Source: Pseudomonas sp. BN102 (GTDB taxonomy: Bacteria; Pseudomonadota; Gammaproteobacteria; Pseudomonadales; Pseudomonadaceae). From it: 47,897 nt of DNA. Positions within the stretch are counted from its first letter, which is position 1, and each line of letters opens with the position of its first letter. The position numbers and the translations under genes were made by a program. The notes beneath the pieces were generated by a model. The model was not told the origin of the DNA. It saw nothing but the letters and a program-made list of their open reading frames with translations, and searched no databases. The stretch covers positions 1-47,897 of the forward strand of contig NZ_SSON01000066.1 of NCBI RefSeq assembly GCF_029871245.1, in the 5' to 3' direction. Below, piece after piece: positions 1-47,897 of this stretch.

Positions 1-234
1 GTGCGCGACCTCGGCCCGCGTGGCATCACGGTCAACACCGTGCATCCCGGCCCGACCGACAGCGACATGAACCCGGCGGACGGCCCGGTGGCTGACTTCG
101 TCCGCCCCAACATCGCTGTCGGCCGCTATGGCGAGGCTCGCGACATTGCCGCCGCCGTGGCCTGGCTGGCCAGCCCCGAGGCGGCCTTCGTCAGCGGTGC
201 CGAACTGCTGGTCGATGGCGGCTTCACCGCCTGA
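1..234 (+). CDS. SDR-family oxidoreductase, C-terminal part (5' end outside window)
   Basis: The last 77 residues of a short-chain dehydrogenase/reductase. The segment ITVNTVHPGPTDSDMNP is the usual post-catalytic 'N-x-V-x-PG' stretch, and the tail ends with the family signature of a hydrophobic strand followed by VDGG (LLVDGGFTA). The Rossmann GxxxGxG motif and the catalytic Ser-Tyr-Lys must lie upstream of the window, so the first GTG seen here is probably internal. Such enzymes use NAD(P)H to reduce or oxidise a carbonyl/alcohol; the substrate cannot be inferred. It lies 14 bp upstream of a second NAD(P)-binding gene on the same strand, so the two are probably cotranscribed. Confidence 0.85.
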   Translation: MRDLGPRGITVNTVHPGPTDSDMNPADGPVADFVRPNIAVGRYGEARDIAAAVAWLASPEAAFVSGAELLVDGGFTA

Positions 235-248
235 GGGAGGAACGGGAC

Positions 249-845
249 ATGCAGATAGGCATCATCGGCGCCGGAGCCATCGGCAGCGCCATCGCCCGCG
301 CCCTGAGCAACGCGGGCCTCGAAGTCGTCATCGCCAATAGCCGTGGGCCCGAGAGCCTGCAGGCGCTGGCCAATGAACTGGGGCCGAAGGTCAGGCCGGT
401 CAGCCGCGAGGAGGCCGCCCGGGCGGATATCGTCTTCCTCGCGGTGAACTGGTCGAAGATCCCCGCCGCGCTGGACGGGCTCGGCCCCTGGAACGGGCGC
501 ATCGTGGTGGATGCCAACAACCCTATCGAAGCGCCGACCTTCCGGCCGTTCGACCTGGGCGCCCAGAGTTCCAGCGAAGTGGTAGCGCAGCTGCTACCGG
601 GAGCTCGCCTGGTTAAGGCCTTCAACCACCTGGCACCGGCGCTGCTGGCTGGCGACCCGCAAGCCGAGGGCGGACGCCGCGTGCTGTTCTATTCCGGCGA
701 GGATGCAGCGGCAAAGGCCGAGGTCGCGGCGCTGATCGAGCGTCTGGGCTTTGCTGGCATCGACCTGGGCGGTCTTGCCGAGGGACGCCTTGCGCAGTTC
801 CCCGGTGGGCCGCTGCCGGCTCTCAATCTGGTGAGGTATAGCTAG
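249..845 (+). CDS. NADPH-dependent F420-reductase-like / NAD(P)-binding Rossmann protein
   Basis: A 198-aa protein opening with a textbook Rossmann dinucleotide site (GIIGAGAIGSAIARAL, residues about 3-18) and a short conserved Asn-Ser-Arg after the second strand (ANSRGPESL), typical of NADP binding by the F420-dependent NADP oxidoreductase-like family. The later segments VDANNPIE and LVKAFNHL are also characteristic of that family. In Pseudomonas, which lacks F420, members are usually generic NADP-binding proteins, so the exact reaction is unknown. Start: ATG preceded by GGGAGGAACGGGAC. Length is normal. The last residues (LNLVRYS) fit the usual family end, so the gene appears intact. Likely in one operon with the SDR gene. 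Confidence 0.85.
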   Translation: MQIGIIGAGAIGSAIARALSNAGLEVVIANSRGPESLQALANELGPKVRPVSREEAARADIVFLAVNWSKIPAALDGLGPWNGRIVVDANNPIEAPTFRPFDLGAQSSSEVVAQLLPGARLVKAFNHLAPALLAGDPQAEGGRRVLFYSGEDAAAKAEVAALIERLGFAGIDLGGLAEGRLAQFPGGPLPALNLVRYS

Positions 846-855
846 GGCCTAAGTG

Positions 856-880
856 GCGGACACCGATTCAAGGTGTCCGC
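856..880. terminator. 9-bp perfect hairpin after the oxidoreductase gene
   Basis: GCGGACACC (856-864) and its exact complement (872-880) are separated by 7 bases and followed by only three T. It may terminate the upstream operon, or it may belong to the edge of the IS30-type remnant that begins just downstream. The weak T-run lowers confidence in a terminator role. Confidence 0.4.
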
Positions 881-948
881 TTTCGGCTGTGGATTCAACC
901 GGTGGATGCAACACACTAGATTCTGGGTAGCCAGGAGGAGTGTTACAG

Positions 949-1041
949 ATGCAGCAAAGACTCCGCATCCATTACACCGAGAGCCAGAAGGCATTGATGT
1001 GGGATCGCTGGAAGCAAGGCGACTCGCTCCAGCAGATTGCG
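949..1041 (+). pseudogene. IS30-family transposase, N-terminal remnant
   Basis: An ATG with a strong ribosome site (AGGAGGAG at 932-939) opens a reading frame whose first 31 residues (MQQRLRIHYTESQKALMW then DRWKQGDSLQQIA) look like the helix-turn-helix N-terminus of Pseudomonas IS30-type transposases. After LQQIA the similarity stops abruptly and the frame runs into unrelated sequence, so only the 5' tip of the element remains; the DDE core is missing. The preceding sequence (about 885-920) looks like the left IS end. It marks an old insertion/deletion event between the oxidoreductase genes and the island. From 1042 to about 1350 I see no supported gene. Confidence 0.55.
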
Positions 1042-1352
1042 CTTACTACGGGAAGGCGATTGGCGCAGCGTTTAGCCGTTGCCTTGATGGCGCTGTCGGT
1101 ACCGTGGATACGGGCAGCAAGGAAATGGGCAAGGGTGGCGTCCTGAAGATTCACATTCGTGCTCGTTCGAGTGCAGCTTGGAGTATGCCGCTAGCTTCGT
1201 GCGCTGCTCGTCCCATGGTAACGGCATTACTGTTGCAAGGGATGATGGCTAGTGGCTATTCGCCATCAACGATCCAGGCCCCGAGAGGTTGAGTGCTAGC
1301 GCCGAAGTATCCAATCGAATGCTCGCTTTCTCCGTTATCCGAAACGCGATAT

Positions 1353-1374
1353 CCTTCATTTGAAGGTTTTTTTT
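1353..1374 (+). terminator. Short hairpin plus eight T immediately before the antitoxin gene
   Basis: CCTTC/GAAGG (1353-1357 and 1362-1366, loop ATTT) is followed by TTTTTTTT (1367-1374). This is the shape of a weak intrinsic terminator. It sits only 55-75 bp before the antitoxin start, so it could end stray transcription from the IS30 remnant, act as a leader attenuator, or be an operator palindrome for the antitoxin. The role is inferred from position only. Confidence 0.4.
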
Positions 1375-1428
1375 CTTCATTTGGAGCATGTCATGAGTGC
1401 AATCAGAAATCACGAGGAGAGGAAGGGG

Positions 1429-1851
1429 ATGGCAAAGCCCGCCGCCTTCTGGACCCTGGTTCATGCTCGCGCGAAGCTCACCGAGAACCAGCGGTTGGCC
1501 GAAATCAAGGCTGGGCTGGGCACGGAATGGGTCGTCAGCATGAAGGAAGCCTTTCATGTTTCGACCCAGCTACTGCTGACTTTTGCCAATGCATCTGCCT
1601 CGACGCTGGAGCGTCGGAAGAAGGGCAACCTGCCGCTGGATCAGGTGGCTTCAGAGCGGCTGGATCGTCTGGCCTCTGTAGCGCTACTGGCCGAAGAGGT
1701 CTTTGAGGACAAGCAGGCGGCCGCAGACTGGATGTCCGAGCCCAACCAGTCCCTGGGAGGACGGCAACCGCTGAGCTTGTGCGACACGGAGATTGGCGCC
1801 AATCAAGTGCGCCGGGTCCTTCATGCCATTGAGTGGGGCGGAGCCGCGTAA
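1429..1851 (+). CDS. Xre/MbcA/ParS-type antitoxin (DUF2384)
   Basis: A 140-aa protein preceding a RES-domain toxin. The C-terminal half has the DUF2384 pattern: an acidic helix (LLAEEVFEDKQAAADWM), then PN-x-x-LGG-x-x-PL, then a closing T-x-x-G-x-x-x-V-x-x-x-L-x-x-IEWG. This domain normally binds the toxin, while the N-terminal helical part binds DNA and autoregulates the operon. The start at 1429 was chosen because AGGAGAGG lies about 6 bases upstream; an alternative ATG at 1393 would add 12 residues. The stop codon overlaps the toxin start (TAATG), indicating translational coupling. It neutralises the NAD-degrading toxin encoded next. Confidence 0.85.
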   Translation: MAKPAAFWTLVHARAKLTENQRLAEIKAGLGTEWVVSMKEAFHVSTQLLLTFANASASTLERRKKGNLPLDQVASERLDRLASVALLAEEVFEDKQAAADWMSEPNQSLGGRQPLSLCDTEIGANQVRRVLHAIEWGGAA

Positions 1852-2330
1852 TGCAGGGATGGAGGGTCGCAAAGGAAAAGCGCATCAATGACCTTACAGG
1901 CGCGGGTGCGGCTATTGCTGGTGGTCGTTGGAACGACGTCGACGTACCAGCGGTCTACCTGGGCCTCTCGCCTGGCATTTGCAGCCTCGAGACGTTTGTC
2001 CATACCACGAGCAGGGTCCAGCCACCGCTCAAGATTGCCCTGATCGAGCTGCCAGATGACCCTGGTTTGTATTGGGAGCCCGGGTTTAAAGACTTGCCAA
2101 TGGGCTGGAATGCGGTGCCGGCCGATCGGCCAAGTATGGATTTCGGTACCCGCTGGCTGAGGTCAACGAGTCATCTCGGCCTGATCGTTCCTTCGGTCGT
2201 GATGCCACTGGAAAGGAATCTCGTGTTGAACCCAGCTCATCCCGCGATGGGCATGGTCCGAATCAGAGAGGTCTACAACTTCGCCTATGATGAGCGGATG
2301 TTTAAGGACTTCCCCAAGACGCTGCAGTAG
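1851..2330 (+). CDS. RES-domain toxin (NAD+-degrading family)
   Basis: A 159-aa RES-domain protein. The hallmark residues are visible: Arg in GGRWN (about residue 31), Tyr in VYLG, and Glu in SLETFVH. This pocket resembles ADP-ribosyltransferase folds, and characterised RES toxins deplete NAD+. The C-terminal Ser/Asn region (NLVLNPAHP) is also typical. The start ATG overlaps the antitoxin stop by one base, giving the classic antitoxin-toxin bicistron. Length is normal and the gene appears intact. Such pairs stabilise islands and can act as abortive-infection systems; here it sits at the left edge of the defence-rich region. The function assignment is family knowledge, not tested here. Confidence 0.88.
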   Translation: MQGWRVAKEKRINDLTGAGAAIAGGRWNDVDVPAVYLGLSPGICSLETFVHTTSRVQPPLKIALIELPDDPGLYWEPGFKDLPMGWNAVPADRPSMDFGTRWLRSTSHLGLIVPSVVMPLERNLVLNPAHPAMGMVRIREVYNFAYDERMFKDFPKTLQ

Positions 2331-2376
2331 GCGGCCAGCTCATTGTCCTACCTTCGGGCGGGTTGGTCTGGTGCAG

Positions 2377-2407
2377 GGCCTCGTCTGACAATGGGCGGGG
2401 CTTTTTT
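2377..2407 (+). terminator. Intrinsic terminator of the RES-Xre operon
   Basis: GCCTCGTCT and GGGCGGGGC pair as a 9-bp stem (with G-U wobbles) around TGACAAT and are followed by TTTTTT. It lies 47 bp after the toxin stop codon. Confidence 0.65.
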
Positions 2408-2714
2408 ACAGGAAGGCTCGCGGGGCCTCCACCCAGCGCGGCGGCCAAATGGAAACCGTCTTTGTTGGCTTTGAGGGGTCAAGACCCTCTGCTCCGGACG
2501 AAGAAAAGTGCCGACATCTAGTGGTGGCCGGCCACAGCGATCGATGCGGCTAGCCACTCGGTTAAATGGCAAGCTCGTAGCTCAAGCAACAGCTGATGTA
2601 CCGACACTCACGCTATTGGGCATACTCGATTGGCCTGAGGATCGCCAAGAATGGCCCGTGTCCTCTACAACAATCACAAATCCTGAAAAGGGATGGGCAG
2701 CAGAAGGAGCAGGG

Positions 2715-3518
2715 ATGGGCGTATTCACTCCCGCCGGAGAAACACGTGTCGCGGTCCTGGTCGACTGCGACAACGTATCTCCCGAGATTCTGGAACACGC
2801 GCTGCGTGTCGTTGCCCAGTTTGGACGTGTGGTGCTCCGCCGGGGATATGGCAACCACGGAACACTGGCCAACAAATGGCAGGAGGCACTAGTGCGCTTG
2901 GCCTTCACGCCATGCCTTCAGTACCAGTACGCAGCGGGTAAGAACACTTCGGATATTGCGTTGGCGCTCGATGCCCTCGAAGCGCTCTTCGACCATCGAG
3001 TCGACACTTTCTGCCTGGTCACCAGCGACTCGGACTTTGCCTACCTCTGCCGCAAGCTTCGTGAGCGGGGCGCCACGGTCTGCATTGTCGGTGAGTCCAA
3101 GACACCTGCCGCACTTCGCAACGCCAGCGATCAGTTCTTCGAATGGAGTCGTGACGAGCACGCCGAAGAACCCGCGGAGCAGACCGAGAAGACTGCCGCC
3201 AAGCCTGACGCCAACCTGAAGACCGACCCCGCCAAGCCCGACCCCGCAAAGCCTGCCGTCAAACGCAGACCGAGGTTCGTCTTGGATGCAGTGTCCTTGC
3301 TCGCTGCCAGAACCAGCGAGGGCAAGGTCACCTTGAGCGCCCTGGGGCAATACCTTAAACGAACTGATCCTGCTTTTTCGCCCAGCGCATTCGGCCACTC
3401 GGGCCTGCTCGACATGATCAAAACCTATGACCTGCTGCAGCTTGTCCAAGAAAGCGGTGGGCACTGGAGCGTGAGCCTGGCCGCCCGCGAAGAAGCCGCG
3501 CCCGAAGTGATCAATTGA
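2715..3518 (+). CDS. NYN-domain (PIN-like RNase) protein with C-terminal OST-HTH/LOTUS-like domain
   Basis: A 267-aa protein. Residues about 10-145 form an NYN/PIN-like nuclease domain: VAVLVDCDNVSP supplies the first Asp cluster, TSDIALALDALEAL the second, and LVTSDSDFAYL the third, the metal-binding pattern of LabA/MARF1-type RNases. A low-complexity linker with repeated DPAKP and many Glu/Lys follows. The C-terminal about 75 residues (FVLDAVSLLAAR onwards, ending GGHWSV) resemble an OST-HTH (LOTUS) RNA-binding domain, a common partner of bacterial NYN domains. The start was placed at 2715 because AAGGAG lies 5 bases upstream and the family's first strand follows at once; the frame is open further upstream but lacks a good site. 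RNA targets are unknown. Confidence 0.82.
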   Translation: MGVFTPAGETRVAVLVDCDNVSPEILEHALRVVAQFGRVVLRRGYGNHGTLANKWQEALVRLAFTPCLQYQYAAGKNTSDIALALDALEALFDHRVDTFCLVTSDSDFAYLCRKLRERGATVCIVGESKTPAALRNASDQFFEWSRDEHAEEPAEQTEKTAAKPDANLKTDPAKPDPAKPAVKRRPRFVLDAVSLLAARTSEGKVTLSALGQYLKRTDPAFSPSAFGHSGLLDMIKTYDLLQLVQESGGHWSVSLAAREEAAPEVIN

Positions 3519-3530
3519 TCCGCATCTTGC

Positions 3531-3552
3531 AAAAAAGGGGGCTAGGCCCCCT
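3531..3552 (-). terminator. Intrinsic terminator for radC (minus strand)
   Basis: Read on the minus strand, AGGGGG-CCTAG-CCCCCT is followed by TTTTTT. It lies between the convergent NYN gene and radC and suits radC; on the plus strand there is no T-run. Confidence 0.7.
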
Positions 3553-3556
3553 TGGC

Positions 3557-4064
3557 TCAAATGAGCCCGTGCTCCGCGAAGGAGACTGACCGGGTTCCTG
3601 CGATGATGATGTGATCCAGCGTACGCACGTCCACCAGCGCTAGTGCTTCCTTGATTCGCCGGGTGATCGACTTGTCCGCTTCGCTGGGCTCTGGATTACC
3701 GCTGGGATGGTTGTGAGCGATGATCGCCGCGGCTGCATTCAGGTGCAGAGCTTCTTTGACGACCTCACGTGGATAGACCGCTGTGCTGTCGATGGTGCCC
3801 TGGAAAAGCTCGACGTACTGGATCAGTCGATGCTTGGCGTCCAGGAACAATACCGCGAACACCTCGCGCTCGTAGCCGGCCAGTTTGGCGCGAAGATAGT
3901 CCTTGACCACATCCGGGGGAAGTGAAGCTGGCACCACGCTGCAGCTTGTAATCAATGGCCTGGCGTGCGGCTTCAAGGATCTGATCGGCTGATGCCGGCA
4001 GATAGCACCCTTGGTCGTCGCGCACGAGCAGGGTAGCGGCGATAGCTGGGATAGGTTGCGACAT
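3557..4064 (-). pseudogene. radC: RadC-family JAB-domain protein, frameshifted
   Basis: The N-terminal part ([19 protein letters not shown] ... RGASFTSP) lies in one frame. The continuation ([22 protein letters not shown] ...) lies in another, with the break at a CCCCCGGATG run near 3914-3919; removing one G restores a normal protein of about 165 aa. The second part carries the JAB/MPN metal motif [15 protein letters not shown]. RadC-like proteins of this short form are common in integrative elements; a true DNA-repair role is not established. The start ATG at 4064 has GGAGAACGACC before it. Either a real decay event or a sequencing error in a G/C run. Confidence 0.8.
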
Positions 4065-4295
4065 GGTCGTTCTCCGGTTACTCGGGCGGAATTGCCCGAT
4101 CCCGGACCAGCACGACGCAGCGCAGCAGTCAGGGGGCGAAAGCCGGCCTGGCCGCAAGCGTGCCCCGCACGCGCAGCCCTTGACGGCAAGCGAAGCGCGC
4201 AGGCCCAAGGGGCCGGAGAGGACATGCGCGTCTCTCAAGAAAGCCTATCGCTAGGCTGGAAGCTCGAGTCGGCTGAACCGGCTCGAGCTACTTGC

Positions 4296-4592
4296 CTACA
4301 GCGTCAAAGGCAGATCCCTGATCCGCTGCTCATTGCGCTGCAGCGAACTCAGCCGCTGGTGAATACGGCTCAGGAAACCGACCTCGAAAGCGCGCCTTTC
4401 CATTGCGCAGGGCAGAAGATCACGCTCCGCGATCATGATCGCCCAGAGCCAGCCGCTGCGAGCGTTGTCGAGCCAAGACTGGGCAAGCCTCACACCTTGA
4501 TTGAATGCCTGTCGGCAGTCCGCGGCCCAGATGATCTCCATGCCTGGATGGCCATCGTGTGGCGGGAGGCAAGTCATGACGCCCTCGCTCAT
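4296..4592 (-). CDS. Small hypothetical protein, operon partner of 4589-4858
   Basis: A 98-aa protein of unknown function, with no signal peptide or transmembrane segment. It has a central Trp-rich stretch (SWLDNARSGWLWAIMIAERDLL) and a helical C-terminus. It starts with ATG inside the stop of the preceding minus-strand gene (ATGA overlap), so it is translationally coupled to it. Paired small genes next to an accessory radC recur in Pseudomonas integrative elements, which is the only contextual hint. I do not recognise a domain. Confidence 0.6.
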   Translation of the reverse strand: MSEGVMTCLPPHDGHPGMEIIWAADCRQAFNQGVRLAQSWLDNARSGWLWAIMIAERDLLPCAMERRAFEVGFLSRIHQRLSSLQRNEQRIRDLPLTL

Positions 4593-4858
4593 CGGGCACC
4601 TCCTCGTGCTTCAGAAAGCGCACGACGGAACAGCACGACCATCTCGTCGAGCAGATCCTGGGCCGAGTAGACCACAAGCCGTAGGCGCAGGTTTTCCGGC
4701 TGGAATCCATCCGGCTCGGCCAATTGATCCAGCAAGTTGCCGAGCATGGTGGCGCGCAGTTCGGCCGCAGCCTCGACGGGTAGGGGAGAGCGTTCGGATT
4801 CGTGCAGCGGACTCGGCCGCCGTGGAAAGGGGATAACGCAGGTTTCGAACTCAGCCAT
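4589..4858 (-). CDS. Small hypothetical protein upstream of the coupled ORF
   Basis: An 89-aa soluble protein of unknown function. It has a basic N-terminus (MAEFETCVIPFPRRPSPL) followed by a predicted helical body (AAELRATMLGNLLDQLAEPDG ... AQDLLDEMVVLFRRAL). The start at 4858 was chosen because GGAGGTGCGCC precedes the ATG; a longer in-frame start at 4900 lacks a site. Coupled by ATGA to the next small gene. It probably forms a three-gene minus-strand group with that gene and the broken radC. Confidence 0.6.
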   Translation of the reverse strand: MAEFETCVIPFPRRPSPLHESERSPLPVEAAAELRATMLGNLLDQLAEPDGFQPENLRLRLVVYSAQDLLDEMVVLFRRALSEARGGAR

Positions 4859-5085
4859 GGCGCACCTCCAGAACAGAGGTGGACAAGACCAAAACCCCAA
4901 GGCGGAGCTCTTGGGTAAAAGGTGGGTAGCGCATTTTCCTTATGCTCCTTCGTGACATTAAGGAGCCGCGCGCCATTCGCTACCACACGAATGGAGGCGG
5001 ACCGTGCAAGGGTGGTAGACCGGCTCACGAAGGGCAGCCGGACAGGCCGAAGCCCGCCTCGCACGGCCGCCATAGGAGCACGAGA

Positions 5086-5250
5086 ATGCCGCAGGTCTCG
5101 ATTGAGACTGCACTCGTGTATGACGCAACCGCGCCTTCGTGTATTCGGGCTACCACACCCGGCCGTGGGATTTACCACGACGGGCGCACTCTAGCCTGCA
5201 GGTTTCAGGATGGCAACCTACTGCGGCGTATTGTGGTTAATGCCAGCTGA
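5086..5250 (+). CDS. Small hypothetical protein (54 aa)
   Basis: A short frame with a reasonable ribosome site (AGGAG about 8 bases before the ATG) and followed 20 bp later by a strong intrinsic terminator, which supports it being a real transcription unit. The protein (MPQVSIETALVYDATAPSC ...) has no recognised domain. A longer in-frame extension to 4942 exists but reads as low-complexity basic sequence and lacks a site. Confidence 0.45.
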   Translation: MPQVSIETALVYDATAPSCIRATTPGRGIYHDGRTLACRFQDGNLLRRIVVNAS

Positions 5251-5270
5251 TCGAAAAGCCAACGCGACTG

Positions 5271-5307
5271 CGAGGTAGGTTGAGGGAGTACCTACCTCGT
5301 CATTTTT
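5271..5307 (+). terminator. Strong intrinsic terminator
   Basis: CGAGGTAGG (5271-5279) pairs perfectly with CCTACCTCG (5291-5299) and is followed by TCATTTTT. It ends the small plus-strand gene at 5086-5250. Confidence 0.75.
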
Positions 5308-5438
5308 GGTCTACGAGCTGAAGAACTTTTTGGCTTCAAACGGTCATCCCTATAGAGAAGTCTCCAGTGCATGCGTTGCTGGGCGAGGTGCTCAGGTGTG
5401 CGGCGTGGGGCGCTGGACTCTGTTGGCTTTCTTGGAGC

Positions 5439-7097
5439 TCAGGAGTCCTGCGTAACATGGAGATCGATAGCTAGGTTCGGAAAGCGGAATTCCAATCGCT
5501 GCTCCTCCAAGGCGGTGAACCGAGCCTCTTGCTCCAACACCCGCCGGGGGATTATTGACAGAACGTCTCCCTTGGGCTGCTCGTCGAGGACATTCAAAAT
5601 CTCTGGCCAGCCGAGCCACGAGGCGCGAGGATCCTGGCCTTGCTCTCCGGTAAAGCGTGCTGCATACCGTGCAACGACATAGAGGATAGGCGGCGCATCG
5701 GAGGCCCTGACGTTAAGTCCCAGCGTCCTGGCCAACTCGGCGGAGCTGCGCCCGCCGACCCAGGAAATGACACGCTCAATCCATTCGTTTGCCTTGGCAA
5801 TGTTCCGCCTGCGGCTCTCTCGCTCCGATAGAGAGAACCCAAAGATGTCGTGCCACTTCAGCTGGACCAGCGCTAACGAGCCATGCCATCTGTCGACGAT
5901 GATGGCGTCCACGTCCGTCAGCTTCGAGCCATCAGGACGCCGCAGCTGAAAGCCATGGGGAGGGACCAGGAAACCGGGCTCTGGAAATGCTTTGGCTAGG
6001 TCGGACCGGAAAATCGCCTCTCTTCGATCGACACCCCGATCCCAGTCAGGCTTGTACGCATTGCGTAGATGGCGGAAGAGGGCGAAGTAGGGGTTGGTCA
6101 GGGCCCCGAAGCACGGAAGCAGTAAGTGCTCTCTCCCGAGGTCGACGTAGAAGGCGCAGGGGACTTCGTGTGCCTTTTCCCAGTCCTCCAGGTTTCCACT
6201 ATCGAGCGTTAGCGCCTGCATAGTCGATGAAAGCCGGCTTGGCGGCAGGCCGGCCTCTTGCCAGGCGTTTTCTACGCTGTCCCTCCTGCCATAACGGGTC
6301 AACACATTACTCGCATTGATTCCTGGTCTCTTCCTCTGCAGTAGTCCGACAAAATCGATGTGGCACAAGATGCGTCCCAGTTCCTGATCGCAGGCTTGCT
6401 TCCATTCGCCGAAAGTCCTGTCGCCAAGCATGACGTCATCCGGGAAGGCCTCCGCTTCGAGAAAACCTTTGCCATAGAGCCGGGCTCTTTCCTGGTAGGC
6501 TGACACGATCTCCATGTCACTCTCGTAGTGAATGAACCACCCACCGGGAGCATCGACGTAGGACTTCATGCGCTCGCGTAGTCGCCGCCACCTAAGCTCT
6601 TCCAGGCTGTCCTCTGGACTTTCGGCCAATGCACGTCTTTTCCGGGCCTTCATCGCGTATTGCAGGGAAAGTTCGGGGACGCTGTATGGGACTTTGATGA
6701 CTACGTGGCTGGCACTGGGACGCGACGTCATTGCCAACGCCTGGCGCTCCAGCGCTGCCATTCGGGATAGGTGGGTAAGTTGCCCGCAGGATTCGAGGTA
6801 CGAGTAGGCAAACCGGGCGACTTCAGCGGGCATCGGTTTCCATGCGAGAGCGCCTGGTTGATTTCCGAGCCTTGAAAGAAATGGACGCAATGCAGCGGCC
6901 GTACCCAGCGATATGTAACGATTTTTACCGATACCCTGCAAGTGAATCTCTACAGAGGTATCGAGCGCTCGAATCAGGGCAATGACCGCTTCTCTTTCGT
7001 GGCCATGCCACATCCTGGCAGCTTTTTCTTGGAAGGAGCATAACTGCTGGGCAATGGCTTGTTCTGCGTCGGTCAGGTGCCTATGGTTTTTGCTCAT
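5439..7097 (-). CDS. Candidate PD-(D/E)XK-type nuclease, otherwise uncharacterised
   Basis: A 552-aa soluble protein. No family is recognised over most of its length; the N-terminal half is helical. Near residues 390-415 the pattern K-L-T-D-V-D-AIIVD ... ALVQLKW is a plausible restriction-endonuclease-fold active site: an acidic residue at the start of a strand, then Q-x-K on the next strand, with Gln replacing the usual Glu as in some NERD/Mrr relatives. Start set at the ATG at 7097; a TTG at 7130 would add 11 residues, and neither has a strong site. It is divergent from the HNH endonuclease gene, with 79 bp between the two starts, so they may share control. Probably a defence nuclease; this is inference from motif and neighbourhood. 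Confidence 0.6.
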   Translation of the reverse strand: MSKNHRHLTDAEQAIAQQLCSFQEKAARMWHGHEREAVIALIRALDTSVEIHLQGIGKNRYISLGTAAALRPFLSRLGNQPGALAWKPMPAEVARFAYSYLESCGQLTHLSRMAALERQALAMTSRPSASHVVIKVPYSVPELSLQYAMKARKRRALAESPEDSLEELRWRRLRERMKSYVDAPGGWFIHYESDMEIVSAYQERARLYGKGFLEAEAFPDDVMLGDRTFGEWKQACDQELGRILCHIDFVGLLQRKRPGINASNVLTRYGRRDSVENAWQEAGLPPSRLSSTMQALTLDSGNLEDWEKAHEVPCAFYVDLGREHLLLPCFGALTNPYFALFRHLRNAYKPDWDRGVDRREAIFRSDLAKAFPEPGFLVPPHGFQLRRPDGSKLTDVDAIIVDRWHGSLALVQLKWHDIFGFSLSERESRRRNIAKANEWIERVISWVGGRSSAELARTLGLNVRASDAPPILYVVARYAARFTGEQGQDPRASWLGWPEILNVLDEQPKGDVLSIIPRRVLEQEARFTALEEQRLEFRFPNLAIDLHVTQDS

Positions 7098-7176
7098 ATG
7101 GCAATCTCGGGATAGGCGGCTTCGTGCCAATCATCCATGGAAGGGCCTGTGGAAGGCTCGCGAATAAGGAAAAGAG

Positions 7177-8064
7177 ATGCATCTGTTTGTTTTTGGGCAG
7201 GAGTATGAAAGGTCTCGTCTACTTGAATTCATTGGCAGTCGCCAAATGCAATCAGGTGTCCTATGGGGAAGCAAAGAGCCAGGATGCCTGGTTTGTACAT
7301 CCGGCGGGAAGGGAGGCAAAAGGGCGGGATACTCGGATGAACTGCTAGCCGATGGGAGCTGGTGGTATTTCGGGCAAGGGCTGGTAGGAGACCAGTCACT
7401 GACAAATGCAGCCAATGCAAAGATTTCATCTGGGAAACTGTCTGTGCTGTTCTTCACGACACGGGAGCCTACGGCACGAGAGGTTGCGGCCCGAGGCGGA
7501 TACGGAAAGCTTTTCTCATTTCGGGGGGAATTCAACGTCGTCGGTTTCGAGCCGTTCGTACCCAGTGATGGCAGTCGAAAGGGGGACAGGCTATGGCGGT
7601 TCCGCCTGGCTCCTGTTGGAGGTGACGGCGACTACTGGGCTGGACAGGACGATATGCACAAGGATGGCGATATCGACCTGCAGGAAATGCAGCGACGTCT
7701 AAGCACGGGTCCCATTGGAACTGAGCTCGGCAGTAGCTTGCAGGAGTACCGGCAGCGTAGTGCTGCGGTGCACCTCTACGCGACTCTACGGGCCAATGGC
7801 CAGTGTGAGGGCTGTAACCTGCCTGCTCCTTTCTCTCGCCCTGATGGTCGGGCCTTTCTGGAAGTGCACCACATGACCCGACTTGCCGATGATGGTCCCG
7901 ACATGCCCGCCAACGTCGCGGCCCTCTGCCCGAATTGTCATCGTCGTGCCCATTACTCCTCTGACCGGAAGGAGTTCGGTCGTATCCTTCAAGAGCGAGT
8001 TACCCTCCTAGAGCAGCGAATCGTTGTAGGGCAAGGATTTCGTCAATCTGGAATAAGCAACTGA
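7177..8064 (+). CDS. HNH endonuclease with SRA-like N-terminal domain (McrA-like, modification-dependent restriction candidate)
   Basis: A 295-aa protein. Residues about 20-100 (SGVLWGSKEPGCLVCTSG ..., then GYSDELLADGSWWYFGQG with later VGDQSLTNAANAKI) match the pattern of the SRA-like 'specificity head' found fused to HNH domains in McrA-type enzymes, which read modified bases or phosphorothioate. The C-terminal HNH nuclease is clear: CEGC (about 210), LEVHHM (about 228) and CPNCHRRAHY (about 250), giving a zinc-supported beta-beta-alpha-metal site. It probably cuts DNA carrying foreign modification. It must tolerate the C5 methylation made by the nearby methyltransferase, which bears on its target. 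ATG preceded by AAGGAAAAGAG. Intact. Confidence 0.78.
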   Translation: MHLFVFGQEYERSRLLEFIGSRQMQSGVLWGSKEPGCLVCTSGGKGGKRAGYSDELLADGSWWYFGQGLVGDQSLTNAANAKISSGKLSVLFFTTREPTAREVAARGGYGKLFSFRGEFNVVGFEPFVPSDGSRKGDRLWRFRLAPVGGDGDYWAGQDDMHKDGDIDLQEMQRRLSTGPIGTELGSSLQEYRQRSAAVHLYATLRANGQCEGCNLPAPFSRPDGRAFLEVHHMTRLADDGPDMPANVAALCPNCHRRAHYSSDRKEFGRILQERVTLLEQRIVVGQGFRQSGISN

Positions 8065-8096
8065 ACGCGAGATGACTGAGATCGGCTCAGGGGCGG

Positions 8097-8125
8097 GCCA
8101 TTTGGCTCTCGACAACTCAAATGGC
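8097..8125. terminator. 8-bp hairpin between convergent genes
   Basis: GCCATTTG (8097-8104) and CAAATGGC (8118-8125) are perfect complements in the 116-bp gap between the HNH gene and the convergent receiver gene. There is no T-run on either side, so termination here is only a guess. Confidence 0.3.
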
Positions 8126-8180
8126 TCGTAATATTCGTGATGCTTGCGGAGCGACGCGGGCGGGGTTGGTATTAGGGAAA

Positions 8181-9131
8181 TTAGGGTAGTTTTCCATCTA
8201 GAAAGGTAACTAGTTCACTCATCTCTCGTAGGATTTCGATGTGCCTAGCGAAACCTCTTCTTATATCAGGGAAATCTCCGACCTTGATTTCGTCGCTTCC
8301 TCTTAGGGTCCAGCCGGATGTGTCCTGAGTTTCAAAGACATGACCGAGTATGTTCCGTCTTTTCAGGACCTCCCTGTCGTAATCGGCGCTAGATCGTCTC
8401 AATTCCCTAAGTCGATCAGTTTGGTCCTCATCCAGTCCGAAAACCTCTGCGCTATTGGCGGCTATTTGGGTTAGCCGGCGAAAGTGCTTGAATAGTTTCG
8501 TGCTATCTACTGCGAAGGTTGCAAAGCGATTCTCGATGTTTCCATCGATTGCGGCTGTATATCTTTCTCTTGATTGTTCTATAAATTCAATTACGTCGTT
8601 GTCGAGATCGGTTTTCTTTTCGGCGCACTTTTGACTACGAGCTGACATTGAAAGGATAGCTTGTTTCATTATCTCGTCGCATTCTGCTACCACCCTCATT
8701 GCTAAACCCCTCATTCCCGAAAGCCGGTTAAGAGATCGCGCTGTTTGATCTATTAGGGATCCGGCTCGCTCAATGAACCGCCGGCGAGCGCTGCAGTAGA
8801 CACCTTCTATTTCCTTGGCTGCCATTTTCTGGCGAAGCTCGTTTTCCTCAAGGCTTCCTGAGTAGAAAAGTATCGTGGTGGAGGGAAATAGTCTTCGGAC
8901 CGTTGGTGCTATTTCATCACCATCTTCGTCCTGCAATTTGTAGTCAAGTAAAATAATGTCGAAACAATGATAGAGCTCGTGGTTTTGGGCTAGCTCTTTT
9001 ATCCCCGCACTATTGGGGATTGTTTCTATGCGTGCCACAAAACCTGCGTCAAGGATGCGTCGACGAAGACTGTCCTCCTCTTCCTTGCTGAAAGAGTCTT
9101 CAATCCAAAGTACACCAATATCGAGATTCAT
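8181..9131 (-). CDS. Receiver-domain protein, last gene of the large minus-strand operon
   Basis: A 316-aa protein with an N-terminal response-regulator receiver fold: acidic pair Glu11-Asp12 in VLWIEDSF, phospho-acceptor Asp63 in IILLDYKL, and Ser91 in FYSGS. The conserved Lys expected after the fifth strand is not evident (the region reads CSARRRF), so phosphotransfer chemistry may be altered. The C-terminal about 190 residues are helical and unrelated to known output domains; no DNA-binding motif is seen. The start codon overlaps the stop of the upstream GHKL ATPase gene by 4 bases (ATGA), so the two are made together and probably form a signalling pair. The coding sequence is visibly AT-richer than the operon's front half. 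Confidence 0.75.
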   Translation of the reverse strand: MNLDIGVLWIEDSFSKEEEDSLRRRILDAGFVARIETIPNSAGIKELAQNHELYHCFDIILLDYKLQDEDGDEIAPTVRRLFPSTTILFYSGSLEENELRQKMAAKEIEGVYCSARRRFIERAGSLIDQTARSLNRLSGMRGLAMRVVAECDEIMKQAILSMSARSQKCAEKKTDLDNDVIEFIEQSRERYTAAIDGNIENRFATFAVDSTKLFKHFRRLTQIAANSAEVFGLDEDQTDRLRELRRSSADYDREVLKRRNILGHVFETQDTSGWTLRGSDEIKVGDFPDIRRGFARHIEILREMSELVTFLDGKLP

Positions 9132-11455
9132 TCTTTCTCCCCGGGAATCGTAATCTCAAAGTCTGCTCGGCTTCCATCACCCACGAGCTCGATAGATCCG
9201 CCCATGTTTTTGATGATCTGGCTTACACTATAGAGTCCTATACCTGTACCGTTGGCTGAACCGGTATATCCTCGCTCAAAAATCTTGGAGGAATCGACTT
9301 TCCTCTCATCAATACCTAGCCCATCATCGCTTACAAGGATTTTTATGGAGCTCTTTGTTTTCTTGACTACTTTTAATTCTAGTTTTCTGGCTTTGGCTTT
9401 TCGTGCATTATCTAATAGGTTGTCAACAAGTACTGCGATATCAACAGGGGAGAAATCTCTAAACAACGACTCTCCTGAACCATCGAAAATGGCGCGAGGT
9501 ATTCCCGGCATCCCCGCTAGCCGAACATCAAAGTACTCATCCAAAAACTGCACCAGATCTCCGTGGACTTTATCGGTCTGAAGGTCTACCCGAATGTTGG
9601 GGGCGAAAGATAGAACTGTGCTCAATCTGTCACCCGAAAGAGTTGCGCTAGCAATAGATGCGGATGCACGCTTCGTTGATTGGCGTATAGACGCTAGTAG
9701 ATCTTCTATATCGTCAGGGTTATCTAGTCCCTCATCCGGCATTTTTGCTGTCGAGAGGATGTTTCGAAGCTCATGGGCAGAGTTGGCGATTGCAGAGCGT
9801 ATATGCCCAAGATGGATAATTGCCTGGTGCATTAGCAGTTGAACGCGCTCTACATCAACATCCTGACTGCTGCCCAGAAAGGCTGCCTGTTGCTCTAGCC
9901 TTGCGATATGAGCGTCTGCGCGATTTCGGTCCTCTATTGCGCGCTGCGCAATTTCTCGTGCTTCTTCTCTAGAAGCTCTTAGCTCGACGATTCGCTTTTT
10001 AGCTTCGTCAATTTGAGCGCGGAGAGAGGTGTCACCCTGATTCTCCGCAACTTCTGACATCGTTTTGAGCACTTCGTCCGTGATCTGGTCGGGGTCTTCC
10101 GAGACTTGAAGAATATCTTTGTCGTAGTAAAGGATTTCGATGTCCTTTGATCTCGCGAGTGCTCCAATGATATTTAGAATTCTTTCTCGTGATCTGTCCG
10201 TTTCCAAGCGCTCAGGGGTGTCTTTGTCCTGATCGATCTTGTCTTGCCAGTTGACGCCGACAACATAACGTTCTAGTCGGAAAATCATGTGTCGGCGTAT
10301 TGCTTCGAATAGCGCGCGGCTGCGTGCGTCCTCTACTAGCCCGGCATCCCTGCTTGAAACTTCTCGGAATGTTTTGGGGCGTGCTATTACGTCGACGCGC
10401 CCTATGATATCCCGCGTGCCTAGATAGCGCGATTGTCCCTGTTGTTTTCTGCGATTCAGTCCCAGCGTGTCATCATATTCTTCTCCGATGGGATAAATGC
10501 GGAATCTGTTCAGAAAAAGAAATACGCTACCGAATTCGATAGGTCTAACACCCATTCGGAGGGTGAAGGTTTGCTTTGCCGATCTATTAAGATAATAAAT
10601 TTCGCCTGTGACTCGGCTTTCGTCGAGCTCGCTATACGGAGAGGGTTCCTTTATCGAGTATATTTTTCTTCCGCGGTCAATCAGGGTACTCTCAATGATT
10701 GAGTTCTCGATCGAGACTACGATGCGACTAGTCTTTTCTTGCAGGAGCTCTGCAATCTCGTTTCCGATAGGGCCGTCGACGTTTTCAATGGCCTTGTCGG
10801 AGCCATCTATCAGCCAGGTGGATACAGAAACATGAGTGGTAGTGCCGAATGGGTCAATTAGCTTGGCGAGGTCTCTCCGGAGCCTGCTAATGCTTTCTTC
10901 GTCCCAGTGGTGTCGTGTGTTCTTGATTAAAAGTACTGTGCCATGTGGGGATGGCGCATTGGCATTGTAGATGTCAGGGAAGGACTTTGCCTTTTCTAAG
11001 CGAACAGGGATTTTTTGAAATTCTTCGGTGCTGTCTTTCTCAAATTCTGTCCAGTCTATTTTTAGTTTGGAGATGAATTTTTCACTCTCTGCTAAGCTAT
11101 ATAGTTCTAGTTGTTCCCCTAAGGTGTCGCACGCGAAGCGGCCGATACCTTTGCTTCCTGCAAATTGACCAGCTGGCTTGATCTTATCTCGGTATGTCCC
11201 TGATTCTGCTATGGCCTTCTCAGAGTAGGCAACAAAAAGCCATTTATTTGTGATGTCATCCCGCGACATTCCATGGCCGTTGTCTACTATAGCTATTTGT
11301 TGTTCTTCAGGGTCAAATTCGATATCTACTTTTGTTGCGCCAGCATCAAAAGAATTTTTTACAAGCTCGAAAATGGCAACGAACTGATTTGTTACTAAAT
11401 CTCGACCAATTATATCCTTTAGGTACGAGCTGATTCGGAATACACCCTCGGTCAT
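9128..11455 (-). CDS. MORC/MutL-like GHKL ATPase fused to histidine-kinase-like C-terminus
   Basis: A 775-aa protein with two GHKL sites. The N-terminal one has Glu30/Asn34 in FELVKNSFDAGAT, the DNGHGMS loop (about 58-64) and GSKGIGRFA (about 100-107), the pattern of Hsp90/MutL/MORC ATPases, including the 'paraMORC' group described in bacterial restriction-like operons. A coiled coil follows (about 470-530), then an H-box-like helix (NSAHELRNIL). The C-terminal histidine-kinase ATPase has N-box LLDNARKAKA (about 680), DDGLGID and GTGIGLYS (about 736). This suggests a DNA-clamp-like ATPase that can also phosphorylate or signal to the coupled receiver protein. Its ATG lies 174 bp after the vsr stop; that gap could hold an internal promoter. 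AT-rich compared with upstream genes. A defence role is inferred from the operon. Confidence 0.75.
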   Translation of the reverse strand: MTEGVFRISSYLKDIIGRDLVTNQFVAIFELVKNSFDAGATKVDIEFDPEEQQIAIVDNGHGMSRDDITNKWLFVAYSEKAIAESGTYRDKIKPAGQFAGSKGIGRFACDTLGEQLELYSLAESEKFISKLKIDWTEFEKDSTEEFQKIPVRLEKAKSFPDIYNANAPSPHGTVLLIKNTRHHWDEESISRLRRDLAKLIDPFGTTTHVSVSTWLIDGSDKAIENVDGPIGNEIAELLQEKTSRIVVSIENSIIESTLIDRGRKIYSIKEPSPYSELDESRVTGEIYYLNRSAKQTFTLRMGVRPIEFGSVFLFLNRFRIYPIGEEYDDTLGLNRRKQQGQSRYLGTRDIIGRVDVIARPKTFREVSSRDAGLVEDARSRALFEAIRRHMIFRLERYVVGVNWQDKIDQDKDTPERLETDRSRERILNIIGALARSKDIEILYYDKDILQVSEDPDQITDEVLKTMSEVAENQGDTSLRAQIDEAKKRIVELRASREEAREIAQRAIEDRNRADAHIARLEQQAAFLGSSQDVDVERVQLLMHQAIIHLGHIRSAIANSAHELRNILSTAKMPDEGLDNPDDIEDLLASIRQSTKRASASIASATLSGDRLSTVLSFAPNIRVDLQTDKVHGDLVQFLDEYFDVRLAGMPGIPRAIFDGSGESLFRDFSPVDIAVLVDNLLDNARKAKARKLELKVVKKTKSSIKILVSDDGLGIDERKVDSSKIFERGYTGSANGTGIGLYSVSQIIKNMGGSIELVGDGSRADFEITIPGEKE

Positions 11456-11629
11456 TTGCTGTTCGTCCTGTTCTGCTACCTATGCTTGTAGGGGTAAGCC
11501 ATTGGTTCGAAATCGCTTGAGGTAACGTGGTTGAATGAGCTTTCTATATAGATTTCGAGTGACTGTTTGGGGGCTGCAGCCACACTGCGCATGGCAATGA
11601 ATCCCATCTGGCACCGTGCTGATCTAATT
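11456..11629. other. 174-bp gap inside the minus-strand operon
   Basis: No gene is visible. Read on the minus strand it contains an AT-rich CTATATAGA segment about 100 bp before the GHKL ATPase start that could serve as a -10 element, but no convincing -35 was found. The base composition changes across this gap, so the GHKL-receiver pair may have been joined to the operon separately. Confidence 0.3.
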
Positions 11630-12079
11630 TCAGTTAATATTCAATGCCTTTCTCTGGTCGAGTTGGCGGATCACCTCATGTAATCGTTTGCCAGTTGCCT
11701 GCGCTTTCTTAGCAGATGCCAGTTCGCACTCCCACACGACAAGTACCGTCCACCCCAGAACCTGCAGGTCTGCTGCTGCTTGTGCATCACGAGTAACATT
11801 TTTCTCGAACTTCTCCAGCCAGAACGGCGTGTTGCTCTTGGGTGTAGTAGCAATCTTACAACCAGAGTGGCGGTGCCAGAAGCAACCATGTACGAAGACT
11901 ACGGCCTTGTAGCGTGGGAACACGAGGTCTGGCTTGCCGGGTAGTCCCGCGCCGTGTAGCCGGTATCGAAGTCCAAGTCCATGGAGGACCTTGCGTAGCG
12001 CAAGTTCTGGTTGGGTGTCCTTGCCCCTTATGCGTGACATCCTGTCCGAGCGTTCTGCGGGGGAAAGGAAGTCAGTCAT
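11630..12079 (-). CDS. vsr: Very short patch repair (Vsr) endonuclease
   Basis: A 149-aa Vsr-family protein. The fold's key segments are present: SRIRGKDTQPELALRKVLH at the N-terminus, PDLVFPRYK with catalytic Asp51, and HGCFWHRHSGC with His64/His69/His71 and zinc-site cysteines. Vsr nicks beside T:G mismatches that arise when 5-methylcytosine deaminates, so it normally accompanies a C5 methyltransferase; one is encoded at the head of this operon. It follows the giant ATPase gene by 45 bp on the same strand. Length is normal and the gene is intact. In R-M-like operons Vsr may be repair only, or may have become a nuclease of the complex; its separation from the methyltransferase by three large genes is unusual. 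Confidence 0.92.
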   Translation of the reverse strand: MTDFLSPAERSDRMSRIRGKDTQPELALRKVLHGLGLRYRLHGAGLPGKPDLVFPRYKAVVFVHGCFWHRHSGCKIATTPKSNTPFWLEKFEKNVTRDAQAAADLQVLGWTVLVVWECELASAKKAQATGKRLHEVIRQLDQRKALNIN

Positions 12080-12124
12080 TGGTGGCCTCTTTGCCCGGCC
12101 CGCGGTGGCAGGGCCGGGCCTTGG

Positions 12125-15100
12125 TCAGGCTTGGTTGGTGAGTTCGAAGAAAGGTAGTCCCCGTATGACCTCGCCAGCCACGTCGAACGACTTGTAGAGG
12201 CAATGGTGGTTGGGAAGTGTCTTCACTCGCTCCGATAGCTCTGCCAGATCCGACGTAAATCCAAGTACCCCAAGCTCAGCAGGAGTGGCATTGGGTACCT
12301 TGTGGATGAACCAGGTCAGAAGTGGTTCCCGGTAGTCGGTTGCCCCGGCCTTGAAGTGCCGTAGGTACTGCGAGGCTAGGATAACACCCGTCCCGAACTC
12401 GCGGCCCTGCAGTAGCAACTTGCGGAGCACGTCGAATTCATAACGCATGATGTTGTCCGCCTCGTCTACCAACAAGTACGAGTCGATGGCCCGGAGCTGT
12501 GGGGAAGAGCCAATGAAGGGGCGCTTCGGAGTTCGGAGCATATTCTCGTAGAACATGTTCAGCATGATGGCGACGAGCATGTTCTTGCTCCGATCGTCCT
12601 GCCCCATGGAGTCCAAGGAGACCACCACGACGCCATCAAGGAATTCGTCGAATGGCTTCGTTTCCCCTGTGCGCGCGAAGACTTCCATGTCAACGAGGTC
12701 GTCGATGATAGCCATCGGCGAGTCTGACTTCCCGGCGAGTAGCTCGCGATACTCCACGTGGATGTCGTAGATCGTTGGCTGGCGACCTTGCGCACCGGCT
12801 GTCTCGTAGGCGTTGCGGACGGCACCCTTGAGCTTGTCCCGCTGTACGGGACCGATGCCGGAGTACACCTTGTCCAAGACATCGGCGAAGAAGCGGAACC
12901 TGTCCAGCCATGGAGCGGAGGACTCTCCCATCCCCGTCGTGTCGAAGAGGTTCAGGGGCAGGCGATAGGGCTTTACCACCTTGGCGCCTGTGGCATCGAC
13001 AAAGTCCTGGCTGCTGTAGTCTCGCTTGTAGTCGAAGATCAGGAACCGAGGCGTGATACCTCGGTTTGCCTCGCGCGCCCTGGAGATCTGCAGGATCAAC
13101 GATTTGAGGAACTGGGTCTTGCCTGTCCCGAGGTCGCCAACGACACCGATATTCAGTTGGTTGAGCCGAGTGTCGGATATGTTCAGGGAGAATGGTCGGG
13201 GCTCGAAGCCATCGACGGTCTTGCCAACGGACAAGACGATCCCATTGCCTGGAGCATCGGTCTGACTGGCAGGGATTGGCCCCGGCTCCTCAACACCGGC
13301 GGAGGGCTCCTCGACAATCGCGGCGGCGGACTCGGAGATATCCTCCACTGGAGCTATCGTTGGCTCGCCCGTTTGACTGTCGTCCGGAGGGGGGCTTTCG
13401 ACTTGCGCGAGTGGGGTGCCAACTGCATCTGCCCGGGAGGGCAGCAGTCCCCAGTCGCCGACCTTCGCGCGCGCAGAATCGTAGAACGACTGTGCGTCAT
13501 TTCCGGCGATGATGCGGCCTGCATCCTGGCTGGAGATGACGATGGTCTCTGCGTACTTGTCGCCATCACGGTCGTGCGGGCCGCTCTGGGTCGATGCATC
13601 CACCACGATCAGTCGTCCCCTCGCATCGATGCTGATCGATGGGGCGGGGCTGAGGATGGCTGCAGCGATACGCTCGTGGTAGCTAGCCCACCGCCCGGCT
13701 TGTCCTTCTACTGCTTGGTGCTGGCTGTAGACACGCAGTCCAAAGCCGATCATGGAAAGTAGCAAGTGCTGGAAGGCAAGTCGCCATGCCAGGGAGCTGC
13801 CTGCACGCTCCTCGATGGCGCGAAGCAGTGCCGATAGGGCCTTGGCTTGGGAGAGTGCCTCGGCGGAGTCGCTTGCACTGAAGACAATCCCTTGCCGGCA
13901 CTTGACCTCAATGGGGGTAAGGTGCAGTTGGACCTTGTCGTTGCATGCTCGTACCCCGACGACAAGTAGGTCTGGACGCGATAGGGACGTGTCCTTGCGT
14001 TCCTTGCCGAGGGAGCGGGCAAGGTCGGAAAGGTAGCCTCGGAAAGGGTCGACGGGAATGATGATGGCTATCGTCGAGTCGTCAGGCGTGCCTGCAAGGA
14101 CAGGGAGCAGACTTTCCAGGTTGCCTGCCACGCGGAACTGGTCTTGGAGGAGCCGGACTGCGAGGAACAGGCCAAGGTCGCCTGTGGCCCCGGTGTCGTC
14201 CCCGGAAAGGCCGCGCACGGTGGGGATCCCCCTTCTTGCAACCTCGAGGAGGATTTGCTCGACCTGATCATCGTCTAGACCTTCGCAGCCTGGCAGGAGC
14301 TTCAGGACCCGCCGGAGCGCATCGCGATCAGCCTGCTTGACCTGCGACAAGAGGTAGTAGCCACTGGTATCGCCTGCGCGGTGGGAGTAGGAGGGCAGGT
14401 CGTAGTCCCATAGGTAGGTCCCCTGGATCCAGCCTCCCAGGAAGCAGGCGGGGTCGATTGCCGAGGAGGAGACTGCGACGAACCCGGCGCTGTTTTCCTC
14501 AAGCATGCTGGAGACCGCATGGACATTTGGGGAAAACTGCAAGCCGACCTTGCCGTCCCTCAGCTTTTCCAGCATGAGCATGCATGCGGATACCTTGTCG
14601 GCGAATCGTTCGCCAGACAGTGGCATTTGCAGGCCTTGCCTGGACTCGCTCAGGAACGAGGCCTGTAGTTGGCGCCTGACTCGGTGTCTGATCAGGCCGC
14701 CAGTCCCCATCGGAGAGAGCATGCCGACTTCCTTGGACTCGGGTTGTGCTGAGTCCAGCTGCGCAATGATGCCCAGGTCAGGCTTGGCCCCGGCTGGTTG
14801 CTTGTCGTACCAGCGGACATGGTTATCGGTGTCTTCGGACAGGTTGGCGATCGTCGCCTGGTCGGGCCTTCCTGCCTGCCTGGTATCGAATACCTCCAGT
14901 ATCCTCGCACCGACACTGTGTCGCGGGATGTCCTGCTCCCCGTTGCCGAATCGCTTGGTACACCAGTTGGCTAGGCCCTCGTTGCACGCATCGGTGGTTC
15001 CGCCCGCGCTGGACACCACCAGGCTGACAATGGGCTTGGCCGCCAGCAAGTCCGTGACATCATCGAGTGCGCGCGAGACCTGGGCCGGACTGAATCCACT

Positions 15101-17623
15101 CGATATCCCGCCGACCGTAAGGCCAAAACTGTTGTCGAAGGGCGCCCGGCGGGCACGGTCGGGAATCTGGCCTAGACGAGATCCGTTCCAAAGCACGGAC
15201 CAGTAGTCGGAGCTGCACTCGACCGAGAGGAAGTCCAGGCTGTCTTCCCCATCGGGTGCCTGCAGGAACATGGTCAGCAGATCGGGGACACAATCGGGGT
15301 CAAGGATACTGGCTGCAGGGCACGGACAGGCGGAGTCACCTTCAACCTCGTCCCGCAATACTTTCTGGGCAAGGCAGTGCCATGCAAGGCGCAACGGATG
15401 CAGGGGGGAAAGAATGATGGCGTCCGGGATCCTGTCCAGCGTGCGGCCATCAGCTTCCAGCGAGCACACGACGATGGTATCCACCCAGCAGGCGATGGAT
15501 GGATCGGCGTTCACCCATGCCATGTATGAATCTAGGTAGTCTTCGACAAGAGAGCGGAACCCAGTGTCGCCGGACAGCCAGGCGCCTAGCGACGCGGATT
15601 CGAGGAGTCCCGACTGGTCGTCACTGCCCCGTATGTACCGTGCGATCTCCTGGCGTGCCTCGATAAAGCCTCTTGGAGGCTGGAAGCGCGTGGCCTGGGG
15701 GCGGGGATCATGCAGGAAGCGGCCTTGCGAGAGTATGGGACCATGGGGGGCGTCCCACTCGGGGGGGGCCCACCGGGACGCGTAGTCGTCCGCGATCACC
15801 AACGGCCTGAAAGAGTTCGCCGCATTCTGTTCCTCCAGCATCCATGACTGCAAACTGGATGCGCGGGAGTTCCGGTCGAGATGGACCACGGTCTTGGTGT
15901 CGAATTTCTCGAGATGCCGGCGATTTAGTTTGATAAGCCGCTCGAACTCGCTACGGCAGCCTTCTTCCTTTGCCTCCTCGCAAGCCAAGTAGACCCTGCA
16001 GGCCGTGGGACCTTGCTCGCCAGCTAGCGTGAAGGCGATGTCCAACTGGTACTTTCCGTCGGCCTCGACTTCCAGCAGATACTCGTCTTCTCCAACTGGC
16101 CTCGCCTCGATCTCCTGCCTCTGTGCCTCGAGCTCGGTGGCGTCGTCTGGCAGCCCTTCTACCTTCCCGATGCATGCTCCTGGCGACAGGTGAATGCGCA
16201 GTTCATAGCGACCGGATCCTGGTAGCGACAGGGCGGTCTCCCAGTCCAGGTCCGTGGACTTCTTGCGAGGTTTTTTCGGCGGTGAAAGCTTCGTCGCGAG
16301 CCTGCAGGTAACGAGTATTCCAGGCCGCCAGCTCATGAGGGAGATCACCCGGACACTTGCTGGCTTGCATCCATCGGCGATGACTTTGTATGCCATCGGG
16401 GCCCTGTGGGAGGGTGGAAACAGGTCGGATTGGAGAGTGGTGTCGCTACCGTTTGCTAGCAATGGCGTAGCCGCCTTGCCATAAGAACCGCCCGTCAATT
16501 GGTACTCTTGCGGTTCGTAGCCTTCGCTAGTCGAGATAGCCAGCTCGACCTTGTCTCGTACCACTGCCGGCATTCCCTTTCCCATGGGAACAATGCCATT
16601 GGTGCACTGGATAGTTATTTCCCCAACGGCCTCGTCGGCTTCGTCGGCAAGCAGTTCAGTCCAGCATTCGGCTGTGAGGGTTGTCCACCAGGAGGGTGGG
16701 GGCGTCAATTCTGCATCAGCGCTGGGCAGGTAGAAGGCCTCGGTTGCGCGTTCGAAGGCAGTGGGTATGTCGCAATTCGATTGGAGATGGACAAGGAAGT
16801 CGCGCAGGGCCTGTGTTACTTCTTGCGGGGCGCTTTGTGCCATGCGCTCGATGCCAGTCTTGAAACCATCTGCGAGCTCGTCGGATATCCTCCCTAGTAT
16901 GTAGGTCTGCGTCTTTGACGAGATCCTGCCGTCCTCCGTTGGGGGAAGGCCACATGCCAGGGAGAGTGCTTGTCCTGCGGAAAGTCCGTGAGCCATGTTC
17001 GCTATCGAATAGATACGCGACAGCAAGCGCCAGGCGGCGCGATGACCACCTTTGTCTGGGTCCACCTCGTCGACCGAACCGGCGGCGGCACGAATCAATG
17101 CCTTGGCATCTTCCCGCTGCGATGGATCTAGACCTGCTACAAGCAGCGCCTCGTTAACGGCTTGCTGGACAAAACCGTCCTCCCACCATTGCTCAGAGGA
17201 TGCATGCCCCGTACTCGTAGCGGTCCCCAGTCCGAACTCGTCGGTCGTGGACTCGATCGACAAGTTGTTGTGCAGCCCCGGTGGGACCAAAGCGACGAAG
17301 CTGGGATTAACGGGGTCGTTGCGGACATCCAGCAGGTGGTCGTTGTCACACTTGCCAGACTGCCCGATCCGGGGCTTGGGTCCCTGCAACTGGTTAGCCG
17401 GGTACTGGAGCAGTACCGGCAGCGTTGCCATGCTACCGTCCAAGCTGCCCTGGACGTGGATTCCTCCATCCTGTGCCAATTCGTCGTAGGCCAGCTCGAG
17501 GATCTCGAGAGGCGGGCCACGGAAGATCAGCCGGTACTCGAGGTTGGCACCGCTGTACCCTTGCGTCGCCCCCAGGACCTTCTCATGGACAATTGTCGCG
17601 AGCCAGTGTGCAAGTTTATTCAT
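12125..17623 (-). CDS. Giant HerA/FtsK-type ATPase with embedded PD-(D/E)XK motif (DptH-like)
   Basis: An 1832-aa protein. The C-terminal third is a HerA/FtsK-type motor: Walker A GDLGTGKTQ (about residue 1500), Walker B YLLVDEADNIM (about 1719), and conserved SQYLRHF further on. Around residues 1217-1241 a restriction-endonuclease-like site is visible: RPDLLVVG followed by TPIEVKCRQG (D ... E-x-K). A Pro/Glu-rich linker (about 1400-1460) separates nuclease and motor; the N-terminal 1200 residues are unrecognised. Size, domain order and position after an ATPase and a mid-size unknown gene resemble DptH of the phosphorothioation-linked DptFGH restriction complex. ATG overlaps the previous stop by 8 bp. 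Probably translocates on DNA and cuts it. Confidence 0.72.
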   Translation of the reverse strand: MNKLAHWLATIVHEKVLGATQGYSGANLEYRLIFRGPPLEILELAYDELAQDGGIHVQGSLDGSMATLPVLLQYPANQLQGPKPRIGQSGKCDNDHLLDVRNDPVNPSFVALVPPGLHNNLSIESTTDEFGLGTATSTGHASSEQWWEDGFVQQAVNEALLVAGLDPSQREDAKALIRAAAGSVDEVDPDKGGHRAAWRLLSRIYSIANMAHGLSAGQALSLACGLPPTEDGRISSKTQTYILGRISDELADGFKTGIERMAQSAPQEVTQALRDFLVHLQSNCDIPTAFERATEAFYLPSADAELTPPPSWWTTLTAECWTELLADEADEAVGEITIQCTNGIVPMGKGMPAVVRDKVELAISTSEGYEPQEYQLTGGSYGKAATPLLANGSDTTLQSDLFPPSHRAPMAYKVIADGCKPASVRVISLMSWRPGILVTCRLATKLSPPKKPRKKSTDLDWETALSLPGSGRYELRIHLSPGACIGKVEGLPDDATELEAQRQEIEARPVGEDEYLLEVEADGKYQLDIAFTLAGEQGPTACRVYLACEEAKEEGCRSEFERLIKLNRRHLEKFDTKTVVHLDRNSRASSLQSWMLEEQNAANSFRPLVIADDYASRWAPPEWDAPHGPILSQGRFLHDPRPQATRFQPPRGFIEARQEIARYIRGSDDQSGLLESASLGAWLSGDTGFRSLVEDYLDSYMAWVNADPSIACWVDTIVVCSLEADGRTLDRIPDAIILSPLHPLRLAWHCLAQKVLRDEVEGDSACPCPAASILDPDCVPDLLTMFLQAPDGEDSLDFLSVECSSDYWSVLWNGSRLGQIPDRARRAPFDNSFGLTVGGISSGFSPAQVSRALDDVTDLLAAKPIVSLVVSSAGGTTDACNEGLANWCTKRFGNGEQDIPRHSVGARILEVFDTRQAGRPDQATIANLSEDTDNHVRWYDKQPAGAKPDLGIIAQLDSAQPESKEVGMLSPMGTGGLIRHRVRRQLQASFLSESRQGLQMPLSGERFADKVSACMLMLEKLRDGKVGLQFSPNVHAVSSMLEENSAGFVAVSSSAIDPACFLGGWIQGTYLWDYDLPSYSHRAGDTSGYYLLSQVKQADRDALRRVLKLLPGCEGLDDDQVEQILLEVARRGIPTVRGLSGDDTGATGDLGLFLAVRLLQDQFRVAGNLESLLPVLAGTPDDSTIAIIIPVDPFRGYLSDLARSLGKERKDTSLSRPDLLVVGVRACNDKVQLHLTPIEVKCRQGIVFSASDSAEALSQAKALSALLRAIEERAGSSLAWRLAFQHLLLSMIGFGLRVYSQHQAVEGQAGRWASYHERIAAAILSPAPSISIDARGRLIVVDASTQSGPHDRDGDKYAETIVISSQDAGRIIAGNDAQSFYDSARAKVGDWGLLPSRADAVGTPLAQVESPPPDDSQTGEPTIAPVEDISESAAAIVEEPSAGVEEPGPIPASQTDAPGNGIVLSVGKTVDGFEPRPFSLNISDTRLNQLNIGVVGDLGTGKTQFLKSLILQISRAREANRGITPRFLIFDYKRDYSSQDFVDATGAKVVKPYRLPLNLFDTTGMGESSAPWLDRFRFFADVLDKVYSGIGPVQRDKLKGAVRNAYETAGAQGRQPTIYDIHVEYRELLAGKSDSPMAIIDDLVDMEVFARTGETKPFDEFLDGVVVVSLDSMGQDDRSKNMLVAIMLNMFYENMLRTPKRPFIGSSPQLRAIDSYLLVDEADNIMRYEFDVLRKLLLQGREFGTGVILASQYLRHFKAGATDYREPLLTWFIHKVPNATPAELGVLGFTSDLAELSERVKTLPNHHCLYKSFDVAGEVIRGLPFFELTNQA

Positions 17624-19160
17624 GTTCGGGGCTCTGGATGGCTTGGCTTACGGGGAAAGGAGGCAACAGCAACATGCCGCTCTCGGCATCGGGGCTGTCG
17701 AGCACGAGGCCGAGCATTCTCAACTGGTGACCTAGGTCGTTCCTGGCGATGTCATGCTTGTCCACGGCTATGCCATAGGCTTCGAGGTGCTGTCCTAGTC
17801 GGTGGACTGAGCGAGGACCGCCCATTCCAGCAAGAGAACAGTGGACCAAGGCAAGCACGGCGACGGGGCCAAGGGAGACGATCCACGGGCTGGACGGGCT
17901 GCTGCCTTTCTTCTTCAGGATGTACCCCTGGTCGTACCCCCTCAGCAGCGGGACCGCCGCCTGGCGCTGTCCAAGGACGTGCCGTGCGAACTCCAATAGA
18001 TTGGAGCCGATCCCCTTCTTGCAACGAAGCGCACGGCCCTCTTGCTCGCGTACGTCTGCAATTGTTTCTAGGGTTCCCAGATTGGCAAGCGCGGCCTTGT
18101 GCATGCGTACATGCTGGCAAAGCCCGGCAATACCGGCACTCGAGGAAAGATTTCCGCTGTAGGGGACACCTATTTGCTCTAGCGACCAAAGAAGGGCATT
18201 GGTCCCGAGCCGGGCATTGAGGTAACTGGAAACCTTGTCCTTGATTCCTTGGAGGGCCTTTCCCCCGTATGCCATGTACTGGGGGGCCTCAGGGAAGATA
18301 GCTTGCCTTGCTTCCTGCTCGCTGGAAGGGAGTGGCCCATCTGTAAGTGCGGCCGACAGGCAGGCCCAGATCCTCGCGTGGACATCGCACAGCCAGGTTA
18401 CATGGGACGCCGCCGCCAGGCGAAGTACTGCCTCCAGCAAACTGGTCCATTGCCGGCGGGTCATGGATCCCTTCGCCTGCATGATTGCATGCAAGTCCCT
18501 GGTGAATCGCCGAGCAGGCAGGAATGGGACTTCCTGGAAGTCTGGTTTCTCCAGTGTTGCGAATTCACTCTCTGGGATCGGGGACCAGTCCCAGTTGCCT
18601 GCCCCTGTGTTCCACGCCGATGTTTCTTGGTCGAGCCAACGGGCAAAGACATCGTCGTCGTAGTTGACACTCAACGCAGCGAAAAGGCTTTTCCAAAGTT
18701 GCTGCGCAGAATCTCTGTCCTTGGAGCCCAGGCAGACCATGCGGCGGATCAGGCTACCCGCAGGCCAAGAATTGCTGCTGAGTCGGGCAGACCCGGAGAA
18801 GAGTGCCGTTCCCGGCACGATGGGTGTGACCTGCAGGAACCGCTTGGAAGACTGGTTCGGAAGCTTGGGGCTCTCCAGGATTCCATGGAGGACGGTGTTC
18901 CAGGCCTCCACGTTGACTACAGCCCCGTTAGGTGGCGACTGGCGCCGTTCGCGGAGCTTCTGGATATTCTTGTCCAGATCGCGTCCGGCCTGTGGCACGC
19001 TTCCCTCGCTCGCCGAGGCATAACCTATGGTCCGGTAGAGCGAGGCCAGCAGGACCTCCGAACTTGCGTATTCCGGTGCCGGGCTAATTGCGAAGACTGA
19101 GTCCTGATAGCTGCCATGTGAAAAACGCCAGGGGGCCTGCCTGAACTCCGCGAGGCTCAT
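17616..19160 (-). CDS. Uncharacterised middle protein of the ATPase trio (DptG-like position)
   Basis: A 514-aa soluble protein without recognised motifs; it is mostly helical with several Trp-rich segments (for example TGAGNWDWSPIP). The ATG at 19160 was chosen because GGAGAGGG precedes it and it overlaps the upstream stop as ATGA; a longer in-frame start at 19196 lies inside the previous gene. Its stop overlaps the start of the giant ATPase gene. It lies between a P-loop ATPase and the HerA-like giant, as dptG does between dptF and dptH. Tight coupling on both sides implies a stoichiometric complex. Assignment as DptG-like rests on gene order only. Confidence 0.65.
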   Translation of the reverse strand: MSLAEFRQAPWRFSHGSYQDSVFAISPAPEYASSEVLLASLYRTIGYASASEGSVPQAGRDLDKNIQKLRERRQSPPNGAVVNVEAWNTVLHGILESPKLPNQSSKRFLQVTPIVPGTALFSGSARLSSNSWPAGSLIRRMVCLGSKDRDSAQQLWKSLFAALSVNYDDDVFARWLDQETSAWNTGAGNWDWSPIPESEFATLEKPDFQEVPFLPARRFTRDLHAIMQAKGSMTRRQWTSLLEAVLRLAAASHVTWLCDVHARIWACLSAALTDGPLPSSEQEARQAIFPEAPQYMAYGGKALQGIKDKVSSYLNARLGTNALLWSLEQIGVPYSGNLSSSAGIAGLCQHVRMHKAALANLGTLETIADVREQEGRALRCKKGIGSNLLEFARHVLGQRQAAVPLLRGYDQGYILKKKGSSPSSPWIVSLGPVAVLALVHCSLAGMGGPRSVHRLGQHLEAYGIAVDKHDIARNDLGHQLRMLGLVLDSPDAESGMLLLPPFPVSQAIQSPEHE

Positions 19161-21304
19161 ACTTCCCTCTCCTTGTCCGCGACGAAGCCGCTCCACGAGT
19201 GTCCTACGACCGTGCCGTCTGCTCCAACGCGGATCCTGGCGTCGTCGAGTAGCTCCCTGTCACGAACAATAGGGCCTGATAGACGAGCCTTAGTCGTATC
19301 GAGCAGTGCCACGACTGCACGTGGGAGGGAAGCAGGGGAGAGCCCCCTCTCGAGCTCCTTTACGGCCTTGAACAGGTCATAGGTCAGCGGAACGGGTTGG
19401 GCTGAACGGCCTTGACCTACCTTGAGGTAGCAGATCGGTGGGCGAGGGCGCCCGGCAGTGTCCTGAGCGAACATCTTTACCGGACTCTGCGGCACGACCA
19501 ATGTTGCCTGGCGCTGTCGAGGAGGAAGCGGCTGGCCAAAGGTGGTGGTTAGCGACACCTCGAATTCCTTGCCTGTGTTCAGCAGCTCCTTTACCTGCCT
19601 GACCACCTCATAGAGGTGCTGGTGCTTGTCGTTGTCCTCGACGACCTGCTGGAAAGCATGAAGGATCGAAGAGTCCGCCACAGCAGCTGTCCGGGGGCAT
19701 ATGCTTCTGCGAACCAAACGGCAGGCAAAGTCGCGAAGGATATGTTGGACCCGGCTAGCAGCCGCGGGCTTTTTACGCCGGACGATCGGCAGGGAAAGCA
19801 TGGAGTCTGCAGCGGAAAGTCGCTTGAGTATCTCCAGTTCGTTTGGTGAGAGCACCTGATACTTGCGGATAAACTCGATGCCGCCGGCAAGGGAGCGGCT
19901 GAAACGCATATCTAGGTCACCAAGCATGATCATGCTACGGCCGCTCACAGCGACCTCGCTGTCCGGACTCGCGAAAGCGGGATCCAGCGTGTCTACCAAT
20001 CCCTCCAGCAAGGGGGCGATGGTCGCAGGGAGATAGTGGCCCTTGCGTTCCGCCAGGAAATGGGCAAGACCCATTAGGGTCCGTACCTCCTCCGTACCTA
20101 GCTCCTTCTCGAGACCTAGCTCCTTGAGGTCGGTGCGGAGCGAGCCAGCCGTGCTCCTGTCCCATCGGTGGAAGAGTGCATGCTGGTAGCTCGACGTGGC
20201 CAGATGGAAGATTGCGGTGAGGGACTGCTTGGTATGCCTTGAGGCCGATCGGGCCTTTTGGTCGAGTTCGACAAGGTTTGCAGCCCATTGGCACGGAGTG
20301 GACTGGTGGGGATTTCCGGTGGATGCGTGGACTGCGGGATGGTGGCCAGCCAGCAAGTACGACGTCAGAGAAAAGAGGTCCCGGAAGCTCCATCTCTTGC
20401 CACTGGCTAGCTCATACCAGCGCAATATCTGCAGAAGAGCTGTCCTGTGTTCGTCCCGTGAGAGTATTGCCTGGCTGGCGCAGAACGGGCACTTGTCGCC
20501 CGCAGGGCATGTTCCCTTTGCTGGCCACATATCCGATGCAGTGGCTTGTCCGATAAGTATCTCCGCGGGCGCCTTCGAGTCATCGTCAGGCTTGACCAGA
20601 AGTGATTCTGCATCCATTGGCCAGACTGCAACGGATGGAAAACCTTCGAGAGGCCAGCATGAAGGGGCATCATGTGCCAGGCTAACGGCCCGTGTAATAG
20701 CTTCGAGCAGGGTGCGTGATTCGTCCAGATCGTTGTCTATGGCATGGATCAGGGCGTCATCAAGGACGCCGCGATTGACGCAGCAGAGGTAGGCCTGGGA
20801 AGACGCCCCGTCCAGAAGCTTGCTGAGTTCTTCTATTAGGAGGACTGGGGCGCTGCTTCCATCGTGCCCAGCCGTTGCGGAGGCATCCTGAACGATGTCC
20901 AGGCCCAGGTTGCTGGCAATACGGGCTAATTTCCCGGCGTCGGCTCTTGCTCGACGCGGTACTGCTGTTCCTGCAGGGGGATGGAAGGACTGCGTGAGCT
21001 CGTCGATCAATCGGCCATCACAACGGAGGCTTTCATCTAGCCAGCGGATAGTGGACTCGATGGCCTCGGTCTTTCCGTTTCCGGGGCCCCCCACCAGTAG
21101 GATGATTCTTGGGGTGCCGGCATTACCGGTGGGGAGCTCGTTGGTCCAGGCTTGGAGTCGCGAGAGGAGGTTTGTACGTAGCAGTTGTTTGTTCGGCTGG
21201 CCGCTGTTCTTGTCGAGTAGCCGCTTCACCCCCCCTGAGTGATGACCGGCCCAGTCGACCAGGGCGGCAGGGTAGCGCGAGCCTTCCTGTTGGGAGCTCT
21301 CCAT
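19157..21304 (-). CDS. P-loop ATPase with zinc-finger-like motif (DptF-like)
   Basis: A 715-aa protein. Walker A LLVGGPGNGKTEA lies at about residues 68-80, a hydrophobic strand ending in Glu-Glu (VLLIEELSKLL, about 150-160) is a candidate Walker B, and CPAGDKCPFC (about 265-275) looks like a small metal-binding knuckle. C-terminal helical regions follow. It comes 20 bp after the methyltransferase stop, with AGGAG/AAGGGA before its ATG, and its stop overlaps the next start (ATGA). First gene of the three-gene block ATPase - unknown - giant ATPase that parallels DptF-DptG-DptH. Probable role: a nucleotide-dependent switch or sensor in the restriction complex. It is longer than I expect for DptF, so this may be a distinct family. 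Confidence 0.7.
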   Translation of the reverse strand: MESSQQEGSRYPAALVDWAGHHSGGVKRLLDKNSGQPNKQLLRTNLLSRLQAWTNELPTGNAGTPRIILLVGGPGNGKTEAIESTIRWLDESLRCDGRLIDELTQSFHPPAGTAVPRRARADAGKLARIASNLGLDIVQDASATAGHDGSSAPVLLIEELSKLLDGASSQAYLCCVNRGVLDDALIHAIDNDLDESRTLLEAITRAVSLAHDAPSCWPLEGFPSVAVWPMDAESLLVKPDDDSKAPAEILIGQATASDMWPAKGTCPAGDKCPFCASQAILSRDEHRTALLQILRWYELASGKRWSFRDLFSLTSYLLAGHHPAVHASTGNPHQSTPCQWAANLVELDQKARSASRHTKQSLTAIFHLATSSYQHALFHRWDRSTAGSLRTDLKELGLEKELGTEEVRTLMGLAHFLAERKGHYLPATIAPLLEGLVDTLDPAFASPDSEVAVSGRSMIMLGDLDMRFSRSLAGGIEFIRKYQVLSPNELEILKRLSAADSMLSLPIVRRKKPAAASRVQHILRDFACRLVRRSICPRTAAVADSSILHAFQQVVEDNDKHQHLYEVVRQVKELLNTGKEFEVSLTTTFGQPLPPRQRQATLVVPQSPVKMFAQDTAGRPRPPICYLKVGQGRSAQPVPLTYDLFKAVKELERGLSPASLPRAVVALLDTTKARLSGPIVRDRELLDDARIRVGADGTVVGHSWSGFVADKEREV

Positions 21305-21324
21305 TCCCTTAGACTCCTATGCAT

Positions 21325-22794
21325 TCATGCGATGGCGATGTTTTCTTCTTCTTGCTCGAGCTCCGCAAGCTGTTTAGCTCGCTTCACGGCTTCTTCCAGC
21401 ATTTCCCTAATAGCCATGCCAATGGCCCGGGCTAGGTAGGGAGGCACAGCGTTGCCTACCTGGGTGTAGCGTGGGCACTCCTTTGTGCGCTGGCTGCCTC
21501 CGGTAGTGAACTTGCCGCGGAACCTGAACCAATCAGGGAACGACTGCAGGCGCGCGGACTCCCGGACGGTCAGTATCCTAGGTTCGTTATAGTGGAGGAC
21601 GTCATCCGGCAAGGTGGTGATCGTGGGGGCCGGTGCGCTAGCCTGCATCGGGTAGATGCGATGTTTTTTGAGCCCATATGCTTCGCGCAGCTCGGCGCTC
21701 ATGCGCACGCCCTTGGTGCAATTGGGATCATCGAGGATCTTCTGGAACCTAGCCTTGATCTCTGGCTTGTGCCTGGCAAGGCGCAGGCTATCGAGGGTGC
21801 CATCGCAGCCTTGGTGCATCAGTCTTTGGAACGCTGTGAGAGGACCAGCATAGTCAATCTCCTGGAACCCCTTTGGAGAGTCGAGATCCTCGCAGGGCTT
21901 GGTGCCATTACGCCCTATCTCTAAGTCTGAGATTGCATCCTCTGCGGGAATTTCGTTGTCTAGGCCGAGCTCGTGCAGCTGCTCGACCCGGGCTTTCTCC
22001 AAGAAGTCAAAGGCACTAGTCGTGCCTCTGTCGAGATGATAAGCCAGGTCCTTTCGGAGACCGATCACGATCAGGCGTGGTCGCTTTTGCGGAACCCCAA
22101 AAGTAGAAGAGTCGACAATCCTGCCAAGGACGTGATAGTCGATCTTGTCCAGGCTTTCGACCAGCTTGTCGTAATAAGACTGGGGCTTGACCGGGATACC
22201 AAGTTGCTTCCATACCTTTGTGGCGTGTGCGACTTTCATCCCCGGTACGTTCTCCAGGACAAGCGCTGCTGGTTGGATGGCTCTAACCATCTCCACGTAC
22301 TTCTCGAACAGCTTGTTGCGAGGGTCGGCCTCCTGTCGTCTCCCTGCGAAGCTGAATCCTTGGCAGGGGGGCCCACCCGCGAGTACATGGACTTTCCCTC
22401 GCAGGGACGCAAGCTCGTCGCCGTGCTTGTCCAGAATGTCATCAATTCCCCAGGCTTGCTTCTCTAGCCAGGAGGGCCAGGCGAATGGGGTGATGGGAAC
22501 ATCTTTTCGCTCAATCAGGTTCGTCGACAATGTCGAGAACGCCATCTTGTCGCGTTCTACGGCGAAAACGCCATTCAGCCCTGCGAGTGACAGGCCCAGG
22601 GATAGTCCACCGCATCCTGCGAACAGGTCGGCAAATTGAAAGGGCTGGGAGAGATCGGGGAGAGGTGGAAAATGCTCGATTTTCTTCATGGGCTCCTGCC
22701 CGGGGACGTCTGCGTCCAGAGGAAGGGGCCCCTGGCACGGTGCATTCTGGTTGCCTGCAAAGAAGCGCTCTTCGTGGGGAACTTCCGTCTCCAT
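21325..22794 (-). CDS. DNA (cytosine-5-)-methyltransferase, first gene of the operon
   Basis: A 489-aa C5 methyltransferase with the ordered motifs: I FADLFAGCGGLS (about 54-65), IV GGPPCQGFS with catalytic Cys144, VI ENVPGM (181-186), VIII QKRPRLIVIGL, IX RESARLQSFPDWF and X QVGNAVPPYLA. The target-recognition region lies between VIII and IX; the target sequence cannot be read from it. It transfers methyl from S-adenosylmethionine to cytosine and probably supplies the self mark for the modules around it. Vsr downstream fits 5mC chemistry. An alternative start at MKKIEHFPPL (36 residues shorter) is closer to the family's usual length. It is divergent from the NERD/DrmAB operon; in class 2 DISARM a C5 methyltransferase (DrmMII) is part of the system, so it may serve both. 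Confidence 0.93.
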   Translation of the reverse strand: METEVPHEERFFAGNQNAPCQGPLPLDADVPGQEPMKKIEHFPPLPDLSQPFQFADLFAGCGGLSLGLSLAGLNGVFAVERDKMAFSTLSTNLIERKDVPITPFAWPSWLEKQAWGIDDILDKHGDELASLRGKVHVLAGGPPCQGFSFAGRRQEADPRNKLFEKYVEMVRAIQPAALVLENVPGMKVAHATKVWKQLGIPVKPQSYYDKLVESLDKIDYHVLGRIVDSSTFGVPQKRPRLIVIGLRKDLAYHLDRGTTSAFDFLEKARVEQLHELGLDNEIPAEDAISDLEIGRNGTKPCEDLDSPKGFQEIDYAGPLTAFQRLMHQGCDGTLDSLRLARHKPEIKARFQKILDDPNCTKGVRMSAELREAYGLKKHRIYPMQASAPAPTITTLPDDVLHYNEPRILTVRESARLQSFPDWFRFRGKFTTGGSQRTKECPRYTQVGNAVPPYLARAIGMAIREMLEEAVKRAKQLAELEQEEENIAIA

Positions 22795-23226
22795 ACAGAC
22801 CTACTCCCAGCGATCTTGGCGAAGTCAACAATTAAAGGGGCATGGTAAGGGGCAGATGACTCGTGGCACCTAGCATGGAGTGCGGCAAGCGCAAAGGCAA
22901 TTACTTGAATGGTCGCCGCTTTGCGCTTCACTTTAGGCGTTTGGGCCTTCTGCATAACCGCATGATTTTACCAGCTTTCCTCATCGTTTCGGTTAGGTTG
23001 GATGGATTTGTGTAGTCCGCCCCTGAGTGTCCGGGTGTCAGTTTCATGGCCTTTCCAGCGACATGGCGCGATGGCTCACTGCCTGGCGGAAGCGCGGATT
23101 CCAACGGTTGGATTGTGATAATGGCGAACTGATGGCATATCTGCTGCTATTGTTGGGAGGGCGGCGTCAAGAAAGCAGCCGCAACTCCTAGCTGAAAGCT
23201 AAGATTCCGAGGGAGCGGTTCTGAAA
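22795..23226. promoter_or_regulatory. Divergent intergenic region between the two big defence operons
   Basis: 432 bp with no supported gene between the methyltransferase start (minus) and the NERD-helicase start (plus). It must hold promoters for both operons. An AT-rich patch near 22960-23010 and a second near 23110-23150 (TTGGAT then GATAAT, too closely spaced for a standard sigma70 pair) are the likeliest places. A minus-strand frame starting at 22955 crosses into the methyltransferase gene but lacks a recognisable protein. Confidence 0.45.
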
Positions 23227-24888
23227 ATGAAGGTCCTTCCAAGCACACCTTTGCCAGAGTCTACGGGATCGGAGCGCAAGGTCCTCTCACTACTACGTTG
23301 TGTCGAATGGGGTGGCCCTTCGGCAAGAGCATTGAGCTCGTTAAATCTCTCCGAGCATGTCTACCAGCGCTGGGGTGAGATCGATTTCCTACTTGTTGGC
23401 AAGCGTGGGCTAATTGCCATCGAGGTAAAGGGCGGGAACGTCACTTGCGCCAGAGGCAAGTGGAAGTACGAGGATCGCCTTGGGCGCGTGGTGACTCGGG
23501 GCAAATCTCCTCTGGTTCAAGCTAAGGATGCCTATTTCTCTCTGGTGAAGAATTACGTCGATCCTCGGCTGGGGAGCGGTTTTGCGCAAGAGGTACCCGC
23601 TGGATTCTGCGTGATCCTTGCAGGAATGGACCGGAAGGATCTTGGGGCGATCCTGGGGGGGCCTGAGTTTCCTATAGGCTTGATTGGGACGAGGGATGAT
23701 CTCGCCAACCCGGCGAGATTACAGAGGTTTCTCGAAGGAGTTGCAGACTACTGGCAGCTTAAGAACAAATCTCGGCGCGGACTTAGTGCGGATGAAGTAT
23801 CAAGCCTGATTGGGCTATTCCGGCCAGAGTTCGAACTGGTGCGCCCATTGCGGCTAGCTCGGCAGGAGATTGAAGAGCAACTACTTTCGCTTACAGAAGA
23901 GCAGTACAGCTTGCTGGATCTTTGGGACGGAGCTGAGAGAGTCTTTTGTTCTTCACCGGCTGGTTGTGGCAAGACGCTTCTTGCGGTGGAAATGCTACGC
24001 CGAGCAGTGGCGGCTGGAAAAAACTCCTTATTGCTTGTGGGCAGCCATGTGCTGGCTTCTGCCTTGCGCTCAAAGACCGGGCTTGATTCCTATATCTGTT
24101 CTATCGAAGAGCTTGAGAGAAATGGAACTTCGATGAAGCAGCAGATAGAAGTATTGCTCATAGACGAAGGGCAGCTAATGCTATCCCCCGAAAGGGTTGC
24201 GCTGACGGACAAGCTGGTCGTCGGCGGGATTGCATATGGTCAGTGGGCTTGGTTTGGTGACTCGAGCTTCCAGCGGGCTACTGGTGGAACTCAGTTTGCT
24301 TCTGCGCTTCAGCTTTTCCAAGAGGCGGCATCCGTTCGTCCACGGCTCACGAAGAACTGCCGGAATACACCGGAGATAATCCTGGCCACGGAACTTGCAG
24401 CGGGAATCCCACTAGGTCATGCAGTGGTAAAAGGTCGCGGTCTAAGTCCCACCATGTTGGGAGTATCTGGTCGGGAGGGGGTTATAGCTGCTGCTGGAAG
24501 GCAAGTGCGTCTTTGGATGGCGGAAGATATTCCACCTCACAGCATAGCTTTGCTTGCTAATGATCCTAATCAAAGTGGATTAATAAAGTCGCTTCCGGGC
24601 AGTGCTGGTATTGCTGCGGTCGAGTGGTCATCTGGCGACCATGTTGGTGGGGCGCTGGCGGTTTCCTCTATCGAGTCTTTCAGAGGCCTCGAGTCTGGAT
24701 TCATCATAATCTGTATCTTCGAGTCAACTCTAAGCGACGATGAGCTTGATCGAATGTTATACCTGAGTATGACAAGAGGAAACTACGGTTTGTCGATCAT
24801 CGCTGATTCGATGATCCTGGATAGAGTGCACCTGCGAATGGCCGCCAACGCAAAGCGGCACTTTAAGGAGACGGATCATGAGTATTGA
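23227..24888 (+). CDS. NERD nuclease-domain / SF1 helicase-like protein
   Basis: A 553-aa protein. The N-terminal NERD domain shows the restriction-fold site GEIDFLLV (Asp53) then LIAIEVKGG (Glu66, Lys68), plus conserved Gln/Lys further on. The remainder is a UvrD-type ATPase: Walker A SSPAGCGKTLLA (about 242-252), Walker B VLLIDEGQ (about 309), a NCRNTPE segment and the C-terminal RGLES ... YLSMTRGN, equivalent to the late SF1 motifs. It probably degrades or remodels invading DNA. ATG preceded by GGGAGCGG; the gene overlaps the next by 11 bp. It occupies the place of drmD/drmE in DISARM loci but does not look like either, which makes the locus a variant. Confidence 0.8.
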   Translation: MKVLPSTPLPESTGSERKVLSLLRCVEWGGPSARALSSLNLSEHVYQRWGEIDFLLVGKRGLIAIEVKGGNVTCARGKWKYEDRLGRVVTRGKSPLVQAKDAYFSLVKNYVDPRLGSGFAQEVPAGFCVILAGMDRKDLGAILGGPEFPIGLIGTRDDLANPARLQRFLEGVADYWQLKNKSRRGLSADEVSSLIGLFRPEFELVRPLRLARQEIEEQLLSLTEEQYSLLDLWDGAERVFCSSPAGCGKTLLAVEMLRRAVAAGKNSLLLVGSHVLASALRSKTGLDSYICSIEELERNGTSMKQQIEVLLIDEGQLMLSPERVALTDKLVVGGIAYGQWAWFGDSSFQRATGGTQFASALQLFQEAASVRPRLTKNCRNTPEIILATELAAGIPLGHAVVKGRGLSPTMLGVSGREGVIAAAGRQVRLWMAEDIPPHSIALLANDPNQSGLIKSLPGSAGIAAVEWSSGDHVGGALAVSSIESFRGLESGFIIICIFESTLSDDELDRMLYLSMTRGNYGLSIIADSMILDRVHLRMAANAKRHFKETDHEY

Positions 24889-27800
24889 GTCTATAAGGGA
24901 CTCCCGCGCAGGGTTTGTTAACTACATTCGGTCTAGGCTTATTGGCCCGGCTGATGGAGACTGCGAAGAGTTCGATGGTTCCCCACTCTTGAGATACATG
25001 ATGGGAATGTTGTTCCCTCGTGAGGGGGCGTTAGATTTGGCGGATGACGGTACTGAAGATGTTGGTGTGTCTACAGACGACGAGTCAGACCAGACTGTTG
25101 GCGCAAGCCATCGTGCAATGCCTTCATCTGTCGGGTTGAGTTTTCTCGTCGCGAAAGGCGGAGCCCTTAAGTGCAATGTTTCCGCTGCTATATATGAGCG
25201 ACTAGAAGGCGAGCGAGGATCACGCTCCAGGCGACGTGGTGAAATGAAGTGGCGGCGTATTGCCGTTCCTTCAGCGGCGATGGAGACCGTGGACGTCAGT
25301 CTGGAAAAAAATGTAAGTCCGCTTCCGATTCTGGGAGGAAGGGCCGAGTTGCACATTAAATCGAGACCTTGGCTTGATGGCGCGAAGCTATTGACTGTGA
25401 CGCTAGTCAACTCAATGGAAAAGGGGGGGCATGGGTTTGACCCAGAGAAGATTCTTTTCCAGGTTGCCTTGTCCGTCGATGTAGTTGGTGGCGAATTCCT
25501 GCCATATCCTAGGCCACGCTCAGCGGCGGTAAGCGATCAAGAGGAAGCAGAAGTCCGCTACCTCTATAGAAACTCCCCGATCTACGCTCGTGGACATGGC
25601 GCTTCGGCAATGTGGGATGCGCGGTCGGAAGCCAATTGTTCCCGCGTTTGGGCAGAGTTCTTGCCAACGGCGGAGGTTCGTGCGGCAACATTCGAAATTG
25701 GGGCGAGAGATTTACTTGATGAGAGGTTCCGGGACATTGAGTTCCTCGCATTCAGCAATGATGTACTAGAAGTGCAGCGCGTCCTGACCGGGTTAGGCGA
25801 GGCTTTTGGAGAGTGGTTGGAGTCCGAGGACGCGCTTTGCCGTCAGTCCAATGAGGATGCGGGAAGACGTTTGGCGGAAAAGTGTCGACTCTGGCAAAGG
25901 CGAATTAACGCTGGGATTGAATCACTATCAAACCCTGAAACCTTCGCGGCATTTACTCTCGCAAACCGTGCAATGTATTGGCAGATGTTGATGGCGGAGC
26001 AAGCGCGGGCTGGTGCCTGTGTAATAGAAAAGGGAACTGTTCCTGCTCTGGAGCGAGGGAGGGGTTACAAATGGCGTCCATTCCAGATTGCTTACTTCCT
26101 AGGCGTAATTCCTTCACTTTTGGACGGCGAAGATGACGACCGTGAGCTCGTGGACGTCATCTGGTTCCCCACGGGTGGCGGGAAAACAGAAGCGTACTTG
26201 CTTGTAGCTGCCTTTGAGCTTATCCGACGTCGCCTTGTATACAAGGAGTCGGATAAGGCTACGGCTGTGTTAAGTCGCTATACGCTAAGGATGCTGACTA
26301 CCCAGCAGTTCCAGCGAGCCGGAATGCTTGTCTGTGCTTTGGAGCTATTGCGTCGCGTCATGCCCGAGGTCCTATATAGCCGCCCCTTCTCTGTCGGGCT
26401 CTGGGTTGGTAAAAGTCTCACGCCAAACAAGTTCCAGAAGGCAATGGAGCTTTTTGATGAATGGAGCCCAGCTCCAGAAGGCGTGAAAAACCCATTTCTT
26501 CTGGATCGTTGCCCCGCATGTGCCACTCCTATTGTGAATGTGGCTACAAAAGAAGTTGGTGTGGATTGTGGGCCGGCACACTTCCTGTTCAGATGTCTAA
26601 GTCCGAAGTGTGACTTTCACGAACGTATTCCAATGCAGATTGTAGATGAGGCATTGTATAGGGAGCCTCCTTCCATTTTGCTAGGTACTCTAGATAAATT
26701 TGCGGGGTTGAGTTGGGATGAGCGGCCGAGAGTTTTTTTTGGTGGTGTGAATGATAATGCGCCTCCTCCCTCTCTTGTTATTCAGGATGAGTTGCACCTA
26801 ATCTCAGGTCCGTTGGGTTCCATATGCGCACCTTATGAACTTGCAATTGATTCAATTATACGGGCGCGAGGTAAGGGTAGAGGTGCAAAGATTATTGCAT
26901 CGACAGCAACTATAAGAAACTCACGAGAACAAATCAGGGGCATTTACGGCAGGGAGTCAACTGTATTCCCTTCCCCGATCAGGAATTGGGATGATGCGTT
27001 TTTTTTTCGTTTGGAAGATCCAACTCAAGTGCCGGGCCGTCTCTATGTCGGGGCCATGGGGCAGGGGGCAACCACGCCAGTCGTATCAATGGTATGGGTA
27101 ACCGCTGCACTATTACAGGCGAGTGCGGAGCTCCGACTTCCAGATGCACTCCGCGATTCGTACTGGACAGTATTGGCATATGTCAATAGTCGGCGTGAGC
27201 TCGGTAGGACGATGACCGCTGCTTCACAAGAAATACCGGATCGGATGAAAGCCATCGCTAGCGTGGGAGATCGTGTGCGTGCGGTAGAAAACGTCATGGA
27301 ACTTAGCTCGCAAATGTCCACCGATATGGGGGAGGCGATTCGCAATCTAGAACGCAGGGGCGACAAGTCCACACCTGCTGTGGACTTGGTTCCATGCACA
27401 AACATTATCTCAGTCGGAGTCGATGTGGATCGACTTGGTCTGATGCTAATAAACGGTCAGCCAAAACTTAACTCGGAGTATATTCAGGCTTCAAGTAGGG
27501 TCGGTCGGTCTAGATCGGCGCCGGGAGTCGTGATTGCACTTTATTCCCCGGCCAAACCGCGCGATCGATCGCATTACGAAGACTTTCTTTCATACCATGA
27601 GTCTTTCTATCGGTTCGTCGAGCCAACCAGTGTTACGCCGTATGCGCCTCCGGCGAGAAAGCGAACCTTGCATGCTGCAGTTATCGCAATGATTAGGCAT
27701 GCAACAGGTTATGCTGCAAATAATCAGGCGGGAAGTGTTAGGTTTGATGAGGTTGAAGTTGTTGGGCTTCTAGATAACTTTCGTGCGCATGTGCGGATGG

Positions 27801-28042
27801 CTGACTCTAGTGAGGCGAATAGGGTAGATTGCGAAATTGATGACATCATTGCGAAATGGAAGGAGCAAGGTGAATCTGGTAGGCCAGTATATTATACATG
27901 TCCTGGTCCGCAGTTTGTATTAACCTCTGCTTCGCTTATACGCGATTTTGGTGAGGCACCTGCGTACGGCATGTACGAGGCCATGAGGTCTGTTCGCAAC
28001 GTGGATCCAGATGTTGAACTTACCCCTGTCGGGAGGCAGTAA
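24878..28042 (+). CDS. drmA: DISARM-type SF2 helicase DrmA-like
   Basis: A 1054-aa protein with SF2 helicase motifs in the form typical of DrmA: Walker A FPTGGGKTEAYL (about 429-440), motif II IQDELHLISGPLG (about 635-647), and a late motif ending QASSRVGRSR (about 868-877). A cysteine-rich insertion (CPACATPI ... CLSPKCDFH, about 544-580) probably binds zinc. The N-terminal about 400 residues are helicase-associated and acidic near residue 50. DrmA with DrmB forms the DISARM core that recognises 5'-ssDNA-containing invading DNA. AAGGAGACGGATC precedes the ATG; the stop is 2 bp before drmB. Intact, and AT-richer than flanking DNA, suggesting transfer. Confidence 0.88.
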   Translation: MSIESIRDSRAGFVNYIRSRLIGPADGDCEEFDGSPLLRYMMGMLFPREGALDLADDGTEDVGVSTDDESDQTVGASHRAMPSSVGLSFLVAKGGALKCNVSAAIYERLEGERGSRSRRRGEMKWRRIAVPSAAMETVDVSLEKNVSPLPILGGRAELHIKSRPWLDGAKLLTVTLVNSMEKGGHGFDPEKILFQVALSVDVVGGEFLPYPRPRSAAVSDQEEAEVRYLYRNSPIYARGHGASAMWDARSEANCSRVWAEFLPTAEVRAATFEIGARDLLDERFRDIEFLAFSNDVLEVQRVLTGLGEAFGEWLESEDALCRQSNEDAGRRLAEKCRLWQRRINAGIESLSNPETFAAFTLANRAMYWQMLMAEQARAGACVIEKGTVPALERGRGYKWRPFQIAYFLGVIPSLLDGEDDDRELVDVIWFPTGGGKTEAYLLVAAFELIRRRLVYKESDKATAVLSRYTLRMLTTQQFQRAGMLVCALELLRRVMPEVLYSRPFSVGLWVGKSLTPNKFQKAMELFDEWSPAPEGVKNPFLLDRCPACATPIVNVATKEVGVDCGPAHFLFRCLSPKCDFHERIPMQIVDEALYREPPSILLGTLDKFAGLSWDERPRVFFGGVNDNAPPPSLVIQDELHLISGPLGSICAPYELAIDSIIRARGKGRGAKIIASTATIRNSREQIRGIYGRESTVFPSPIRNWDDAFFFRLEDPTQVPGRLYVGAMGQGATTPVVSMVWVTAALLQASAELRLPDALRDSYWTVLAYVNSRRELGRTMTAASQEIPDRMKAIASVGDRVRAVENVMELSSQMSTDMGEAIRNLERRGDKSTPAVDLVPCTNIISVGVDVDRLGLMLINGQPKLNSEYIQASSRVGRSRSAPGVVIALYSPAKPRDRSHYEDFLSYHESFYRFVEPTSVTPYAPPARKRTLHAAVIAMIRHATGYAANNQAGSVRFDEVEVVGLLDNFRAHVRMADSSEANRVDCEIDDIIAKWKEQGESGRPVYYTCPGPQFVLTSASLIRDFGEAPAYGMYEAMRSVRNVDPDVELTPVGRQ

Positions 28043-28044
28043 CC

Positions 28045-29856
28045 ATGTCAAGTAGGCGAGTCGTTCGTCAGGGGCAGCTTATTAGCCCATTTGGGGTGGG
28101 TGCCATCATCGACATCGGTTCGGAGTCCTTTGTGATGGCTGATATCAGTCGTTGGTCTTCGGATGGAATGCGCCAGATCACGGATAGTAATCTAGAAGTA
28201 AAGCTTAAGAGGCCAATAAAGGCGCCGATCGCAAAAGACGGTGTGAGGTCGGTTGCTATTCATCGTTTTCCTCGTTGGTATTTCTGTCCTCGATGCCGGT
28301 TGATGCGTTTTGTTACGGGGGTCGATGATGTCAGCAATGATTATAAAATCCCTACTTGCGCAGACCGAAAGTGTGGTGGTGAATTAACGCCGATGGGGTT
28401 CGTGGCGGCGTGCAAGCATGGACACATGTCGGAAGTTGACTGGCATTGGTGGGCGCATTCATCTAGATCTGCAGATGAGGGGAAATGCAGCCGACAAGGT
28501 GCAAGGATGTGGTTCGAAACAACTGGGCAGGCCGGAGGCGACTGGTCTGCCGTTTCTGTGCGATGTGGATGTGGGGCGAGAAGAGATTTTACTGGTCTGG
28601 TTCAGGTGGAGGCGCCGTATGGTATGCGATGCAGAGGGGGGCAGCCCTGGCAAATCGAACATCCGCAATGTAATCAGCCATTGTGGGTAAATAGGCGTGC
28701 CGCCAGTAATCTGCACTTCCCGCGCACAATATCAGCGCTGGACTTGCTGCATGCTAATAGCACTGAAAGAGATCTTGGGCTGAAAGAGGTCTGGAGAACA
28801 AGTTTGAGCTGGTCTGGGCTCAAGGCGTTGTCCTCTGCCGGAGTTCCAATTGCCTTGATACTTCAAAGTGCTGAGTCGGCTGTTGTCTCGATTGCTGATA
28901 AATATGGTTGTGATCTGGTGGTGGTTCGAGAAGCCTTGGTGGCGGCTCTGGCGGTTGATGAGATTGAAGTGGTAGCAGAAGATGAGGATTTTTCTGATGT
29001 ACAGGCCGAAATTCTTGACGAGGAATGGCGAACTTTGTCGGGAGTTCATGATGTGGAGACGGACTCTTTAATAATTAAGCGTACAAAAAGACCACCTGAA
29101 TGGCCTGATGAGCTGTTGAGAACAATAGGGTCTATATCGTTGGTCAAGCGACTGCGTGAAGTGCGAGCAATATTGGGGTTTAGGCGAATATCTCCGGACG
29201 AAGAAAGTCCTGTAATTCCGGTAGATCTTGGCGTTCGCCCCTCCGGTTGGTATCCAGGAGTAGAGGCTTGGGGGGAGGGAGTTTTCATTCAACTGGATGC
29301 TGATGCTGTCAGGTCTTGGGAGCAGCGAGTTGTCAAGGCCGATTCGCAGCGACTTAAGGCTCTGGCAGATAAGGCTGCAGGCTTTGGGTGGAAACCAGCA
29401 ATGGCTAGTCCTCGTTTCCTACTATTGCATTCGTTTGCCCATGCAGTGTTGCGAAGGCTGTCGTTTGATGCAGGATACTCTGCGTCTTCGATACGAGAGC
29501 GAATCTATGCTGGTCCATCTGGCTCGACGACTTGTGGGATTCTGCTGTACACCGCCGATGGTGATTCTGAAGGATCACTCGGCGGATTGGTCCGAATGGG
29601 AGAGCCTGAGAGGCTAGGGGTTCTCCTGCAGGCGGCGCTTCTGGATATTGCTTGGTGTTCGGCTGATCCTGTTTGCAAGGAAAGCGAACATCAAGGGCTG
29701 GGTGGGATGAGCGCTGCATCTTGCCATGCCTGTATGCTTGTTTCGGAAACAAGCTGTGCGTTTAATAACTGCTTGCTAGACAGGAGAACATTGGTCGAGC
29801 TGGGAGGGATTGAGCCATTCTTTAGACTCGATGATTTTTTGATGCATGAGCTTTAG
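28045..29856 (+). CDS. drmB: DISARM-type DUF1998 protein DrmB-like
   Basis: A 603-aa protein. The N-terminus QGQLISPFGVGAIIDIG matches the conserved opening of DrmB. Zinc-binding clusters follow: CPRC (about 80), C-x-x-x-KCGG (about 105) and a CKHGHMSEVDWHWW block. The C-terminal DUF1998 region has the cysteine set CHACMLVSETSCAFNN (about 559-574). DrmB partners DrmA and stimulates or gates its activity. Genes overlap or abut throughout this operon, so it is cotranscribed with the DrmA-like gene; a GGGAGG site precedes the ATG. Its presence beside the DrmA-like gene is the main evidence for a DISARM-type system. Confidence 0.88.
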   Translation: MSSRRVVRQGQLISPFGVGAIIDIGSESFVMADISRWSSDGMRQITDSNLEVKLKRPIKAPIAKDGVRSVAIHRFPRWYFCPRCRLMRFVTGVDDVSNDYKIPTCADRKCGGELTPMGFVAACKHGHMSEVDWHWWAHSSRSADEGKCSRQGARMWFETTGQAGGDWSAVSVRCGCGARRDFTGLVQVEAPYGMRCRGGQPWQIEHPQCNQPLWVNRRAASNLHFPRTISALDLLHANSTERDLGLKEVWRTSLSWSGLKALSSAGVPIALILQSAESAVVSIADKYGCDLVVVREALVAALAVDEIEVVAEDEDFSDVQAEILDEEWRTLSGVHDVETDSLIIKRTKRPPEWPDELLRTIGSISLVKRLREVRAILGFRRISPDEESPVIPVDLGVRPSGWYPGVEAWGEGVFIQLDADAVRSWEQRVVKADSQRLKALADKAAGFGWKPAMASPRFLLLHSFAHAVLRRLSFDAGYSASSIRERIYAGPSGSTTCGILLYTADGDSEGSLGGLVRMGEPERLGVLLQAALLDIAWCSADPVCKESEHQGLGGMSAASCHACMLVSETSCAFNNCLLDRRTLVELGGIEPFFRLDDFLMHEL

Positions 29857-29869
29857 GGGGGGCAGTCTC

Positions 29870-31066
29870 ATGAGGTTCCCAAAGTTGACTGATCTCGATG
29901 CAGAGCAAAAAGAGATCTATCATGGTGCTCCGCCGACAGACTCTATTCTGGTTGTCGGCCCGCCTGGCACGGGAAAGACAGTCATGGCTTTTCATCGTGC
30001 GGCGTTTCTTCAAGTTCTTGCTAATAAAAAGAAAGACAAGAGTCTTGTTCCTCGCGTCATTATGTATAGCAAGGTGCTTTCAAATTACACAAGTGCGAGG
30101 GAGGATGTCGCTAGTGGTGTTGAAACATCTACTATGCATGCGTGGGTTTACGAATGGTGGAGGGGGATTTTTCGGCGTAAGCCACCGTTCTTGCCTGAGG
30201 ATCGCTGGAGGTACGATTGGACAGGGATGTTGGTTCAGGTCGCGAAAGAGACTAATTGGAAGGGGAGGGGCGGGCATTGGGGGCACTTGATAATTGATGA
30301 GGGGCAAGATTTTCCTAAGGAAATGTATTCGGCTCTCTGTATGATGTCAGGTTTGTTAAATGGAGGGGCTTCTGCAGCTCGTCCCACGGTTACTGTTTTT
30401 GCAGATGAGAATCAGCGTCTTTCGGCTGACAAAAACTCGGCCGTTAATGACATCAAGGATGCGTTGTCGCTTAAGGATGATCGAGTCTATAGCTTGCGTA
30501 AGAACTATCGCAATTCTAGGCAGATCGCGGAGTTTGCAAGGCATTATTTTGTAGGGCTCCCGTCCGGGGTTCCCGATCTCCCTGAAAGGGTTGGTAGGTC
30601 GAAACCTCGCGTTGTTATTACATCTGAATTGGAGGTTGTGCGTAGCAGAATTGCTGTCTATGTTGCGAACAATCCTGGGTTGGAGGTCGGGGTTTTATGC
30701 TCGGGTAACGCAGTAAGGCGGCGGATTTTCAATAGCTTATCATCCCGTGTTGGTGGGAAGGGGATTGTTGTCCAGACTTATTCAAGTGGCGATGATGGGC
30801 ATCTTGCTGAGAGTTTGATATTTGATATAGGTGGATGTGTCACGGTTCTCAATTTTCAGAGCGCAAAAGGGTTGGAGTTTGATGCGGTTTTCCTCGTAAA
30901 CCCATTCGCTGATCAGGGGGGCGCAGGCGATCAGTATGCAAGTATGCAGCTCTATGTCATGGCATCTCGGGCAAGAGATTACTTGGAATTGCTGGTTATG
31001 AATCAACCCCCTAACTTAGCGGAACGGCTTCCGGATAAAAAACTTTATGAGCAAATCACGGAATAA
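29870..31066 (+). CDS. UvrD/Rep-like SF1 ATPase
   Basis: A 398-aa protein with compact SF1 helicase motifs: Walker A VGPPGTGKTVMAFHRA (about 28-42), motif II LIIDEGQDFPKEM (about 138-150), NYRNSRQIAEFAR (about 210) and a late motif FQSAKGLEFDAVFLVNPF (about 325). It lacks the large 1B/2B insertions, so it is shorter than real UvrD and may act as an ATPase partner rather than a processive helicase. The start at 29870 has AGGGGGGGCAG upstream; an ATG at 29846 inside the drmB end would add 8 residues. It takes the position where DISARM operons normally carry drmC (phospholipase D), which is absent. Its 3' end overlaps the next gene by 20 bp. Confidence 0.78.
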   Translation: MRFPKLTDLDAEQKEIYHGAPPTDSILVVGPPGTGKTVMAFHRAAFLQVLANKKKDKSLVPRVIMYSKVLSNYTSAREDVASGVETSTMHAWVYEWWRGIFRRKPPFLPEDRWRYDWTGMLVQVAKETNWKGRGGHWGHLIIDEGQDFPKEMYSALCMMSGLLNGGASAARPTVTVFADENQRLSADKNSAVNDIKDALSLKDDRVYSLRKNYRNSRQIAEFARHYFVGLPSGVPDLPERVGRSKPRVVITSELEVVRSRIAVYVANNPGLEVGVLCSGNAVRRRIFNSLSSRVGGKGIVVQTYSSGDDGHLAESLIFDIGGCVTVLNFQSAKGLEFDAVFLVNPFADQGGAGDQYASMQLYVMASRARDYLELLVMNQPPNLAERLPDKKLYEQITE

Positions 31067-32750
31067 AATCACCTTGCGGTGGTTCGTTTCGGTCCACCAG
31101 GATCGCCTTATGCAAGCATTCGCAAGAGGCTTCTTGGCTACTGATAACTCCTATGAAGTATTCGTTGCGGAGTCTAGAGTCAGTCATGAAGCGCTGAGTG
31201 ATGCAAGCCAGGGGTTAAGCTGGGGAGAGGTGGTTCTGGTTGAGGTTGATATTAAAGGCCATGCTCATGAGGGTGGGCGGGCCTATTTTCTTCAGCCAAT
31301 TCTACTTAGCGATTGTGTGGCATGTTGGTTGCGCTCAAGAGATGCTGCCGTGGAGCTTGAGGCTAGGCTTGAGACTTTTGAAGATACGGTGGTGAATGCT
31401 TTGGAGTTGAAGGTGGACCCTGCCCTATTCCCCGAAAATGACAAGGTAGGAGTCGCTAACACAGAGAAGACACTTCCTTTATTCTCAGAGGGGAGAGGGG
31501 CTGCCAACGAGATTGCTGGAGAAGAGCTTGCTGCCAAAGCCGAAGCGGAAATTCAACGCGTAGAAGCATCGACTTTGGAGAAGTTGGCTGGTGCTGTCTC
31601 GCTGCTTTCCTGGAAGATAATGCGAACTGGGCGCCCGCTCGAGCAACTGAGGAGACTATTAGATATTCCTGCAGGGCAAGGAAGCGGGGTGGTGAGGTTC
31701 GCCAGCCAAATGTATTCCGTACTGAGACCTCACGAGATCAGTTCCGAGGATTGCCGAATATTTATTGCTGCCGCATCGATGCTGGGCGAACTGGATCCAC
31801 GCAAAGGGTTTGATGTGGAGCATTTCGTTAGTGAGATCTCAAGACATCTAGCAACCGAAGTTGATGGCTCGCCAGAAATAAAAATATTTTCGGAAACCGT
31901 TCAAAAGGTCTTGGATAACCGTATCGAGTTGAGCAGCTCGAAGATAGACGATAGTGGACGGATTGCCCAGCGGGCACTAATGATCTTTCTCTTGGCGCCG
32001 GCTCCTGAGCAGATGATGCGATGGATTGGTGCGAGGCCTGATGTCGGCGAGTCTGTTTCGATCTTGGCGTTTGCGCTATCCGGATTTTATTGCGGTCTGG
32101 GAGGAATTCCTGCGAGCACCAAGGCGATAAGCAGGCAGGCATTCCTTGGTGCCACAGCAGTGGGATGGAATATTGCCGTTGGTGAAGCTGTTCCTGTTCG
32201 CGTGCAACGTGAATGGGGGCCGTTGGCAGAAGAGCATGAGCAGCTTGTGGTCTCTGGCTTAACCCTCGCGGACGTTGTCAAGCCGGCGTCGCGATCTCTA
32301 GCGGAGGTATTAGGCCGGCTCAAGGAGAGAGGGTATGAAGTCGAGATCAACCCTGGCGACGGTCGCATCGATGTTTCTTTCGATGTAGCGGGAGAGGCAT
32401 CAAAGCTAAGGGTCCATGTTGGGCCGTCGGCATTTCGAGTGCCTCCAGATGATGTTGTCAGGTTGACCTATCGTACTCGGCAAGCCGGAAAAGGAGCGCT
32501 GCAGCGTCAGTTACTTGAGAAGATTCTGAGCGGTGTCACGTACCCAGTTATAGCCAGCACAGGAGAGTCTGCTGGCGAGGTTGGGCTTACTCTTGAGCTT
32601 GGACTTGACCTTGATTTAGACCTTGGGCGAAAGATGTTGTCGAACGCGGCTCAGGAGCTCGAGCTTGTTGCTTTTGATGAGGCAAGTGTGCGGAAGAGAG
32701 CTGGAGGGACGGCAAAGCGAAAGTCGGGTGACCCATCGGGCGTTTCTTAA
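31047..32750 (+). CDS. Uncharacterised 567-aa protein closing the DrmAB operon
   Basis: No domain is recognised. The N-terminal about 110 residues (ITLRWFVSVHQDRLMQAFARG ...) look like a mixed alpha/beta domain. A Glu/Ala-rich stretch (EELAAKAEAEIQRVEA) is probably helical. The central part is helical, and the end carries a short acidic-hydrophobic repeat (LELGLDLDLDLGR) and a basic tail. No signal or membrane segment. It begins 20 bp inside the UvrD-like gene, so it is almost certainly part of the same operon and complex. It could be a specificity or effector subunit; that is inference only. Confidence 0.6.
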   Translation: MSKSRNKITLRWFVSVHQDRLMQAFARGFLATDNSYEVFVAESRVSHEALSDASQGLSWGEVVLVEVDIKGHAHEGGRAYFLQPILLSDCVACWLRSRDAAVELEARLETFEDTVVNALELKVDPALFPENDKVGVANTEKTLPLFSEGRGAANEIAGEELAAKAEAEIQRVEASTLEKLAGAVSLLSWKIMRTGRPLEQLRRLLDIPAGQGSGVVRFASQMYSVLRPHEISSEDCRIFIAAASMLGELDPRKGFDVEHFVSEISRHLATEVDGSPEIKIFSETVQKVLDNRIELSSSKIDDSGRIAQRALMIFLLAPAPEQMMRWIGARPDVGESVSILAFALSGFYCGLGGIPASTKAISRQAFLGATAVGWNIAVGEAVPVRVQREWGPLAEEHEQLVVSGLTLADVVKPASRSLAEVLGRLKERGYEVEINPGDGRIDVSFDVAGEASKLRVHVGPSAFRVPPDDVVRLTYRTRQAGKGALQRQLLEKILSGVTYPVIASTGESAGEVGLTLELGLDLDLDLGRKMLSNAAQELELVAFDEASVRKRAGGTAKRKSGDPSGVS

Positions 32751-32809
32751 GCATTCCTGTTGAGTGCGCGTGAGATTGAGGTATCAACATCCTCAACCCG
32801 CAAAGCGTT

Positions 32810-34450
32810 ATGCCCGAGGACTACCCCTTCGTTACCTTCCCAGACTTGAAGCGTAAGGAACGGGTCGAGTTCGGCGAGTACCGCAAGCAGGTGCGGGTGA
32901 TTGCGGAGTATGAGCAGCTTGTCGCTGAGTTTTCCGGTCGTTCTACGTCGCAATGTATTGGCAGGGAGTGTGAGGCTGAGATGAACGCCCGAGGGAAAAA
33001 CGAGATGGATCCAGTCAAGGCGCAGATGCGGGCCATCGCTGCAGCCACTTCGCTGGTCGAACTGGACAAGATCCTCACCCAGAGCATGGCCCAACTGCAG
33101 ATTCAGGCTCTTCTTAAAGAGGATGGGTTGGGCCAGGTCCTCGCGCGAGTCGAAGAGCTGGCGCAGCTTGAGGACGATGATGTAGCCAGCTTGCAGATGT
33201 TGGCTGTGCTGGGGCGGCTTGCCGCTGTTGCTAGGGGGCGAGAGGGTACGGTAAACCAAACTGTTGTGGCTCTGGCCCCTGAGGATGATTTGCCTAGCCT
33301 TGAAATTCTGGGCAGTGACGACAAGGCCTATGCCGCGCAATGCCTGCTACAGCTGGATACGCCTTGGTTGAATGAATATGCGCTACGCGAGTCTGTGGTG
33401 CTGGATACCGCCGAGAAGCCCAGAAAGTTGCTGATCGAATTACTGTTGAAGCGCTTTGCTAGCATTGCCGAGGCTTGGTCTGCACATGCCGAGGTGCTGG
33501 AGTTGTTGGGGGGAATCAGCAATCCCGAGTCGCGTCTGCGCCGCGCGCGCCGCATCAGCAGGGCCTGGTTGGATGTGCTGCGAGGTGGTTCGTTCGAGCC
33601 GGGCGGACAATCTGGAATGGCGCTGAGCGAGTGGGTAGCGGCGCTGCTGCAGGGGGACAATAAGGATGTCGATGAGAGCCTGTTGTTCAGCATCGTGGAC
33701 GATGCTTTCGACCTCCTGCTGCGGTTGATCGAGCTGCGCTTTTCTCATGCCATGCTTTCGGACACTTATCAGGTAATAGCGCGGACTCGCAGCCTGCTTG
33801 GCCGTGCCCGCTGGATCGAATTTATCGGTCACTCGCGTAGCCGCGAGGCGGTCAATTTGTGCCTACGTGAGGCCGCGTTGGTACTGGCCCGCCAGAGCAA
33901 GACCGACAAGGCGCTGATGGATGTGATGCAGTCGCTGTATCAGTCGAAGGCGCAGCTGATGAAGGATCTGGCTCGTCACTTTGCTGAAGCACAGGAGCTC
34001 GATCCGGAAGTGCGCCAGTGGTGGGTCAATGCCGGTGTGGTCGCTGGCAGCTCACGTACGGTGGTGCACAAAGTAGGTATTTCCGAGGACCAAATGATCG
34101 GGGAGCTGCTGATCGAGGTGCTCAACACCCAGCCATTTATGGAAGCCTTGAGGGATGCGGTGGCGCCATTGCTTGAGATCAGTGACCCGATTTCGGCGGA
34201 GAAGGTAACGGGGGCCGCTGCCGGTTATGCCGATATCGCCCGCAATGCCCTGATGCTGGCGCGTATGCGTCGTTTGAGCAAAACCACACTCAAGGGCGAA
34301 GTCGTCGAGTTCAACCCTTTGCAGCATGAGTTACTGAGCGACGTTCGACAGGGTGTTCGCTTGGTCAAGGTGGTTCGCGATGGTATTCAGAAGGACTTTG
34401 GCGGCAGCATCAAGACGCTGATTAAGCCGCGGGTGGAGCCGCACAACTGA
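32810..34450 (+). CDS. Uncharacterised helical protein, partner of the Hsp70-like gene
   Basis: A 546-aa, largely alpha-helical protein without a recognised family. It has repeated Leu-rich amphipathic helices (LTQSMAQLQIQALLKEDG, LIELLLKRFASIAEAW), suggesting a scaffold or a protein-binding repeat fold. The ATG at 32810 has no clear ribosome site; the next in-frame Met codons (about 57 and 65 residues in) are alternatives. It lies 59 bp after the previous operon and 21 bp before the Hsp70-like ATPase gene, so it is probably that protein's partner. GC content returns to the higher background level here, unlike the drmAB genes. Confidence 0.55.
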   Translation: MPEDYPFVTFPDLKRKERVEFGEYRKQVRVIAEYEQLVAEFSGRSTSQCIGRECEAEMNARGKNEMDPVKAQMRAIAAATSLVELDKILTQSMAQLQIQALLKEDGLGQVLARVEELAQLEDDDVASLQMLAVLGRLAAVARGREGTVNQTVVALAPEDDLPSLEILGSDDKAYAAQCLLQLDTPWLNEYALRESVVLDTAEKPRKLLIELLLKRFASIAEAWSAHAEVLELLGGISNPESRLRRARRISRAWLDVLRGGSFEPGGQSGMALSEWVAALLQGDNKDVDESLLFSIVDDAFDLLLRLIELRFSHAMLSDTYQVIARTRSLLGRARWIEFIGHSRSREAVNLCLREAALVLARQSKTDKALMDVMQSLYQSKAQLMKDLARHFAEAQELDPEVRQWWVNAGVVAGSSRTVVHKVGISEDQMIGELLIEVLNTQPFMEALRDAVAPLLEISDPISAEKVTGAAAGYADIARNALMLARMRRLSKTTLKGEVVEFNPLQHELLSDVRQGVRLVKVVRDGIQKDFGGSIKTLIKPRVEPHN

Positions 34451-34471
34451 TTACATAGAACAAGGAGGGTC

Positions 34472-36250
34472 ATGATGGAACGTATTGAAGCTCGAATTCT
34501 GTTGAAAAACCTGCTTCGGCGTATCAAACCGTTGGAGTCTCAGCAGTTCGAGTTGCCAGGGGTTCTGACGGAAGGCGAGCTTGACGCGCTGAAGTATGCC
34601 TATGCGTTACTTGAAGACTCTTCGCAGGTAGCTTTGGATCAGCCCGGTGTGCTAGCCGGCAATATGCGTGATGCTCACGCGACCTCGGTCATCATCCCCG
34701 AAGCCGAAGCCGAAGCCGAAGCCGAAGCCGAAGCCGAAGCCGAAGCCGAAGCCGAAGCCGAACTGGGCGGTTTGGCGGTGGGCGCCGAGGAGGAGGCAGC
34801 CGGTAGGAGCATCGAGCTCGATCTGAGCGTGTTCGCATTGCCCGAAGCTCCAGATGATGCTCGGCTGTGCCTGGACTTCGGTACGGCCATGTCCAAGGCA
34901 ACGCTGGTGATCGATGCAGGTGATTACGAGGAGATTCATGTCCTCGATCTCGGTATTCCGGGCGATCAGCCGGAGGTCAGTGAAACCATGCTGATCTCCT
35001 CCGTTTATATCGATAACAATGGAAAATTGAGGTTTGGTAAGAGCGCCGTGGACTTTTCTCTAGAGGAAGGCGGCGAAGGCGAGCGCATGCGGGTCGACAA
35101 CGTCAAGCGCTATCTTTCCGAGGATGCGTTGCATAGCTCCGTGCCTGTGGCCTACAACCCCACCGGCATTGTCATTGCGTTCGGCGATCTGCTTTTGGCA
35201 TATCTCACGTTCATGACCTGGGTGGTCAGTGAGTGCCTGGCCAGCCACGATATGCCGCGCAATCTCAAACGCCGTTTTGCCATGCCCTGCTTCGAGCAGG
35301 AGAAGAGCCGTGCGGTGGCTGCTCGGCTTCGCGTGCTGCTTGGTGAGGCTCAGGTGCTGGCTGACACCTTTGGCGAGCGTCTGCAGCGCGGCTTGCCTCT
35401 GGAGGAGTTCGTTGCTGCAGTGCAATTGCTGAAGGCCGAACGGCGAAACTATGCGTTCGTCACGGAAAACCTCACTGAGCCACTGGGTGTCGCCAATGCT
35501 CTGTTGAGTAGTGCAGGTAGCACCAACAGCCTGACCTTGGTAGTGGACGTGGGGGCAGGAACCAGTGACATGAGCTTGTACCGGTTGCAGTCCAATCCGA
35601 ATACGCCGGTTCGTCAGGCTGTGGAGGTAAACGGCTCGGCTCGGGGTATCACCAGAGCGGGCAACTACCTCGATCAGGCACTGATTCACCTGTTGCTGAA
35701 TAAGGCGGGTATTGGCAGTGATCACCCTAGGAACGCGAATATCCAGCGTGATCTTTCTCTGCGTATGCGCGATTACAAGGAAGCGCTGTTTAATGATGGC
35801 TTCCTGACTGTCCGCTTGCTCGACGGTGAGCTTGTTGAGGTGACGCTGCAGGAGTTCATGGAGCTGAAGACAGTCCTAAAGTTTGCAGAGGATCTAGAGC
35901 AATGTCTCCGGGAAGTGCTGGCCAATGTTGACGCTAGCTGGATTCAGGTAGCCCAAAGGAGCGGCGGTTTGGCAGTGGTGCTGACTGGTGGTGGAGCAAA
36001 ACTGCCAATGGTGAAGGCACTGGCGAGCGGACATATTGAGGTCAGTGGTCAGTCAGTACGCCGCATCCATGCTCCTGATTTCCCGCTATGGCTTAGGGAG
36101 GAATATCCGGAGCTGGAGGATGACTTCCCACGCATCGCTGTGTCCCTGGGCGGCGCTCGCAAGAGCCTGATCGCACTGCATGGCAAGGCGCGCGTCACTG
36201 CGGGGGATGTGCCTGGGAGGCCGGTGCTAACAGGGTTCTATAGCCGATAA
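34472..36250 (+). CDS. Hsp70/actin-like (ASKHA-fold) ATPase
   Basis: A 592-aa protein. From about residue 130 it has an ASKHA nucleotide-binding fold: phosphate-1 loop CLDFGTAMSKA (about 132), phosphate-2 VVDVGAGTSDMSL (about 356) and adenosine loop VLTGGGAKLPMV (about 502). The substrate-binding domain of true DnaK is missing. The N-terminal 130 residues are unique and contain ten EA units encoded by a perfect hexanucleotide repeat. AAGGAGGG lies 3 bases before the ATG at 34472 and 6 before the adjacent ATG at 34475, which may be the true start. It follows the helical-protein gene by 21 bp. Possible roles are a regulatory chaperone or a filament in a defence/virulence-type system; unknown. 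Confidence 0.75.
   Translation: MMERIEARILLKNLLRRIKPLESQQFELPGVLTEGELDALKYAYALLEDSSQVALDQPGVLAGNMRDAHATSVIIPEAEAEAEAEAEAEAEAEAEAELGGLAVGAEEEAAGRSIELDLSVFALPEAPDDARLCLDFGTAMSKATLVIDAGDYEEIHVLDLGIPGDQPEVSETMLISSVYIDNNGKLRFGKSAVDFSLEEGGEGERMRVDNVKRYLSEDALHSSVPVAYNPTGIVIAFGDLLLAYLTFMTWVVSECLASHDMPRNLKRRFAMPCFEQEKSRAVAARLRVLLGEAQVLADTFGERLQRGLPLEEFVAAVQLLKAERRNYAFVTENLTEPLGVANALLSSAGSTNSLTLVVDVGAGTSDMSLYRLQSNPNTPVRQAVEVNGSARGITRAGNYLDQALIHLLLNKAGIGSDHPRNANIQRDLSLRMRDYKEALFNDGFLTVRLLDGELVEVTLQEFMELKTVLKFAEDLEQCLREVLANVDASWIQVAQRSGGLAVVLTGGGAKLPMVKALASGHIEVSGQSVRRIHAPDFPLWLREEYPELEDDFPRIAVSLGGARKSLIALHGKARVTAGDVPGRPVLTGFYSR
34700..34762 (+). repeat. Ten GAAGCC hexanucleotide units inside the Hsp70-like gene
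   Basis: Ten perfect tandem copies of GAAGCC (34700-34759) plus GAA encode (Glu-Ala)10-Glu. Because the unit is 6 bp, gain or loss of copies keeps the frame and would lengthen or shorten an acidic helical spacer. Confidence 0.95.
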
Positions 36251-36290
36251 CTTGTTTTTCAGAGGTTGAATTTCTTATCTCTAGCCCGGC

Positions 36291-36482
36291 CTTAATCGCA
36301 AGGAGCGCTCTGTCGATTTCAACCCTCATCACAATGCGGCCCCCATTTTTGCAGCCGTTGAGCAGTGGAAGCAGAGCTGTCTGCTCGACGGCCAGGCGCT
36401 CTTCGCTGTCGGCCTGCGCTGGACCAGTGATCTGCTGGGCGAGCTGCATAAGCGTTTCATTGACAGCCCCGATGAGGCCTCG
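36291..36482 (+). pseudogene. Fragment of an AAA-ATPase gene N-terminus (McrB-like family), headless and truncated
   Basis: A plus-strand frame of about 64 codons reads LNRKERSVDFNPHHNAAP, then IFAAVEQWKQSCLL and RWTSDLLGELHKRF. It resembles the opening of AAA-family ATPases related to McrB. There is no start codon (the frame begins right after a TAG), and it fuses into transposase sequence near 36483. No Walker motifs are retained. It is probably the remains of a further island gene downstream of the Hsp70-like ATPase. The family call comes from recall of similar proteins, so confidence is moderate. Confidence 0.45.
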
Positions 36483-36487
36483 GCGGG

Positions 36488-36693
36488 AGCATCTGCTTTG
36501 GTTGGCGGAGCTTTTCGTAGGCCATGTCGAGGGCTTCAATCACCAGCTCGGCATCCGGCTTGGCCGAGCACGCCCAGCCGATCGTTCGTCGCGTATGACG
36601 ATCCAGCACCGATGCTAGGTAATGCCAGTGACCTTGCGCCCGGACATAGGTGATATCAACACACCAGACCTGATTGGGATGTCTACCCAGCAA
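36488..36693 (-). pseudogene. IS3-family transposase (orfB integrase core) fragment
   Basis: A minus-strand fragment with the retroviral-integrase core signature of IS3-type transposases: PNQVWCVDITYVRAQGHW (first Asp) and LASVLDRHTRRTIGWA (second region). The rest of the DDE core and both ends are missing. Its 3' side is fused to the AAA-ATPase fragment, indicating that an insertion and deletion destroyed that gene. Confidence 0.7.
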
Positions 36694-36893
36694 GTAAGCC
36701 GTGAGTCTGCGACTTCATCGGCCACGATTTATAAGTGCTATAAGCGACCTCGTAGGCAGACGGCGTCAATCTAGTCAGGGACTTTTGCGGGAAATCGCTG
36801 AAAACCGTCAGGTTGCGTAGGACATCGGTTGCAGCGAGCGCCCTAGATGATGCTAGTAAAATCAGTGAGTTACGAGGTCGACCACTGGCATGG

Positions 36894-36933
36894 GTGCAAG
36901 GGGTCGAGTGTTCGAATCACTCCGTCCCGACCA
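36894..36933 (+). tRNA. 3' half of a tRNA-Pro gene (attachment-site scar)
   Basis: The sequence from TGCAAGGGG to CGTCCCGACCA contains an intact T-arm (GAGTG-TTCGAAT-CACTC), the 3' acceptor strand, discriminator A and encoded CCA, as in Pseudomonas tRNA-Pro genes. The D-arm and 5' acceptor strand are not present upstream: the sequence before the anticodon loop is unrelated. It is therefore a non-functional 3' fragment of the kind left at one junction of an element that integrated into a tRNA gene. Confidence 0.75.
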
Positions 36934-36950
36934 TATTCTTCAATGACATA

Positions 36951-36976
36951 GCCACCTTCGGGTGGCTTTGTTATTT
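36951..36976 (+). terminator. Terminator following the tRNA-Pro fragment
   Basis: GCCACC-TTCG-GGTGGC with a UUCG-type loop is followed by TTTGTTATTT. It is probably the original terminator of the tRNA gene carried with the att segment. Confidence 0.7.
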
Positions 36977-37041
36977 CTGGGTCAGTGACTTTTCAAGTGA
37001 CTACGCCCTTGTTTCAACTATCCCTGCCTCCTTTTCAGCAT

Positions 37042-37243
37042 TGTCAGCGTCGGAGCGCGACTGTCAGTTACTGAAACTCTGTTGGCCGCATCAATCAGTT
37101 AGTCCAACTCAGCCGCCGAGTAGTGGCTGGTGATGCTGCCGTTCTTGTGGCCCAATAAGGCCTTCCGATCCTCTCCAGTTACATCCGCTGCCCTGAGCCG
37201 TCTGCCAAACGTGTGCTTCAGGTCGTGGATTCGCAGGTCCCGT
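37042..37243 (-). pseudogene. Tyrosine recombinase (phage integrase) C-terminal remnant with in-frame stop
   Basis: On the minus strand: RDLRIHDLKHTFGRRLRA ... LLGHKNGSITSHYSAAELD. It contains the catalytic H-x-L-(K)H-T-F-x-R block, the LLGHK motif and the nucleophile Tyr in HYS. A TAA at 37099-37101 interrupts the frame before the usual LIDAANRV end, and everything upstream of the Arg-His block is lost, replaced by another phage gene. It sits about 100 bp from the tRNA-Pro fragment, as expected for an element's integrase. Confidence 0.8.
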
Positions 37244-37421
37244 CGGCCGGGTAGATGCCCTGGTCGCGGGCTGGCGCGCCGATGGGCGGCTTCAGTCCGA
37301 GGACTTCCACCGCGTACTGGATGCAGTCGTGATGCCGGTTAGGCTTGGGCAGGCAGATCACCAGGTCGCCCTGACGAACGGCCACGCCGATGATGTGGTT
37401 AGGCTGGGTTTCGTCAGACAT
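37218..37421 (-). pseudogene. Truncated small phage-type gene fused to the integrase remnant
   Basis: It begins with MSDETQPNHIIGVAVRQGDL and continues VICLPKPNRHHDCIQYAVEVLG, a pattern I associate with small Pseudomonas prophage proteins encoded next to the integrase. The frame loses its expected continuation at about 37240, where integrase sequence starts in another frame. Function unknown. Confidence 0.5.
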
Positions 37422-37574
37422 GCGAAACCTCACTCCGAGCTGGTGGGGTAGGTGGGGAAGGAGTGTGAGCGTCTGAGGGCTCAATCAGCCAGCGTGTGAT
37501 CATTGGACAGGGTGATGGCGTGCTACTAGTGTCCAAGCGATTGCAACAAGGGCCGGTTGTGCGGAGCAGCAGCC

Positions 37575-37967
37575 ATGAGAATCCGAAGTGCGGCAGTGCA
37601 CTTACTTCTGGTGGCCAGTCCTCTCATGGCCGGATCAAATGAAGAGTACATAGCGGAGGCCGAAGCGCAGCTACAGCCAGCGCTAGTGCCTGGAACTCCG
37701 ATCACGGAGGTGAGGGCGTTCCTGGAGAAGCAAGGCCTCAGGTACTCGGTGGCCTCACAGGAGGAATGCCTAAGAAACTTCCAGCGTCAGAAATCCCCAC
37801 CGCCGGCTCCATGTCTCGGTGGAGGTTTCTTGCATATTCGCGTGCCCGTAGAGAAGGGCTTTAGCCTGAGCTTATTTATTGAGAGCGGCGTGCATTTCGA
37901 TCTTCTTTTTAATGGTGAGCACAACCTAGAGCAGTATCTGGTCCGCGTGGCCCACTCGGGACCATGA
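37575..37967 (+). CDS. Exported hypothetical protein
   Basis: A 130-aa protein with a short signal peptide (MRIRSAAVHLLLVASPLMAG) and a mature domain containing two Cys that could form a disulfide (EECLRNF, APCLGGG). The mature part (TPITEVRAFLEKQGL, then later strands) resembles small periplasmic alpha/beta proteins common in Pseudomonas. The start was chosen at the ATG opening the signal sequence. It stands alone on the plus strand inside decayed phage genes. Confidence 0.55.
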   Translation: MRIRSAAVHLLLVASPLMAGSNEEYIAEAEAQLQPALVPGTPITEVRAFLEKQGLRYSVASQEECLRNFQRQKSPPPAPCLGGGFLHIRVPVEKGFSLSLFIESGVHFDLLFNGEHNLEQYLVRVAHSGP

Positions 37968-38009
37968 CTCCAATCCACCGCATCATGGTCTTCTTGCAAA
38001 TCAGGTCGC

Positions 38010-38731
38010 TCATGGCTGTTGCTCCAATGGCCGGAAGTCGGCGAAGTACCTGACGATCTTTCCGCTGCAAACCATGACGCCAGGGCTGGCGCAGCGGCCC
38101 ATGTACTTGTGGGCGTCACGAAGAAGGGATTCGAGGGTGGCGATGCGGTTGGCGGCCAGTTCGGCTTCGATGCGCTGCTGGGCGGGGGGATACGTCGCGG
38201 CCCATGCTGGTTCTCCTTCCTTGGCGAACAGGTAGTCGATGAACTCGGCGGCGCTGGGCAGCAGGTCGCTCGAGCGGAAGACCGGGAGGCGCATCTCGTC
38301 GGCCCGGGCTATCTCGGCCAGGGTGCGGGCTGAGCGGTCCCTGCCCTAAGCACCACGGCATTGCAGCGCTCCATCAGCTCCATGGTTCCGCGCAGCCAGA
38401 AGGCATCGCCCAGGTCGGGCAGGTCGGCGTCCATGTGGGCGGAGTTCATGTGCGGGCAGAGCGGGAACCAGCCCAGGGTGCAGGCGTAGAGCGCCAGGCG
38501 CCGGGCGGCCTCGACGTTCGCGGCAATGGCTTCCCTGTCCGGCCCGCGGTAGGCCTGCAGGTTGTCGAATATCTGGTCGCTCACGAGGTCGACGTCTTCC
38601 AGGTCAAATTCGTCGTCCTGATAGCTGCAGTACTCGCAGAAAACCTTGAAAGCGCCTTCCGGTGAGTAAGCGGCCACGATGTCGCATTCGCCTACCTGGT
38701 AGGCCTTCAGGGTCTGGTTTTCTGTGGGCAT
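38010..38731 (-). pseudogene. Phage-type DUF4406-like gene, frameshifted
   Basis: The first segment (MPTENQTLKAYQVGECDIV ... MELMERCNAVVL) has the DUF4406/nucleoside-deoxyribosyltransferase-like pattern ANVEAARRLALYACTLG and AFWLRGTMELMERCNAVV. Near 38340-38350 the frame shifts; the correct continuation (GRDRSARTLAEIARADEMRLPVF, then SSDLLPSAAEFIDYLFAKEG) lies in the next frame and runs to 38010. One base change would restore a single protein of about 240 aa. Both halves look typical of Pseudomonas prophages. No enzymatic role is shown. Confidence 0.6.
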
Positions 38732-38792
38732 GTGGAGTCCTTTGCCCTATGAAGTGGCTACAGTTAGGCATTGGGTGCAGAGGAGTGGCGAT

Positions 38793-39032
38793 ATGAAATG
38801 CGTGAACTGCTTGTGCGAGGCGCAGCAGATTCCTTCCGAACTCGATGGCGTTGAGATCAACTGCCCCCATTGCGGTCATTTTGGTGTCTCGGCGAGCGTT
38901 CTGAGGCAAAGGCTTGACCGACCTTTTGACGTCGAGAAAACCAGGGTATTTCTCCATAACTGGCGCGATATCAATCCTGGGCGGCTCCCTGTGATCAATA
39001 GCGAGAACGTGATTTGGGCGCCGTCGGCCTAG
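38793..39032 (+). CDS. Small zinc-ribbon-like hypothetical protein
   Basis: A 79-aa protein with two CxxC knuckles, CVNC (about residue 3) and CPHC (about 24), a likely zinc ribbon, followed by a helical segment (SASVLRQRLDRPFDVEKTR). AGGAG lies 7 bases before the ATG at 38793; the upstream in-frame extension lacks a site. Plausible phage or accessory protein; function unknown. Confidence 0.55.
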   Translation: MKCVNCLCEAQQIPSELDGVEINCPHCGHFGVSASVLRQRLDRPFDVEKTRVFLHNWRDINPGRLPVINSENVIWAPSA

Positions 39033-39118
39033 TGCGTTGGCTAGTTGCCTGATGGCGCACTGGAATGAAGTGGGGGACTTGTGGGCGGCTCGGCATTGAG
39101 CCGAGTCAAGGAGAAGGA

Positions 39119-39421
39119 ATGAAACGTCTGCTCGCTTTGTTGTTCGCGGCAGTTGCGCCAGGTTTATCGAGCGCTGGTCAGTTGGTCGACCGGCAGTACC
39201 CTGGACCATGGAGGTACGAGTTCAATAATCAGATCACTCGAGCACTGGCCGCTGCTGACGTCTCTGGGTGTGGCATTTACCGGTATCGCGCGAGCCGAAA
39301 TAGTAGCCGCGAGTTTCTCGTCCACTGCTCCAACGACAATAAGAATTGGACCGCCTATATGGTTTGGCCGAACCTCGACAAGGTACTTGGTCCGTATCAG
39401 CCTGATCCTTCTCTCCCGTAA
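39119..39421 (+). CDS. Exported hypothetical protein
   Basis: A 100-aa protein with a signal peptide (MKRLLALLFAAVAPGLSSAG). The mature part has two Cys (SGCGIYRY and VHCSNDN) and an aromatic stretch (NWTAYMVWPNLDKV). GGAGAAGGA precedes the ATG. No family is recognised. Plus-strand, separate from neighbouring minus-strand phage genes. Confidence 0.5.
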   Translation: MKRLLALLFAAVAPGLSSAGQLVDRQYPGPWRYEFNNQITRALAAADVSGCGIYRYRASRNSSREFLVHCSNDNKNWTAYMVWPNLDKVLGPYQPDPSLP

Positions 39422-39474
39422 CCTCCCGGCCATTCCACTGCGCAAGGATGGTGGCCGGGTAGTCATGCTGCTGC

Positions 39475-39829
39475 TCACCGGGTGCGCCCGGCCTTGGCCT
39501 CTTTCATGGTAGGCCGCCATTCGCCCTCTACCTCGCGATAGACGCCGAAGAAATCGGTGCAGCGGTACATCCGGTATTCGCGATCGCAGTAGCCGCCGCG
39601 CTGTTCGTACATCGGTACCTTGGCGCCGAGCAGTAACTCGGAGAATTTCAGGTCGTAGGCCAGAAACTCGTCGTACCGGGTCTTCTTCGGCGGTTCCGGC
39701 AGCTTTGCGAGCGCGAACCCGCGCCCCTTGTCGGTGACGTAGTACGCCACGTCGGACGGGTCGCAGAATTCCGGCGCCGGCCGGCTGCTCATCAGCTCGG
39801 CCGAGACCAGGGTTTCGAGGTCGTCATTC
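39475..39829 (-). pseudogene. Phage-type protein missing its N-terminus
   Basis: From NDDLETLVSAELMSSRPAPE onward the reading frame has a convincing phage-protein look (AYYVTDKGRGFALAKLPEP, then EYRMYRCTDFFGVYREVEGEW near the end). Upstream of 39829 the open frame continues to 40020 but is antisense to another apparent coding fragment, so the true start is probably lost. It resembles proteins combining a short winged-helix-like segment with a C-terminal tail; function unknown. Confidence 0.4.
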
Positions 39830-39853
39830 GCCTCGTCGCCCCCTGCGCCCACG

Positions 39854-39988
39854 CAAATGCTGGCGCGAAGATTGAGGTTTCTACCGATAGAGCCTGGAAG
39901 GTTCGTGGTTTCATCAAGGAAGAAGGCCGCCACGTATCGAAGCGTGTGAAGATTGAGAAGGGCGGAAAGGCCTTCATCTGGGAGTGAA
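39854..39988 (+). pseudogene. C-terminal fragment of an unidentified plus-strand gene
   Basis: The frame NAGAKIEVSTDRAWKVRG, FIKEEGRHVSKRVKIEKGG, ending FIWE-stop has coding-like composition and a clean stop but no start codon nearby. It overlaps the antisense extension of the neighbouring minus-strand fragment, which suggests a deletion junction between two phage genes. Confidence 0.3.
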
Positions 39989-40092
39989 TCACACCACCCT
40001 GCAATGCCACGACTGCGCATGGGCCACCCCGTCGATGATCTCCGTTCCGGTGATCACCAGGGCGAGGGTGGCGCTTTTGCGCAAGGTGCTTA

Positions 40093-40539
40093 TCAGCGAG
40101 AGGCGGCTCCATTCAAGTGGCAGCTCAGGTCGCCCACCATATCCAGCATCGAGTAGTCCCGAAATGAGAAGCGCCAAACGCCGTCGATGCGCTCGAATGC
40201 GTCGTGATACCGACCTGTAGCGATAGGCTGGAGTTGGAGGCCGTCAGTGCCCTGCAGGACTGTGTAGTACGACCTTGCTGTGGCGCGGCCTGATTTCTCA
40301 TTGACTTCGATGATCGGGTTGGTGACAAGGTGCTTTGTGCGCGGTGTTCCGCAGGAATAGATCTTTACCTGTTCACGAAAGATTCGCAGGAGCTCGATGC
40401 CCCCGACCGCCGCATTGCCGTCCTGCAATTTGAACTGAGCATGCCGGAAGAGCTCGGCGACACCTTCCAGGTCCCCGCCATCCAGTAGCTCTGCGTACCG
40501 ATACAGCAGGTTGGCGATCTCCGTTGCGCTGTTGTTCAT
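40093..40539 (-). CDS. SnoaL-like / NTF2-fold protein
   Basis: A 148-aa protein of the SnoaL_4-like NTF2 family: helical start (EIANLLYRYAELLDGGDLEGV), then strands ending in GRYHDAFERIDGVWRFSFRDY, the typical last pair of antiparallel strands. The family includes small dehydratases, isomerases and ligand-binding proteins; no substrate can be inferred. Start at 40539 with AAGGAGG upstream. It is not phage-like, so it may be a chromosomal gene or cargo within the decayed prophage. Confidence 0.75.
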   Translation of the reverse strand: MNNSATEIANLLYRYAELLDGGDLEGVAELFRHAQFKLQDGNAAVGGIELLRIFREQVKIYSCGTPRTKHLVTNPIIEVNEKSGRATARSYYTVLQGTDGLQLQPIATGRYHDAFERIDGVWRFSFRDYSMLDMVGDLSCHLNGAASR

Positions 40540-40690
40540 GCATGCCTCCTTGTCCGTTGGCTGAAAGCACCAACTTAGAAGGTCGGAGGTGCCCCAGGCT
40601 TCGTCTTGGCGGACTAAGGATTGTCCGCGGGTGGCGCACTACAGGATGCTGTGCCTAACTCTCTTGTCCCTATTCCTGGAGGATCAGAGC

Positions 40691-40921
40691 ATGGCGGAAA
40701 CTTACTGGCAGAAAGCCGAGCGGCTCGCGCACGAGGCAGCCAAAGCGTTCAACGCAGTTGAGGATTTCCTCAGTTCTGGCCCCGACTTGAGCGATGACGA
40801 TGTAAGGGTCGACTATTGGGAGCTCCAGAGCGCTGCGATCGTGGCTGCCGAGACATTCAAGGAGCACTACGAGCATTCGTTGACCGGTGCCAGCGGTGGC
40901 GGGTTGGACGCCGACGACTAA
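40691..40921 (+). CDS. Small acidic hypothetical protein
   Basis: A 76-aa acidic, helical protein (MAETYWQKAERLAHEAAKAF ...) with an acidic C-terminus (GLDADD). GGAGGA lies 8 bases before the ATG. No known domain. Its stop overlaps by 4 bases the end of the convergent methyltransferase remnant. Confidence 0.5.
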   Translation: MAETYWQKAERLAHEAAKAFNAVEDFLSSGPDLSDDDVRVDYWELQSAAIVAAETFKEHYEHSLTGASGGGLDADD

Positions 40922-41310
40922 GCGGCTTCCAGCAACGCCTCGATCATCTTCTGCCCAGCTACCGGCGGCATGGCATTGCCGGCCATGTGCACCGTGAGCC
41001 GGTGGTTGTCCGGCCGCAGGGTGTCCCTTGGGAAGGAAATGGCAGCCAGGCACTCGTCGGCGGTGAACAGTCGATCGCTTTGATCTTGCTGCTGATTCCT
41101 TGGAGTCATTGAAGATGTCGAGCTGGGCCTTGGCGGATTCGGCCTGGCCGTGGGGGAGGGGCCAGGGCTGCGTGAAGAACTCCACCATCTCGTCATCGGA
41201 GAGGTCGGTCACGTCGATCCAGTCGGGGTGCTTCTGCTTCCAGATGTTCGGATGCAGCCAGCGCGCCTCCTTGCCGAGGCTGGAATAGAACCGGAATCCT
41301 TCTCGCCAAG
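40918..41310 (-). pseudogene. Remnant of a phage DNA cytosine methyltransferase, frameshifted
   Basis: The last 50 residues (LFTADECLAAISFPRDTL ... HMAGNAMPPVAGQKMIEAL) contain motif X (GNAMPPV) of C5 methyltransferases. The upstream continuation (GKEARWLHPNIWKQKHPDW, DLSDDEMVEFFTQPWPL, AQLDIFNDSK) lies in a different frame, with the switch near 41085. Motifs I-VIII are missing, so no activity is expected. It is unrelated in detail to the intact methyltransferase at 21325-22794. Confidence 0.55.
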
Positions 41311-41532
41311 CTGCCCCAGGATGAACGCCAGGTCCAGGAGGACGAGAAGGCAGGGCTGTTCGAGTACTGGGAGCAGCACCTGGAGAATGCGAAGGTCGAC
41401 ACAGGCCGCATCTGGGCCGGGAAGGACAAGCGCAAGGCAAAGTGGAAAGACTGGGCGTACTAGCAAATCGACGCGCTGCATCCTCCGGAGTACCAGAGCC
41501 TGGTGAAGCGCGAGCTGGCGCGGATGGGCTGA
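41302..41532 (+). pseudogene. Phage-type gene fragment with an in-frame stop
   Basis: The frame reads KLPQDERQVQEDEKAGLF, EYWEQHLENAKVDTGRIW, AGKDKRKAKWKDWAY, then TAG at 41461-41463, then QIDALHPPEYQSLVKREL to a final stop at 41532. The two parts clearly belong together, so the TAG is a nonsense mutation. There is no start codon at the left end, where it abuts the methyltransferase remnant. Function unknown. Confidence 0.45.
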
Positions 41533-41905
41533 AAGAGAACCGCGGCGGGTACGGGGACGCGCCGCGGTTCGTGGAGGCGGCCTGCGGGCTGTTACAGGGA
41601 ACCCCGTACCGTGGTACCTGCACCGGGCTTCGCGATAAGCCGCCTCACACCTATTCCGAGGGGCACAGCTGCAAAATTGTTCAGGACCTTTCGTCGGCCG
41701 CCAGGTTTCTCTGCTTCCTTGGGGGCGCACGAGCAGATCGATGCGAGAGCTGGCGCGGATGGGGTAAAACGACGAACCGCGACGATCGTTGAGATGCGCC
41801 GCGGTCCGGAGAGACAGTGGTCAGTGAGCTGTTGCAGGGGCCCCAGACTTAGTCTGATGATTCCAGCAGTGGAACTTCGCTGATCGCTGCCTCTCACCTA
41901 TTTCG
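41513..41905 (+). repeat. Imperfect direct repeat of about 150 bp
   Basis: Two similar stretches begin with GAGCTGGCGCGGATGGG at 41513 and 41749 (the first copy in the 3' end of the phage fragment), continue through AACCGCG..GCGCCGCGGT and CTGTTGCAGGG-type segments, and end in TCACCTATTCCGA/TTTCGA near 41665 and 41900. The interval 41533-42073 otherwise contains no gene I can support. Confidence 0.4.
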
Positions 41906-42073
41906 ATCACTGCTACGGCGGAATCGTTCGATGCCCTTCGTCGGGAACAGCGGACGAAGGGGCGCCAGCAAGGTCCGACTTACAACGGCAACGTAGAACC
42001 TAGAGCTTTCACCAAGCAGAGTGAGGATCGCGACCGACAAGAGATAGCCTCTGACCCGCGGCCTGGAGGACGT

Positions 42074-42340
42074 ATGAGGAAAAGACTTCAGCAGCGACTC
42101 CAGCACCAGGTATCAAGGACACTTCCGGGGTTTGTCGTCAGGTGCGAGTTTTCTTCTACACATGTGATCGATATCTTCATAAACAATCACGCAACCCACG
42201 AAGCAATGTGGATTACTGGTGTGAAGCTGGGGTCGCTACTCGGCCCTGGCGCACTCGATGCGCTGGTCGACCAACTCATGTTTGAAGTCATGGCCGTAGC
42301 TACCCCTGAGCTGGACAAGACCCCGCCCGATCGGGAATAG
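42074..42340 (+). CDS. Small hypothetical phage-type protein
   Basis: An 88-aa protein (MRKRLQQRLQHQVSRTLPGF ...) with a predicted mixed fold and a central VIDIFINNHATHEAMWITG segment. GGAGG lies 6 bases before the ATG. It resembles small Pseudomonas-specific proteins, but the family is not certain. Confidence 0.5.
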   Translation: MRKRLQQRLQHQVSRTLPGFVVRCEFSSTHVIDIFINNHATHEAMWITGVKLGSLLGPGALDALVDQLMFEVMAVATPELDKTPPDRE

Positions 42341-42359
42341 GGCCGTGTGCAGGTGCTGA

Positions 42360-42701
42360 TTAGCGGTTCTCTTTCCGGTTGCCCAGGGCCTGGAGGGTCG
42401 CAGACAGCTTCTCGGCGATATCCCTGGTTATCCGCGCCACGGCGCTCTCGGGCGGGACCGGTGACTCGTCGCTGAGCAGCAGGAACTCCTCCGTGATCTG
42501 CTCGCACATCCTCTTCAATTTTTCCGGGGTGTCCCACAATTCAGGGGCAGGCGCTGGCAGCGTAATAGCTTGTTGAGTGGACAGGTTTATGAACTGCAGG
42601 TTGATCGCCCCCTCAGGCTGCCGCGTGACGATGCATCGGTAGCCGGGCATTCCCTCTTCGAACAGCTGCTCGATATCGCGATTCTCAGTGTTGGTGCTCA
42701 T
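42360..42701 (-). CDS. Small hypothetical phage-type protein
   Basis: A 113-aa soluble protein with an N-terminal strand-rich part (GYRCIVTRQPEGAINLQFIN) and a C-terminal helical part (TPEKLKRMCEQITEEFLLLS ... DIAEKLSATLQAL). Preceded by AGGAGTCCTAG. It heads a minus-strand run of small phage genes. Function unknown. Confidence 0.5.
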   Translation of the reverse strand: MSTNTENRDIEQLFEEGMPGYRCIVTRQPEGAINLQFINLSTQQAITLPAPAPELWDTPEKLKRMCEQITEEFLLLSDESPVPPESAVARITRDIAEKLSATLQALGNRKENR

Positions 42702-42756
42702 CTAGGACTCCTCCCGGACCTAAGTTTGGTTGGAAGCTTGAGTCCTTATGCCGCGC

Positions 42757-43002
42757 TCAGCACTCTGCCGAACTGAACCACGGCCGGCCGCGTTCGTCGA
42801 TCTGCCTCAGCTTGCTCAGCGCATCCTCGGCCGCCTCAATGGCGTCCGAGCGGCGTATGAAGTAGGAACGGTCGTAGACCTGATGGAGGTGCGGCTCGGC
42901 CTCGCTATCGCGCGGCTGGATGGCGACGAAGGCCAGCACGTGGTCTCCATTGATGCGGGTTTCGGTCCAGGCGGAATGCCCTGGGAAGTCTCGTCGGTGC
43001 AT
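42757..43002 (-). CDS. Small phage-type protein, family A copy 1
   Basis: An 81-aa protein similar along its whole length to the 80-aa protein at 43402-43644: both start with a RDFPxHxAWxE segment, then NGDHxLAFVAxx, xxVYDxxxFxRxxxAIxAAExALSKxxxxD, and end FSS-T/A-EC. Function unknown. The duplicated pair indicates local gene duplication or exchange between phages. Confidence 0.6.
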   Translation of the reverse strand: MHRRDFPGHSAWTETRINGDHVLAFVAIQPRDSEAEPHLHQVYDRSYFIRRSDAIEAAEDALSKLRQIDERGRPWFSSAEC

Positions 43003-43093
43003 GGCGGCCTCTGGCAGGTGCGTGTCAGTTGGACAATATCCAATATGGCCCAGCCAACCAAAGTCGGTTCAGGAACTGACGAAGGGCCAGAAG

Positions 43094-43118
43094 CAAAAAA
43101 GCCCGCTCATTGGCGGGC
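43094..43118 (-). terminator. Intrinsic terminator (minus strand)
   Basis: GCCCGC-TCATTG-GCGGGC is flanked on the left by AAAAAA, which reads as TTTTTT on the minus strand. It lies 23 bp after the stop of the gene at 43141-43347. Confidence 0.75.
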
Positions 43119-43140
43119 TGTGGCAACGTGGCCTCGGCAG

Positions 43141-43347
43141 CTAAGAGTCAGCCATAAGGTCCACAATGGCTTCGTTGATGAAACTGGCGTTGGCTTCCAA
43201 GGATTCCAGTCGTTTGCAGATCAGCGCTGACGCGTCAGGAGAGCCGCAGTGATCGACCCAGATTGCCAGCTCCGCGAGGGCGGCACCGAGCATGATCTGG
43301 TTCATGTAGATGCGCTGGATAAGGACGGGAAGAACGTCTTTGGTCAT
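43141..43347 (-). CDS. Small phage-type protein, family B copy 1
   Basis: A 68-aa helical protein. It shares with the product of 44208-44474 the pattern AxxELAIWxxxxGSxxxSxxxxxxLxxxxANxxFIxExIVxLM. GAGGTCACC precedes the ATG, nearly the same context as the family A genes. Function unknown. Confidence 0.55.
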   Translation of the reverse strand: MTKDVLPVLIQRIYMNQIMLGAALAELAIWVDHCGSPDASALICKRLESLEANASFINEAIVDLMADS

Positions 43348-43401
43348 GGTGACCTCGTGACTATGCTTGCGCTGAGTAATGCATCGGCGGGCGCCGGTAA
43401 A

Positions 43402-43644
43402 TCAACATTCTGTCGAGCTGAATAACGGCGTGTCGTGGGCGTCGAACCTCAGTATTTTGCTGAGCGCCCGCTCAGCGGCCGCAATCGCCTCTGAGAGGCG
43501 AGCGAAACTGATTCCGTCGTAGACCAGATGGAAAAGCAGTTCCGAGTCAGCTGCGCGCGATTTGACTGCAACGAATGCCAGGGCGTGATCACCGTTCATG
43601 CAAGCCTCACTCCATGCAACGTGCTCGGGGAAGTCTCGTTTCAT
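43402..43644 (-). CDS. Small phage-type protein, family A copy 2
   Basis: An 80-aa protein, paralogue of 42757-43002 (see there). It begins MKRDFPEHVAWSEACMNGDH and ends FSSTEC. The ribosome-site context (GAGGCCACC then ATG) matches its paralogue. The order copy A, copy B is repeated on this strand. Confidence 0.6.
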   Translation of the reverse strand: MKRDFPEHVAWSEACMNGDHALAFVAVKSRAADSELLFHLVYDGISFARLSEAIAAAERALSKILRFDAHDTPLFSSTEC

Positions 43645-43815
43645 GGTGGCCTCGGCCTGAAGGTGTTTGTGGGTAGATATTCACTATCTACCCTCCTGTC
43701 CGCAATTGCTTGAATTTATCGATAAAGCTGACCAAGGGTCTCTGGTGCGTGGGGGAGGGGGCCGAGCTGGCAGTATAAGAGCCGGCCGAAGAGCCAGCAC
43801 CGTTCTGAGCGCCCA

Positions 43816-43843
43816 CAAAAAAGCCCGCTCTATGGCGGGTTTC
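43816..43843 (-). terminator. Intrinsic terminator after the MvaT-like gene
   Basis: AAGCCCGC-TCTATG-GCGGGTTT with AAAA on its left side (TTTTTT when read on the minus strand). It lies about 50 bp beyond the stop of the gene at 43894. Confidence 0.75.
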
Positions 43844-43893
43844 TCGGCCGGAGAAGAAAGGCAAGCAGTTAGGGATGGCTACAGTTCAGCTCC

Positions 43894-44175
43894 TCATTCC
43901 GGCTCGCTCCTCCACGTGGCCACGGTCGCCTGCCCGTATTGTGCGACCCAGGCCCGATAGGTCGGGCTTCTGCCGGCCCGCACCCGGATGGCGCGGCCGG
44001 TATTCGGGTTGCGGTATGTACGCAGTGGCTGGGGCGTCGGGCCGGTTACGCCGCGGTGCGGGAGATCCCGGTCCAGAATCTGGAGCAGCTGTGTGCGGCT
44101 GACTTGGTATTCATCCATCAGCGCTTGAGCGGCAACGAGGAATCGACGGTCATTTTCCGATAGCAGGGGCATCAT
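43894..44175 (-). CDS. Small H-NS/MvaT-type DNA-binding protein
   Basis: A 93-aa protein. Its C-terminal half (PLRTYRNPNTGRAIRVRAGR ... YRAWVAQYG) matches the DNA-binding tail of MvaT-family xenogeneic silencers (TYRNPxTG ... W-x-x-x-YG), while the N-terminal oligomerisation helix is short (LSENDRRFLVAAQALMDEYQ). ATG at 44175 chosen because AGGAGG lies 6 bases upstream; an earlier ATG at 44181 abuts the AGGAGG. Such phage-encoded mini-silencers may modulate host MvaT. Similarity is by motif only. Confidence 0.6.
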   Translation of the reverse strand: MMPLLSENDRRFLVAAQALMDEYQVSRTQLLQILDRDLPHRGVTGPTPQPLRTYRNPNTGRAIRVRAGRSPTYRAWVAQYGQATVATWRSEPE

Positions 44176-44187
44176 CGGCATCCTCCT

Positions 44188-44225
44188 AAAAACGCTGCTG
44201 CAGCCCTTCATCGAACTGCAGCAGC
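44188..44225 (-). terminator. Perfect 10-bp hairpin with T-run between two minus-strand genes
   Basis: GCTGCTGCAG (44194-44203) and CTGCAGCAGC (44216-44225) are exact complements. On the minus strand the hairpin is followed by GTTTTT and then directly by the AGGAGG of the MvaT-like gene. It can terminate the upstream gene or act as an attenuator for the MvaT-like gene. Confidence 0.65.
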
Positions 44226-44474
44226 TAGGGGAAACGCACTTATGAGCAAGCTCAGGATAGCCCAGGTATCAGACATGAGCGCCACAATGCCCTCGCCGAT
44301 GAAGTCGGCGTTGGCCTGGCGGGTATCGAGGTGGCGGTGGACCGCTTCGCTGGTTTCCGTCGAGCCGCGCTGCTCGATCCAGATGGCCAGCTCTTCGACG
44401 GCCCTTTTGCCAAAGATGAATCGCTCCGCCGACTTTGCCGACGGGGGCGCTGTAGGGGCGTTGCACGTGGTCAC
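44208..44474 (-). CDS. Small phage-type protein, family B copy 2 (possibly frameshifted at both ends)
   Basis: An 88-aa frame sharing the core pattern of the 43141-43347 product (VEELAIWIEQRGSTETSEAV ... FIGEGIVALMSD). The available start is a GTG at 44474 without a clear site. A nearby ATG at 44478 opens the other frame (MSDHVQRPYSAP), suggesting one base was gained or lost near residue 25. The C-terminal tail after LMSD is longer than in the paralogue. Function unknown. Confidence 0.45.
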   Translation of the reverse strand: MTTCNAPTAPPSAKSAERFIFGKRAVEELAIWIEQRGSTETSEAVHRHLDTRQANADFIGEGIVALMSDTWAILSLLISAFPLAAAVR

Positions 44475-44536
44475 TCATGGCGGGGTATGATCGGATGCAT
44501 CCGATACCCGGTAATCACCACTTGGAGGGCGCAGGC

Positions 44537-44881
44537 ATGGTCATCAAGCAATCCAAAGAGTTCGAAGTTATTGTCCACGCGGTCTTTGGCCGTCTGCTGG
44601 AGAGCTTCCCGGTTCCTGTGCGTCTCGATGCCGCAGTGGCGGGCTACGAGGTCGCCGCGAACGAACCCGTCGAATGCAGTGGCTTATCTGAAAACGCGGA
44701 GCACAAGCCGAGCAACGAGGAGTTCCTGTTCGCCTCCAGCGTGCGCTGGCTGGCTGCCGAGGGGTACATCCGGATCAACCAGGAGTACTACACCTGCTTT
44801 GACGGCGTGACCCTGACGGAGAAAGGCCTGGCGGTTCTGAGTGCCACCCCGCCTTGCCTTGGAAAAGCCTTCTACGCCTGA
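44537..44881 (+). CDS. Small hypothetical protein, possibly winged-helix
   Basis: A 114-aa protein (MVIKQSKEFEVIVHAVFGRL ...) whose second half (SSVRWLAAEGYIRINQEYY ... LTEKGLAVLSA) has the pattern of a winged-helix domain's last helix and wing. GGAGGG lies 7 bases before the ATG. Followed at once by two hairpins. Probably phage or plasmid derived. Confidence 0.55.
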   Translation: MVIKQSKEFEVIVHAVFGRLLESFPVPVRLDAAVAGYEVAANEPVECSGLSENAEHKPSNEEFLFASSVRWLAAEGYIRINQEYYTCFDGVTLTEKGLAVLSATPPCLGKAFYA

Positions 44882-44888
44882 TTTCTGA

Positions 44889-44912
44889 GGCCGCTGAAAC
44901 CAGCGGCCTTTC
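44889..44912 (+). terminator. Intrinsic terminator
   Basis: GGCCGCTG-AAAC-CAGCGGCC followed by TTTCC, 8 bp after the stop of the gene at 44537-44881. Confidence 0.65.
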
Positions 44913-44918
44913 CGACGG

Positions 44919-44953
44919 AAAGGGGGACAGATTCAAATCTGTCCCCCTTTTTT
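44919..44953. terminator. 14-bp perfect palindrome with T-run
   Basis: AAAGGGGGACAGAT (44919-44932) and ATCTGTCCCCCTTT (44937-44950) form a long perfect hairpin ending in TTTTTTT. It marks the right edge of the phage-like segment. The same hairpin type occurs widely in bacterial genomes as an interspersed element, so it may be a dispersed repeat rather than a dedicated terminator. Confidence 0.6.
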
Positions 44954-45095
44954 GTGGATGGGGCAGGCACTCGCGGCAGACTCCTGGCCGGCTTGTGATG
45001 GAAAGCACTTCGAGGGGGCTCCAGCAGGAAAAGCCCCCAGCTCTCCGACGTTTGGCAGGACTTGCCTAAGCCCAATCGCTGCCTGGTTGGCCTCG

Positions 45096-45494
45096 TCACT
45101 GCCGACGGTCAAGGCTCCAGGCGCCACCACCGGCGGCAGCCAGGTACAGAAAAATGAAGCAGAACAGGATCGCCGGCTCACCGCCATTCAGCAGCGGGAT
45201 CAGCCCCTTGGGGGCATGTCCGATGAAATAGGCAAACGCCATTTCGCCGGACAGGATAAAGGCCACCGGGCGCGTGAACAGACCGAGCACCAACAGCAGT
45301 CCGCCGACCACTTCCAGCAGACCGGCGAAGCCGATCAGGGAAAACAGGCTCAACTCATCGAAAAACGCGACATGCGGGAATCCGAACAACTTGGCGGTGC
45401 CATGCTGGAGGAACAGGAAGGCCGTGATGATCCGTAGCACACTGAGCAGGCGCGGGGACCAAAGCGTATCGAGCTGGGCAATGAGGGCAGACAT
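45096..45494 (-). CDS. DoxX-family inner-membrane protein
   Basis: A 132-aa integral membrane protein with four predicted transmembrane helices and the DoxX family opening: LLSVLRIITAFLFLQHGTAKLFG, then FAGLLEVVGGLLLVLGLFTRP, a third helix around EMAFAYFIGHAPKG and a fourth LFCFIFLYLAAAGG. The ATG at 45494 was chosen because AGGAGAT lies 6 bases upstream; a longer in-frame start at 45533 lacks a site. DoxX-type proteins are linked to thiol/redox or respiratory functions; the exact role is unknown. It appears chromosomal rather than phage-derived. Confidence 0.85.
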   Translation of the reverse strand: MSALIAQLDTLWSPRLLSVLRIITAFLFLQHGTAKLFGFPHVAFFDELSLFSLIGFAGLLEVVGGLLLVLGLFTRPVAFILSGEMAFAYFIGHAPKGLIPLLNGGEPAILFCFIFLYLAAAGGGAWSLDRRQ

Positions 45495-45931
45495 CAACTG
45501 ATCTCCTGAGCGAGGTTGAGCGCTGGACGCCACTCAGGAAAGCCGTAGCGCACTGCGCACGAGCAATTGTAGTCGCCCAGCGGTGGATGCATCTCTGCAT
45601 CGAGCGCCAAGCAATCACCGATACTTTTGCGTGTTCAAGCCTTGTAAATCATCAGCTCATACGAGTGATGGTGGAGTTTTGCCCGCACTTGCCCCACCGT
45701 GGGTGCGCCATGGGCACCGCTCGCGGGATCAGCCCCTGCGCCTCGCTCAACCCGTGGTGCGCGCGGCGCACCCTACCTGGTCAGCGCCGTCGCTATAGCC
45801 AGACAACTTGAGTCGTATGTAGTCGCCCAGCGGTGGATGCATCTCTGCATCGAGCGCCAAGCAATCACCGATACTTTTGCGTGTTCAAGCCTTGTGGACT
45901 TGCCCCTATCAGACCGGACACCGGCACCCCG

Positions 45932-46810
45932 TTAAGTTGACGTGGTTGCCAGGCGCCTGAACTCCCGAGGTGAGCGGTAGCTCAGTGCGCTGTGCGGATG
46001 TTCCTCGTTGTAATGTTCGAAGGCGATGGCCAGGTTGCGCAGGGCCGTCACTCGATCCGGCTTGGGCATGTGGCGGATATAGTCGCGCTTCATGGTCTTC
46101 ACGAAGCTCTCCGCCATGCCGTTGCTCTGTGGGCTGCACACCGGAGTGGTCAGCGGCAGCAGGCCGATCTGCCGGGCAAAGGCCCGGGTCTGTTCGGCGG
46201 TATAGGCCGAGCCGTTATCGCTCAGCCACTGCACCGGCGCCGCCGGCAGCTCGTGACCGAAGCGTTGCTCGACGGCCTCCAGCATCACGTCGCGGACATC
46301 GTCGCCACTGTAGCCGTGTGGGCTGGCCACCCAGCTGATGGCCTCGCGGTCGCAGCAGTCCAGGGCGAAGGTCACGCGCAGTTTGTCGCCATCCTCGCAG
46401 CGGAACTCGAAGCCATCCGAACACCAGCGGGTGTTGCTTGTATCCACGGCGACACGACCTTCGTGACGCCGCGCCACACCCGGCCGCTTGCGCCGCCGCT
46501 CCAGCAACAGATCGTGGTCACGCATGACACGGTAAACCCGCTTCACGTTGACCGGTGGCAGGGCCTGTTGCTCATGCTGTCGACGCAGCAGACCCCAGAC
46601 CCGACGATAGCCATAGCTGGGCAACGCGCCGACTGCCTGCTGGATCTGCTCGACCAGGGCCACATCGTTGAACGCCCGGCGCCGACGAGGCCGCAGCCCT
46701 GGAGCGGGTTGTTTGAGTCGAGCCGTCAATTGCGAGCGCGCCACACCGAGACTCTCACTGACCGCCTTCACTGGTCGTCCCCCGGCAACAAGGGTGAGTG
46801 CGCAATCCAT
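45932..46810 (-). CDS. IS2-type transposase OrfB (DDE integrase core)
   Basis: A 292-aa OrfB with the order typical of the IS2 subgroup: HTH-like start, [33 protein letters not shown], then the catalytic core with WCSDGFEF (first Asp), WLSDNGSAY (second Asp) and [19 protein letters not shown] (Glu), ending [19 protein letters not shown]. It overlaps orfA by 43 bp. Expression as an OrfAB fusion by -1 frameshifting is expected for the family; the sequence GCGAAAATGG at the overlap is a candidate slip site, weaker than the A6G of IS2. Confidence 0.93.
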
Positions 46811-47154
46811 TTTCGCGAGCGGGCGATCTCCACCGCTTCCTTGAGGATCTCGGCCTCCATGGTCTTCTTGCCCAGCATCCGTTGCAGTTCGCGGATCTGC
46901 TTGAGGGCATCGGCCAACTCGGAGGCGGGCACCACCGCTTCACCGGCACTGACCGCCGAGAGACTGCCGTCCTGATAGAGCTTGCGCCAGTGGAACAGTT
47001 GGTTGGGGTTGATGCCGTTGCGCCGGGCCACCACCGAGACGCTTTGCCCGGGCTCGAGACTCTCGCGCACCATGGCCAGTTTCTCCTCGACGCTCCAGCG
47101 GCGGCGCCGCTCCTGGCCGAGCACTTCGATGGTTTTGTCTTTGCTGGTAGTCAT
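46768..47154 (-). CDS. IS2-type transposase OrfA (HTH protein)
   Basis: A 128-aa Orf[21 protein letters not shown], then an HTH ([20 protein letters not shown]) and a leucine-zipper-like C-terminus ([20 protein letters not shown]), ending [14 protein letters not shown]. It binds the IS ends and multimerises; as free OrfA it represses transposition in related elements. ATG at 47154; a GTG two codons upstream is an alternative. Confidence 0.92.
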
Positions 47155-47897
47155 AAACACAGTCGTTTGCCTATCCCTTATGGTAAGGGGGAAACGGTGT
47201 CCTGTGCTTCAAGGGGCTCGTTCACCTTGTAAATCATCAGCTCATACGAGTGATGGTGGAGTTTTGCCCGCACTTGCCCCACCGTAGGGTGCGCCATGCG
47301 CACCGCTCGCGGGATCAGCCGCTGCGCCTCGCTCATCCCGTGGTGCGCGCGGCGCACCCTACCTGGTCAGCTCTGTCGCTCTAGCCAGACAACTTGAGTC
47401 GTATGTAGTCGGCCAGCGGTGGATGCAGCTCTGCATCGAGCGCCAAGCAATCACCGATACTTTTGAGCGTTCAAGCCTTGTAAATCATCAACTCATACGA
47501 GTGACGGTGGAGTTTTTGCCCGCACTTGCCCCACCGTAGGGTGCGCCATGCGCACCGATCGCAAGATCAGCCCCTGCGCCTCGCTCAACCCGTGGTGCGC
47601 GCGGCGCACCCTACCTGGTCAGCTCCGTCGCTCTAGCCAGACAACTTGAGTCGTATGTAGTCGCCCAGCGGTGGATGCAGCTCTGCATCGAGCGCCAAGC
47701 AATCACCGATGCCGGTGCGCGTTCAAGCCTTGTAAATCATCAACTCATACGAGTGACGGTGGAGTTTTTTGCCCGCACTTGCCCCACCGTAGGGTGCGCC
47801 ATGCGCACCGATCGCAAGATCAGCCCCGGCGCCTCGCTCAACCCGTGGTGCGCACGGCGCACCCTACCTGGTCAGCTCCGTCGCTCTAGCCAGACAA

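Follow-up and report, generated by a model that had tools for sequence, protein, structure and literature searches.

A conserved gene set of C5 cytosine methyltransferase, DndFGH-type trio and Vsr in Pseudomonas sp. BN102 and other proteobacteria

Introduction

Does the C5 cytosine methyltransferase encoded next to three DndFGH-like genes in Pseudomonas sp. BN102 write the mark by which their products spare host DNA? The genes lie in the window, the whole 47,897-nucleotide stretch analyzed here, which is contig 66 (G000) of a 6.48-Mb genome. A first-pass annotation had described seven closely spaced minus-strand genes and proposed that they form a restriction system gated by 5-methylcytosine (5mC), with Vsr protecting the methylated sites and the last two genes controlling activation. 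Here, the composition of the trio, its partners and its relatives in other genomes are evaluated against that proposal.

Results

Organization of the locus

All seven open reading frames are present (Table 1), and the gaps and overlaps calculated from their coordinates agree with the first-pass annotation. The methyltransferase (MTase) gene is separated from F by 20 bp, F and G overlap by 4 bp, and G and H by 8 bp; gaps of 45 bp and 174 bp follow H and Vsr, and the dual-GHKL gene overlaps the receiver gene by 4 bp. The length of G is counted from an internal ATG, the mechanical reading frame being 526 aa from a GTG at 19196. No promoter or terminator was found in the Vsr-GHKL gap, where 0.9 and 0.5 are expected by chance, so their absence carries no information. 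The array of the PA7 genome (L014) contains the same seven genes, with H 96% and MTase 77% identical to the window. A Pseudomonas aeruginosa protein shares 97% identity with H.

Table 1. Genes of the operon and other features of the window
Feature	Coordinates	Strand	Length (aa)	Basis
C5 cytosine DNA methyltransferase (MTase), first gene, proposed self-mark writer	21325..22794	-	489	PF00145
F, P-loop NTPase with C/C/C motif, DndF/SspF-like	19157..21304	-	715	Walker A, Cys, hhalign
G, DndG-fold protein	17616..19160	-	514	fold
H, DndH-like protein	12125..17623	-	1832	β-sandwiches, PD-(D/E)XK nuclease, HerA
Vsr T:G mismatch endonuclease	11630..12079	-	149	TIGR00632
Accessory paraMORC-type dual-GHKL protein	9128..11455	-	775	N-terminal HATPase_c_3, C-terminal histidine-kinase-type HATPase_c
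Accessory receiver protein with helical, HEPN-like C-terminal part	8181..9131	-	316	D12, D63, RNxLxH
HNH protein, convergent with the operon	7177..8064	+		type IV restriction models
Divergent DISARM-like cluster	23227..36250	+		DrmA, DrmB
NYN and OST-HTH/LOTUS protein	2508..3518	+		NYN 6.4e-31
Protein without family match	5439..7130	-	563	
Transposase with integrase core	45932..46810	-		rve 1.4e-17

The flanks hold further genes. The DISARM-like cluster encodes a NERD-helicase-like protein, DrmA (1.7e-183), DrmB (2.2e-70), a UvrD-like protein, a protein of 567 aa that no Pfam model matches and PDC-M61A/M61B candidate defense proteins; none of its seven proteins matched a methyltransferase model in Pfam and PADLOC scans, five of the seven having been scanned with one or the other only. 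Relatives of the HNH protein also adjoin this system in L003 (64%) and L039 (71%), and partially in L022; a methylation-sensing type of nuclease next to a 5mC writer makes a curious pairing. The 563-aa protein is unmatched in PADLOC, Pfam and NCBIfam, and distant relatives (21-24%) are located close to the trio in L012, L029 and L064. The transposase is a sign of a mobile or invaded island.

Composition of F, G and H

The trio has a DndFGH-type make-up. The first-pass annotation had related it to DptF, DptG and DptH; the relationship holds for the trio, though by plain sequence the link is weaker than implied, as conventional profiles detect it only in the HerA domain of H and miss F and G. 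This HerA/FtsK ATPase domain (residues 1484-1828) matches the PADLOC DndH model at 4.7e-69, the DptH structure 7es4 in the PDB at 4.5e-47 and the PADLOC mad8 model at 7.8e-12. Plain HMMER recognizes nothing Dpt-like elsewhere in the trio: up to E = 1, F and G are without a match among the Dnd, Dpt and Ssp models of PADLOC-DB 2.0.0, Pfam and NCBIfam, and no PADLOC-DB 2.0.0 model of any kind hits either protein. H likewise has no match to the Ssp models of PADLOC at E = 1.

Because HMM membership fails outside HerA, profile-profile and structure comparisons were used for F, for G and for the remainder of H. By hhalign, with E-values built on 1-5 template sequences, F aligns with SspF-like proteins at 6.2e-7 and with DndF, a P-loop NTPase that has an enlarged lid and an α+β domain at its C-terminus, at 2.7e-4 and 3.1e-3 over collinear stretches. 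The nuclease segment of H aligns with SspH-like proteins at 1.1e-6 (0.081 with whole-length H) and with DndH at 1e-3 (0.28 with whole-length H). DndH itself has an SWI2/SNF2-like domain at its N-terminus, as well as TRDs and an inactive adenine-methyltransferase domain. The N-terminus of H reaches 4.1e-4 against DndH with the whole alignment, but 0.45 with residues 1-400 alone, and the profile match of region 597-669 weakens to 0.34 in the whole-length run. G has the DndG fold; its sequence profile gives a weak match to SspG (0.0055) and nothing with DndG (0.86). In the structure search, H displays two tandem β-sandwich domains (~330-552) of the kind present in DndH. Sandwich matches fill the lists for the middle of the protein and nothing follows, with no methyltransferase or restriction-enzyme fold among the matches listed. 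A PD-(D/E)XK nuclease (~1216-1241) precedes HerA, so that H follows the order of paired β-sandwiches, nuclease and HerA given for DndH in the available sections of PMC10853773.

The catalytic residues are strictly conserved. R1216-P-D1218 and P1237/E1239/K1241 of the nuclease, as well as the Walker A GKT and D1720-E1721 of the motor, are invariant in 43/43 aligned rows, which bears out the D...ExK site and HerA-like motor first noticed in the 1832-aa protein. F keeps its Walker A and Cys266/272/275 (L014 numbering) in 42/42 aligned rows.

An HMMER profile of H 330-1480 matches two of 398 genomes and is silent in all other genomes with a DndH-profile match. Within the genus, the DndH model finds 1 of 18 genomes, the window's own. 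A survey with TIGR03238 (DptF) finds 4 of 274 genomes, with one match above cut-off, a fragment, and is of little use. Phage records yield two matches, each an unannotated 'Bacteriophage sp.' fragment. In one of the two (L071, MT836308.1), an H-like protein aligns by tblastn with H 1218-1811, nuclease included, at 1e-49; the DndFGH-sized trio of this record was assigned to DndFGH solely from the sizes and order of its genes.

Conservation of a five-gene core

Scanning genome contigs for relatives of H returned 42 loci. They were picked through exact peptide words and are therefore fairly close relatives, with 53-96% identity in the best segment (fragments apart). Three are contig fragments without F, and the counts for the trio use the remaining 39. 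The order F-G-H is invariant (39/39), and a C5 methyltransferase is located immediately upstream of F in 37 loci; the other two, L005 and L013, have a divergent enzyme (30-33% identical) downstream of H. Homologues of the trio thus occur consistently with a C5 methyltransferase. As the trio is also related to DptFGH, neither of the two observations that the first-pass annotation named as refuting its proposal was made. Vsr lies immediately downstream of H in 33/39 loci and is, as genetics, the core member that it had been taken for. L005 carries it after the methyltransferase, the DNA of L008 stops 0.9 kb past H, and Vsr was not found in the available DNA of L010, L013, L027 and L043. The core is therefore of five genes: MTase, F, G, H and Vsr.

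In 6/6 further loci (L056, L060, L064, L070, L072, L073) a C5 methyltransferase match adjoins the trio, that of L064 being weak (178 bits). H is distant in L056 and L064 (~31%), and the presence of the methyltransferase even there indicates that its link with the trio is old. L056 encodes H as two ORFs, has the methyltransferase downstream and shows no Vsr match in the stretch. The arrangement recurs in alpha-, beta- and gammaproteobacteria, which argues against chance, and among viral contigs the five-gene core occurs in one locus. The systems of L026 (Solimonas variicoloris) and L033 (Bordetella hinzii) are near-identical, with equal rounded identities to the window for each core gene, suggesting a recent transfer or an assembly mix-up.

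The neighborhood survey proposed in the first-pass annotation, C5 methyltransferases versus dndBCDE, comes out one-sided, with a methyltransferase in all 39 trio loci and DndB-E in none of 48 loci by tblastn. DptF, DptG and the first 1300 residues of DptH were equally without a match in these 48; the Dnd/Dpt queries were one set, from L059, and did match the DndFGH control locus L061. A DndC search of 39 genomes (the window's own and 38 of the 39 trio genomes, that of L033 being left out) returned one match above cut-off and two weaker ones.

Methyltransferase, Vsr and co-divergence

MTase matches PF00145 at 1.4e-54, and its PPC and ENV motifs are invariant in 41/41 aligned rows, confirming the intact motifs seen at first; a linked methyltransferase with intact catalytic motifs is a restriction-modification-like feature. 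Vsr matches TIGR00632 at 3.7e-44, with D51, H64, H69 and D98 invariant in 26/26 aligned rows, these being the rows with an ORF that passed the length and overlap filters from 35 loci with a tblastn match.

The distances of F, G and H correlate at Pearson 0.96-0.98 (22 loci), and the three proteins thus diverge as one unit, as expected of a complex. Correlations with the trio are looser for MTase (0.69-0.75) and Vsr (0.65-0.68), and Vsr against MTase reaches 0.38, which counts against close tuning of Vsr to the site of each methyltransferase. The trios of the window and PA7 share 96-97% identity, whereas MTase residues 241-360 fall to 57-62%. This is where the variable recognition part of C5 methyltransferases sits. 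Across loci (second methyltransferases left out), the variable region is likewise more divergent than the MTase core. Most simply, the trio would read the mark or the methyltransferase's product, not a fixed site. On this basis we favor a DndFGH-type engine that is restrained by 5mC, with Vsr mending deamination damage.

The looser co-divergence of MTase and Vsr would also suit a standalone DndFGH-like system blind to 5mC, in which case the two would be a linked solitary pair or would belong to the DISARM-like neighbors. A C5 methyltransferase is employed by class 2 DISARM systems, and the DrmA/DrmB homologues start ~2 kb off on the plus strand. The seven DISARM-side proteins, however, have no tblastn match in the 42 loci, and MTase scores 254 with the PADLOC type II MTase model against 158 with DrmMII. 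Since a methyltransferase is found in every trio locus and no DISARM match in any, the enzyme travels with the trio, and DISARM was rejected as its owner. As to the solitary pair, linkage need not mean gating, because DndFGH itself is commonly decoupled from its modification module, according to the available sections of PMC10853773; given the unbroken association in 39/39 loci, we nonetheless regard an independent trio as unlikely.

An accessory GHKL-receiver module

The dual-GHKL protein matches HATPase_c_3 (5.4e-28) and HATPase_c (3.8e-22). Its neighbor matches PF00072 at 2.4e-5, under the gathering score, and carries D12 and D63; a 7-row profile matches solved response regulators, the best at 1.1e-5. 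Neither protein is matched by PF19191 or PF19192 (HEF_HK/Response_reg_2) up to E = 1. In the C-terminal part of the receiver protein, R259-N260-x-L262-x-H264 is invariant in 7/7 rows and in each of the 120 relatives listed among 729. Motifs of the RN-x-L-x-H or RN(x)3-5H type are typical of HEPN RNases, where they lie in an all-helical domain. In the PDB profile search, the receiver half finds receivers only and the helical half nothing convincing. The motif points to an effector, and with no HEPN domain detected by Pfam or by the PDB profiles, a HEPN RNase is best treated as a lead.

The first-pass annotation had tied this pair to the trio as its activation control, and the on/off switch of a nuclease would be well placed on the same strand immediately downstream, as the pair is in the window and PA7. 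The wider set does not support that assignment. A GHKL-type protein is present in only 7/39 trio loci (L003, L006, L012, L014, L021, L028, L034), with the receiver beside it in 6/7 by tblastn and 7/7 by profile, the GHKL gene of L003 being cut by the end of the available DNA. Position and strand vary among the seven, and a second C5 methyltransferase adjoins the pair in L012, L028 and L034. In 30/39 trio loci, 5 kb or more upstream of F and 8 kb or more downstream of H are in view, so over these distances the absence of the pair from the other loci is for the most part genuine. The receiver was found in two further genomes of the 398 searched: L080 has methyltransferase, GHKL and receiver in a row without the trio in 19 kb, and L079, a 4.9-kb contig, holds a methyltransferase, the receiver and a piece of GHKL, with no trio as far as it shows. 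A core switch is thus improbable.

Discussion

We consider it probable that the core is a restriction system in which host sites carry the mark of the C5 methyltransferase and DNA without it is the target of a divergent DndFGH/SspFGH-type complex, as might serve in defense against phages. G, through its DndG fold and winged helix, and the β-sandwiches of H would grip DNA; F would bind or hydrolyze nucleotide and sense or license attack; the HerA motor of H would translocate on DNA while its PD-(D/E)XK site cuts or nicks. 5-Methylcytosine at host sites would keep the complex off, and Vsr would repair the T:G mismatches left there by deamination. In this window, the paraMORC/histidine-kinase protein and its receiver would make up a separate module at the operon end; the receiver protein, whose C-terminal part is probably a HEPN RNase, may act as a backup that stops growth once the first line fails. 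We lean slightly toward the fuller picture of a distinct 5mC-gated DndFGH-type clade in which Vsr is dedicated to maintaining the mark and to which some bacteria have added a receiver-HEPN RNase under kinase control, a second line that works by suicide.

Gating in the opposite direction, with the complex or a partner nuclease attacking methylated DNA or being recruited by 5mC in a type IV or SspE-like manner, has parallels in the mark-activated effectors of the Ssp system (available sections of PMC8092258) and in the neighboring HNH protein, which matches type IV models at 5.1e-17, but is very improbable, as the host's own DNA would bear the trigger and the FGH complexes that the trio resembles are said to restrict DNA without modification (available sections of PMC12707154).

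The restraint of the trio by 5mC, which we prefer, would set it apart from its relatives, although the system is a variant of the DndFGH kind and not a separate category. It shares with DndFGH/DptFGH the co-transcribed order of NTPase, DndG-fold protein and giant nuclease-HerA protein, the homologous HerA and the fold of G; it differs in its fixed partners, C5 methyltransferase and Vsr instead of dndBCDE, and in that F and G escape the DptF/DndF and DndG models. F and the H nuclease score better against SspF- and SspH-like profiles than against DndF and DndH, yet the partner of SspFGH is SspABCD, and that of the window trio a methyltransferase. The mad8 match is shared with MADS and other HerA systems that have adenine methyltransferases. 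MADS uses an adenine, not a cytosine, methyltransferase together with a specificity subunit. An adenine counterpart is seen in L066 (G314), which encodes SspF-like and mad7/SspG-like proteins, an N6 methyltransferase, an S (specificity) subunit and a HerA protein. In L065 (G526), a fusion of NERD, a protein kinase and an SspF-like domain precedes SspG-like and HerA/SspH-like proteins.

The nearest published idea concerns the CxC/DndE systems, for which cytosine methylases were proposed to replace phosphorothioate (available sections of PMC10853773); it covers the DndDE modification core, whereas the present system concerns FGH. For the accessory pair, the available text of PMC8011034 describes HEF_HK/Response_reg_2, in which a protein with HATPase_c_3 and HATPase_c neighbors a receiver protein in the vicinity of C5 methyltransferases and Vsr; the window proteins are not matched by PF19191/PF19192, and the word HEPN is absent from that text. 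In the available text of PMC2292703, the GHKL ATPases of MORC/paraMORC restriction-modification operons likewise occur beside cytosine methylases and Vsr, but together with SFII helicases, and HerA and receiver are absent from that text. A literature search, with subscription papers and preprints outside its reach, found no paper on a C5 methyltransferase-DndFGH-like-Vsr system. The gene set is real and conserved and, as a set, apparently undescribed.

Self/non-self discrimination by DndFGH is still unsettled, in part because of the sparseness of phosphorothioate and because modification genes are often missing beside DndFGH. If our reading is true, FGH would be tied to 5mC, a common and easily mapped mark, and experiments on its gating could use ordinary methylases together with bisulfite or nanopore sequencing. 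It is the methylation gate that most deserves such tests. The FGH machine would then be a restriction engine of general use, able to work with different marks, and the receiver-HEPN protein would represent an uncommon phosphorelay ending in an RNase. A DndFGH-like machine, known mainly from sulphur-mark systems, suggests here that one may also be built around an ordinary methyl mark.
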